Source: Bacteroidota bacterium (GTDB taxonomy: Bacteria; Bacteroidota; Bacteroidia; Chitinophagales; Chitinophagaceae). From it: DNA of 46,337 bases. The notes under the pieces are model-generated. The model did no database searches, was not told where the DNA came from, and saw nothing but the letters and a program-made list of their open reading frames with translations. The DNA lies in the NCBI GenBank assembly GCA_024640225.1, contig JAHEFK010000011.1, positions 1 to 46,337 of the forward strand, written 5' to 3'. A program made the translations under genes and the position numbers. How positions within the stretch are numbered: position 1 is the stretch's first letter; every line of letters starts with the position of its first letter. Positions 1-46,337 of the stretch are shown piece after piece.

Positions 1-311
1 GCGTTGGTAATTATTGTACAGCATTGCCGGTAAGTGTATTCCCTACTCCACTATATGAAGCCATCGTTTGTATCTTGTTATTTGCTTTGATTTGGAAAAT
101 GAGAACCCATTTCCAACAACCCTTAAAATTATTTGGATTGTATTTAATGCTTAATGGGGCTGAACGTTTTTTCGTAGAACTTATTCGCGTGAATAGTCAA
201 TACAATTGGGGCTTTATACATCCTACTCAAGCTGAAATTATTTCCGTTTGCCTATTGAGTTTAGGCGCTTATTTCTTTTTACGAAAAGAAAAAAATAGTC
301 AATTGCCATAA
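1..311 (+). CDS. lgt: Prolipoprotein diacylglyceryl transferase, C-terminal part (gene cut by window edge)
   Basis: The reading frame is open to the left edge (first full codon at base 3), so the TTG at 24 is not the start. The visible ~100 residues contain the Lgt-like segment P-T-P-L-Y-E, then N-G-x-E-R-F-F-V-E-x-x-R and a final hydrophobic helix, which match the end of the inner-membrane enzyme that moves diacylglycerol from phosphatidylglycerol to the lipobox cysteine of prolipoproteins. The last residues are a Lys/Glu-rich cytoplasmic tail. It converges on the next gene across a strong hairpin. The five or more lipoproteins in this window would be its substrates. The family call is good but rests on only the last third of the protein. 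Confidence 0.85.
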   Translation, partial: VGNYCTALPVSVFPTPLYEAIVCILLFALIWKMRTHFQQPLKLFGLYLMLNGAERFFVELIRVNSQYNWGFIHPTQAEIISVCLLSLGAYFFLRKEKNSQLP

Positions 312-312
312 A

Positions 313-341
313 AAAAAGGAGTGCTTATGCACTCCTTTTTT
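313..341. terminator. Bidirectional intrinsic terminator between lgt and the DHS-like gene
   Basis: A perfect 7-bp stem, GGAGTGC/GCACTCC with a TTAT loop, is flanked by an A-run on the left and a T-run on the right, so it can stop transcription from both converging genes. Confidence 0.85.
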
Positions 342-360
342 ATTGATGAATGAGCCAAAA

Positions 361-1338
361 CTACCATCCTAATACATAAGCAAATAGTAAAGGTGCTACA
401 ATTGTAGCATCCGATTCTACAATAAATTTCGGTGTATTCACATCTAGTTTACCCCAAGTGATTTTTTCATTCGGTACGGCACCTGAGTAGGAACCAAATG
501 ATGTGGTACTATCACTAATTTGACAGAAATAGCTCCAGAAAGGCACATCATGCCATTCTAAATCTTGGTACATCATAGGCACAACGCAGATTGGAAAATC
601 GCCTGCAATACCACCACCAATTTGGAAGAAACCAACACCTTTTCCTTCGCTGTTGTTTCTATACCAATCAGCCAACCAAACCATATACTCAATACCGTTT
701 TTAACGGTACTTGCTTGCAATTCGTTTTTAATTACATAGCTAGCAAAAATATTACCGGTAGTAGAATCTTCCCATCCTGGACAAACAATTGGAAGATTTT
801 TTTGAGCAGCAGCAACGATCCAACTATCTTTTGGATCTATTTCATAGTATTGTTCTAACACACCACTATTTACTACTTGATATAAAAACTCGTGCGGAAA
901 ATAACGCTCGCCTTTTGCTTCAGCTTGTTGCCAAACCGCTACCAAGTGCTTCTGTAATCTTCTAAATGCTTCTTCTTCCGGAATGCAGGTATCGGTTACT
1001 CTATTATAATGATTCTCTAATAAATCCCATTCGTCTTGCGGTGTTAGATCGCGATAATTAGGCACTCGCTTATAGCTTTTATGCGCTACTAAGTTCATGA
1101 CATCTTCTTCTAAATTAGCACCCGTACAAGAGATGATTTGAATTTTATCTTGGCGAATCATTTCTGCTAAAGAAATACCTAATTCAGCAGTACTCATGGC
1201 ACCTGCTAATGTCACCATCATTTTACCGCCCTCTAATAAGTGGGTTTCATATCCTTTTGCTGCATCTACTAAAGCTGCTGCATTGAAATGACGATAATGA
1301 TGTGTAATGAAATTTGAAATTGGTCCTTTGTTATTCAT
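361..1338 (-). CDS. Deoxyhypusine synthase family protein
   Basis: 325 residues. The C-terminal half has G-G-G near residue 240, then S-Y-S-G-A-V-P-N-E near 280 and W-G-K-L ending at K297-L298. Human deoxyhypusine synthase has the same layout (S-G-A-R-P-D-E then W-G-K), and the lysine of W-G-K carries the covalent aminobutyl intermediate. K297 is therefore intact. In eukaryotes and archaea the enzyme modifies eIF5A/aIF5A with spermidine; bacteria have no eIF5A, and some bacterial homologues instead make homospermidine. Length is a little short of the eukaryotic ~370. The gene is downstream of citrate synthase, separated by a palindrome. Starts at ATG. The real substrate cannot be told from sequence. 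Confidence 0.85.
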   Translation of the reverse strand: MNNKGPISNFITHHYRHFNAAALVDAAKGYETHLLEGGKMMVTLAGAMSTAELGISLAEMIRQDKIQIISCTGANLEEDVMNLVAHKSYKRVPNYRDLTPQDEWDLLENHYNRVTDTCIPEEEAFRRLQKHLVAVWQQAEAKGERYFPHEFLYQVVNSGVLEQYYEIDPKDSWIVAAAQKNLPIVCPGWEDSTTGNIFASYVIKNELQASTVKNGIEYMVWLADWYRNNSEGKGVGFFQIGGGIAGDFPICVVPMMYQDLEWHDVPFWSYFCQISDSTTSFGSYSGAVPNEKITWGKLDVNTPKFIVESDATIVAPLLFAYVLGW

Positions 1339-1358
1339 ATCTTTTTATTTTAAAAAGT

Positions 1359-1378
1359 AACCCCTCAATTGAGGGGTT
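1359..1378 (-). terminator. 20-bp perfect palindrome between citrate synthase and the DHS-like gene
   Basis: The arms AACCCCTC and GAGGGGTT surround AATT and form a perfect palindrome. Read on the minus strand it lies just after the citrate synthase stop and is followed by TTACTTTTT, so it can act as a terminator, although the T-run is interrupted. It lies about 20 bases before the DHS-like start codon and might partly uncouple the two genes. Confidence 0.6.
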
Positions 1379-1385
1379 AGGTTAT

Positions 1386-2699
1386 TTAAGCTTGTTGTTT
1401 ATCAATAAAATTTTTAACCCATTCTGTTGTTACTGACTTCGGTCTTTCAATTGGGAAGTTCAAAGCACGATCCCAACATAAACTAGCCAATACACCTAAT
1501 GCTCTTGAAACACCAAATAATACGGTATAGAAGTCTTCTTCAACTAAGCCGTAGTGTTTTAATAAAGCACCACTGTGAGCGTCAACATTAGGCCAAGGGT
1601 TTTTAATTTTTCCGGTAGCCTCTAAAATTGCAGGCGCTACATCGTATACATTCCAAACTGTTTTTACAGTAGGGTTTTCAGGGCAATGTGTTTTTGCAAA
1701 TTCCATTTGAGCAGTAAAACGAGGATCCGTTTTACGCAATACGGCATGACCATATCCAGGAACTACTTTTCCTTGCGTTAAGGTTGTTTTGATATAGTCT
1801 GCAATTTGTTCTTTGCTTGGCTCTTGCGTACCTAAAGTTTCTTGCAATTCTTCGATCCAACGGATTACTTCTTGATTTGCTAAACCGTGCAATGGACCAG
1901 CCAAGCCAGCCATACCTGCTGCAAAAGACAAATAAGGATCGCTTAATGCAGAACCTACTAAGTGTGTAGCATGAGCAGATACATTACCACCTTCGTGATC
2001 AGCATGGATCGTAAGATACAAACGCATTAATTCTTTAAAGCCTTCATCTTCGAAACCTAACATGTGAGCAAAATTACCGCTCCAATCAAGTAAACCATCT
2101 GGTTGAATATGTTCGCTATTTTTATACTTTCTGCGATAGATATACGCAGCTACTCTTGGTAGGCGCGCAATTAAGGTCATGGTATCTTCGTACACATAAT
2201 CCCAATATTCTTTCTTGCTTATACCTTCTGAATATGCTTTAGAGAATTTAGATTCGGTTTGCAAAGCTAATACCGCAGTACAAAACTGCGTCATTGGATG
2301 CGTTGCAACAGGCAATGCTTCAATCACATCAAAAACGTGATTAGGCACATGTGATCTGCGTGCCCATGTAGCGGATATGTGATCTACATCTTCTTGAGAT
2401 GGCAATTCACCTACTAACATTAAATAAAATAAACCTTCTGGTAAGGGCTCATTGCCGTTTTCAATTTTTGGCAATTTATCTCTCAATTCTGGAATTGAAA
2501 AACCACGAAAACGAATACCTTCGTTGGAATCTAACAATGAAGTTTCGGTAACCAATCCTGTGATACCGCGCATTCCTTGAAATGCTTGCGCAATCGTAAC
2601 ATCTTCTAATTTGGTATTACCATGTTTTTCGATAATACTTTTTATTTCCAGTAATTGCTGATCGGCAGTTGCCTTAAATCTGTCTTTAACAAAGCCCAT
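1386..2699 (-). CDS. gltA: Citrate synthase, eukaryote-like type
   Basis: 437 residues, condensing oxaloacetate and acetyl-CoA in the TCA cycle. All three catalytic residues of pig-heart citrate synthase are visible in context: H271 in G-P-L-H-G-L-A-N-Q-E, H318 in V-P-G-Y-G-H-A-V-L-R and D373 in N-V-D-A-H-S-G. H235 lies in the oxaloacetate-binding stretch H-A-D-H-E-G-G-N. The first ~90 residues and the S-D-P-Y-L-S-F-A-A block resemble the mitochondrial type I enzyme more than the hexameric E. coli type, which is known in Bacteroidota. ATG start. A TATATTTG promoter element lies about 30 bases upstream. The symbol follows general bacterial usage. Confidence 0.95.
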   Translation of the reverse strand: MGFVKDRFKATADQQLLEIKSIIEKHGNTKLEDVTIAQAFQGMRGITGLVTETSLLDSNEGIRFRGFSIPELRDKLPKIENGNEPLPEGLFYLMLVGELPSQEDVDHISATWARRSHVPNHVFDVIEALPVATHPMTQFCTAVLALQTESKFSKAYSEGISKKEYWDYVYEDTMTLIARLPRVAAYIYRRKYKNSEHIQPDGLLDWSGNFAHMLGFEDEGFKELMRLYLTIHADHEGGNVSAHATHLVGSALSDPYLSFAAGMAGLAGPLHGLANQEVIRWIEELQETLGTQEPSKEQIADYIKTTLTQGKVVPGYGHAVLRKTDPRFTAQMEFAKTHCPENPTVKTVWNVYDVAPAILEATGKIKNPWPNVDAHSGALLKHYGLVEEDFYTVLFGVSRALGVLASLCWDRALNFPIERPKSVTTEWVKNFIDKQQA

Positions 2700-2727
2700 T
2701 TTGGTAAATTTTTATTTTTTGAGTACG

Positions 2728-2735
2728 CAAATATA
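2728..2735 (-). promoter_or_regulatory. Bacteroidota -7 promoter element for citrate synthase
   Basis: On the minus strand this reads TATATTTG, a perfect match to TAnnTTTG. It lies 29 bases before the citrate synthase ATG. No clear TTG -33 box was seen at 18-23 bases upstream. Confidence 0.6.
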
Positions 2736-2831
2736 TTATATAAATAGCACTTTACGACATCTTTTAGTATGCTAAAGTGAAAAATTAATAGCAATTTATG
2801 TGAATAACAATTTTTAATGCTTTTTGTTGCC

Positions 2832-3905
2832 TTACTTGATTTGTTTCTTGTATAAAATATAGGCAATGCCACTAAATAGTACATTCGGTATCCAAGTGGC
2901 AAGAAATGGGCTAAAACCAGCTTTGGTAGAGAGTATAGAGGAAAATTGGGTGATCATAAAGAAAACAGCACTTACCAAAATACCAATAGCCAAATGTACC
3001 CCACCACCGCCTCTTTTCTTTGTAGAGGCTATACATACGCCCATTATAGTAAGAATGAAGCAAGCAAAAGGGGTAGCAGTTCTTCTATGCAACTCAATAT
3101 ATAAGGCATTCAAGGTTTCTCTACCCCTTAGTTTTTCTTGTTGAATATAGGTCAATAATCGAGGGGTGGTCATAGCATCTTTACTATCCAAATCTTGAAC
3201 CAAGTCTTTTAATGTAAAGGAATAATGCGCACGCGCTTCAGGTTGCATTTGAAGGCGTTCGTTTAAACCGTTATTGTATCGATGTGTAACATTGTATAAT
3301 ACCCACTCTTTTTTTACAGAATCAAAGCTAATTCTATCGGCCATTAATTTTTCTTTGAGTGTGATGCCATCAATTTTTTCGTATGAAAAACGATAACCCA
3401 TATTACTCACAAAATCATAGTTCTCTAAATAGATATACTCTGTAGCAGATATTTTTAAATGCACATTATGATCGGAATAAGCAATGACATTTTTATAATA
3501 TTTTTTTTCGAACGCAATACGATTATGATTAGCATAAGGCACCACAAAATGATTGGCCAATAAGGAAATAAATACTAAACCACTACCAACTATAACATAG
3601 GGTTTTAAAAATCTTCTATAGTCGGTTCCAGTAGCTAATATGGCAATAATCTCTGAACGCCCTGCAAGTTTTGAGGTAAAAAAAACAGTTGCTATAAATA
3701 CAAATAAGGGGAATAAGAAATTAACGATATAGGGTATAAAATTAATATAATACCAAAGAATTGCTTGAACGGGTGCTTTCCTGGAAACAAAATCCTCTAC
3801 CTTTTCAGAATAGTCTATAACACAAGATATGGCAGCCAAAATAGCAATGGCAAATAGAAATGTGCTAATGTATTTTTTAGCTATATACCAATCCAATAAT
3901 TTCAT
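2832..3905 (-). CDS. LptF/LptG family permease (YjgP/YjgQ)
   Basis: 357 residues. The N-terminus (L-D-W-Y-I-A-K-K-Y-I-x-T-F) and three hydrophobic segments at about 12-30, 48-75 and 100-120 match LptF/LptG. A soluble beta-rich periplasmic domain follows (about 125-260), then three C-terminal membrane segments (about 275-355). These permeases pull lipopolysaccharide out of the inner membrane together with the ATPase LptB. The gene starts 6 bases after tgt ends and is surely co-transcribed with it; to my knowledge this neighbourhood is common in Bacteroidota. Whether it plays the LptF or the LptG role cannot be decided. Confidence 0.85.
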   Translation of the reverse strand: MKLLDWYIAKKYISTFLFAIAILAAISCVIDYSEKVEDFVSRKAPVQAILWYYINFIPYIVNFLFPLFVFIATVFFTSKLAGRSEIIAILATGTDYRRFLKPYVIVGSGLVFISLLANHFVVPYANHNRIAFEKKYYKNVIAYSDHNVHLKISATEYIYLENYDFVSNMGYRFSYEKIDGITLKEKLMADRISFDSVKKEWVLYNVTHRYNNGLNERLQMQPEARAHYSFTLKDLVQDLDSKDAMTTPRLLTYIQQEKLRGRETLNALYIELHRRTATPFACFILTIMGVCIASTKKRGGGGVHLAIGILVSAVFFMITQFSSILSTKAGFSPFLATWIPNVLFSGIAYILYKKQIK

Positions 3906-3911
3906 GGCGAA

Positions 3912-5042
3912 CTATAATCTATTTTTTAATTTAGGAATCATTTGTTGTTTCCAAGAAGCGAAATCACCTTCTAAGATATGCTTTCTAGCCTCTTTAACCA
4001 AAGCTAAATAGAATGATAAATTGTGAACACTAGCAATTTGTAGTGCTAATAATTCTTTAGCAATAAACAAATGTCTTAAGTACGCTTTTGAATATACATC
4101 ACTCATGCCATTGGCAATACTCGAATCGATCATAGAAAAATCATCTTGCCATTTCTTATTTTTAATATTTATAACCCCTTCCCATGTAAACAACATGCCA
4201 TTTCTTCCATTGCGGGTAGGCATTACACAATCAAACATATCAATACCCAAGGCTATGTTTTCTAGAATATTCCAAGGTGTGCCAACGCCCATTAAATAAC
4301 GAGGTTTATCCGTTGGTAAATAATCACAACATAAGGCCGCCATTTCATACATCATTTCCTCCGGCTCACCAACCGAAAGACCGCCAATGGCATTCCCATC
4401 AGCACCCATACCAGCTATAAATTGGGCCGCTTCTTTTCGCAAATCCTTGTAAGTACTACCTTGCACAATGGGAAATAAACTTTGTTCATACCCATATTTA
4501 GCGGGCGTTTCGGCTAATCGATGCACACATCGTTGCAACCATCGATGCGTCAGATCCATAGATTTTTTAGCATACGCATAATCACTTGGATAGGGCGGAC
4601 ATTCATCGAATGCCATGATAATATCAGCACCAATACTACGCTGTATATCCATAACATTTTCCGGAGAAAACAAATGCTTCGAACCATCTATGTGTGATTG
4701 AAATAAGGCACCTTCTTCTTTTAATTTTCGGTTGGCCGACAAGGAAAATACCTGGTAACCACCACTATCGGTTAATATGGGCTTTTCCCATTGCATAAAT
4801 TTATGCAAGCCACCGGCTTTTTCTAATATATCTGTTCCCGGTCGTAAGTATAAATGGTAGGTATTACCCAAAATAATTTGGGCTTGTATCGCATTTTTTA
4901 ATTGATCTTGTGACACTCCTTTCACGCTACCTACTGTGCCAACAGGCATAAAAATAGGGGTTTCTATAACTCCATGAGCAGTGTGCAATACACCGGCTCT
5001 AGCATTACTTTGAGGATCGTTTTTGAGTAAATTAAATTCCAT
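3912..5042 (-). CDS. tgt: tRNA-guanine transglycosylase (queuosine pathway), lacking the zinc cysteines
   Basis: About 376 residues from the ATG at 5042; a TTG 15 bases upstream in frame is less likely. The enzyme swaps G34 of tRNAs for Asp, Asn, His and Tyr for preQ1. D92 in T-D-S-G-G-Y-Q-V-F-S is the proton acceptor and D271 in D-M-F-D-C-V-M-P-T-R-N-G-R is the nucleophile; G-G-L-S-V-G-E is also present. The C-terminal zinc site (C-x-C-x2-C...H) is not: the stretch before S-K-A-Y-L-R-H-L (residues ~303-318) has no cysteine. My recollection is that other Bacteroidota Tgt proteins also lack it, so this is probably a lineage trait and not decay. Forms an operon with the Lpt permease. Confidence 0.94.
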   Translation of the reverse strand: MEFNLLKNDPQSNARAGVLHTAHGVIETPIFMPVGTVGSVKGVSQDQLKNAIQAQIILGNTYHLYLRPGTDILEKAGGLHKFMQWEKPILTDSGGYQVFSLSANRKLKEEGALFQSHIDGSKHLFSPENVMDIQRSIGADIIMAFDECPPYPSDYAYAKKSMDLTHRWLQRCVHRLAETPAKYGYEQSLFPIVQGSTYKDLRKEAAQFIAGMGADGNAIGGLSVGEPEEMMYEMAALCCDYLPTDKPRYLMGVGTPWNILENIALGIDMFDCVMPTRNGRNGMLFTWEGVINIKNKKWQDDFSMIDSSIANGMSDVYSKAYLRHLFIAKELLALQIASVHNLSFYLALVKEARKHILEGDFASWKQQMIPKLKNRL

Positions 5043-5123
5043 ATTGCGATAAATCAAAAAATAGAATTGCTAAAATACATTACAATATTGGGAATTGCAC
5101 TTAAAAATAGCAACTTTGCATAA

Positions 5124-6242
5124 GTGTTAACACAATTTATATCCATTTTCGCACTTACTATTCTCCTTATTCAATGGGCTTACGAGCTGCTGCTATGGCT
5201 TGCCTACTTAAAGAAAGATGAGGCTCCTACCCTATCCAATGCAGCACCAATTAGCGTTATTTCATGTGCAAAAAATGAAGCACAAAACATACCGGCACTA
5301 TTGCAATCCTTGCAATCACAAGATTATAGCACATCCAACAAAGCACTAAATTTCGAAGTCATCATCATCGATGACGGCTCTACGGATACTACTTGGCAAA
5401 TTTTAGAAGCAGCTACCCTCAAATTTCCGGAGCTGCGCATTTTTAAAAGTGAAGCTTTTGATAGCCCTTTCAAAGGAAAGAAAAAAGCACTTGACATAGG
5501 CGTTCGGCAAGCTCAATATGACACCATCTTGTGCATTGATGCTGATTGCACACCGATAAGCAATCAATGGGTGCGAATTATGGCAAATGCGCTGTTGGAT
5601 AAAGAATTGATTACTGGTTATGGTGCTTATCAGAAGGAAAAAAGCTGGACCAATACCCTTGTGCAATGGGAAACCATGCATAGCTTTTTATGGTATCAGC
5701 TCTTATCTAAACTAGGTGTGCATTATATGGCCGTGGGTAGAAATATGGGGTTTCGAAAAGCCTTGTTCTTAAAAGCATGCCAACATCCTTTATGGCAAAA
5801 GCTTCCTTATGGCGATGATGATTTATTGGTACGCATAGCCGCTACGCCAAAAAATTTTGGCGTTGTTAGCAATCCCCTTTCCTACACTCAAAGCAAAGCC
5901 CCTGCTTCGCTTCAGCAATGGGCACAACAAAAAAAGAGACATTTGAGCACTGGGAAATACTACCGCAAAAAGGTACAACTCATTTTAGGAAGCTACGCTT
6001 TATCTCAAGGCTTGTGGTGGTGTTGCTTGATTTTTTTATGGCCCTATTGCAATCCTTTAATCATAACGCTTTTTATAAGTAGGCTAATAGCACATCTTAT
6101 TCTTTTTAGCGCCTTTCAAAAGAAGCAAAACATATCCATCGGATTGATTAAAAACCTACAAGGCGATTTTTTATGGGCCATTTATAATTGTATCTTTGCA
6201 CCTTATATCTTTTTTAAAAATTACCAATCGTGGAAATCATAA
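5124..6242 (+). CDS. Family 2 glycosyltransferase, membrane-anchored
   Basis: 372 residues from GTG; no in-frame ATG fits near the start. One N-terminal membrane segment (about 1-27) is followed by a GT-A domain with I-S-V-I-S-C-A-K-N-E-A, I-I-I-D-D-G-S-T-D, the metal-binding C-I-D-A-D and G-D-D-D-L, and a C-terminal K-K-R-H that sits where Q-x-x-R-W lies in processive GT2 enzymes. One or two further membrane segments lie at about 295-345. It probably uses a nucleotide sugar at the inner face of the membrane for surface polysaccharide or lipid glycosylation. It overlaps rsmG by 13 bases. Substrate unknown. Confidence 0.85.
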   Translation: MLTQFISIFALTILLIQWAYELLLWLAYLKKDEAPTLSNAAPISVISCAKNEAQNIPALLQSLQSQDYSTSNKALNFEVIIIDDGSTDTTWQILEAATLKFPELRIFKSEAFDSPFKGKKKALDIGVRQAQYDTILCIDADCTPISNQWVRIMANALLDKELITGYGAYQKEKSWTNTLVQWETMHSFLWYQLLSKLGVHYMAVGRNMGFRKALFLKACQHPLWQKLPYGDDDLLVRIAATPKNFGVVSNPLSYTQSKAPASLQQWAQQKKRHLSTGKYYRKKVQLILGSYALSQGLWWCCLIFLWPYCNPLIITLFISRLIAHLILFSAFQKKQNISIGLIKNLQGDFLWAIYNCIFAPYIFFKNYQSWKS

Positions 6243-6856
6243 CAAACTACTTTAGCGATTTTACGCCGCTGCAATTAGATCAATTGAAGGCATTAGGTAC
6301 ATTATATCCAACATGGAATGAGAAAATAAATGTTATTTCTAGAAAAGATATAGATCAATTATATATCCGTCACGTATTACATTCTCTATCTATTGCCACC
6401 ATCTGCAATTTTGAAGATGGCGCACAAATCATTGATATTGGAACTGGTGGCGGTTTTCCGGGTATCCCGTTAGCTATCTTCTTTCCCAATGTAGAATTTT
6501 TATTAGTAGATTCAATAGGTAAAAAAATTACAGTTGTGCAAGAAATTGCACAAGCTATAGGACTAAAAAATGTAACGGCCATTCATTCTAGAGCCGAACA
6601 AATTAAGAATAGAACCTTCGATTTTGCAGTATCTAGAGCCGTTGCTCCGCTATTAGATTTATGGACTTGGGCTGCTCCCTTATTAAAAAAAGGACATGCA
6701 AGTGATACGCTTGCTAATGGACTCATATGCCTAAAAGGGGGCGATTTAACAGATGAAATCGCAGCTTCCAAATTGCGTCCACATTATTGGGACTTACACA
6801 CAATCTTCCCAGAGCCCTTGTTTCAGGACAAGTGTATTTTGTATGTTAAAAAATAA
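6230..6856 (+). CDS. rsmG: 16S rRNA m7G527 methyltransferase RsmG (GidB)
   Basis: 208 residues from GTG, starting 13 bases inside the preceding glycosyltransferase, so translation is probably coupled. The SAM motif I-I-D-I-G-T-G-G-G-F-P-G-I-P-L-A is the RsmG signature; N-V-I-S-R-K-D near residue 34, H-V-L-H-S-L-S near 50 and S-R-A-V-A-P near 135 also fit. It methylates N7 of G527 in the 530 loop of 16S rRNA. Loss of this enzyme is known to give low-level streptomycin resistance in other bacteria. Normal family length. Confidence 0.94.
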   Translation: MEIITNYFSDFTPLQLDQLKALGTLYPTWNEKINVISRKDIDQLYIRHVLHSLSIATICNFEDGAQIIDIGTGGGFPGIPLAIFFPNVEFLLVDSIGKKITVVQEIAQAIGLKNVTAIHSRAEQIKNRTFDFAVSRAVAPLLDLWTWAAPLLKKGHASDTLANGLICLKGGDLTDEIAASKLRPHYWDLHTIFPEPLFQDKCILYVKK

Positions 6857-6898
6857 ACAGCAGCGCTGATTTAACAATTTTCTAATTTTTATGCTTTT

Positions 6899-6906
6899 TA
6901 TATTTG
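6899..6906 (+). promoter_or_regulatory. Bacteroidota -7 promoter element for the HtrA/Deg protease
   Basis: TATATTTG, a perfect TAnnTTTG match, lies 16 bases before the ATG at 6923, so the leader would be very short. No exact TTG box was seen about 20 bases upstream. Confidence 0.5.
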
Positions 6907-6922
6907 AAAAAAATAAAAAGCT

Positions 6923-8326
6923 ATGAGACAACCAATTTTAAAATTCATTTTTACGAGCGGCTTATTGTATTCTTTTTGCTTACCTACAAGTTACGCTCAA
7001 TCAGAAAACGACTTCAATAATAGTCGTAAAAGCGCAACACCCATCGATTTTCAATTTGCTGCCGAAACGGCCACCAAAGCAGTAGTGCACGTAAAGGTAA
7101 GTACCTCTGCTAAAACGGTTTATTCACAGAGCCCTTTCGGGAATGGCTTTTTCGAACAGTTTTTTGGTCCACAGCAATATATTTTACCTCCTCAATCTGG
7201 ATCCGGCTCAGGCGTAATTATTGATGCTGATGGGCACATCGTTACCAATTATCATGTAATTGCGAATGCCGACAAAATAACCGTAACCTTAAGCGATGGC
7301 ACAAGCAAACAAGCTAAATTAATAGGCACCGATATGACAACGGATTTAGCCGTATTAAAAGTGGAGGAAAACAATTTATCCTATCTAAAATTTAGCAATA
7401 GCGACCAAGTAAAATTAGGACAATGGGTATTAGCCATTGGCTATCCACTCAATTTAGATGTTACTGTAACAGCGGGCATCGTAAGTGCTAAAAGTAGAAA
7501 TATCGGCATACATAAAAACCAACAAAATGCTATAGAGTCCTTTATACAAACCGATGCAGCGGTAAACCCAGGTAATAGCGGTGGTGCCTTAGTAAATAGT
7601 AATGGTGATTTAGTAGGTATCAATGCAGCTATTAGTTCGCCTACCGGTTCGTATGCTGGCTATTCTTACGCAATACCTTCCAATATCGTAAAAAAAGTAA
7701 GTGGCGATATCATTCAATATGGCAAAGTGCAAAGAGCTTTCTTAGGCATCAATCCAAAAGATATCAAAACAGCAACAGAGGAAGAAATTAAAAAATATCA
7801 TTTAGACGATATTCAAGGTGTAGCCATTGTGGGTGTAAGCAAAAGCGGCGCAGCAGAACAAGCAGGCTTAAGAATTGGTGATATTATTCAAGCTGTCAAT
7901 CAAGTTAAGGTACATTCGGTACCTTCTTTATTAGAACAAATAGCGCGTTACCACCCTAAAGACGAAGTAGAGATTAGCTATTGGAGAGACGGACAAAGCA
8001 ATACTAGTTTGGTGACGCTAAAAAGCAACGCTGAAAACAGTAGTCAACAAGCCCTATTTGGTGCCACATACCGTTTCTTAACCGTTCAAGAAAAAAAGCA
8101 ATATGGTATTAATAATGGCATACTGATCACCGATAAAGGAACAGGGCCTTTAGCGCAACAAAGCAATATCCAAAAAGGGTTTATTATTACTACCATCAAT
8201 GATATGGCTATTGCCAATGAGGAGCAGATTGCAACAGCTATAAACAATAAGAATTTCATACAAATAGGAGGTTTTTACCCAGGTCAAAGAGGCAATTATT
8301 ATTACAGCTTCCAAATCAATGAATAA
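6923..8326 (+). CDS. Periplasmic HtrA/Deg-type serine protease with PDZ domain
   Basis: 467 residues. A signal peptide ends near residue 25 (S-Y-A-Q). The trypsin-like domain has the full triad: H111 in T-N-Y-H-V-I, D141 in T-T-D-L-A-V-L-K-V and S219 in N-P-G-N-S-G-G-A-L-V. A PDZ domain covers about 270-365. The remaining ~95 residues (I-L-I-T-D-K-G-x-G-P-L-A, then Q-K-G-F-I-I-T-T-I-N) look like a second, divergent PDZ. Residues 66-92 form a Phe/Gln-rich LA-like loop. It would degrade or refold damaged envelope proteins. Whether it is the DegP, DegQ or DegS equivalent is not decidable. It has its own promoter and is monocistronic. Confidence 0.93.
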   Translation: MRQPILKFIFTSGLLYSFCLPTSYAQSENDFNNSRKSATPIDFQFAAETATKAVVHVKVSTSAKTVYSQSPFGNGFFEQFFGPQQYILPPQSGSGSGVIIDADGHIVTNYHVIANADKITVTLSDGTSKQAKLIGTDMTTDLAVLKVEENNLSYLKFSNSDQVKLGQWVLAIGYPLNLDVTVTAGIVSAKSRNIGIHKNQQNAIESFIQTDAAVNPGNSGGALVNSNGDLVGINAAISSPTGSYAGYSYAIPSNIVKKVSGDIIQYGKVQRAFLGINPKDIKTATEEEIKKYHLDDIQGVAIVGVSKSGAAEQAGLRIGDIIQAVNQVKVHSVPSLLEQIARYHPKDEVEISYWRDGQSNTSLVTLKSNAENSSQQALFGATYRFLTVQEKKQYGINNGILITDKGTGPLAQQSNIQKGFIITTINDMAIANEEQIATAINNKNFIQIGGFYPGQRGNYYYSFQINE

Positions 8327-8387
8327 AAGAACGCAATCAATAAGGATTAATTGAACAAAAAGCTTTCAATTAATAAACATTATATAT

Positions 8388-8395
8388 TATCTTTG
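8388..8395 (+). promoter_or_regulatory. Bacteroidota -7 promoter element for sucC
   Basis: TATCTTTG matches TAnnTTTG exactly and ends 16 bases before the sucC ATG. A TTTC at 8363-8366, 21 bases upstream, may be a degenerate -33 box. Confidence 0.6.
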
Positions 8396-8411
8396 CCCAA
8401 ATTTTTAACAC

Positions 8412-9626
8412 ATGAATCTGCACGAATATCAAGCAAAAGAACTTTTAAAAAGATATAATGTACCTACCCAAGAAGGTATTGCTGTTGAAACCGTAGAAGA
8501 TGCTATCAAAGCATACGAACAAACAGCAACAGCTACCAACACTAAATTTGTAGTGATGAAAGCTCAAATTCATGCAGGTGGTCGTGGTAAAGGTACCATG
8601 AGAGAAGTGCCAGAACAACATGGTGTAAAAGTGGTAAAAAGCGCTGAAGAAGCAGGTACCGTTGCTAAAAACATTTTAGGCAATACCCTAGTTACGATCC
8701 AAACCGGTGAGGCTGGAAAAGTAGTAAGCAAATTATTGATAGCTCAAGACATGTATTATGATGGACCGAGCGATCGTAAAGAATTTTATTTATCTATCTT
8801 ATTAGATCGTGCTAAGAAACAAAATGTAATCATGTATAGCACCGAAGGTGGTATGGATATTGAAGAAGTAGCACATCATACTCCAGAGAAAATCCATAAA
8901 GAGTGGATTGCTCCAGGCATGAGCTTACAAGCGTTTCAAGCTAGAAACATTGCGTTCAATCTTGGATTGAGCGGCGATGCGTTTAAAAACATGGTGAAGT
9001 TCGTTACTAATTTATACAATGCTTATGTTGGATTAGATTGTTCTATGTTAGAGATCAATCCATTGTTTAAATCAGCTGACGATAAAATCATTGCGGTTGA
9101 CTGTAAAATGAATATTGATGACAATGCCATGATGCGTCATAAAGACATTGAAGCATTGAGAGATACCAGCGAAGAAGATCCTACCGAAGTAGAAGCTGGT
9201 GCATTCAACTTAAACTATGTAAAATTAGATGGCAATGTAGGTTGTATGGTAAATGGTGCAGGTTTGGCAATGGCTACCATGGATATGATTAAATTAGCTG
9301 GCGGTGAGCCTGCTAACTTCTTGGACGTAGGTGGTACAGCTAATGCGCAAACAGTAGAAGCAGGTTTTAGAATCATCATGAAAGATCCTAATGTAAAAGC
9401 AATCTTAATCAATATTTTTGGTGGTATCGTTCGTTGCGACCGTGTTGCGGCTGGTGTTATTGAAGCTTATAACAACTTAGGCAATATCAATATTCCTATT
9501 ATTGTTCGCTTACAAGGTACTAATGCTGAAGTAGCTAAAGAATTGATTGTAAACTCTGGATTGAAAGTACAATCAGCTATCTTATTAAGCGAAGCAGCTA
9601 GCTTAGTACAAGCAGCAATTAAATAA
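8412..9626 (+). CDS. sucC: Succinyl-CoA synthetase (ADP-forming) beta subunit
   Basis: 404 residues. N-terminal ATP-grasp domain: M-N-L-H-E-Y-Q-A-K-E at the start, K-A-Q-I-H-A-G-G-R-G-K-G near 50-61, and E-I-N-P-L near 218. The C-terminal ligase domain has N-G-A-G-L-A-M-A-T-M-D and G-G-x-A-N-A, then N-I-F-G-G-I-V-R-C-D. It makes ATP from succinyl-CoA in the TCA cycle together with the alpha subunit SucD, which carries the phosphohistidine. sucD is not adjacent; sucC stands alone between its own promoter and a terminator. Confidence 0.96.
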   Translation: MNLHEYQAKELLKRYNVPTQEGIAVETVEDAIKAYEQTATATNTKFVVMKAQIHAGGRGKGTMREVPEQHGVKVVKSAEEAGTVAKNILGNTLVTIQTGEAGKVVSKLLIAQDMYYDGPSDRKEFYLSILLDRAKKQNVIMYSTEGGMDIEEVAHHTPEKIHKEWIAPGMSLQAFQARNIAFNLGLSGDAFKNMVKFVTNLYNAYVGLDCSMLEINPLFKSADDKIIAVDCKMNIDDNAMMRHKDIEALRDTSEEDPTEVEAGAFNLNYVKLDGNVGCMVNGAGLAMATMDMIKLAGGEPANFLDVGGTANAQTVEAGFRIIMKDPNVKAILINIFGGIVRCDRVAAGVIEAYNNLGNINIPIIVRLQGTNAEVAKELIVNSGLKVQSAILLSEAASLVQAAIK

Positions 9627-9644
9627 ACTGCAAAACTTTCATAT

Positions 9645-9677
9645 AAAAAAGGGATTGACTAATGTCAATCCCTTTTT
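9645..9677 (+). terminator. Intrinsic terminator after sucC
   Basis: A 9-bp perfect stem, GGGATTGAC/GTCAATCCC with a TAAT loop, is preceded by six A and followed by five T. Confidence 0.9.
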
Positions 9678-9692
9678 GTTTGGTGCAAAAAT

Positions 9693-9722
9693 AAAAGCCC
9701 AATGAAAATTCATTGGGCTTTT
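9693..9722 (-). terminator. Terminator closing the glycan operon
   Basis: AAAAGCCCAATG and CATTGGGCTTTT form a 12-bp stem around six bases. It sits 20 bases past the stop of the last glycan-operon gene, back to back with the sucC terminator. Confidence 0.85.
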
Positions 9723-9742
9723 TATTAAAACATAAACGGTTA

Positions 9743-11038
9743 TTATTCAACCACTACACCTTTAAAGGTATAATCTTGACCTTGAATGCGTGCTCTAATA
9801 ATATAGATTTTATTAGCTTCTACTTCTACAGGAATAGCTGTATTGGTAATTGCATTGTTTGTAGTAAATACGTTACGACCAATAATATCAAAAATCTGAA
9901 TTGATTCGATATTCATTTTATCGTTAGTAACTAATTTCACTTGGTTTTTTGCTAAGCTCATGCCTACTTTTTCAGTTGCGACACCAGGAATATTGGTTGT
10001 ACTGCAAGCAACACAACTTTTCCAAGTAGCACATAAAGTAGTATCATTGCTTTTTATTTTAGTAAGACGATTAGTGTATTGTGCATTACCGTTGGTACAA
10101 GTCCAAGTTGAATTTAAAACTTCTTTAGTACCAGTACCGTTTACAAACAAATATTCGATATCTTGATTTGAAGCCATTGGAATAGTAACCTCATATGTAT
10201 TGTTTCCTACAGATGTCATTTGATTTCCAGGAAAATTAGACCAGTTGCTCCAGCTACCAAAAACATAAACAGGAGTAGAATCTGGGCTCTTCACTTGGAA
10301 TTTCACATTGATATTAGAAGGCACTACAGAATTACATGAATCACATTTTGCCCAACGACGACAGATAGTTTGGTTCGTAGTTGTTACCGTCAACATACGG
10401 TTAGTATATTGTCCATTACCATTAGTACAAGACCAAGCTGGGTTTAAAACTTCTTTAGTACCCGCTGCACCGTTTACGAATAAATATTCATAGGTAGCAT
10501 TTGCTGGCATGGTTACAGTAGCTGCATAGATACCACCACCTTGAGAAGTCATTGCAGTACCAGGGAAATTACCCCATCCGCTCCAGCTACCAAATACATA
10601 AACAGGAGTAGAATCAGGATTTTGCACTTTAAAGGTTATAGATACATTTCCAGCAGGTGCTGTACAAGAAGTACACGTTTTCCACGTAGCACAATATGTA
10701 GTATCATTTGCTACCGTAATTGTTCTATTGGTATATTGCGCATTACCATTCGTGCATGGCATTGTAGGCGTAATGCCTTCTTTAACGAAAGCAGCAGTTC
10801 CATTAACAAAGAAGAATTCGTGTGCACCCGCGGTCATAGGAATAGTTACCGAATAGTAACCGCCACCAATAGATGCCATAGCATTACCAGGATAATTACC
10901 CCAATTACTCCAATCTCCAAATGCAAATACTTGCGATGAATCTGGACTTTTAACCACAAAGGTTACATTTTTGTTTTGAGCAAATCCTGCTGCGAACATA
11001 AATGTTGCAAGCAAGCTCATGAGTAGTTGTTTTTTCAT
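9743..11038 (-). CDS. Secreted protein with three Trp-rich Cys-containing repeats and a T9SS sorting domain
   Basis: 431 residues, last gene of the glycan operon. A signal peptide ends near A20-Q21. Three tandem repeats follow at about 24-125, 131-235 and 243-345. Each begins V/I-x-F-x-V-x-S/N-P-D-S, has F-G-x-W-S-x-W, then E-x-x-F-V-N-G, C-T-N-G-N-x-Q-Y-T-N-R, and ends C-x5-C-x2-C. The first half recalls CBM48/AMPK-type beta-sandwich glycan-binding modules; the Cys-containing second half is not one I recognise. Residues ~350-431 have the look of a type A T9SS C-terminal domain (I-E-S-I-Q-I-F-D-I-I-G-R ... V-V-V-E). Probably a cell-surface glycan-binding protein without catalytic activity. 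It begins 31 bases after the GH16 stop. Confidence 0.8.
   Translation of the reverse strand: MKKQLLMSLLATFMFAAGFAQNKNVTFVVKSPDSSQVFAFGDWSNWGNYPGNAMASIGGGYYSVTIPMTAGAHEFFFVNGTAAFVKEGITPTMPCTNGNAQYTNRTITVANDTTYCATWKTCTSCTAPAGNVSITFKVQNPDSTPVYVFGSWSGWGNFPGTAMTSQGGGIYAATVTMPANATYEYLFVNGAAGTKEVLNPAWSCTNGNGQYTNRMLTVTTTNQTICRRWAKCDSCNSVVPSNINVKFQVKSPDSTPVYVFGSWSNWSNFPGNQMTSVGNNTYEVTIPMASNQDIEYLFVNGTGTKEVLNSTWTCTNGNAQYTNRLTKIKSNDTTLCATWKSCVACSTTNIPGVATEKVGMSLAKNQVKLVTNDKMNIESIQIFDIIGRNVFTTNNAITNTAIPVEVEANKIYIIRARIQGQDYTFKGVVVE
10004..10969 (-). repeat. Three tandem coding repeats of about 310 bases
   Basis: This stretch encodes the three ~103-residue modules of the secreted protein. Repeats 2 and 3 are also close at DNA level: 36 bases at 10247-10282 and 10580-10615 differ at one position, which points to a recent internal duplication. 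Cysteines recur at residues 95/116/122/125, 204/226/232/235 and 314/336/342/345. Confidence 0.85.
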
Positions 11039-11069
11039 AGTTGTTTTGTTTTGTTGTTAATAAAAAAAA

Positions 11070-11888
11070 TTAAAGTGGTGTATAATTAAAAGATTTAATG
11101 ATGACTTCTACTTCTTTATTATTTGAAGGCCCCAAACCGTTCAATAACCAGAGATTCATTCTTGCATGGGTACTATCTTCAGGTGCAGGAATAATAACTG
11201 GATCAGAGGTTCTATTACCCTCAATTTTCCTTCGAGTGATATTGTTCTTGTCATAACTCCAAGTAGCAATTTTTGCACCTGAGGTACCTACCCCTTCGTA
11301 ACTATCCCAACGGATAATATCTGGTGACCAGTAGAAAACATGCGTACACACATTTTTCAATTTACTCACTTGCATATTTACATGTCGTGTACGCTCTGGG
11401 TAAGGCGCTGGATTGCTAAACCATACCGGCTGTACGCTATACGTTAATAAAAAAGAATCGGCAGCATTATTCCATTTAGAAAACTCCACATCCACTTCAC
11501 TATTAGCTTGTGTCTGAAAACTATAATCATTCCAAGTAAACAAACCCAATACTACGCGCTCGTTCAAAGTTGTTAAATCACTTGCTGTAGTAAAGGTATA
11601 GGTACCATAACCCATAGTACGTGCAGATATCAACTCACTGCAATACCATTTATTATTGACATTGGTAATTTTTAAATGCAACATACCTAAAGCATCCACC
11701 CAAATATTATTAGTAGTAGACGCAAATTTGTTGGGACCAGGGCCAACCTGTACTTCATTACTATTTTTAAAGTTCCAGTAATATCCCGAAAATAAAATAT
11801 CACCCGTTTCCTTTTTTGGCAAAGGATCGGATTGTTTACATCCTACTACAGCTATAACTAAAAGGAAAAAAATAATTCTATTCCACAT
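11070..11888 (-). CDS. GH16-like lipoprotein (putative beta-glucanase)
   Basis: 272 residues. The lipobox ends at C17 (V-V-G-C), so this is a lipoprotein of the envelope, perhaps surface-exposed. The central S-E-V-D-V-E-F places E131, D133 and E135 in the GH16 catalytic pattern E-x-D-x-E, where the first Glu is the nucleophile and the last the acid/base. The upstream G-x-Y-x-F-T and downstream R-x-W-D-S-Y-E-G segments also fit a GH16 jelly roll. GH16 enzymes mostly cut beta-1,3- or mixed-linkage glucans and galactans. It starts 11 bases inside the GH3 gene. The family is read from a short motif, so substrate is open. Confidence 0.75.
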   Translation of the reverse strand: MWNRIIFFLLVIAVVGCKQSDPLPKKETGDILFSGYYWNFKNSNEVQVGPGPNKFASTTNNIWVDALGMLHLKITNVNNKWYCSELISARTMGYGTYTFTTASDLTTLNERVVLGLFTWNDYSFQTQANSEVDVEFSKWNNAADSFLLTYSVQPVWFSNPAPYPERTRHVNMQVSKLKNVCTHVFYWSPDIIRWDSYEGVGTSGAKIATWSYDKNNITRRKIEGNRTSDPVIIPAPEDSTHARMNLWLLNGLGPSNNKEVEVIIKSFNYTPL

Positions 11889-14127
11889 AAATTAATTTCT
11901 TTTGTTGGTCAATTAATAATTCAATCCATCCCGGCTCTGTAATGCGTTCGTTGTTTTTATTGATAAACGAGAAATTAGTTGCATCCAATTCAAACTGTAC
12001 TGTTTGCTCTTCATTTGGTGCTAATTCTATTTTCTGGAAAGCAGCTAATTTTTTCACACTAGGAGTTATAGAAGCTACTAAATCGTTATAATACAATTGC
12101 ACTACTTCTGCCCCTTTTACAGCACCTACATTCTTAACTTTACACATTAATAATAGTTTTTCATTTTTTCTTAAGGTGTCGTTAGTTAAAGTTAATGTAT
12201 CAAATTTAAATTGTGTATAAGACAATCCAAAACCAAAATCAAAACTTGGTTGATAGGCATTCATGGAAAAATCAATATCTAAATCCTCAGTTCTTTTTCT
12301 GTCGTAGTGCACAAGGTCATTACTTGCTGCAGGATATGTAAACGGCAATTTGCCGCTTGGATTTACTTTCCCCAAAAGGCAATCTGCTATAGCTATTCCG
12401 CCTTCATCGCCTGGCAGATAAGCATAAACAATTGCAGCTACCAAAGGTATTATAGGCGTTAATATTCTTGGTCTATTAAAACAGCAAACTACTATTATTG
12501 GTTTACCCGTTTTAGCTAATTGTTTTACCAATTGTAATTGAGCTTCGGGTAAGTCTAAACTTTTTATATTGCCCGGCACCTCGGTGCATGGCAACTCGCC
12601 TAAACAAACCACAATCTTATCTACGCTTGTAGCTTTTTTTAATAACTGCTCTTCTTCTTGCATGGCATCTAAACTAGCGCCCTTCACATAGGTAATTGAA
12701 GATCCCCATTGTTGTTGTAATGCTTGGAGTATAGTCTTTTTACCAGGTGTATTCGTTGTAGTATCTACTCCTTGCCAAGTATGTGTCCATGCACCGTTTA
12801 ATAAGTTTAATGAATGAGCAGCCGGTCCGCAAACCAACAATTTTTCATTGCTATCATTTAAAGGCAAAATACTTTCTTTATTCTTTAATAATGTTATACT
12901 CTCACAAGCCGTTCGATAGCTGATGCTTGCGTATGCTGCTGATCCAAAATTTGGATAATCTTTACTCGCATACATCGTTTCAGCGAACAAGCCCAAATCT
13001 CTTTTCAATCTCAAAATTCTTCTCACAGAAAGATCTAATCGCGATTCAGGAATAGCTCCTTCTTTTACTAATTGTACTAATAAATCACAGAACTGAAAAT
13101 CATTAGGCACCATACTCATATCTATACCTGCCATAATCGCCATTTTTACTGCTTCCTTTTTATTAGCGGCAACTCTATGTAAGTTTTCTAATTTATAAAT
13201 ATCCTCCCAGTCGGTAACGGCAACACCCTCAAATTTTAATTCGTCTCTTAAAAGTGTAGTTAGGATATCATAATTGGCATGAACGGGGGTACCATTAATA
13301 TCACCCGAGTTAATCATAACTGTTTTTGCACCTGTTGCTATTGCCTCTTGGAAGGTAGGCAAAAAATAGGCTCTCATTTCACGCTCTGGCAACCACACCG
13401 GTGTACGATCTTTTCCACTCAAGGAAAAACTATAACCCAAGAAATGTTTCATACAAGCGGCTACTTTATATTTGCTAGATACCGAATCGCCTTGCAAGCC
13501 CCGTATGGCAGCATGAGCCATGGCAGTAGCCAAACAAACATCCTCGCCGTAGGTTTCAAAAAAGCGCGACCATAAGGGTTGTCGGCCTAAATCTAAGACA
13601 GGAGAAAAATTCCAAGGAATACCTGTTGCTCTTGTTTCATAAGCAGCTACAGCATTTGCCTTTTCTACCAACAACGGATTCCAGGTAGCCGCTTGTCCTA
13701 TTTGTTGTGGGAATAAGGTTGCACCTTTAGTATAGTTCGCTCCATGAATAGCATCAATTCCATATAAAATTGGAATTTTCAAACGGGATAATTTTTTATT
13801 CTCTTTATGTATCGTTTGCAATAGCGTATTCCAGTCGGCGCGACTGATTGTACCACTACCACAACCCACATTTAAAATAGAACCGATTTTATATTTTGTA
13901 ATGGCTTCACGAAGTTTTACAAGATTAATTTGTTGCGGTTGTTTCAAGGCGCAAATTCCACCTTCTGCAATTACCCCTAAATCAATCTGCGTCATTTGCC
14001 CAACTTTTTCTTCAACACTCATCTTGGCCATCAAAGAATCCAACGCCGCATCACTCATAGATTGAGCAACAACACCTTGCGTAATAAAAGCAAAAAAAGT
14101 TAAAAAGAATAGTACTTTACTTTTCAT
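11878..14127 (-). CDS. Glycoside hydrolase family 3 (beta-glucosidase type)
   Basis: 749 residues. A signal peptide ends near residue 22 (V-V-A-Q). The N-terminal (alpha/beta)8 domain has K-V-G-Q-M-T-Q, Y-G-I-D-A-I-H-G, K-H-F-L-G-Y and the nucleophile D306 in V-A-V-T-D-W-E-D. The C-terminal GH3 domain (C-G-P-A-A-H ... G-D-E-G-G-x-A-I-A-D) runs from about 420, followed by a fibronectin-III-like domain at about 650-749. It would release glucose or another monosaccharide from the non-reducing end of oligosaccharides in the periplasm. Overlaps its neighbours by 11 bases on both sides. Confidence 0.93.
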   Translation of the reverse strand: MKSKVLFFLTFFAFITQGVVAQSMSDAALDSLMAKMSVEEKVGQMTQIDLGVIAEGGICALKQPQQINLVKLREAITKYKIGSILNVGCGSGTISRADWNTLLQTIHKENKKLSRLKIPILYGIDAIHGANYTKGATLFPQQIGQAATWNPLLVEKANAVAAYETRATGIPWNFSPVLDLGRQPLWSRFFETYGEDVCLATAMAHAAIRGLQGDSVSSKYKVAACMKHFLGYSFSLSGKDRTPVWLPEREMRAYFLPTFQEAIATGAKTVMINSGDINGTPVHANYDILTTLLRDELKFEGVAVTDWEDIYKLENLHRVAANKKEAVKMAIMAGIDMSMVPNDFQFCDLLVQLVKEGAIPESRLDLSVRRILRLKRDLGLFAETMYASKDYPNFGSAAYASISYRTACESITLLKNKESILPLNDSNEKLLVCGPAAHSLNLLNGAWTHTWQGVDTTTNTPGKKTILQALQQQWGSSITYVKGASLDAMQEEEQLLKKATSVDKIVVCLGELPCTEVPGNIKSLDLPEAQLQLVKQLAKTGKPIIVVCCFNRPRILTPIIPLVAAIVYAYLPGDEGGIAIADCLLGKVNPSGKLPFTYPAASNDLVHYDRKRTEDLDIDFSMNAYQPSFDFGFGLSYTQFKFDTLTLTNDTLRKNEKLLLMCKVKNVGAVKGAEVVQLYYNDLVASITPSVKKLAAFQKIELAPNEEQTVQFELDATNFSFINKNNERITEPGWIELLIDQQKKLIYVE

Positions 14128-14773
14128 TTCTCACAATTTTAATGGCATCTAAATAAATATCTCCATCTGCTTCTAATTGGATAATTAATTGCTTCACTTT
14201 ACTTACATCTGCATCTTTAGCTTTGAATGGAAATTTACTAAGCGGAATGGTAACGGTAGTCCAAGCGTTATCCGTAAACACGCCTGATGCTAAAGACGCA
14301 TTAAAACCATAATACGTTTGCACACCTGTATAATCTTCCAAGGCAAATGCAACAGGGAAATTTTTAAAGCTTCCTTGCACCGAGCGAACTTTCATTTGAA
14401 TACTAGCTACCTCCACAATTTCAGTAATATCTTTTGCTTGCCAATTATTCCAACCAAATCCAATTCCAATCCAATTACATCCACCAGTTATCTTATCCCA
14501 TTTTACATGTAAAGCTTCTGTGCCTTCGTAAACAATTTTATTTTCTTTACTTAAACTTACACATTGTTTTTCTGGTGATGACCAAACGGTGTTATCGAAA
14601 GTATTAGCATAAATAGCAACTGCTTTAAATCCTAAAATTGCATTCGTATCCTCCATGGGCATCTGATCATATAAAGCCATAGGTTTTAGCTGCACATGCG
14701 CTAACCTCGTAACTTCACAAGATGTAAAGCAACAAAGCAAACAAAAGCCTAGGAAGAATACATTCAATTTCAT
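14117..14773 (-). CDS. Lipoprotein with a carbohydrate-binding-like jelly-roll domain
   Basis: 218 residues. The signal sequence ends at a lipobox cysteine, C19 in F-T-S-C. The rest looks all-beta: W-x-G-I-G-F-G-W-N near 105, F-x-V-A-F-A-L-E near 142, then W-T-T-V-T-I-P-L-S and the end G-D-I-Y-L-D-A-I-K-I. That final pattern is typical of galactose-binding-like carbohydrate modules (CBM-type or CIA30-like). No catalytic motif was seen. It probably holds glycan at the cell envelope for the neighbouring GH3 and GH16 enzymes. Starts directly after the preceding lipoprotein gene. Confidence 0.65.
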   Translation of the reverse strand: MKLNVFFLGFCLLCCFTSCEVTRLAHVQLKPMALYDQMPMEDTNAILGFKAVAIYANTFDNTVWSSPEKQCVSLSKENKIVYEGTEALHVKWDKITGGCNWIGIGFGWNNWQAKDITEIVEVASIQMKVRSVQGSFKNFPVAFALEDYTGVQTYYGFNASLASGVFTDNAWTTVTIPLSKFPFKAKDADVSKVKQLIIQLEADGDIYLDAIKIVRNEK

Positions 14774-15781
14774 CTAAAGTTCTAATGGTGTGGATGTGAA
14801 ACAAATAAAATCGATTTTGCAAGCTGCAGCACCTAGTGCTTTATCCGCTAAATGCAACATAGAAATCTTACCTATTTTATTAGGATTATGAATGCTATTA
14901 CCTTTAGGTGTAACCGGCTGACCATTAACCAGCGCCGTGATATCCGAGTACTTAATGGAAACCAACTTCCAACCGGTCCAAGTTACATCTATATTATAGT
15001 CATACTCATCTTCATTATTAGCATTGAAAACACCATCTGCATTTTCATCCTCTTTGAATTGAAAAAGCACTTTAGACATATTTGTATTTGGCACGCCATA
15101 AACTAAGCAATTAAAGTAAACGGCATCGGGGTTAGCATTTAAATTTAAAGTATTAGCCGATGTTGAATAAGCAGTTGCGGGAAAATCAACCAAACCGATT
15201 AACCAATCCCAGTTTACCGTACCTGCCATATTTAAATAACTATTGCCTTGCACTTTGCTGGTATCCGATTTAATGTTAAAATCCATATTGGCACCTGTTT
15301 GTACAAATTTTACCCACGCCGGATTAAATCCACTTTCAAAATCTGCAATCACTAAGGATGTATTAATGGTACGTGTGTTTTTAATTTTCACAGGCACTTG
15401 AAAGGTATCTGTTACACCATCTATTGTTAGCTTGGCAATACAATTTTCAACCGCGAATAATGGAAAATAGGTGGTAGTTCCATTCCATATGGTAGTAGCG
15501 GCATCGATGCTTTTGCTTTGACCACTAAAAACTTTTTTTGCTTTAGACGTGGTACCTGTTATAGTTATTTTCCAACTCACAATTTTATTAAAGGTTGCAG
15601 AAAAACCAACCGTTGCTCCTGTAGAAAAATCAACTGAGTCTTTATTAGCTTTAAATGTAGAAAGCATTTTAAAGCTACTATACAAATCTTCAATACTTGG
15701 TCCGTCAATGGTGTTTTCCTTTCTACAAGAAAGAATGGTTAAACCCAAAAAGAAACTGATGACAATTAAAATCTTTTTCAT
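14774..15781 (-). CDS. Lipoprotein, probable surface glycan-binding protein
   Basis: 335 residues with lipobox L-S-C at C19 followed by R-K-E-N. Residues ~30-130 look like an Ig/PKD-type domain (V-S-W-K-I-T-I-T-G; W-N-G-T-T-T-Y-F-P). Residues ~140-330 are a beta-sandwich with I-A-D-F-E-S-G near 146, N-M-A-G-T-V-N-W-D-W and the C-terminal K-I-D-F-I-C-F, a layout shared with glycan-binding lipoproteins. By position it takes the place of SusD/SusE, but it is all-beta, unlike helical SusD. It is linked to the upstream barrel by TAATG (stop and start share one base). Confidence 0.6.
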   Translation of the reverse strand: MKKILIVISFFLGLTILSCRKENTIDGPSIEDLYSSFKMLSTFKANKDSVDFSTGATVGFSATFNKIVSWKITITGTTSKAKKVFSGQSKSIDAATTIWNGTTTYFPLFAVENCIAKLTIDGVTDTFQVPVKIKNTRTINTSLVIADFESGFNPAWVKFVQTGANMDFNIKSDTSKVQGNSYLNMAGTVNWDWLIGLVDFPATAYSTSANTLNLNANPDAVYFNCLVYGVPNTNMSKVLFQFKEDENADGVFNANNEDEYDYNIDVTWTGWKLVSIKYSDITALVNGQPVTPKGNSIHNPNKIGKISMLHLADKALGAAACKIDFICFTSTPLEL

Positions 15782-17487
15782 TAAAAGGTCATGTTATAGA
15801 TTAATAAAAATTGTTTCATAGTATAATCAGGCATCACCAATAATTTATCTTGGTAGCTAGCCGATTGATACAAGGCTGTTATATAAGATTTGGCACTGAT
15901 ATTGCATTTCAACCCAAGAGCGGTCATTTGCTGTGCTACATCCATTTTTTGATTCGTAAAATAGTCTACGGTAGTATACAGATTTCTATCCGCTACAAAA
16001 TCATTACCTTTCGCATTGAAGAAAATCATACCGCCTATTAATTGCAGCTTAGGTGCAAATTCATAATTAACGCCTACTTGCCAAGCCAATGATTTTAAAT
16101 CTACTTGCTCAACCGCAATAGCTCCCGTGCGTTTTGTTTGTTGCAATCTACATCCGGTTTGCAATAAGAGTCCTTTTTTAAAGCCAATAAGTTGATGTAA
16201 TTGGAACGTTGTTTGCAATTCAGCTTGTAAAAATTGTTTTAACTGCGTTGTTCCTTGTCCTCTAATTTCAGATAATTTATAGACGCTTGCATTCAGATCC
16301 ATTCCTTTAATGCCTTGATAGGAAGCTTTTGTATAGACGCCTACTCTATTAAAGGTTGCCAAACCGAAAGGCAAAATGGCATTATACATCAAAGAAGGTT
16401 TCATTAAATTTGAGGACACTCCTGTTGTGTAGATTTGTTCGTTCCTAACCAAATCCATGATACTTAATGGTCGGCTCAATTTGTTATTGGCATAGCTCGT
16501 ATAAAAATTGGGAGACGCATTAAAATTCACGTTCATACTTTGCGCGCCAACACTTCTAAAATCTGGACCTACATTTAAATAGGCTATGCTAGCCACCCAT
16601 TTATTAGCTGGCGCAACGAATTGTGCTTGAGCATGTATAAAATAGTCTTTTAAAACAGGCGCTAATGCATCCTTCGAATATTTGGCCACACTATTACCCA
16701 ATTCAATTTTCAGAATACCTAAATTATGTTTGTAGTAAAACTTATTCTCTGCATATAATGTAGTTACGTTATTAGTATAAACATTACTATCTAGTATGGT
16801 ACCTTTAAGATCGAAGGTTGACACCTTATGTAAACCATAACTCAATTTATTATTTTGTTTAATAGCCAAGCTAAATCCGCCCAATAATCGATCGGGTACA
16901 CTAGAAAAATCAGTGGCGCGCAAACGCGTTAAATACGCGTTGACATCTATAGATTCGATATATTTATTAAATGTCAAACCAAAATCTACATTAGCTCCTT
17001 GTTGTCGCCAAGTATTATTGGTATAGAATTTTTCATAGTTTACAATATTTTGCTGCAATTGAAAAATACTTGGAAGCGAATCCATCAATTGCACTCGGTT
17101 ATTGTATAAGGTAAAAGGCGTTTGTTTTAAATTTAAATCACCTAACTGATAACGCAACACATTACCAATAATTCCTTTCAACCATAATTGACGCACATCG
17201 AAACTTACACCTGCACCCCAGAAACCACCGTATTCATTTCGGATACGAAACATACCCATGATTTCAGTTTTGTCATTTGGACGAATATTTACACCCATAT
17301 CTATCAAAGCATAACCGCCAGTGTTACGTTTTAACGTTGTAGTATCTGGCAAACTATCTTGCACATTGATAGCACTGTTCGACATGTAAGATCGTGCACC
17401 GCCAATAAAATCGATTGTTTTCTTTTGCTGTGCAAAAAGCCCAGTAGCAAATGAAAAAATCATAATGATTAATAGAAATGGTTTCAT
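15781..17487 (-). CDS. Outer-membrane beta-barrel protein (glycan operon, second barrel)
   Basis: 568 residues. A signal peptide ends near A19-Q20 (L-F-A-Q). The mature protein is rich in alternating amphipathic strands (for example Y-A-L-I-D-M-G-V-N-I and L-L-L-Q-T-G-C-R-L-Q) and ends N-M-T-F, with the C-terminal Phe expected of BAM-inserted barrels. No TonB box, plug domain or SusC motif was seen. It starts at the base after the upstream barrel gene stops. I do not recognise the family. A porin or transporter for oligosaccharides is a guess from context. Confidence 0.65.
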   Translation of the reverse strand: MKPFLLIIMIFSFATGLFAQQKKTIDFIGGARSYMSNSAINVQDSLPDTTTLKRNTGGYALIDMGVNIRPNDKTEIMGMFRIRNEYGGFWGAGVSFDVRQLWLKGIIGNVLRYQLGDLNLKQTPFTLYNNRVQLMDSLPSIFQLQQNIVNYEKFYTNNTWRQQGANVDFGLTFNKYIESIDVNAYLTRLRATDFSSVPDRLLGGFSLAIKQNNKLSYGLHKVSTFDLKGTILDSNVYTNNVTTLYAENKFYYKHNLGILKIELGNSVAKYSKDALAPVLKDYFIHAQAQFVAPANKWVASIAYLNVGPDFRSVGAQSMNVNFNASPNFYTSYANNKLSRPLSIMDLVRNEQIYTTGVSSNLMKPSLMYNAILPFGLATFNRVGVYTKASYQGIKGMDLNASVYKLSEIRGQGTTQLKQFLQAELQTTFQLHQLIGFKKGLLLQTGCRLQQTKRTGAIAVEQVDLKSLAWQVGVNYEFAPKLQLIGGMIFFNAKGNDFVADRNLYTTVDYFTNQKMDVAQQMTALGLKCNISAKSYITALYQSASYQDKLLVMPDYTMKQFLLIYNMTF

Positions 17488-19392
17488 CTAAAAAAATATT
17501 TTTATTTCTAATGTTGTTTCAAATCCTTTGTAGGCATTTTTACTAAAGCTTGCATCTTTATAATCCATCCATCGCTGACGAATATATAATCCAGCCCCTT
17601 TACTCATTTTAATATCCAAGCCTGTTGCTATACTATAGCCTGTTTGATTTTTAGGTCGCAAAGACACATCATCTGTCTTGGTTTGATAATTGGCAATGAT
17701 GCGCTCAAATCCTAAATAGTTACTCCAAATAATAGTGTTGCTAATTTTCATGTAACCTTCCAACTGATGATAATAGGTTCTCAACAAAGCCTTTTCACTA
17801 AATACGGTAATGGGAGAAAAACTAGTTTGTGCAGAACTGAATTGTCCTAAATAAAAGAAATAACAAGGTTTATTAAAAATACGATGCTGATATTTGGCAT
17901 TCCATTCTATAGCATTGAAATGTTTTTTAAACGTAGGTAATTTAGAGATCGGATCTACATCGGTTAATTCTAAAGTTTCGTAAACCGTTCTATAGATTTT
18001 AGATAAGTTATTATAAGGGCCCACATTACTTGGAAAATCCCAACGCCAAAAATGCGCTAAGGCTAAACTATTGATGGGATGCGAATAGGTTATTTTAGAA
18101 GACAGCGATTGTAATTCACTACTTACACTCCAACCAATGGATGATTTTACTTTACCGATATTAATTTGAGCATTAAGATCAATCCCTTGTCTGTTGTTAG
18201 TAAGCTGTCCTATTGGCATCATACCACTTGCTACAGCAGGCAAAACAGGCTGTACGGAGGAGGCACTAGACATGGCACTCACATCAATAGAGGAATTAAT
18301 AAATATAGCTGAATTATTGATAACGTTTGGACTAATTCTATAGAGATGAATCTCCGTTGGAAATTTAGATACGATATCTCTTGCAATTTTTAATGATAAG
18401 GCTTCTCCCCAAGGATGGTTAGCATCTTGAACAAAATAACGACCCATGCCCAACTCTCCAGAAATAGTATAGGCCCCTAATTTATTTTTAAACTCCAGCG
18501 TAGCCACATTAAATCCAATACGCTCTTTTTGAGAAGAATCTTTAAAGCTTATATTATTAAAGGTATTGAAGCTTATAAAATTCATGCCGTAATCTTTTCG
18601 TAATTTTCCGCCTACCGAATTATTGGGCAATGGTGACAAACCGCCATTCAATTGCGTTTTGCCATACATAAAAGAACCCGACAAGCCATGTGGCATTCTA
18701 GCACCTTCAACAATCAAACCTTGAAATGCTTGTTGTCCCCAACGCTCGTCTTGATTGATTGCACCGGAATTATAAAACGTTGTGTATCGATCTTCAATAT
18801 TTTTAGTATTAGGATCCCACGGGTTGCGTTCAAAAATACTGTATCGATTATAGCCTTTATTAGCTTGAAAGGTCATAGCTGATAAAGCATACCAATTGAT
18901 TCCACCTGCTCTTATATTAAAATCGCCAATGCTACTAGAATAGCTGCCGTACAAACTGATACCTAAATTCAAACCCTTTACATTTTCGGCTTGTCCCATT
19001 CCCGTCATGGGCGACCAAATATATAAGTCGGTACCAAAGGAGGTATTAGGCGCTACACTACCGCTAATGTTCATCATCAATTGCGGAATCTGACTATCAT
19101 CGCCAATAAATAAATTGTTAGGATTGTTTTTATTTACATCGTAAGCTTTGCTCAGTTCGCGATAGTTGCCCACAAATCTATAATATCCATTGATCGAAAA
19201 TTGTTCTAATGCTTCTTTGGCCACTTTAGGAAAATTGCCTACCTGGTCGCTTGCTACTTCATATTTTATTCTCTGAACCAATTCTACTACTTTATTCGAA
19301 TCCATTATTTGTTTGTCCTTTCCTACTTGAGAAAAAGATTGCTCTGTTATCATCAACAAAGCCAATAGCATATATATCAACTGCTTATTCAT
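17488..19392 (-). CDS. Outer-membrane beta-barrel protein (glycan operon, first barrel)
   Basis: About 634 residues from the ATG at 19392; a TTG four codons upstream is possible but deeper in the preceding gene. A signal peptide ends near S-F-S-Q. Residues ~25-65 are charged and helical (V-V-E-L-V-Q-R-I-K-Y-E-V), then F-S-I-N-G-Y-Y-R-F opens a long barrel with many aromatic-ended strands. The C-terminus is L-E-I-K-I-F-F, fitting outer-membrane insertion. No TonB-dependent receptor plug or TonB box was seen. Overlaps the upstream glycosidase by 8 bases. Family not recognised. Confidence 0.65.
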   Translation of the reverse strand: MNKQLIYMLLALLMITEQSFSQVGKDKQIMDSNKVVELVQRIKYEVASDQVGNFPKVAKEALEQFSINGYYRFVGNYRELSKAYDVNKNNPNNLFIGDDSQIPQLMMNISGSVAPNTSFGTDLYIWSPMTGMGQAENVKGLNLGISLYGSYSSSIGDFNIRAGGINWYALSAMTFQANKGYNRYSIFERNPWDPNTKNIEDRYTTFYNSGAINQDERWGQQAFQGLIVEGARMPHGLSGSFMYGKTQLNGGLSPLPNNSVGGKLRKDYGMNFISFNTFNNISFKDSSQKERIGFNVATLEFKNKLGAYTISGELGMGRYFVQDANHPWGEALSLKIARDIVSKFPTEIHLYRISPNVINNSAIFINSSIDVSAMSSASSVQPVLPAVASGMMPIGQLTNNRQGIDLNAQINIGKVKSSIGWSVSSELQSLSSKITYSHPINSLALAHFWRWDFPSNVGPYNNLSKIYRTVYETLELTDVDPISKLPTFKKHFNAIEWNAKYQHRIFNKPCYFFYLGQFSSAQTSFSPITVFSEKALLRTYYHQLEGYMKISNTIIWSNYLGFERIIANYQTKTDDVSLRPKNQTGYSIATGLDIKMSKGAGLYIRQRWMDYKDASFSKNAYKGFETTLEIKIFF

Positions 19393-20746
19393 GGGTGGTG
19401 TCAAACGACGACATATCTTTTTGTTTAAATTGTATAAAGCGAATTTGTTTATCGCCTTCCTTCAACGGATTTACATAAAAAGGAATATTGGCATAGGCTA
19501 CTTTATGATTATAGGTGATCGTAACAAATAAACGATAAGCGCCTTCTCTATTGGGTGCTCTAAAACTGATGGTGGATTTGCTATCATTACTTATGAGTCC
19601 TCTAATCTCTTGCGCCTCTTCTTCTACATCACCACCTGATTTCTTATCATTGCTTTCTGCCAAAATTTTCCATGCATAGGTAAATCCAGGCGATGCTGTT
19701 GTATAAGATACAATGCCTGTTGGCATTTGAGCCATTACGGAAGCTTGTGCTTTTTCAGCAGCCTTTAAATAAATGGAGGCATTAGCCGATTGATTATTGA
19801 TTTGAATAGTAGCAATTGAAGGTGCCGTTGCAGTAGGAAAAGATCCTGTAAAAACATATTCCAATGCATCAATGGGTTCGGTAGGAATATTGTCTTTAGA
19901 AAATAAACCATACCAAGTTTCGGTATATTCTTGTTTCGCCCCCCATAAAAAAGCGTAGGAACCTAAACAGTAGTTTTTGTTGGCTGCAATATAATCTCGA
20001 TAGCGTTGATAATACACTGCTTTCTTTTCTGTACTCGTTTGCTCTATAGCGGCATTCCATTGTGTAGTGGGCGATTCCCAATGGCCATTTGGCCCCCATT
20101 CGGTAATCATATAGGCGCCATTCCATCCGTATGCTTGCACCTTACTTACTGCATGACCAATATCGCCATAGGTATTAACCGATAAGATATCTATACTTGG
20201 GGCTTGTTTTATAATATGTTGCACTACATTAGAATCTAATCCGGCAATAACAGTACTGGTAGGGTGATTGGGATCTACTTGATGGATGTATTGCGCAATA
20301 GCTTCTACAGCATTCCAGCAAGCCGGATTGGTGTATTGCAAATTGAGCTCATTACCTATACCCCATAATAAAAGTGCAGGATGATTTTTGAACTTATCAA
20401 CAATAGATTTGAAATAATTTAACTGCTTAAGTACTTTCTCTTTATTGTCATAATCAAAGCCATGACGCTCGTGTTGTAACCAAAAACCCAACATAACCGT
20501 TAGGCCTTTTTGCTGCGCTTCATCTAGTACTTGCTGAGCTCGCTCTACTCCCCAAGTACGAATCGAATTAGCACCTATTTTAACAGCAATATCCAAATGT
20601 ACATCGCCACCCAAACCTTTTACATAGTATGGTTTGCCGTTTCTATAGAGTTCATAGCCATCCATAGTTTTCTTAAGCGTTGTTTGCGCATAGAGAAAGC
20701 AGGGCATTATAACAGCCAAAATCAATATGAAGAGTAGCTTTTTCAA
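19385..20746 (-). CDS. Clan GH-A TIM-barrel glycosidase (GH2/GH5-like)
   Basis: 453 residues, first gene of the operon. TTG start giving M-K-K and a signal peptide to about A20-Q21. Y-V-K-G-L-G-G and A-N-S-I-R-T-W-G resemble the entry of GH2/GH5 barrels. The acid/base E133 lies in L-L-W-G-I-G-N-E-L and the nucleophile E216 in M-I-T-E-W-G-P, at strands 4 and 7 as in clan GH-A. A beta-sandwich tail (about 310-430) follows. It may cut or transfer beta-glycan chains. No exact GH family number can be given. An ATG-started mini-ORF of five codons overlaps the start out of frame. Confidence 0.8.
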   Translation of the reverse strand: MKKLLFILILAVIMPCFLYAQTTLKKTMDGYELYRNGKPYYVKGLGGDVHLDIAVKIGANSIRTWGVERAQQVLDEAQQKGLTVMLGFWLQHERHGFDYDNKEKVLKQLNYFKSIVDKFKNHPALLLWGIGNELNLQYTNPACWNAVEAIAQYIHQVDPNHPTSTVIAGLDSNVVQHIIKQAPSIDILSVNTYGDIGHAVSKVQAYGWNGAYMITEWGPNGHWESPTTQWNAAIEQTSTEKKAVYYQRYRDYIAANKNYCLGSYAFLWGAKQEYTETWYGLFSKDNIPTEPIDALEYVFTGSFPTATAPSIATIQINNQSANASIYLKAAEKAQASVMAQMPTGIVSYTTASPGFTYAWKILAESNDKKSGGDVEEEAQEIRGLISNDSKSTISFRAPNREGAYRLFVTITYNHKVAYANIPFYVNPLKEGDKQIRFIQFKQKDMSSFDTTHE

Positions 20747-20778
20747 AGAGTTGTATACATTGATTAGACAAAATACTT

Positions 20779-20868
20779 AACAAAAAGTTTAAAGTAAAGT
20801 AACTATAAATTCATTGTTGATATTTTGTTTAACTAAATAAAAATAAAGTTAAACAAAAAGTTCTAAAG
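20779..20868. promoter_or_regulatory. Operator-like inverted and direct repeats upstream of the glycan operon
   Basis: TTTTGTTTAAC (20823-20833) and GTTAAACAAAA (20848-20858) are perfect 11-base inverted copies 14 bases apart. AACAAAAAGTTTAAAG (20779-20794) recurs with one inserted base at 20852-20868. They lie 33-122 bases before the first gene of the operon, where a regulator might bind. No regulator gene is linked. The rest of 20747-20969 is AT-rich and shows no gene. Confidence 0.45.
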
Positions 20869-20969
20869 CACTAATTATAAAGCAATTGGACGATAAATAG
20901 CAATGAACTACGCAATTTAAATTAACTATAAAAACTAGATGAATTACCAAGTAGCTGTTTACAAGACGC

Positions 20970-21854
20970 CTATAAATAAGCTTTCTTCTTAAACCAACGA
21001 TAAATACCTAAGGTAATCAATAGCATAAGCCCTAAAATAATATAATAACCATTGGTCCATTGCAGCTCCGGCATATGTTCAAAATTCATGCCATAAACAC
21101 CTACTATAAAAGTAAGGGGTAAAAAGAAAGCAGAAAAAACAGTGAGCACTTTCATCACATCATTACTTTTTTGCGCATTGATGGATAAATAAGTATTAAG
21201 AATAGTGTGTGCGTTATCTAATACCTCTTCGTAAACCAATACCAAATTGAGCATAGAATCGTTGATATCGGCCAATGCTGATTTATTGGCTGCACTAACT
21301 TCTACTTGATGCAAAACTAACTGTGTTATTTGCAATAACTTTTTAGTAATTCGAGTTTGTGTTTTTTGGAAATACAAATCAGTCAGCGATATTTTTTTAT
21401 AATCACGCAAGAAGATGGTTTGTTCCATAGCATCAATCTGATCGCTTAATAATTTAGAGGGCTCGCTATACGTATCCACCATTGCTTTTATAATAGCCAA
21501 AAGCAAGGTCTCACAATTAGAATAATTGCTAGATAGTTGCTGTAAAAATGCAAATGGAGTTCTATGTATGGTTATCAGTTTATCATCTTTATAAAAGAAC
21601 GCTATCTTATTAGAAATATCAGATATGCTATTTACTCGATCATTAGGCTGAGCGGTATATGCCCTAAGGATTAAGAAGTTATAATTTGCTTGTTGTTCAT
21701 ATTTAGGCAAATGTCCTACTTCCAGACTATCCAAAATTTGGAAAAGATCCAATTGATATTGGGTAGCAATTTCCTTCAAATCTTCTTGTGTAGGATTACA
21801 GAAATCATACCAGGTAAAGCTAGAAAAGGATTTTATGGTTGAGAATGCCTGCAT
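20970..21854 (-). CDS. corA: CorA family magnesium/cobalt transporter
   Basis: About 294 residues from the ATG at 21854 (a TTG two codons earlier is also in frame). A long soluble N-terminal domain with W-Y-D near residue 15 and helical segments is followed by two C-terminal membrane helices. The first ends in the family signature Y-G-M-N-F; the loop F-E-H-M-P-E-L follows, and the protein ends in basic F-K-K-K. These homopentameric channels take up Mg2+ with the G-M-N motif at the pore mouth. Stands alone between the glycan operon promoter region and a tRNA. Confidence 0.93.
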   Translation of the reverse strand: MQAFSTIKSFSSFTWYDFCNPTQEDLKEIATQYQLDLFQILDSLEVGHLPKYEQQANYNFLILRAYTAQPNDRVNSISDISNKIAFFYKDDKLITIHRTPFAFLQQLSSNYSNCETLLLAIIKAMVDTYSEPSKLLSDQIDAMEQTIFLRDYKKISLTDLYFQKTQTRITKKLLQITQLVLHQVEVSAANKSALADINDSMLNLVLVYEEVLDNAHTILNTYLSINAQKSNDVMKVLTVFSAFFLPLTFIVGVYGMNFEHMPELQWTNGYYIILGLMLLITLGIYRWFKKKAYL

Positions 21855-21887
21855 ATTCAAATGTAAGAAAAATTAAGATAGAGCAAT

Positions 21888-21916
21888 AAAAAAGGAGCCA
21901 AAAGGCTCCTTTTTTA
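21888..21916 (-). terminator. Intrinsic terminator after tRNA-Arg
   Basis: GGAGCC, loop, GGCTCC is flanked by A and T runs. It lies 24 bases past the tRNA 3' end, between it and corA. Confidence 0.85.
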
Positions 21917-21939
21917 TTCGGGTATATCTTTATTTTTAG

Positions 21940-22013
21940 TGATCCCGTTTGGATTCGAACCAAAGACCTACAGCTTAGAAGGCTGTTGCTCTATCCAGCT
22001 GAGCTACGAGACC
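21940..22013 (-). tRNA. tRNA-Arg (anticodon UCU)
   Basis: A 74-base cloverleaf. The acceptor stem GGTCTCG pairs with CGGGATC including two G-U pairs; the D arm reads GCTC-AGCTGGATA-GAGC; the anticodon arm CAGCC-TTCTAAG-CTG reads UCU; the T arm has TTCGAAT. The discriminator is A, and CCA is not encoded. It reads AGA/AGG codons. Confidence 0.95.
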
Positions 22014-22025
22014 ATTTTGAGAGCG

Positions 22026-22055
22026 CAAATATACACCCATTTTTTTATTTTCAAA
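22026..22055 (-). promoter_or_regulatory. Promoter of tRNA-Arg
   Basis: On the minus strand TTTG, 18 bases, then TATATTTG (22033-22026) match the Bacteroidota -33/-7 consensus. The tRNA begins 12 bases further on. Confidence 0.75.
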
Positions 22056-22058
22056 GCA

Positions 22059-22943
22059 TTATTTTGAGGGCGCTTCGCCATCTTTCAAATTTAATGCTGG
22101 CATAAAATCACTCACATATTGCCAATGATCTTCTTCCCATCTAAAACCATCGTATTGTCCGCTCGGCACATAAGTATATTTCCTATTAGGATCATTGACC
22201 TGAGATACCAATTTATCGAAATAGATCATTTTCATCTCCTTATCATAGTTCAACGATGCCTGCACTTCTTTTTTATACTCCATCACAAATCGTTTTCTAT
22301 AAAACTCCGACCCAGCAACACTATGCATATTAAATAGCGGATAGCCAAACACAGGGCCTTTCTCGGTCATTACTAAAACATCTAATAATTTTTTATTACT
22401 CACCATAGCTTCGGCATTTAAGCCAAACAAAGTATATACACGCTGTCCCTGCACTTCTTGAGTTATTATTTTGTAATACAAACAACCAAACCATTTGGAA
22501 TTCGTAAAAACACTATCGTAATCTTTTTCTTTAATCTCCGTAGCATAATCTACTAAGGGATATAATTTCAGTGCCGACTGTTCCATCTGAATAGCCCCGT
22601 AATAGCGTAGCGTATTATCTGTAACTGGCACATTCCAATTTATAATTCTAAAACCGCCCCCTTCTGGACTTAAAAAATTTACATAATTACTTAAGATAGG
22701 AAAAGCATAATAATAAGAATTATTGGTTTGCAAAGCACCGCGTAAACGCTTTACAAATTTCATATTGTAATCGCTTCTTATTTCTGGCATAAACGCATGA
22801 AACATAGAATCTGCTAAAACAACCAGCTCTTTTTCTTCTGCTTTCAAAAACTTCAAATCATCGGCACTGATCTCTTGTGCCTTACTTGTTGCCCATCCGA
22901 GAAATGGGAACAATATCATCATCATTAGAATTTTCTTTGCCAT
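22059..22943 (-). CDS. Exported protein of unknown function
   Basis: 294 residues. A signal peptide ends near K-A-Q (residues 21-23). The mature part begins helical (L-K-F-L-K-A-E-E-K-E-L), then is mixed with many aromatic residues: W-F-G-C-L-Y-Y-K near 151, G-P-V-F-G-Y-P-L-F near 202 and Y-D-G-F-R-W-E-E-D-H-W near 265. I recognise no family, though proteins of this style occur in other Bacteroidota as periplasmic proteins. No enzyme motif, lipobox or sorting domain. It is divergent from the Fe-S pair and shares only the intergenic space with it. Confidence 0.6.
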   Translation of the reverse strand: MAKKILMMMILFPFLGWATSKAQEISADDLKFLKAEEKELVVLADSMFHAFMPEIRSDYNMKFVKRLRGALQTNNSYYYAFPILSNYVNFLSPEGGGFRIINWNVPVTDNTLRYYGAIQMEQSALKLYPLVDYATEIKEKDYDSVFTNSKWFGCLYYKIITQEVQGQRVYTLFGLNAEAMVSNKKLLDVLVMTEKGPVFGYPLFNMHSVAGSEFYRKRFVMEYKKEVQASLNYDKEMKMIYFDKLVSQVNDPNRKYTYVPSGQYDGFRWEEDHWQYVSDFMPALNLKDGEAPSK

Positions 22944-23048
22944 CTTTTAGAGTTTTTTCAATTTTCTACTGCAATTTAATTCACATTGCTCAACAAAACT
23001 ATGTTTTTATTGGAAAAGCGCTTATTTTAGTGGCATAATTTTTTCAGT

Positions 23049-24323
23049 ATGGTGCTCGTTCAACAAGTTCTCTTCCTTTTAGTTTCCATTTTTGCCATTG
23101 CTTTATTTGCTCGCAAAATTAGTAACATTAGAAAAGCTATTTTCTTAGGCAAAAAAGAATCGATTAATGATCGAAAAGCAGACCGATGGAAGCAAGTATT
23201 GTTTTTAGCACTGGGTCAGAAAAAAATGTTTAAAAAACCTATTCCAGCTATTTTGCATGCCTTTGTGTATGTTGGATTTATATTAATTAATATTGAAGTA
23301 GTTGAAATCTTAGTTGATGGCCTTTTTGGCACAGAGCGCGCATTTAAACCCTATTTAGGTGGTTTGTACACCGTGGCTCTAAGCTTTTTTGAAATTTTAG
23401 CTGCTCTTGTTCTGGTAGGTGTTATCGCATTTTGGATAAGAAGAAATATCCTAAAATTAAAGCGTTTCACTTCGCCTGAGTTGCAGGGCGCACCTTTGCA
23501 AGATGCCAATCTTATTCTCTATATAGAAATCGTACTTATGAGTATGTTGTTGCTAATGAATGCTGCAGATCCGGAAGCCAATTTCTTAATTAGTAAGCAC
23601 CTGAAACCCTTGTTTAGCAATTGGTCGGAAAGCACTACCCATCTATTCATGCGCATTACTTGGTGGGGACATATATTGGGTATTTTCGCCTTTCTTAATT
23701 ACCTACCTTACTCTAAGCATTTGCATATTATCATGGCCTTCCCGAATGCCTATTACAGTCGTTTAGATCCGCAAGGCACTGTTGCTAACATGCCAGAAAT
23801 ACAACAAGAAGTACTGTATATGATGGAGCCCGCTACGGCGCCAGCTACTACAGATGCTGCACCAATGAGCTTTGGCGCTAAAGACGTTACCGACTTAAGT
23901 TGGAAACACTTGCTTGATGCTTTTTCGTGTACAGAATGTGGCCGCTGCACGGAGCAGTGCCCCGCTAATATTACAGGCAAAAAATTATCGCCCAGAAAAA
24001 TCATGATGGATACGCGCGATCGTGCAGAAGCCGTGTGTGCACAGATGGATAAGCAAGGGAATATAGTACCTGATGGAAAAAGTTTATTGCATGATTATAT
24101 CAGTGTAGAAGAATTGCGCGCCTGCACTACCTGTAATGCTTGCGTAGAGGCTTGTCCGGTAGGCATAGAACCTTTATCGATCATTATGCAATTGCGAAGA
24201 AATTTAATCATGGAAGAAAGTAATGCGCCTCAAGAATGGAATATGATGTTTGGTAATATCGAAAACAATATGGCGCCGTGGAAATTAAGTCCAGACGACC
24301 GTGATGCTTGGACGCAATCCTAA
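23049..24323 (+). CDS. Membrane Fe-S protein: NarI-like cytochrome b domain plus two [4Fe-4S] clusters
   Basis: 424 residues. Five membrane segments lie at about 2-21, 64-89, 104-130, 153-171 and 203-228, with histidines H70, H208 and H224/H226 placed to bind heme b. A ferredoxin-like domain has C294-x2-C-x2-C-x3-C304-P and C359-x2-C-x2-C-x3-C369-P. Such proteins pass electrons between soluble partners and quinone. The next gene supplies the CCG domain that is fused to this layout in ETF:menaquinone oxidoreductases (EMO). It lies 18 bases upstream of that gene. Confidence 0.85.
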   Translation: MVLVQQVLFLLVSIFAIALFARKISNIRKAIFLGKKESINDRKADRWKQVLFLALGQKKMFKKPIPAILHAFVYVGFILINIEVVEILVDGLFGTERAFKPYLGGLYTVALSFFEILAALVLVGVIAFWIRRNILKLKRFTSPELQGAPLQDANLILYIEIVLMSMLLLMNAADPEANFLISKHLKPLFSNWSESTTHLFMRITWWGHILGIFAFLNYLPYSKHLHIIMAFPNAYYSRLDPQGTVANMPEIQQEVLYMMEPATAPATTDAAPMSFGAKDVTDLSWKHLLDAFSCTECGRCTEQCPANITGKKLSPRKIMMDTRDRAEAVCAQMDKQGNIVPDGKSLLHDYISVEELRACTTCNACVEACPVGIEPLSIIMQLRRNLIMEESNAPQEWNMMFGNIENNMAPWKLSPDDRDAWTQS

Positions 24324-24341
24324 ACTTTAAAAAAACGAATT

Positions 24342-25121
24342 ATGAATATAAAAAGTATGGCAGCATTTGCTGCAGAAGGAAGCTCACCAGAAATTTTATT
24401 TTGGGTAGGATGCGCTGGTAGTTTCGATCAACGAGCACAAAGAGTCACCAAAGCCTTTGCTAGTATACTAGAAAAAGTTGGACTCAGCTTTGCTATTTTA
24501 GGCAAAGAAGAAATGTGTACCGGTGATCCGGCGCGCCGATCGGGCAATGAATTTTTATTTCAGATGATGGCCTATAACAATATTCAAACGATGAATGCTT
24601 ATAACATCAAACGAATTGTAACAACTTGTCCGCATTGTTTCAATGTGCTTAAAAACGAATACCCTGCCCTAGGTGGCAACTATGAAGTAGTGCACCACAC
24701 CACCTTGATACAAGAATTAATCAATGATGGGCGCATACAACTCAAAGAAGGCGGTAGCTTTAAAGGCAAACGCATTACCTATCATGATAGTTGTTATTTA
24801 GGCAGAGCTAATAATGTTTACGAAGCACCAAGAGCCGTATTAGAAGCCTTGGATGTTGAATTAGTAGAAATGAAACGTTGCAGAACCAATGGCTTGTGCT
24901 GTGGCGCGGGTGGTGCACAAATGTTTAAAGAAGATGAACCTGGAACAACCCGTATCAATTTTGAACGCAGCGAAGAAGCCCTTGCAACAGGTGCATCTAT
25001 CATTGCCTCTAATTGTCCTTTCTGCACCACTATGCTTAGCGATGGTGTTAAGAAATTTGAACAAGAAGACAATGTGCAGATCATGGATATTGCAGAATTA
25101 GTAGCAGCGAGTTTAAAATAA
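24342..25121 (+). CDS. CCG-domain (HdrB-like) Fe-S oxidoreductase subunit
   Basis: 259 residues with two cysteine-rich modules. The second is complete: C151, C186-C187, then C225-x2-C228. The first has C24, C59 and C96-x2-C99, but residue 58 is Met where the first Cys of the CC pair should be, so its non-cubane cluster may be changed or absent. HdrB, GlpC and LutA share this domain. It has no membrane segment and must dock on the preceding membrane protein. The gene that follows starts 5 bases after its stop, so all three are one operon. Confidence 0.85.
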   Translation: MNIKSMAAFAAEGSSPEILFWVGCAGSFDQRAQRVTKAFASILEKVGLSFAILGKEEMCTGDPARRSGNEFLFQMMAYNNIQTMNAYNIKRIVTTCPHCFNVLKNEYPALGGNYEVVHHTTLIQELINDGRIQLKEGGSFKGKRITYHDSCYLGRANNVYEAPRAVLEALDVELVEMKRCRTNGLCCGAGGAQMFKEDEPGTTRINFERSEEALATGASIIASNCPFCTTMLSDGVKKFEQEDNVQIMDIAELVAASLK

Positions 25122-25126
25122 AAAAC

Positions 25127-25627
25127 ATGCAAACACATTTAGAACAGCAACTGCCTCTTGACTTTGCCGCCGACTCCCGCGTTTGGATTTACCAATGCAA
25201 TAGAGCGTTTAGAGAAAAAGAAGTACTTGAAATTAACGAGCAGCTATTACAATTTTACGAACAATGGGAAAGCCATGGTAAAAAAGTAAAAGCATGGGCC
25301 GGCATCCTTTTCAATCAATTTATTGTAATGATGGCCGATGAAAAAGCGAGTGCTTTGGTAGGCGGATGCAGCATTGATAGCAGCGTACGCATTATTAAAA
25401 GCTTAGAGCAACAATATGGTATTCAGCTGTTTGATCGCATGAGTATTTCATTCCTCATTGAGGATAAAGTTCAAATGCTCCCATTGCAACAAATTAAATA
25501 CGCCGCTGAAAAAGGGTATATCAACAAAGACACCCTGTTTTTCAATAATGCAATTACCACAAAAGAAGAAATGCTACATTCGTGGCTAGTACCTATTCAC
25601 GAATCATGGCTTGCCAATAGAATTTAA
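25127..25627 (+). CDS. Conserved Bacteroidota protein of unknown function
   Basis: 166 residues, soluble. Recognisable blocks are R-V-W-I-Y-Q near 18, G-C-S-I-D-S-S-V-R near 80, L-F-D-R-M near 101 and a final T-K-E-E-M ... W-L-V-P-I-x-E-S-W. I recall relatives annotated as an ABC transporter ATPase, but no Walker A, Walker B or signature motif is present, so that name is not supported. The conserved Cys/Asp/Ser block could be a functional site. It is coupled to the Fe-S pair by 5 bases and to parC by 9. Function unknown. Confidence 0.75.
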   Translation: MQTHLEQQLPLDFAADSRVWIYQCNRAFREKEVLEINEQLLQFYEQWESHGKKVKAWAGILFNQFIVMMADEKASALVGGCSIDSSVRIIKSLEQQYGIQLFDRMSISFLIEDKVQMLPLQQIKYAAEKGYINKDTLFFNNAITTKEEMLHSWLVPIHESWLANRI

Positions 25628-25636
25628 ATTTATACC

Positions 25637-28147
25637 ATGTCAACAGATTTATTAGATAGCAACCAAAATAGCTCCGTTCATATCCAAGATATGTACAAAA
25701 GTTGGTTTTTAGAATATGCTAGTTACGTAATATTAGAACGTGCTGTACCCGCTGCTGAAGATGGATTAAAACCGGTACAACGACGCATCTTACATGCCAT
25801 GAAAGAAATGGATGATGGGCGTTATAATAAAGTAGCTAATGTTATTGGGCAAACCATGCAATACCATCCGCATGGAGATGCTTCTATTACCGACGCTATG
25901 GTTAATATTGGTCAAAAAGACCTAATGATCGATACGCAAGGTAACTGGGGCGATGTGAGAACAGGTGATGGTGCCGCTGCAGCGCGATATATTGAAGCGC
26001 GTCTTTCTAAATTTGCTTTAGATGTAGCGTTCAATGCTAAAACTACGCAATGGCAATTGAGCTATGATGGCAGAAAAAATGAACCGATAACCTTACCTAT
26101 GAAATTTCCTTTGCTGTTGGCACAAGGAGCAGAAGGTATTGCCGTAGGCTTATCAACCAAAATTTTACCGCACAACTTTTGCGAATTAATAGAAGCGGCT
26201 ATCAAATATTTGAAAGGAAAGAAATTTGAATTATATCCCGATTTTCTTACTGGCGGCATGATCGATGTAAGCAATTACAACGATGGTGCGCGTGGCGGGA
26301 AAGTACGGGTAAGAGCACGTATTGAAGAAATAGATAAAAAAACACTAGCCATCAAAGATGTACCTTATGGTATCACTACCCAACAATTGGTAGATAGCAT
26401 TTTGAAAGCCAATGATTCGGGTAAAATAAAAATCAAAAGCGTTACGGATAATACCGCTAAAGATGTGGAGTTGATTGTGCAATTAGCACCAGGCATTTCT
26501 ACCGATCAAACCATTGATGCTTTATACTTATTTACCGACTGCGAAGTATCTATTTCCCCAAATGCATGTATCATCTTAGAGGAGAAGCCGCAATTTTTAA
26601 ATGCTAGTCATTTATTGAAACATTCGGTAGATCACACCAAAGATTTATTATTGCAAGAACTGCAAATAAAACTTGCAGAATTGGAAGATGATTGGCATTA
26701 CGCTTCTTTAGAGCGCATCTTTATCGAAAAGAAAATCTATAGAGATATAGAAGAACAAACTACTTGGGAAGGCGTAATCGATGCTATAGACAAAGGCCTT
26801 AAACCTTATGTAAAGAAATTTAGAAGAGCTATTGTAGAAGCGGACATCATTAAACTAACCGAAATCAAAATTAAACGAATTTCTAAATTCGACTCTTTTA
26901 AAGCCGACGAACATATCAAAGCGGTAGAAGAACATTTATTAGAAGTACAAAATCATATTGAGCACCTTAACGATTATGCTATTGCTTATTATGAACAATT
27001 ATTAAAAAAACACGGCAAGGGAAGAGAACGCAAAACAGAAATTAAACTTTTTGAAAACATACAAGCAAATACAGTTGCCATCGCTAATGCTAAACTGTAT
27101 GTAAATTATAAAGAAGGTTTTATAGGCACTAGTCTTAAAAAGGAAGAATTTGCTTTTGATTGTTCCGACCTAGATAATATCATCGTATTCAGAAAAGACG
27201 GCAAGATGGTGATTACCAAAGTAAGCGACAAAGCTTTTGTTGGTAAAGACATTATTTATTTAGCTGCCTTTCAGAAAAACGACGAACGCACCACTTACAA
27301 TGTCATTTATTTAGATGGCAAAACAGGTATTGCCTATGCAAAACGATTTAATGTAACGGGCGTTACGCGCGATAAAGAATACGATTTAACAAAAGGCAAT
27401 CCAAATAGTAAAGTCATTTACTTTAGCGCCAACAGCAATGGAGAGGCAGAAAAAGTACAAATCAACTTATCGCCAGGAAGCAAAGCACGCAATAAAGAAT
27501 TGGACTTCTATTTTGAAGAAATAGAAATTAAAGGAAGAAGCGCCGGCGGTAATCAAGTAACCAAATATCCGGTAAAATCTGTTAAATTTAAAGAGGCAGG
27601 AAGATCTACCCTGTCGGCTGAAAAAATATATTTTGACACTTCTTTTGGTCGACTCAACAAAGATGGCAATGGATTATTGTTAGGAAATTTTGAAGAGCAA
27701 GACCGTATCATTTCTTTTTATAAAGATGGCACTTACGAATTAACGGATTATGAATTAACGAACCGATATGATGTTGATCAACTGTTATTAATAGAGAAAT
27801 TTAACCCAAGCAAAGTATTTACTTGTATTTATTTCGATACGAAATCTAAATTCCATTACGCGAAACGATTTGTGATTGAAACCCAAACCTTAAAAAATAA
27901 ATTCCAATTTATTAAAGAAGGCGAAGGCAACGAAGTAAAATACATGAGTTCGCAAGCAGAGCCGGTAGTCATTTTGCGCAGTGGCAAGAAAAAAACAGAA
28001 TGGATCGAAACCAGTGTGGCCATGCACGAAACATACGACATCACCGGATGGAAAGCTGTAGGCACTAAAATTGCAGGTGATGACTTAAAAGAAATCGCTC
28101 CGGTGCAGCCAGCCTCAGAGCAAGGAGAAACACCGCTTTTGTTTTAA
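25637..28147 (+). CDS. parC: DNA topoisomerase IV subunit A
   Basis: 836 residues. The breakage-reunion domain carries D-G-L-K-P-V-Q-R-R, Y-H-P-H-G-D-A-S and the catalytic Y118 in A-A-A-R-Y-I-E-A-R-L. The C-terminal beta-pinwheel (about 490-800) has no GyrA box (Q-x-x-G-G-x-G), which points to ParC and not GyrA. H-P-H-G-D-A-S where GyrA usually has Y-H-P-H-G-D-S/T-A agrees. With ParE it would unlink daughter chromosomes; parE is not in the window. The C-terminal tail is acidic and Pro-rich. Confidence 0.9.
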   Translation: MSTDLLDSNQNSSVHIQDMYKSWFLEYASYVILERAVPAAEDGLKPVQRRILHAMKEMDDGRYNKVANVIGQTMQYHPHGDASITDAMVNIGQKDLMIDTQGNWGDVRTGDGAAAARYIEARLSKFALDVAFNAKTTQWQLSYDGRKNEPITLPMKFPLLLAQGAEGIAVGLSTKILPHNFCELIEAAIKYLKGKKFELYPDFLTGGMIDVSNYNDGARGGKVRVRARIEEIDKKTLAIKDVPYGITTQQLVDSILKANDSGKIKIKSVTDNTAKDVELIVQLAPGISTDQTIDALYLFTDCEVSISPNACIILEEKPQFLNASHLLKHSVDHTKDLLLQELQIKLAELEDDWHYASLERIFIEKKIYRDIEEQTTWEGVIDAIDKGLKPYVKKFRRAIVEADIIKLTEIKIKRISKFDSFKADEHIKAVEEHLLEVQNHIEHLNDYAIAYYEQLLKKHGKGRERKTEIKLFENIQANTVAIANAKLYVNYKEGFIGTSLKKEEFAFDCSDLDNIIVFRKDGKMVITKVSDKAFVGKDIIYLAAFQKNDERTTYNVIYLDGKTGIAYAKRFNVTGVTRDKEYDLTKGNPNSKVIYFSANSNGEAEKVQINLSPGSKARNKELDFYFEEIEIKGRSAGGNQVTKYPVKSVKFKEAGRSTLSAEKIYFDTSFGRLNKDGNGLLLGNFEEQDRIISFYKDGTYELTDYELTNRYDVDQLLLIEKFNPSKVFTCIYFDTKSKFHYAKRFVIETQTLKNKFQFIKEGEGNEVKYMSSQAEPVVILRSGKKKTEWIETSVAMHETYDITGWKAVGTKIAGDDLKEIAPVQPASEQGETPLLF

Positions 28148-28197
28148 TTTAAATATCCTAATTTTACAATTAAAAACATATCCTATATAGATCTTAG

Positions 28198-28758
28198 ATG
28201 AAGAAAGTTGCGTTAGAAATAGTAGCCCTAAAGCATAGTGTAGCTCAAACAAAATCGTATGCAGTAGTATTAGCTGAGGTAGATGGCGTTAGAGAATTGA
28301 GCATCGTTATTGGTGATGCGGAAGCAAGAGCTATTGCCATAGCTATTGAGCACATGCCTATGCCTCGTCCATTAACGCATGATTTACTAATTAATATGCT
28401 GGATCAGTTTAATATTGAATTGAAAGAAGTATTTATTTATAAGTTAGAAGAAGGCACTTTTTATGCTTATTTAAAATGCCATCAGTACGGAGAAGAAATT
28501 GCTATTGACGCCCGCACTTCCGATGCCTTAGCAGTAGCCGTGCGCGTGAATTGCCCTATCTTTATTGACGATCAAATTTTAAAAATAGCTAGTAAGAAAA
28601 CAAAAGAAACAAAAACTAGCGAAAAAACAGCTCAAAACCCGTATGCTGCTATGAGCACCGCCGAATTGCAAGCTGAATTGGATATGTACTTAGAAAATGA
28701 AGAATACGATAAAGCCATTCCAATCCGCGACGAAATCAACAGAAGAAATAATCAATAA
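28198..28758 (+). CDS. Bifunctional nuclease (DUF151/BFN) domain protein with UVR motif
   Basis: 186 residues. Residues ~1-135 are the BFN/DUF151 domain, with L-S-I-V-I-G-D-A-E-A near 35-44, P-R-P-L-T-H-D-L near 57 and D-A-R-T-S-D-A-L-A-V-A-V near 103. A Lys/Thr-rich linker leads to a helical UVR motif (about 151-183, A-E-L-Q-A-E-L-D ... E-E-Y-D-K-A-I-P-I-R-D-E-I) as in UvrB/UvrC. Related plant and bacterial proteins have nuclease activity in vitro. The UVR tail suggests contact with repair or Clp proteins. Role in the cell unknown. Confidence 0.88.
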   Translation: MKKVALEIVALKHSVAQTKSYAVVLAEVDGVRELSIVIGDAEARAIAIAIEHMPMPRPLTHDLLINMLDQFNIELKEVFIYKLEEGTFYAYLKCHQYGEEIAIDARTSDALAVAVRVNCPIFIDDQILKIASKKTKETKTSEKTAQNPYAAMSTAELQAELDMYLENEEYDKAIPIRDEINRRNNQ

Positions 28759-28772
28759 TTAAAAATCTACCT

Positions 28773-30140
28773 ATGCAAGCTACTACAAAAGTTATCGCGT
28801 TATTGTTAAGCTCTCTACTATTGTCCATTAACGCTATGGCCAAAAAACCTAGTTGTGGCGCACATCTCCTACATGCTATCATTACTAAAAAAGACCCTAG
28901 TTGGTTTAGTAAGCAAACTGCAAAGCGACAAGCAGCACAACTAAATTACCAAAACAAGCAAGGCGCTTTTATGAAAACAACGGCGCAAGTAACGATTCCA
29001 GTAGTTTACCATATCGTCTTAAATCAAAATCAAATCAATGCAATTGGAGGCACGGCAGGCATTCAAAAACGAATAGACTCGCAAATGATTGTGATTAACA
29101 GAGACTATGGAAGAAGAAACGCGGATAGCACAACGATTCCAAGTGCCTTCAAAGCACGCTATGCGAATACTGGGATTCAGTTTTGCTTGGCGCACCGAAA
29201 ACCCGACGGCACTGCAACATCAGGTGCTGATATCATCACCCTACCCAATACCACAAAATTAATTGAAGAAACAAATATTAATGGTCAGGATTTATTTTAT
29301 GATGCCAAATTCACTAATGGCGCCTTCAATACTTGGGACCCCAGCAAATACTTAAATATTTGGGTTTGTAATGCCTCGTTGAGCAATGACACCAATGGTA
29401 TTTTAGGTCTTACCGTTCCACCCTATTTCCCAAGTAGTTTTGGTTATAACCCCAACGAAGTGGGTGTTATTCTCAATTACAGAGCTTGGGGTAAACGCAG
29501 TACCGGTTTTGAACCCTATATTTCAGGTTGTGATAAAGGAAGAACACTTTCTCATGAACTAGGCCATTTTTTCAATTTAGAACATATATGGGGCGATGAT
29601 AATGGTGCTTGCCCTGGCGATGCAGGTTATACCGATGATGGCATTAACGACACCCCAATTCAAGGAGCTGAAAATTACGGATGCCCAACATTCCCTTCAG
29701 TAAGCTGCACAGCAAGTGCTCCAAATGGAGATATGTTCATGAACTATATGGACTATAGTGATGATATTTGCTTAACCATGTTTACACCGGGACAAGTAGC
29801 TGTGATGCAAGCTGAAGTAGCAAGCACTGGTGAATCCTATTCGCTTACACAAAATAATAATGTTTGCTATTGGCCAGCTAGTGTAGCAAATACGCAAGGA
29901 GCTACTACCATCGACATAGTACCCAATCCTTTCAGCCATCAGATCAATATCAATTATGCGGAACAGCCATTAGCAATTCGCGTACTAAATACATTAGGTG
30001 CACTTGTTTTTGAAATCAATAATGCTTCAATTGGCACAAATACGACCTTAATTAATACTACTCCATTAAGCTCCGGCATCTATTATTTGCAAGTGCAATT
30101 TAAAGAAGCAATGCAAACACATAAAATAATTAAAGAATAA
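28773..30140 (+). CDS. Secreted M43 (pappalysin-type) metalloprotease with T9SS sorting domain
   Basis: 455 residues. A signal peptide ends near A23 (A-M-A-K). The zinc site H261-E-L-G-H265-F-F-N-L-E-H271 has the HExxHxxxxxH metzincin form, and the Met-turn is M-N-Y-M-D-Y near 324. Paired cysteines in the insert (G-C-P-T, V-S-C-T) fit pappalysin-like M43B proteases. Residues ~375-455 are a T9SS type A domain beginning V-P-N-P-F and ending I-I-K-E. It would be exported and anchored or released to digest proteins outside the cell. Its stop shares one base with the mqnE start (TAATG). Confidence 0.9.
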   Translation: MQATTKVIALLLSSLLLSINAMAKKPSCGAHLLHAIITKKDPSWFSKQTAKRQAAQLNYQNKQGAFMKTTAQVTIPVVYHIVLNQNQINAIGGTAGIQKRIDSQMIVINRDYGRRNADSTTIPSAFKARYANTGIQFCLAHRKPDGTATSGADIITLPNTTKLIEETNINGQDLFYDAKFTNGAFNTWDPSKYLNIWVCNASLSNDTNGILGLTVPPYFPSSFGYNPNEVGVILNYRAWGKRSTGFEPYISGCDKGRTLSHELGHFFNLEHIWGDDNGACPGDAGYTDDGINDTPIQGAENYGCPTFPSVSCTASAPNGDMFMNYMDYSDDICLTMFTPGQVAVMQAEVASTGESYSLTQNNNVCYWPASVANTQGATTIDIVPNPFSHQININYAEQPLAIRVLNTLGALVFEINNASIGTNTTLINTTPLSSGIYYLQVQFKEAMQTHKIIKE

Positions 30141-31261
30141 TGACAAGCGCAATAACCAATATAATAGCCGATCCTAATTTTGACCCTGCTTTAAAAGCCA
30201 TAGCACAAAAGGTACTAGATGCTAAAAGAATAAATGAAGAAGAGGCGCTCCTACTTTTCGAGAAAGGTAGCCTACCCTTTGTTGGCGCTTTAGCTAATTA
30301 TATAGCGCATTCCTTACATGGCAATAAAGTATATTACAATCGAAATTTTCATATAGAGCCAACCAATGTATGTGTATATACTTGCAATTTCTGTTCGTAT
30401 TCACGCCAATACAAACACCGTGATGATGGATGGGAATTGAGCATTGAGCAAATGCTGGATATGGTAAAGAAATATGATGGTCAGCCCGTAACCGAAGTGC
30501 ATATCGTAGGCGGCGTGCACCCGAAAATGAACTTAGAGTTTTTCTGTGAATTAATCGCAAAGATTAAAGCACACAGACCCGATTTACACATTAAAGGGTT
30601 TACTGCAGTGGAGCTCGACTATATGTTTAGAAAAGCAAAATTGAGTATTGAGGAAGGGTTACAACAATTGAAAGCAGCTGGCTTACAATCATTACCTGGT
30701 GGTGGTGCCGAGATCTTTGCACCGCTTATTAGAGCACAAATCTGCCCCGACAAAGTAGATGGCGCCGGTTGGTTAGCCATTCATCAGGCGGCTCACGAGT
30801 TGGGTATGCCAAGTAATGCAACAATGTTGTATGGCCATATTGAAAGCTACCGAGACCGTATAGAGCACATGCAAGCATTGCGTACCTTACAAGACAAAAC
30901 CAAAGGGTTCAATTGCTTTATTCCATTGAAATTTAGAAACGATAACAATGACATGTCGTATTTAACAGAAACCACTACGGTAGAAGATTTACGCATGTAT
31001 GCAATTGCTCGTATTTATTTAGATAATTTCAAAAATCTAAAAGCTTATTGGCCAATGCTAGGCAGACAAACAGCGCAATTAACCTTAGCCTTTGGCGTGA
31101 ACGATTTAGATGGTACCATAGACGATACCACTAAAATTTATAGCATGGCAGGAAGTGAAGAGCAAACACCAAGCATGAGCACGGAAGAATTGCGTGCATT
31201 AATTAGCACTGTAGGCAAGACACCCGTAGAGCGAGATACCGTGTATAATGAAATTGCATAG
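30140..31261 (+). CDS. mqnE: Aminofutalosine synthase (radical SAM, menaquinone pathway)
   Basis: 373 residues. The radical SAM cluster is C78-V-Y-T-C82-N-F-C85 after H-I-E-P-T-N-V. L-P-G-G-G-A-E-I-F near 190 and A-T-M-L-Y-G-H-I-E near 238 are shared by MqnE and MqnC, but the Pro-Thr-Asn-Val lead and length fit MqnE better. It joins SAM and 3-[(1-carboxyvinyl)oxy]benzoate to form aminofutalosine. Other mqn genes are not in the window. Translation is coupled to the secreted protease by TAATG, an odd pairing, and a terminator follows. Confidence 0.85.
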   Translation: MTSAITNIIADPNFDPALKAIAQKVLDAKRINEEEALLLFEKGSLPFVGALANYIAHSLHGNKVYYNRNFHIEPTNVCVYTCNFCSYSRQYKHRDDGWELSIEQMLDMVKKYDGQPVTEVHIVGGVHPKMNLEFFCELIAKIKAHRPDLHIKGFTAVELDYMFRKAKLSIEEGLQQLKAAGLQSLPGGGAEIFAPLIRAQICPDKVDGAGWLAIHQAAHELGMPSNATMLYGHIESYRDRIEHMQALRTLQDKTKGFNCFIPLKFRNDNNDMSYLTETTTVEDLRMYAIARIYLDNFKNLKAYWPMLGRQTAQLTLAFGVNDLDGTIDDTTKIYSMAGSEEQTPSMSTEELRALISTVGKTPVERDTVYNEIA

Positions 31262-31280
31262 GCATAAATAATTAAATTTT

Positions 31281-31310
31281 AAAAGAAGCTTTAATAGCTT
31301 CTTTTTTTTT
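31281..31310 (+). terminator. Intrinsic terminator after mqnE
   Basis: GAAGCT, loop TTAAT, AGCTTC, then nine T. Confidence 0.85.
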
Positions 31311-31382
31311 ATGCTTACTATTCGGATTTAAATATTAACTTAGAATAAGCAAAGCACTCCTTCAACGTAAAACATATTTGAT

Positions 31383-33284
31383 ATGAAACTACCTTCTATT
31401 CAGTATTTAGCAAACAGCGCTAAAGCATCCTTCAAGCGTTTCCCATTAACGATTCTTGCTGCATTAGTTGCGGTTGTAATTGCTATATTCCTAATTGAAA
31501 ATGGCGAACACACCAAAAATGCGTTTCCTTATATTAATACCATGTTATGTATGGGTATTGCAATACCTTTATTTTTCTGCACTACTATCATTGCCCAAAA
31601 ACGAAGCTTTTCTATAAAACAAGTTCGTCTACTGCAAATTTTAGCTTGCCTTTTATTGATCCTTATCTTTTGCACGCTACCCAATTCGGAGTCTACCCAT
31701 AATACGAGCATGCCTTATATAAAATATGGCCTTTATAATGTAATCATACATTTATTAGTTGCTTTTGTTCCCTTCCTAAGTCATCAACAAATTAATGGCT
31801 TCTGGAATTATAACAAACAACTTTTCTTACGACTCATAACATCATTCCTTTATGCATCGGTTATAGTATTAGGTTTGTTTTTAGCGTTAGTAGCACTCAA
31901 TTTACTATTCGAAATAAAAATTCATGAGAAACTATATGCTGATATTTGGATAGTAGGCATGGGCTTTTTTAATACATGGTTTTTTGTAAGTGGCATCCCT
32001 AAAGATTTTGAAGCATTAGATGTAGACACCCAATATCCAAAAGGATTAAAGGTGTTTGCACAATATATTTTACTTCCCTTGCTTACGCTCTACATGATCA
32101 TATTATATGCCTATGGCACAAAAATTATGACCCAATGGAATTGGCCCAAAGGCATGGTAGCATACATGATTGTTTGCGTAGCAGTAGCTGGCATTTTTAA
32201 TTTCTTACTACTCTACCCTTACGGCACTATCAAAGGGAATGAATGGATCAAAAAAGCGGCAAAAGGCTATTACTTTTTACTAATGCCATTGATTGTGCTG
32301 TTATTTATTGCCATCTATATGCGTGTCAATAAATATGGTATTACCATAGATCGCTATGCCATTATTTTACTTGGCAACTGGTTAAGTATATTATGTCTAT
32401 ATACAGCCTTTGGCAAAACCAATATTAAATTTATTCCAAGTTCGCTTGCTTTATTATTGTTACTTATATCATTCGGTCCATGGGGATTATTTTCAGTAAG
32501 TGAGCGTTCTCAAGTACATCGATTAAAACTTATTTTAGAACAATCTAAAATTTTGGTTAAAGATAAAATTCAACAAGAAGGGCTATTTAGTTTGGATAGC
32601 AACAAAAAACTGAGCATCATCAATGGATTTAAAAACGAAGGAAAAATATCAGACTCCTTACATAATGAAATACAATCTATTTTGAATTATTTAGACAATC
32701 ATCATGGTTTTAAGGAAATAAGAGGCTGGTATGCTCAAAACCTAGATTCCTTAGTAGCTTTAGAAGCAAAAAACAAAAAAGACTATTACATGCGAAATGA
32801 AGCAACAGTTTATATGAATGCAATGGGATTAGAAGATGATTATAGAAGTCGTTCGTATGAAGAAAATGAACATAATGTAACATACAGAACCAATAATAAC
32901 AATGAAGCCATTGCAGTTAGTGGATACGATTATATGATTGAATTCAATCAAAGTGGTTATCTAGAAGAAGAAAGTGGTTTTAAACAATTTTATTTAAATG
33001 AAAATGAAATTGACTTAATTATACGCAAAGAACCCTTTTTATCGCTTAATTTGCGTTGTAAAAATTGTAAAAACGAAATCTTGGCAAGGTTTGATTTAGC
33101 TACATTAATCAATACACTAAAAGCTAAGCAAGATAAGGAGCCTACTGAATTACCCGAAACAGCTTTGCAATTGGAAGCAATATCAAAACAATGGGAATTT
33201 AAATTACAATTAAACTCCCTAACGATTAAAAATGATAAGCTAGAATATATATCAGGCATACTTTTGATAAAGAAGAAGAATTAA
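31383..33284 (+). CDS. DUF4153 membrane protein
   Basis: 633 residues. Roughly the first 370 residues hold about ten membrane segments, starting at 20-40, with a long internal L-L-L-L-L-I-S-F-G-P-W-G near 357-368. The rest (about 375-633) is a soluble, charged domain with Y-D-Y-M-I-E-F near 519 and a C-x-x-C pair in L-R-C-K-N-C-K near 560. This layout, with S-F-G-P-W-G before the soluble part, is that of DUF4153 proteins of unknown function. It is co-transcribed with the DUF2490 gene 27 bases downstream. Confidence 0.8.
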   Translation: MKLPSIQYLANSAKASFKRFPLTILAALVAVVIAIFLIENGEHTKNAFPYINTMLCMGIAIPLFFCTTIIAQKRSFSIKQVRLLQILACLLLILIFCTLPNSESTHNTSMPYIKYGLYNVIIHLLVAFVPFLSHQQINGFWNYNKQLFLRLITSFLYASVIVLGLFLALVALNLLFEIKIHEKLYADIWIVGMGFFNTWFFVSGIPKDFEALDVDTQYPKGLKVFAQYILLPLLTLYMIILYAYGTKIMTQWNWPKGMVAYMIVCVAVAGIFNFLLLYPYGTIKGNEWIKKAAKGYYFLLMPLIVLLFIAIYMRVNKYGITIDRYAIILLGNWLSILCLYTAFGKTNIKFIPSSLALLLLLISFGPWGLFSVSERSQVHRLKLILEQSKILVKDKIQQEGLFSLDSNKKLSIINGFKNEGKISDSLHNEIQSILNYLDNHHGFKEIRGWYAQNLDSLVALEAKNKKDYYMRNEATVYMNAMGLEDDYRSRSYEENEHNVTYRTNNNNEAIAVSGYDYMIEFNQSGYLEEESGFKQFYLNENEIDLIIRKEPFLSLNLRCKNCKNEILARFDLATLINTLKAKQDKEPTELPETALQLEAISKQWEFKLQLNSLTIKNDKLEYISGILLIKKKN

Positions 33285-33311
33285 ACTAAAAAAGCTACAC
33301 CGTATTACATT

Positions 33312-34061
33312 ATGAAGAGATATGCCTTACTTTTATTAGTGCTAATACAAATTACTGTACGAGCACAAAACAACAGAATCAATACAGACCATACGATAGC
33401 ATGGACTAGCCTAATGTCCAATATAAAAGTAAAAGGCAACTGGAGCATACAAATTGAGTATCACAACAGAAGAGTTCAATTATACAAAGATGGGCAACAA
33501 AGCCTTGTTCGATTGGGATTGAATTACAAGATAAATAGCCAAACTTTCTTTAGAATAGGTTATGCCTGGGCAGAAAACTTCCCCTATGGCGAATACCCAA
33601 CTAATAGCTTTGGAAAAACAGTTACCGAACATAGATTATATGAGTCGCTTCTCTATTCGCAGCAAATAGACAAAGTGAGCATTAGTCATCGTATAATGTT
33701 AGAGCAACGATTCATTGGTAAATTTAATGCAGCTACTTCACTTACAGAAGACTCCTATACGTATGCCAATAGAATACGATATATGATAAGATGCCAAATC
33801 CCATTAAAAGGCAGACAACTACAAAACAACGTACCGTATATCAGTTGCTATAACGAATTATTTATAGGCTTTGGCAAAAATGTAAACAATGTTTTTGATC
33901 AAAACAGATGCGCTGTATTATGTGGTTATCGATGGAATACTACGACTAGTTTAGAAATAGGTTTTATCAACCAACAAATGCAATTAAATAGGACTATCAA
34001 TAACTGGGCTATTTTTCAAAACAATAGTGGCATCATCACCAATCTAAATTTCAATCTGTAA
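33312..34061 (+). CDS. DUF2490 family outer-membrane beta-barrel protein
   Basis: 249 residues. A signal peptide ends near A18-Q19 (V-R-A-Q). The rest consists of amphipathic strands: W-S-I-Q-I-E-Y-H-N-R-R near 42, F-F-R-I-G-Y-A-W near 72, the family-like H-R-L-Y-E near 105, then R-I-M-L-E-Q-R-F and a short C-terminal barrel strand. DUF2490 proteins are small barrels of unknown role. It ends at a strong terminator facing rpoC. It may work with the preceding DUF4153 protein, but nothing shows this directly. Confidence 0.8.
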   Translation: MKRYALLLLVLIQITVRAQNNRINTDHTIAWTSLMSNIKVKGNWSIQIEYHNRRVQLYKDGQQSLVRLGLNYKINSQTFFRIGYAWAENFPYGEYPTNSFGKTVTEHRLYESLLYSQQIDKVSISHRIMLEQRFIGKFNAATSLTEDSYTYANRIRYMIRCQIPLKGRQLQNNVPYISCYNELFIGFGKNVNNVFDQNRCAVLCGYRWNTTTSLEIGFINQQMQLNRTINNWAIFQNNSGIITNLNFNL

Positions 34062-34076
34062 TTACTTCATTACCAT

Positions 34077-34108
34077 AAAAAAGCCCCGAAAAATTCGGGG
34101 CTTTTTTT
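34077..34108. terminator. Bidirectional terminator between the DUF2490 gene and rpoC
   Basis: AAGCCCCGAA and TTCGGGGCTT form a 10-bp perfect stem around AAA, with an A-run before and seven T after, so it serves both converging units. Confidence 0.9.
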
Positions 34109-34125
34109 ATAACGAGTAGGAATTC

Positions 34126-37100
34126 CTATTCTTCATCATCGAATTGTAAAACATCGCGATTAGACAATAATAAATTCACTTCTTCTTTACTACCTACAAT
34201 CATATCGTTGTATACTCTTGCACCGGTACCTGCTGGTATTAGATTACCTGTAATAACGTTCTCTTTCAAGCCCATCAAGTTATCTACTTTACCATTGATC
34301 GCTGCTTGAGAAAGCACTTTAGTGGTTTCTTGGAACGATGCTGCAGAAATCCAACTTTGTGTACCTAAAGATGCTTTGGTAATACCTAACAACATTGGGT
34401 GCGACGTAGCTGCTTGTGCATCACGATACTCGATTAATTTTTTATCAGAGCGACGTAAGATACTGTTTGCTTCGCGAATTTCTCTTAGTGTCACGATACG
34501 GCCTGGTTCGAATTCTTCTGAATCGCCTGCATCAACAACAATTTTCTTGTCATAAATCCAATCGTTTTCAATTTGGAATTCTAATTTATCCACCACATCA
34601 TCTTCTAAGAACTTCGTATCGCCTGGCTCTACAATATTTACTTTACGCATCATTTGACGAACAATCACCTCAACGTGTTTATCGTTGATTTTTACACCTT
34701 GTAAACGATATACCTCTTGGATTTCATTTACTAAGTATTCTTGAACGGCAAATGGACCTTTAATAGCTAAGATATCACTTGGCGTAGTAGCACCTTCAGA
34801 TAATGGCATACCTGCTTTTAAGAAGTCGCCATCTTGCACCATGATATGTTTCGTTAATGGCACTAGATATTTTTTAATCAAGCCTTCTTTAGATTCAATA
34901 GCTATCTCACGGTTACCACGTTTGATATTACCGAAGCTTATTACACCATCAATCTCAGCAATGATCGCTGGATTGCTTGGGTTACGTGCTTCAAATAATT
35001 CCGTTACACGAGGAAGACCTCCGGTGATATCTCGGCTACGACCCATAACACGTGGTATTTTCACGATTACTTGTCCGTTGCGTACGCTATCGCCTTCGCT
35101 TACTATGATATGTGAACCTACCGGTAAGTTATAAGATTTTTCATCTTTACCGCTTACTTTAATAGAAGGTATTTTTGTTTTATCTTTTGATTCGATAACT
35201 ACTTTTTCACGGTGACCAGTTTGCTCATCCGCTTCTTCACGATACGTTACACCATCGATAATATTTTCTAAAACTATTTTACCAGTTCCTTCAGAAATGA
35301 TTACCGCATTGAACGGATCCCATGTACAAATCGCATCACCTTTCTTCACTTTTTGTTTATCTTTTACTTTCAATATAGAACCATACGGTATATTGTTAGT
35401 AGTATATAAACGATCTGTTGCTGGATCAATGAAACGAACCTCACCGGTACGACCGATAACTACAATTTCATCTACACCTTCATCGTTGGTATATTTAGTG
35501 GTACGTAATCCGTCGAACTGAATAGTACAATCAAATTTAGAAAGCATTTGAGATTCAATAGCAGAAGAACCTGCTACCCCACCCACGTGGAACGTACGTA
35601 AGGTTAACTGTGTACCTGGCTCACCAATTGATTGTGCAGCAATAATTCCTACTGCATCACCCATTTGTGACGTGTAACCCGTTGCTAAGTTCTTACCATA
35701 GCATTTAGAACAAACACCGCGTAAACTTTCGCATGTAAGTACCGATCTGATTTCCACCATTTCAACACCTCTATCTTCGATTAGTTTTGCATAATCTTCT
35801 GTAATCTCTTCGCCTGCTTGTACTAATACTTGACCAGATACTGGATCCAATACATTTTCCAATGAAGTACGACCTAAGATACGATCATATAAAGGCTCTA
35901 CAATTTCTTCATTATCTTTTAATGCAGTAGTAGCAATTCCACGAAGGGTACCACAATCTACTTCATTAATAACCACATCTTGCGCCACATCCACCAAACG
36001 ACGCGTTAAGTAACCAGCATCCGCTGTTTTCAACGCCGTATCCGCCAAACCTTTACGAGCACCATGGGTAGAGATAAAGTACTCTAATACCGATAGACCT
36101 GTTTTAAAGTTAGACAAGATTGGATTTTCAATAATCTCTGAACCAGAAGAACCAGAACGACGCGGCTTAGCCATCAATCCTCTTAATCCCGCCAACTGTT
36201 TTACTTGTTGTTTAGAACCACGAGCTCCAGAATCCAACATCATATACACGGAATTAAAACCTTGTTTATCCGTTTTCATTTCATGTAATAAGGTTTCTGT
36301 TACACGTGTATCTACACGAGACCAGATATCGATAATTTGGTTATAACGCTCATTATTGGTAATTAAACCCATATTGTAGTTATCCCAAACTTCGTCTACT
36401 TCTACTTGTGCATTCGTGATTAATTCTTCTTTAATATCTGGAACATTCAAGTCTTTAATATTAAATGATAATCCACCGCGGAATGCCGTACGGAATCCTA
36501 AGGTTTTGATATCATCTAAGAACTGAACCGTTTCAGGAATAGTCGTATTTTTTAAGATATTACCAATGATCTCACGAAGTGATTTTTTAGTTAATAACTC
36601 ATTTACATAACCATTTTGTTTAGGAACAAATTGATTAAATAATACACGACCTACAGTTGTTTCAATTAATTTATATTCTAATTCACCTTGCTCATTACGC
36701 ACAGTTGCTTTTACTTTAATCCAAGCATGCAAATCTGCACGACCTTCATTATGCGCGATGATAACTTCATCTGCATTATAGAACGTCATTCCTTGACCTT
36801 TTACGATTTCTGTTTCGGTTGTTTTTTTACCTTTAGAAATGTAGTATAAGCCCAAGACCATGTCTTGTGAAGGAAGGGTAATTGGCGTACCATTTTGAGG
36901 ATTCAAGATGTTATGAGAAGCCAACATTAATAATTGTGCTTCTAATACCGCTGCATTACTTAATGGAACGTGTACCGCCATTTGGTCACCATCGAAATCG
37001 GCATTAAACGCAGAACAAACTAATGGGTGCAATTGGATTGCTTTTCCTTCAATTAATTTTGGTTGGAATGCTTGAATTGATAAACGGTGTAATGTAGGGG

Positions 37101-38448
37101 CACGGTTTAATAATACGGGGTGACCTTTTAATACATTCTCTAAGATATCCCAAACAACAGCTTCTTTGCGCTCTACTAATTTCTTAGCGCTTTTTACTGT
37201 TTTTACAATACCTCTTTCAATAAGTTTACGAATGATAAATGGTTTGAATAACTCCGCAGCCATGTCTTTAGGTAAACCACACTCATGCAATTTCATTTCC
37301 GGACCTACAACGATAACCGAACGACCAGAGTAGTCGACACGCTTACCTAATAAGTTTTGACGGAAACGACCTTGTTTACCTTTCAATACATCTGATAAAG
37401 ATTTCAATGCACGACCACCTTCTGCTTTTACAGCATTTGATTTACGGCTATTATCAAATAAAGAATCTACCGCTTCTTGCAACATACGTTTTTCATTACG
37501 TAAGATTACTTCCGGCGCTTTAATTTCTATCAAACGTTTCAAACGGTTATTACGGATAATAACACGACGATAAAGATCATTCAAATCAGATGATGCAAAA
37601 CGACCGCCATCTAAAGGAACTAATGGACGTAATTCTGGAGGAATAACTGGTAAATAATGCATTACCATCCACTCCAATTTATTTTCTACACGCTCGTTAG
37701 CTTCACGGAACGATTCTACTACGCTTAAGCGTTTTAACGCTTCTTGTTTACGTTGTTGAGAAGTTTCGTTTGCAGCCGCGTTTCTTAATGCGCTAGATAA
37801 TTTGATAAGATCGATACGAGCAAGCAATTGGTGAATTGCTTCTGCACCCATTTTAGCAATAAATTTATTAGGATCTTCATCCGGTAAATATTGATTTTCT
37901 TTAGAAATGCTATCTAAGATTTCTAAGTACTCATCTTCTGTAAGTAACGCTTGGTGCGTATCTTCAGAATCTTTTAAATTCAATTTTTGACGGATTAAAT
38001 CTTCCGCTTCACCAGCTTGAATTACCGCAAAACGTTCGTAATAAACGATCGTTTCCATTTTTTTGGAACTCATGCCTAATAAGTAACCAATTTTATTGGG
38101 CAAACTTTTGAAATACCAAATGTGCACGATTGGTACTACCAATTTGATATGACCTAAACGCTCACGACGTACTTTTTTCTCTGTAACTTCTACACCACAA
38201 CGATCACATACGATGCCTTTGTAACGGATACGCTTGTACTTACCGCAATAGCATTCGTAATCTTTTACAGGTCCAAATATTTTTTCACAGAAAAGACCAT
38301 CTCTTTCTGGTTTGTATGTACGATAATTAATCGTTTCTGGTTTTAAAACCTCTCCAAAAGAGCGGTTTAAAATAGCATCTGGAGATGCTAAGCTAATCGT
38401 AATTTGATTAAATCCAGCTTTCGGACGGAAATCCTTTTTATTTGCCAT
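34126..38448 (-). CDS. rpoC: RNA polymerase beta' subunit
   Basis: 1440 residues. The N-terminal zinc ribbon has C66-Y-C68 and C81-x2-C84. The catalytic loop N-A-D-F-D-G-D-Q-M is at 482-490 and holds the three Mg2+-binding aspartates D484, D486 and D488. The second zinc site has [12 protein letters not shown]. The bridge-helix and trigger-loop region follows ([16 protein letters not shown]). It ends in an acidic tail (D-D-E-E). It follows rpoB after 107 bases that contain a strong hairpin. Confidence 0.98.
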
Positions 38449-38522
38449 ATCTAAAAAGAAGTGTTTTAGTTTTAATTAATAGGGTTTAGTAAAAGTGCTT
38501 TTTTAAAAGCAAATGAATAAGG

Positions 38523-38546
38523 GCGTGTTGCTCGCAAGCAACACGC
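38523..38546 (-). other. Stable hairpin between rpoB and rpoC
   Basis: GCGTGTTGC and GCAACACGC form a 9-bp perfect stem around TCGCAA, 9 bases after the rpoB stop. On the minus strand no T-run follows, so it is not a normal terminator. It could be an RNA processing or stability element, or a partial attenuator. Confidence 0.6.
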
Positions 38547-38555
38547 TACTTATTA

Positions 38556-41500
38556 TTAATCAAATTTCAATTCTAAACCTAAGCCACGTAATTCATTTAC
38601 TAATACGTTGAATGATTCAGGGATACCTGTTTTTGGTATATTATCACCTTTCACAATTGCTTCGTATGTTTTTGCTCTACCGATAATGTCATCCGATTTA
38701 ATGGTTAACAATTCTTGTAGAATATTAGCTGCACCATAAGCCTCAAGTGCCCATACCTCCATCTCACCAAAACGTTGACCTCCAAATTGAGCTTTACCAC
38801 CCAATGGTTGTTGTGTAATCAACGAGTATGGACCAATAGAACGTGCGTGCATTTTATCATCAACCATGTGGTGTAGTTTAATCATGTAGATGATACCTAC
38901 GGTTGCTTTTTGGTGGAAACGCTCTCCGGTTTCTCCATCAAACAAATGGGTGTGACCAAATTCTGGTAAACCAGCATCGGTAATCAACTCATCAATTTCT
39001 GCTACACTTGCACCATCAAAAATTGGTGTTGCAAATTTCACATTCAATTTCTCACCAGCCCATCCTAAAATGGTTTCATAGATTTGACCTAAGTTCATAC
39101 GAGAAGGTACCCCAAGTGGATTCAATACGATATCTACTGGTGTTCCATCTTCTAAGAATGGCATATCTTCTTGACGAACGATACGTGCAACAATACCTTT
39201 GTTACCGTGACGACCCGCCATTTTATCACCCACTTTCAATTTACGTTTGCTAGCTAAGTATACTTTCGCTAATTTCAATACACCGGTTGGTAATTCGTCT
39301 CCGATAGAAAGATTGAATTTCTCACGTTTGAAACGACCAATTTCTTCGTTGTATTTAATATTGAAGTTGTGTAATAATTGATTTACTAAATCATCCGTTG
39401 CTTGATCACCCGTCCATCCTAATGGATTTACATTTGCGTAATCAATAGACGATAATGTTTTAGAATTGAATTTACCACCTTTACTTAAAACCAATTCGCC
39501 ATAAGCATTACTAATACCAACCGAAGTTTTGTCTTTCAACAATACTTGTAGTTTTTCGATTAATAATTCTTTGATATCTTCTAAATTTTTCTTGTGTGCT
39601 GCTTCGATTTTTTCAACCGCAGCTTTTTCGTTCAATTTAGCTTTCTTATCTTTTTTAGCGCGTTGGAATAATTTTTTCTCAATCACCGTTCCTTCAATTC
39701 CACTTGGTGCTTTTAAAGAAGCATCTTTCGCATCACCTGCTTTATCTCCGAAGATAGCTCGTAAAAGTTTTTCTTCTGGAGTAGGATCCGTTTCTCCTTT
39801 TGGTGTGATTTTACCAATTAGAATATCACCTTCTTTAATGTGTGCTCCTATACGAATGATACCATTTTCATCTAAATCTTTAGTAGCTTCTTCAGAAATA
39901 TTAGGAATATCTTTCGTCAATTCTTCTTCGCCTAATTTCGTATCACGAACTTCTAATTCATATTCATCGATATGGATAGAAGTGAATAAATCGTCGCGAA
40001 CTACTTTTTCATTAATTACAATCGCATCCTCAAAGTTGTATCCTTTCCATGGCATGAATGCTACTTTAAGGTTACGGCCTAATGCTAATTCACCATCTTT
40101 AGTAGCATAGCCTTCTGTTAAGAAATCACCTTTCTTAATTTGTTGGCCTTTTACTACGCAAGGGCGTAAAGTAATAGACGTACTTTGGTTGGTTTTCTTG
40201 TATTTAGTAAGCGTATAAATTTTTAAATCATCTTCGAAAGAAACTAAACGTTGGTTTTCTGTTCTTTCGTAACGAACATGAATTTCGTTTGCATCTACAT
40301 ACTCTACTACCCCAGTTCCTTCTGCATGAATTTGAATACGCGCATCTCTTGCTGCTTTTGCTTCTAAGCCAGTACCTACGATAGGCACTTGCGGACGAAT
40401 CAATGGAACAGCTTGACGTTGCATGTTCGAACCCATTAAGGCACGGTTCGCATCATCATGTTCTAAGAACGGAATCATAGAAGCCGATAAACCAACAATT
40501 TGGTTTGGCGCGACGTCCATCCATTCAACATCCGATTTGTCCAAAATTGGGAAATCGCCTGTTTCTCTGGATTTAATTTTATCTTCAATGAAATTACCTT
40601 TCTCATCAATTGGCGCATTTGCTTGCGCAATTCTTGCCAAATCTTCTTCTTCAGCACTTAAAAATTTAATATTCTTAAGATCTACACGACCTTCTTTTAC
40701 TTTACGATAAGGCGTTTCGATGAAGCCCATATCATTGATTTTTGCGTGTACACAAAGTGTAGAAATCAAACCAATGTTTGGACCTTCCGGAGTTTCAATA
40801 GTACATAAACGACCATAGTGCGAATAGTGTACGTCACGCACCTCGAAACCAGCTCTTTCACGACTTAAACCGCCGGGACCTAACGCAGAAATACGACGTT
40901 TGTGCGTAATTTCAGACAATGGATTGGTTTGGTCTAAGAATTGAGATAATTGAGATGTTCCGAAGAAGGAGTTGATAACAGAAGATAACGTTCTTGCATT
41001 AATCAAATCAATTGGCGTGAATACTTCATTATCACGAACGTTCATACGCTCACGAATCGTTCTAGCCATACGCGCTAGACCAACACCAAATTGAGCAAAT
41101 AATTGTTCACCTACTGTACGAACACGACGATTGCTTAAGTGATCGATATCATCGATTTCTGCTTTCGCATTGGTTAAACGTACTAGGTATTTAATGATAG
41201 ATATAATATCTTGTTTGTTTAAAACTTTTGATTTTAAAGAAACATCTAATCCTAATTTTTTATTGATTTTGTAACGACCAACTTCTCCTAAATCATAACG
41301 TTTGTCGGAGAAGAATAGTTTTTCAATGATACCTCTAGCTGTTTCATCATCTGGCGCTTCACTACCACGTAATTGTTGGTAGATATGTTTTACCGCTTCT
41401 AATTCAGAGTTCGACGTATCTTTATTTAAGGTATTGTAAATGATAGAATAGTCACCGCTCATTTCTTCTTTTTGTAAGAATACAGTAGCAATGCCCATTT

Positions 41501-42368
41501 CAACAATTAAAGCTGCGTTATCTTCATCTAAGATGCTATCGCGATCCAATACCACTTCATTACGCTCAATAGTAACTACTTCACCGGTATCTTCATCTAC
41601 GAAATCTTCTGTCCAGCTACGCAATACTCTTGCAGCTAAACGACGACCAATATGAGGTGCTAAGGCTTTTTTATCCGCTTTCACTTCATCGGCCATGCCA
41701 AATAATTCTAAGATATCTTTATCTGTTTCATAACCTATTGCACGCAATAAAGTAGTAACAGGGAATTTTTTCTTACGATCGATGTATGCATACATCACGT
41801 TGTTGATATCGGTAGCAAACTCCATCCATGCACCTTTGAAAGGAATTACACGAGCAGAGTAAATTTTAGTTCCATTAGGATGCACACTTTGTCCGAAGAA
41901 TACACCAGGAGAACGATGTAATTGAGAAACAACTACACGCTCAGCACCATTGATAACGAAAGTACCACGCGGTGTCATGTAAGGGATATTTCCTAAAAAC
42001 ACATCTTGTACAATGGTTTCGAAATCTACGTGCTCTTCGTCGTTACAGCTTAATTTCAATTTCGCTTTCAACGGAACAGAATACGTTAATCCACGCTCCA
42101 TACACTCTTCGATAGTATAACGAGGAGGATCGATGAAGTAATCTAAGAATTCTAAAACGAAGATGTTACGAGTGTCGGTGATCGGGAAATTCTCTTGAAA
42201 TACCCTAAACAATCCTTCATTGTCTCGCTTATCTGGCGTAGTTTCTAATTGGAAAAAATCTTGAAACGATTGAAGCTGAATAGCTAATAAATCAGGTGTT
42301 TCAGCTACGTCTTGAATTTTCCCGAAATTAATGCGACCGCTTGGGGTTCTCTTTTTCGTAATTGCCAT
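38556..42368 (-). CDS. rpoB: RNA polymerase beta subunit
   Basis: 1270 residues. The rifampicin pocket reads [13 protein letters not shown] then H-K-R-R-I-S-A-L-G. Relative to E. coli it has L at 515 and T at 518, while D516, H526, R529 and S531 are kept, so no common resistance substitution is visible. The active-site blocks E-G-P-N-I-G-L-I and [12 protein letters not shown] are present. ATG start with an AGGAGA Shine-Dalgarno about 10 bases upstream, unusual for this phylum. Ribosomal genes rplKAJL do not precede it. Confidence 0.98.
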
Positions 42369-42378
42369 AGTAAATGTA

Positions 42379-42385
42379 TCTCCTT
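42379..42385 (-). promoter_or_regulatory. Shine-Dalgarno site of rpoB
   Basis: On the minus strand AAGGAGA ends 10 bases before the rpoB ATG. A full-strength site is uncommon in Bacteroidota, where most starts lack one. Confidence 0.6.
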
Positions 42386-42395
42386 TTTATCTAAA

Positions 42396-42437
42396 ACAAA
42401 AAAATCCTGATCACGAGAATAGCTCCCCGAGTTCAGG
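42396..42437 (-). promoter_or_regulatory. Terminator-like hairpin in the rpoB leader (possible attenuator)
   Basis: On the minus strand CCTGAACTCGGGG pairs with CTCGTGATCAGG with two single-base mismatches, and ATTTTTTTG follows. It lies between the rpoBC promoter and the rpoB start, so it could attenuate the operon. The palindrome TTTTGATCAAAA at 42462-42473 lies upstream in the same leader and might form part of an alternative fold. Confidence 0.5.
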
Positions 42438-42512
42438 TTTAAATGTATTAATTTGACAGATTTTTGATCAAAATTTGTTTTTGCACGTGCTTGCTTTCCC
42501 CAAAAAGGGACG

Positions 42513-42544
42513 CAAATATACTAATACCCGGTGGAAATAACAAA
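42513..42544 (-). promoter_or_regulatory. Promoter of rpoBC
   Basis: On the minus strand TTTG (42544-42541), 20 bases, then TATATTTG (42520-42513) match the Bacteroidota primary sigma consensus closely. The leader to rpoB would be about 140 bases. The rest of the 314-base gap (42545-42682) is very AT-rich, with no gene and no clear terminator for the upstream glycosyltransferase gene. Confidence 0.8.
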
Positions 42545-42682
42545 TTCTATTTGAATTTTTAAGTTTTTTAGCAATTTTTAACAACTAAAAATAGACATTC
42601 AACTTCCTTGTAAAATATAATATACTTATTATCAATAACTTATACAAATAATGATTGCTATACAATAACTATACCAAAATTA

Positions 42683-44590
42683 TTATTGTTGGCTTTGTTC
42701 TATAAGTAGTTGCGCCTGACTATAATATTTCTGAGCCGTTTGGGTATCTCCTTTAGCCTGATACAATTGCATAGCAATTTGTAGCGCATCTAAATCTTCC
42801 GGATTCATCTTTAGCACTTGGTCGATATAGAAAATTGCCTTGCTTAGATCACCCAAATTAGCTGCAGCAATAGCGGCATTTAAATAGGCAGTTTCATTAT
42901 TACTATCAAAAGCGAGTGCTTTATCGAAAAAAGGAAGTGCATTAGCAAAATCTTTTTGGGCTAATAATTGGGCCGCCTTGTATGCATTGCGTTCTGGATC
43001 ATTTTTTAGTATGGCATACAAAACAGTTTCGTCAGCTTTGATAGCTGCAACCATACTTTTGGGAGGGAAATAACCCCCTTGGAGCAAATTCTTGTCAACA
43101 AATCGAGAAAAAAGTATGCAATAATCCCAGGGCTTGTCATAGCGCTGACCATAACGCACATAGTCTATCTTCCATGGCAAATGCATGCTTTTTACATATT
43201 GCTGCATCGGCTCAAAGCAATTGGTCGTAACCGTAATCGAATCTTTCGAAGAACGAGTTAGCTCGCTCAACTTTATCGTTGCTTGCTTCATGCCATTCAT
43301 ATAATAATCAGTTTCATAGTATCCAAATGCACCATCTACCCCACCTTCAAATTCGTTGAAATAAACAATTTGATTCGGATGATTTTTAATCATCCATTGC
43401 AATGGCAAAAGCATTCCCAAAACTACCCCTACAATAACAACAACAGAGGCAAATTTAGCAGGTAACCAATTTTTTAAACTAACAACACTTAACGTAGCTA
43501 AAACAATCAACATCGGATATACAAATAATACATGACGCCAACCATCATAGAGCGGTGCATGTTTGTAGATGATGTACACTACCGGGAAAAAACAAGCAAA
43601 TACCACAAATAACCAAGCTTCTTTTTTGTAAGCTTTATTGAAATAAGCAATTGGGAACAATACAAACAAAAACAACACGATAATCGGCGAAGTAATGAAT
43701 AGATATTTAGGAATATAATACCAAGGCACTTGGGAGCTAACGATAGAAGCATCGTTAAACAGCATTCTAATATTCGTTGAAAAATTAGACATTTCTGCCA
43801 ATGCTATAAACGGATTACTAAGCGGCGCTTGTAATGCGAACGGCCAAAATACCAGTCCTAAGAAATAAGCTATAATGCAGGCTAAAATTGACTTCCATGC
43901 TATGGATTTCATTTCAGCAGACAACAAGCCAAATGATTTTCTCCATACAAATATATATTGTATAGACAATGCCACCGCTAAATAAGGAATTAATAACAAA
44001 CCCCCAACACGAATATTAATAGCTAATGCAACAGCTACAACAAAGCCAATAAAGTCGGTCCATTTTACGACGGGCATTTTTTGCACCAATCGTAAAATAT
44101 AATAAACACCCATTGTCATCCCTAAAGCAAAGGGAATATCTTTCGGGTTGTTCATGCACTCGCCCAAGAAACGAGGCGACAATCCAATAAGTATAGTAGC
44201 AATTAAAGCGCCTTCCCAAGCAGCAAAACGTTTTGCAATAAGTGCGGTGAATATAATCGCTAAAAAACCAAATATAGCATTTATAGCATGCCTTGTTTCA
44301 AACGGATCGGAATGGGTCATTTTCTGCACTGCAACACATAAGCCATCATAGAAACCTCCGTAATAAAAAACATTATTGTTTCTATTATTAAATACAAAAT
44401 GCACACAAGAAGTATCTGTTCCAGCTGTTTTAAAATAATTAAAAACACTTTCGCCATATGCCTGCTGCGTTACTTCATCTCCAGTAATACCAAAGTCTTT
44501 AAAGTTGAGCATCATAAAAGAAAAAAGACCTATCCATACAAGATAGGTTGCATATTTAGCCCATGAATTATTGATTTTATTTAATTGCAT
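42683..44590 (-). CDS. GT-C glycosyltransferase (GT39/PMT-like) with C-terminal TPR domain
   Basis: 635 residues. About ten membrane segments lie between 12 and 400. The first periplasmic loop begins G-I-T-G-D-E (D38-E39), the acidic pair that binds metal in GT-C enzymes; L-S-P-R-F-L-G-E near 138 and W-R-H-V-L-F-V-Y-P near 346 also fit PMT/ArnT-type proteins. A soluble region follows (about 400-530), then TPR repeats at about 532-635 with Y-L-N-A-A-I-A-A-A-N-L-G-D and N-P-E-D near 594. These enzymes use polyprenyl-phosphate sugars outside the cytoplasm. It overlaps the GT2 gene by 10 bases, and that neighbour may make its donor. Confidence 0.8.
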   Translation of the reverse strand: MQLNKINNSWAKYATYLVWIGLFSFMMLNFKDFGITGDEVTQQAYGESVFNYFKTAGTDTSCVHFVFNNRNNNVFYYGGFYDGLCVAVQKMTHSDPFETRHAINAIFGFLAIIFTALIAKRFAAWEGALIATILIGLSPRFLGECMNNPKDIPFALGMTMGVYYILRLVQKMPVVKWTDFIGFVVAVALAINIRVGGLLLIPYLAVALSIQYIFVWRKSFGLLSAEMKSIAWKSILACIIAYFLGLVFWPFALQAPLSNPFIALAEMSNFSTNIRMLFNDASIVSSQVPWYYIPKYLFITSPIIVLFLFVLFPIAYFNKAYKKEAWLFVVFACFFPVVYIIYKHAPLYDGWRHVLFVYPMLIVLATLSVVSLKNWLPAKFASVVVIVGVVLGMLLPLQWMIKNHPNQIVYFNEFEGGVDGAFGYYETDYYMNGMKQATIKLSELTRSSKDSITVTTNCFEPMQQYVKSMHLPWKIDYVRYGQRYDKPWDYCILFSRFVDKNLLQGGYFPPKSMVAAIKADETVLYAILKNDPERNAYKAAQLLAQKDFANALPFFDKALAFDSNNETAYLNAAIAAANLGDLSKAIFYIDQVLKMNPEDLDALQIAMQLYQAKGDTQTAQKYYSQAQLLIEQSQQ

Positions 44591-45348
44591 TTTCTAATTT
44601 TTTTATTATTGAACGACCATTTTATTTGTGTACTAATTCGTAATACTTCGAAAAACATTTTAGCACCATCTGTAAAAACATTTATTTTACTTCCCTCAAT
44701 AGCATGCCATTCAATAGGCATTTCTTTAATCTGCAATCCAAACAGATGGGCCTTGTATAAAATCTCTACATCATGTGCCCAGCCATTAGTTTGCAAATCT
44801 TTAAATATGGTACTTGCCCATTTTACTGGATATAATTTAAATCCACACTGCGTATCTTTTATCGACAAGGGAGTCAGTAGCTTAACAATGAAATTAAAAA
44901 TATGGCCTACTGTTTTTCTATTTGATCGTTGAAAAATAGTTGATTGCGCATGCTCTCTTGAACCAATATAAATAGTATTAGCATTAAAGTTATTTTCTGT
45001 AGCCAACCAATTTAATAACTCTTTTGGATGTGTAGCCATATCAGCATCAAGCGTGAGCACAAAATCTCCTTTAGCTAATAAACAACCATACTTCAACGCC
45101 CCACCCTTACCCGTATTTTCTTGATGTAAAATACGAATACAATCGGCATGTGCTACATATACAGGATGATGTTGTAAAACTTCTGCTGTAGCATCGTTAC
45201 TGCCATCATCTACAATAATAATCTCTAAAAAGGCATTCCATTCTTTAATAAAAGCAGCTAATCCTGCATACATTAAATCTACACGCGTAGCTTCATTATA
45301 GCAAGGAATAATTAAAGATAATCTAGGCAAGCTGCTTATTGCATTCAT
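44581..45348 (-). CDS. ALG5/DPM1-like GT2 (polyprenyl-phosphate glycosyltransferase)
   Basis: About 255 residues from the ATG at 45348 (a GTG at 45363 is also in frame). L-S-L-I-I-P-C-Y-N-E, I-I-I-V-D-D-G-S-N-D and L-T-L-D-A-D-M form the GT-A core. I-G-S-R-E-H-A then Q-R-S-N-R and D-T-Q-C-G-F-K-L-Y are close to eukaryotic ALG5, which makes dolichyl-phosphate glucose. No C-terminal membrane helix. Probably makes undecaprenyl- or polyprenyl-phosphate sugar for the GT-C enzyme encoded next. Sugar not determined. Confidence 0.85.
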   Translation of the reverse strand: MNAISSLPRLSLIIPCYNEATRVDLMYAGLAAFIKEWNAFLEIIIVDDGSNDATAEVLQHHPVYVAHADCIRILHQENTGKGGALKYGCLLAKGDFVLTLDADMATHPKELLNWLATENNFNANTIYIGSREHAQSTIFQRSNRKTVGHIFNFIVKLLTPLSIKDTQCGFKLYPVKWASTIFKDLQTNGWAHDVEILYKAHLFGLQIKEMPIEWHAIEGSKINVFTDGAKMFFEVLRISTQIKWSFNNKKIRKCN

Positions 45349-45380
45349 TTGTTTTTCTATCACTTAGTAAAATAGATGAA

Positions 45381-45388
45381 CAAAAATA
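45381..45388 (-). promoter_or_regulatory. Divergent promoter -7 element for the glycosyltransferase pair
   Basis: On the minus strand this reads TATTTTTG, an exact TAnnTTTG match 33 bases before the GT2 ATG. It lies 2 bases from the opposite-strand element at 45391. Confidence 0.45.
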
Positions 45389-45390
45389 AT

Positions 45391-45398
45391 TAAATTTG
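45391..45398 (+). promoter_or_regulatory. Divergent promoter -7 element for the methyltransferase
   Basis: TAAATTTG matches TAnnTTTG exactly, 47 bases before the ATG at 45446. No TTG box at the usual distance. Confidence 0.5.
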
Positions 45399-45445
45399 TC
45401 ATTAACACTAATTTCGTAAGCAATTAGTTTAAATAAATAGATTTT

Positions 45446-46174
45446 ATGGATTTAAAAGAATTAGAAGCTGGCATAGACCCTTCTTCTCATTGGTATTACC
45501 AAAGTAAGAAATTACCTATGCTTTCTTATGTAAAAAAGCAATTAGACAAACACCAACCCATACAAATTATTGATGTTGGTTCCGGCTCTGGCTTTTTTGC
45601 TTATGAAATTGAAAAGACATTTTCTACTCAAATAAATAAAGTGTATTTAGTAGACATTGGCTATACAAAAGAAGAAATGCAAGCAACGCAGGCGCAGAAA
45701 ATTGAAAAAGTATTGTACATTCCAGAACGCATAGAAAATAGTGTAGTGATTTTGATGGATGTATTAGAGCATATCGAAGATGATATTGCGATGCTTCAAT
45801 CTATAAAGAAAAATTGCGTGGGCGATAATAATCATTTTTTCATTACCGTGCCTGCTTTTGAATCTTTATGGAGTGGCCACGATGATTATTTGGGTCATTA
45901 TCGTCGTTATCGTATCGCTAGCCTTAAGCGTGCTTTGGCAGCTGCTGATTTTAAGGTGACCAATAGCTACTATTTGTATGGCACATTATTTCCGCTTGTG
46001 TGGACGATAAGAAAAATTAGTAATCTATTTAAGAAAGGGGAAGCACAATCGGACATGAAACCAACTAGTGATTTTATTAACTCCCTATTACTAAAATTCA
46101 ACACAGCAGAAATGCGCATTGCAAAAAACAACAAACTGTTTGGCGTAAGTTGCGTGGCTCAAGGAAAAATTTAA
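45446..46174 (+). CDS. Class I SAM-dependent methyltransferase
   Basis: 242 residues. Motif I is I-I-D-V-G-S-G-S-G-F-F-A near 41-52; the acidic end of strand 2 is Y-L-V-D-I-G; the post-motif is L-M-D-V-L-E-H-I-E-D-D near 104. H-Y-R-R-Y-R near 153 is common in methyltransferases found in polysaccharide and lipid-linked sugar clusters. A hydrophobic segment at about 178-190 may touch the membrane. It is divergent from the glycosyltransferase pair and may modify the same product, but the substrate is unknown. Confidence 0.8.
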   Translation: MDLKELEAGIDPSSHWYYQSKKLPMLSYVKKQLDKHQPIQIIDVGSGSGFFAYEIEKTFSTQINKVYLVDIGYTKEEMQATQAQKIEKVLYIPERIENSVVILMDVLEHIEDDIAMLQSIKKNCVGDNNHFFITVPAFESLWSGHDDYLGHYRRYRIASLKRALAAADFKVTNSYYLYGTLFPLVWTIRKISNLFKKGEAQSDMKPTSDFINSLLLKFNTAEMRIAKNNKLFGVSCVAQGKI

Positions 46175-46189
46175 TCTCCATTAGGACAT

Positions 46190-46223
46190 AAAAAAAAGGC
46201 TACCCAATAGGTAGCCTTTTTTT
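46190..46223. terminator. Bidirectional terminator after the methyltransferase gene
   Basis: AGGCTACC, loop CAATA, GGTAGCCT, with an A-run before and seven T after. Serves both converging genes. Confidence 0.88.
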
Positions 46224-46239
46224 ATGTATGCGAAATTGC

Positions 46240-46337
46240 TTATTCAGCAGTTTCTGTAGTTTCGTTGGTTTCAGCAGGTGCTTCAACAACTTCTTCAGCA
46301 GGTGCTTCTTCAGCAGTTTCTGCTTCTGCAGCTGCTG
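46240..46337 (-). CDS. Ala/Glu-rich C-terminal tail of an unidentified protein (cut by window edge)
   Basis: A minus-strand frame is open from the window edge to a TAA at 46242-46240, about 31 codons made almost only of Ala, Glu, Pro, Thr and Val (ending E-T-T-E-T-A-E). Such acidic Ala-rich tails are common on Bacteroidota ribosomal proteins such as S16, but nothing of the folded part is visible, so the identity is open. The codons repeat GAA GCT/GCA, making the DNA itself repetitive. A terminator follows 17 bases after the stop. Confidence 0.55.
   Translation of the reverse strand, partial: AAAEAETAEEAPAEEVVEAPAETNETTETAE

Follow-up and report, generated by a model that had tools for sequence, protein, structure and literature searches.

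An eight-gene operon without SusC/SusD from a Chitinophagaceae bacterium: a probable beta-1,3-glucan utilization locus on a two-barrel core shared with Cytophaga hutchinsonii

The paradigm polysaccharide locus of Bacteroidota is the SusCD-type polysaccharide utilization locus (PUL). In the 1,3GUL of Bacteroides uniformis, as described in the part of PMC7157763 available to us, GH158, GH16, and GH3 enzymes are encoded together with SusC, SusD, and SGBP-B in one locus. CAZyme clusters lacking susCD are named otherwise than PUL in the accessible portion of PMC10108472. The atypical cellulose PUL chu_1276-chu_1280 of Cytophaga hutchinsonii also lacks SusC/SusD. According to PMC12016534, growth on cellulose requires chu_1276 and chu_1279, and losing chu_1277 or chu_1280 also has a marked impact. 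On 0.1% glucose, mutants of chu_1276 and of chu_1279 show poor growth, in keeping with a role in sugar entry.

The stretch of DNA analyzed here (the window; 46,337 nucleotides of a Chitinophagaceae contig) contains eight consecutive minus-strand open reading frames at positions 9743-20746 (Table 1). They are separated by overlaps of 20, 1, 11, and 11 bases and gaps of 0, 0, and 31 bases, as tightly packed as a sequence-only reading of the window had held. The probable start codon of BAR1 is the ATG at 19392 rather than the listed TTG; this shrinks its overlap with the GH158 gene to 8 bases. No regulator gene is found inside the operon; the next gene upstream, at a distance of 223 bases, is a CorA gene (20970-21860). 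The claimed lack of SusC/SusD was also confirmed: at E ≤ 0.1, none of the eight proteins had a Pfam match to a TonB plug, a TonB barrel, or SusD.

Table 1. Genes of the operon in transcript order.
Gene	Position	Strand	Features
GH158	19385..20746	-	first gene in transcript order; signal peptide by eye
BAR1	17488..19404	-	outer-membrane barrel; CHU_1276 homologue
BAR2	15781..17487	-	22-stranded outer-membrane barrel; CHU_1277 homologue
LP1	14774..15781	-	lipoprotein, LSC lipobox by eye; CHU_1278 homologue
LP2	14117..14773	-	lipoprotein, TSC lipobox by eye; surface-glycan-binding-protein type
GH3	11878..14127	-	beta-glucosidase-type, Fn3-like domain, signal peptide by eye
GH16-like lipoprotein	11070..11888	-	VGC lipobox by eye; ExDxE motif (EVDVE)
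CBM repeat protein	9743..11038	-	three CBM48/53-like repeats by eye; possible T9SS tail; last gene

Like the chu_1276-chu_1280 cluster as presented in the available text of PMC12016534, the operon encodes two barrels, a lipoprotein, a surface-binding lipoprotein, and a glycosidase in the same order. BLASTP aligned BAR1 with CHU_1276 (E 2.9e-56, 25.8% identity over 601 columns), BAR2 with CHU_1277 (E 3.5e-70, 30.6% over 563 columns), and LP1 with CHU_1278 (E 1.5e-22 over 380 columns), while profiles built from cassette BAR1 (A3) and BAR2 (A4) sequences matched CHU_1276 and CHU_1277 at E 2.2e-96 and 7.3e-135, respectively. As in C. hutchinsonii, BAR2 lies directly downstream of BAR1, and LP1 directly downstream of BAR2. 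Since the three proteins are homologous, in order, to CHU_1276, CHU_1277, and CHU_1278, the two-barrel architecture itself is not unprecedented, and the barrels, which the sequence-only reading had called unfamiliar, are so only in part. The enzymes differ: GH158, GH3, and GH16-like proteins stand in place of the GH9 endoglucanase of C. hutchinsonii, which is absent from the operon, making the latter a variant and not the cellulose PUL itself. The CBM repeat protein is an addition, and LP2 (218 amino acids) yielded no BLASTP hit at E ≤ 1 to the two-domain, 375-amino acid CHU_1279. An LP2 profile scored E 0.03-0.1 against the GH9-type lipoprotein of locus L180. When CHU_1279 residues were compared with the GH9-type lipoproteins of L177, L178, L180, and L182, the N-domain triplet was found at an offset of 0-1 in four of four (such a fit within 25 residues had a background of 15 in 254) and the C-domain triplet in none of the four; the comparison was superseded by the real CHU_1279 sequence.

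The enzyme set resembles that of the 1,3GUL. What had been read as a GH-A glycosidase can be narrowed to GH158: in phmmer searches, the protein matched 9oro (GH158) at E 1.4e-80 and 6pal, which we take to be BuGH158, at E 1.4e-75. Its NE motif (N132-E133) and TEWG motif (E216) align with 6pal, and both catalytic glutamates are present. N132, E133, and E216 correspond to N136, E137, and E220 of BuGH158 in the part of PMC7157763 available to us. Judged by its sequence, the first gene product is a member of the beta-1,3-glucanase family GH158. The GH3 protein carries PF00933 (E 1.3e-69), PF01915 (E 3.4e-43), and PF14310 (E 2.7e-17); its top NCBIfam match is exo-beta-1,3/1,6-glucosidase (E 1.6e-128, far under the equivalog cut-off). 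The GH16-like protein gave no Pfam hit; phmmer matched it to the beta-glucanases 1gbg (E 1.4e-4) and 3o5s (E 1.9e-4), and the ExDxE motif is present in all 30 complete family members of the 80-locus set described below. An SGBP-B-type lipoprotein completes the likeness: LP2 scores barely over the cut-offs for CBM30 (31.8 of 27 bits) and SGBP_B_XBD (27.0 of 26.4 bits). For LP1, the Pfam match to CBM11 (E 0.006) is under the cut-off. The 1,3GUL encodes SusC and SusD as well as an HTCS regulator; the operon instead has BAR1 and BAR2, which show no homology to SusC, and LP1.

The last gene product had been described as a T9SS repeat protein. Its repeats are CBM48/53-like (PF16760, 40.3 of 27.6 bits; PF16738, PF16561, and PF02922 are also above cut-off), and its T9SS tail fell below the threshold of each model that hit (PF18962, 15.6 of 27 bits; TIGR04183, 14.8 of 23; NF033708, 28.4 of 40). 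By Pfam, these CBMs are of starch-binding types, an observation that counts against a beta-1,3-glucan target.

Searches for the barrels and lipoproteins across genomes showed that the core order recurs, mostly away from susCD. Among the best 80 of 178 loci, many of which lie on short contigs, BAR2 directly follows BAR1 in 79 of 79 cases and LP1 directly follows BAR2 in 68 of 68; LP1 and LP2 are adjacent in 63 of 65, and GH158 is immediately upstream of BAR1 in 68 of 77 testable loci. The core GH158-BAR1-BAR2-LP1-LP2 is thus very strongly co-conserved, and because its order recurs in many genomes, the arrangement is not due to chance. The CBM repeat protein is the least conserved member: it occurs at any position in 27 of these 80 loci and immediately downstream of GH16 in 9, so the proposal that all eight genes act together is weaker for the last gene. 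In the same set, an SSF carrier gene occurs in nine loci, directly before BAR1 in five. A sugar MFS gene directly precedes BAR1 in L114.

BAR2 is present in at least 49 of 395 genomes of the class, own genome included; counts of this kind are lower bounds since at most three to four candidates per genome were scored. Related cassettes are linked to GH158/GH16, GH9, GH18 plus NagB-type, or GH97/GH13 genes. These enzyme labels cluster on the BAR2 tree; the loci that were labelled and placed on it include some genome regions more than once (e.g., L030/L056, L031/L055, and L045/L112). The GH158-linked BAR2s do not form one clade (11 changes), and 24 of 161 BAR2s have no labelled enzyme nearby. One locus, L191, was labelled "alpha-glucan" from BLASTP seeds; it also has GH158 and was scored as such on the tree. 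One order has up to five cassette copies per genome, and in it BAR2 was found in 10 of 10 genomes examined and SusD in 0 of 10. Carriers of the cassette include metagenome-assembled genomes with lake names in their record titles (Baikal, LacPavin, and ErkenSummer). AF_MB37 and K_MB401 are absent from the main text of PMC10108472, and the breadth of the family, with its several enzyme sets and paralogues, was not found in print.

The presence of SusD was checked in 50 cassette genomes (those of 49 of the 80 loci and our own). In our own genome, the sole SusD (PF07980) is on another contig (C41; the window is C31), where a TonB receptor, GH97, and GH13 adjoin it, marking that locus as starch-type. 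In 23 of 24 other cassette genomes with SusD, no SusC/SusD lies within 10 kb of BAR1, although contig ends may hide more; the expectation that relatives have no susCD pair just outside the operon fails for the remaining genome, G348 (loci L074 and L140), where a pair is 8 kb away. The SusD of L074 is ~11.5 kb from BAR2. BLASTP-seed labels placed SusC/SusD within 11 kb of BAR2 in 0 of 161 cases, a weak result because the L074 SusD escaped. Across the 395 genomes, own included, SusD was found in 33 of 49 BAR2-positive and 125 of 346 BAR2-negative genomes, which argues against simple exclusion; the idea that the cassette strictly replaces SusCD was therefore rejected. BAR2 is rare in genomes with three or more SusD matches (3 of 78), compared with 30 of 80 genomes that have one or two matches and 16 of 237 that have none. 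A Fisher test gave p = 0.007, but this is no clean test, since the genomes are related.

The enzyme families, the co-conserved core, and the plugless barrels described below together support what the sequence-only reading had put forward, a route other than SusCD by which beta-1,3- or mixed-linkage glucan would be taken up or processed. We consider it probable that the operon is a SusCD-free PUL for laminarin-type or mixed-linkage beta-1,3-glucan, built on the outer-membrane core of chu_1276-1280 with the barrels as passage. LP2 and LP1 would hold the glucan at the cell surface, where GH16 and GH158 would cleave it into oligosaccharides. These would cross the outer membrane through a passage formed jointly by BAR1 and BAR2, either as paired channels or as a complex, that probably works without TonB. 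In the periplasm, GH3 would then trim the oligosaccharides to glucose, and an MFS or SSF inner-membrane carrier, such as those beside the cassette in some relatives, would import the sugar. In the operon, BAR1, BAR2, and LP1 occupy the place that SusC and SusD hold in the 1,3GUL. As in a SusCD-type PUL, binding lipoproteins, hydrolases, and an outer-membrane barrel are combined in one operon, but the plug-bearing TonB transporter and SusD are missing.

Neither barrel of the window matched SusC/TonB models (no PF07715 or PF00593 at E ≤ 0.1). Pfam placed neither of them in any family; NCBIfam assigned no family to BAR1 and gave one non-significant match for BAR2 (E 0.085); PHROGs matched neither, and profile searches at E ≤ 10 found no solved relatives. 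The predicted structures (mean pLDDT 82 for BAR1 and 91 for BAR2) are large barrels with no visible plug. TonB barrels have 22 strands, as does the BAR2 model, and the fold alignment of BAR1 spans residues 211-1016 of the BT1762-1763 long chain (5t3r; Z 14.3, rmsd 4.2, 397 aligned), so the barrels might be degenerate TonB-dependent transporters, distant from SusC, that lost a recognizable plug and are still TonB-driven. The prediction for CHU_1276 likewise retrieved TonB-dependent transporter hits (PMC12016534, part available to us), and residues 19-54 of BAR1, modeled with very low confidence, may hide a small plug or TonB-box-like segment. We regard such an origin as quite improbable: Pfam finds no plug, the TonB barrel model was touched by 0 of 16 BAR1 and 1 of 17 BAR2 homologues (E 0.011, not significant), and the barrel family profiles missed the TonB receptors of L139 and L140 at E ≤ 10. 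On these three lines a SusC-like identity was rejected, in agreement with the initial placement of the barrels outside that family.

Somewhat less unlikely is that the barrels form a surface assembly or export platform that positions and retains the lipoproteins and glycosidases on the cell surface, the products entering by general porins. Ushers top the VIA lists for both models (BAR1: usher Z 16.8, best OprD-type porin 14.8, SusC-locus chain 14.3, AlgE 13.9; BAR2: usher 16.6), and the CHU_1277 mutant reportedly has reduced outer-membrane beta-glucosidase. The usher lead is small, with BAR2 tied to an OprD-type porin (16.0), and rests on barrel size; Foldseek and VIA do not discriminate barrel type, and a family missing from their lists is no evidence. 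The poor low-glucose growth of the chu_1276 mutant in the available text of PMC12016534 is better explained by uptake, and the partial tracking of linked enzymes by BAR2 clades suits a substrate-contacting channel. The fold matches single out no sugar porin, which counts against a passage role. As for the substrate, the CBM48/53/26 modules of the last gene could mean that starch or another alpha-glucan is the target and the beta-glucanases are bystanders. This is very improbable, as the three enzymes all come from families of beta-glucanases or beta-glucosidases, the GH97 and GH13 of the genome sit with its SusD on the other contig, and L138 has a fusion of GH16 and CBM56 with a module similar to the CBM48-like repeats.

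Beyond the preferred reading of the operon as a beta-1,3-glucan PUL, BAR1-BAR2-LP1 could lie at the heart of another general glycan importer that Bacteroidota have alongside SusCD, a plugless and TonB-independent pair of barrels with surface lipoproteins, which radiated into substrate-specific paralogues for beta-1,3-glucan, cellulose, chitin, and starch and replaced SusCD wholly in at least one order; we hold this tentatively, at slightly under an even chance. Polysaccharide loci in Bacteroidota are recognized by their SusC/SusD genes, and a cassette of this frequency without them would escape or be under-read in SusCD-based surveys. The family also offers a large comparison set for how C. 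hutchinsonii passes cellulose products through its outer membrane: the likely substrates of the relatives yield soluble oligosaccharides, so that uptake would be directly measurable.

The operon varies on a type of locus that is known but has drawn little notice: the SusCD-free locus of the chu_1276 type (after the atypical cellulose locus of Cytophaga hutchinsonii), here combined with β-1,3-glucan enzymes. All eight genes of the minus-strand run proposed in the sequence-only reading are present, and neither SusC nor SusD is among them, as had also been claimed. Junctions range from a 20-base overlap (8 if the first barrel gene, BAR1, starts at ATG) to a 31-base gap. The upstream neighbour, 223 bases off, encodes CorA (Pfam); the downstream neighbour, on the opposite strand, was named sucC by eye.

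Features of the window and of compared cassette loci
Feature	Location	Strand	Content and basis
Operon	9743-20746	minus	In order: GH158, barrels BAR1 and BAR2, lipoproteins LP1 and LP2, GH3, GH16-like lipoprotein, CBM-repeat protein
Very large ORF outside the operon	34126-38448	minus	1440 aa
Very large ORF outside the operon	38556-42368	minus	1270 aa
Fusion-like ORF	L083:7978-10893		Single 971-aa ORF, looks like LP2-GH3 (by eye)
Fusion ORF	L138:17009-19114 (genome G420)		GH16 and CBM56 fused to a CBM48-like module
GH9 cassettes	L177, L218; L178, L180, L182, L227		Pfam; BLASTP label
GH18 cassettes	L185, L225, L233		Pfam
GH97 + GH13 cassettes	L181; L221		Pfam; label
GH16/GH3 cassettes without GH158	L171-L175		Pfam GH16 on L171

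The first gene product matches solved GH158 chains at E values of 1.4e-80 and 1.4e-75 (phmmer); in the alignment, the two catalytic glutamates and the asparagine just before the first of them coincide (residues as given in PMC7157763). The GH3 assignment is clear (Pfam). The GH16-like lipoprotein carries an ExDxE motif, has weak β-glucanase matches, and gave no match in the Pfam search. In Pfam, LP2 matches CBM30 and SGBP-B, both barely above the cut-off, and the sole match of LP1, to CBM11, is sub-threshold. According to PMC7157763, the 1,3-β-glucan locus of Bacteroides uniformis contains GH16, GH158, GH3, and SGBP-B alongside SusC/SusD; the window operon has GH16-like, GH158, GH3, and SGBP-B–type counterparts but lacks SusC/SusD. 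The apparent LP2-GH3 fusion in L083 ties the binding lipoprotein to the β-glucosidase, and the fusion in L138 suggests that the “starch-type” modules of the window’s last gene may bind β-1,3-glucan.

The C. hutchinsonii cluster chu_1276-1280 is described in PMC12016534, which also names C. aurantiaca and Sporocytophaga myxococcoides and reports genetics in which cluster parts are needed, without revealing their roles. Window BAR1, BAR2, and LP1 match CHU_1276, CHU_1277, and CHU_1278; LP2 has no match to CHU_1279 (BLASTP, E ≤ 1). One compared locus, L218, encodes GH9 besides BAR1, BAR2, and LP1, together with a lipoprotein that carries each of the six published CHU_1279 residues at its position; this locus was taken as the chu_1276-1280 stretch itself. 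BAR2 was found in at least 26 of 291 genomes of its order, by our guess Cytophagales.

With the window’s own genome counted, BAR1 occurs in 8 of 99 relatives and BAR2 in 14 of 298 genomes of the order and at least 49 of 395 of the class; at least 6 of 395 genomes of the phylum have BAR1, four of the six lying outside the class. A scan of genome contigs gave 178 loci, the best 80 of which were used for gene-order counts. Among these 80, BAR1 is followed by BAR2 in 79/79, BAR2 by LP1 in 68/68, and LP1 by LP2 in 63/65 cases (L083 is one of the two exceptions), and GH158 immediately precedes BAR1 in 68 of 77 testable cases. Anywhere in the locus, GH158 was found in 72/80, GH3 in 46/80, GH16 in 30/80, and the CBM protein in 27/80, many contigs being short. 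Recurring neighbours are a NUDIX-type NrtR/AraR regulator (33/80), MFS (17/80), and an SSF symporter (9/80); Pfam confirmed the identity in one case for each of the three. Genes resembling Entner-Doudoroff enzymes (by eye) occur in L090, L103, L110, and L119, consistent with glucose as the product.

Several loci deserve separate mention. L134-L137 (genomes G586, G703, G598, and G546) come from outside the window’s class; in L134 and L135, BAR1 is preceded by a regulator that by eye looks LacI-like and by a secreted protein weakly matching the LP1 profile. The contig of L111 (PBNL01000046.1) is assigned to a Euryarchaeota MAG; the BAR2 of this locus nests among Bacteroidota in the tree, and the assignment is probably a binning error. 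In L118, L120, and L123 (MAGs AF_MB37 and K_MB401), the barrel pair sits behind an SSF gene; the MAG names resemble those of a North Sea bloom study (PMC10108472), and transcript data for these MAGs may already exist.

Paralogous cassettes retain BAR1-BAR2-LP1 and exchange the enzymes; L182 has GH5 besides GH9, and L185 includes a glucosamine-6-phosphate isomerase–type gene. On a BAR2 tree of 120 rows, labelled by BLASTP to seeds (six groups, one formed by 20 unlabelled rows), GH9 requires 2 changes, chitin 2, α-glucan 1, GH16 6, and GH158 11; GH158-linked BAR2s are thus not one clade. All six groups together require 21 changes compared to a shuffled mean of 43.5, a value as low being reached in 0 of 200 shuffles, although near-copies help clustering. 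Enzyme labels are clustered on the tree.

The cassette and SusCD coexist, since SusD is also present in 33 of the 49 BAR2-positive class genomes (158 of 395 class genomes overall). The cassette is rare where SusD has three or more matches (3 of 78 class genomes). In a small order, BAR2 is present in 10/10 genomes compared, with 26 matches in total and as many as five in one genome, and SusD was found in 0/10. The window genome has one SusD, adjoined by a TonB receptor, GH97, and GH13. Among 50 cassette genomes, this one included, SusD matched in 25 (24 over the cut-off) and had no match in 25. In three of the other 24 SusD-matching genomes, BAR1 and SusD lie on the same contig: ~55 kb separates them in G334 and likewise in G355, and in G348 they are on one strand with 8 kb between them. 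G348 thus has the two systems next to each other, and its L140 locus was verified to encode a receptor with a plug as well as SusD. On its contig C12 (L074/L140), the SusC/SusD pair lies ~8 kb upstream of BAR1 in the same orientation; two lipoprotein-like ORFs and a PKD/T9SS protein come next after the pair.

BAR1 and BAR2 belong to no Pfam family and have no significant NCBIfam match; OMP_b-brl is weakly matched by 2 of 16 BAR1 and 8 of 17 BAR2 homologues. Structure models built from alignments of 59 and 56 sequences predict a barrel for BAR1 (mean pLDDT 82) and a 22-stranded barrel for BAR2 (mean pLDDT 91), with no separate plug visible in either model. The models match solved ushers, TonB barrels, OprD-type porins, and AlgE at Z ~13-17, and such predicted similarity to large barrels does not single out a function. 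Among the fold matches listed, alignments to TonB receptors begin at residue 134 or beyond, past the plug. Long, nearly strand-free stretches with conserved residues (~169-220 in BAR1; 307-380 in BAR2, conserved mainly at both ends) could, at a guess, be lumen or gating loops. We infer that substrate would cross the outer membrane by a plugless, TonB-independent route.

In our searches of open-licence PMC papers, we found no account of the cassette’s wide distribution and enzyme range.
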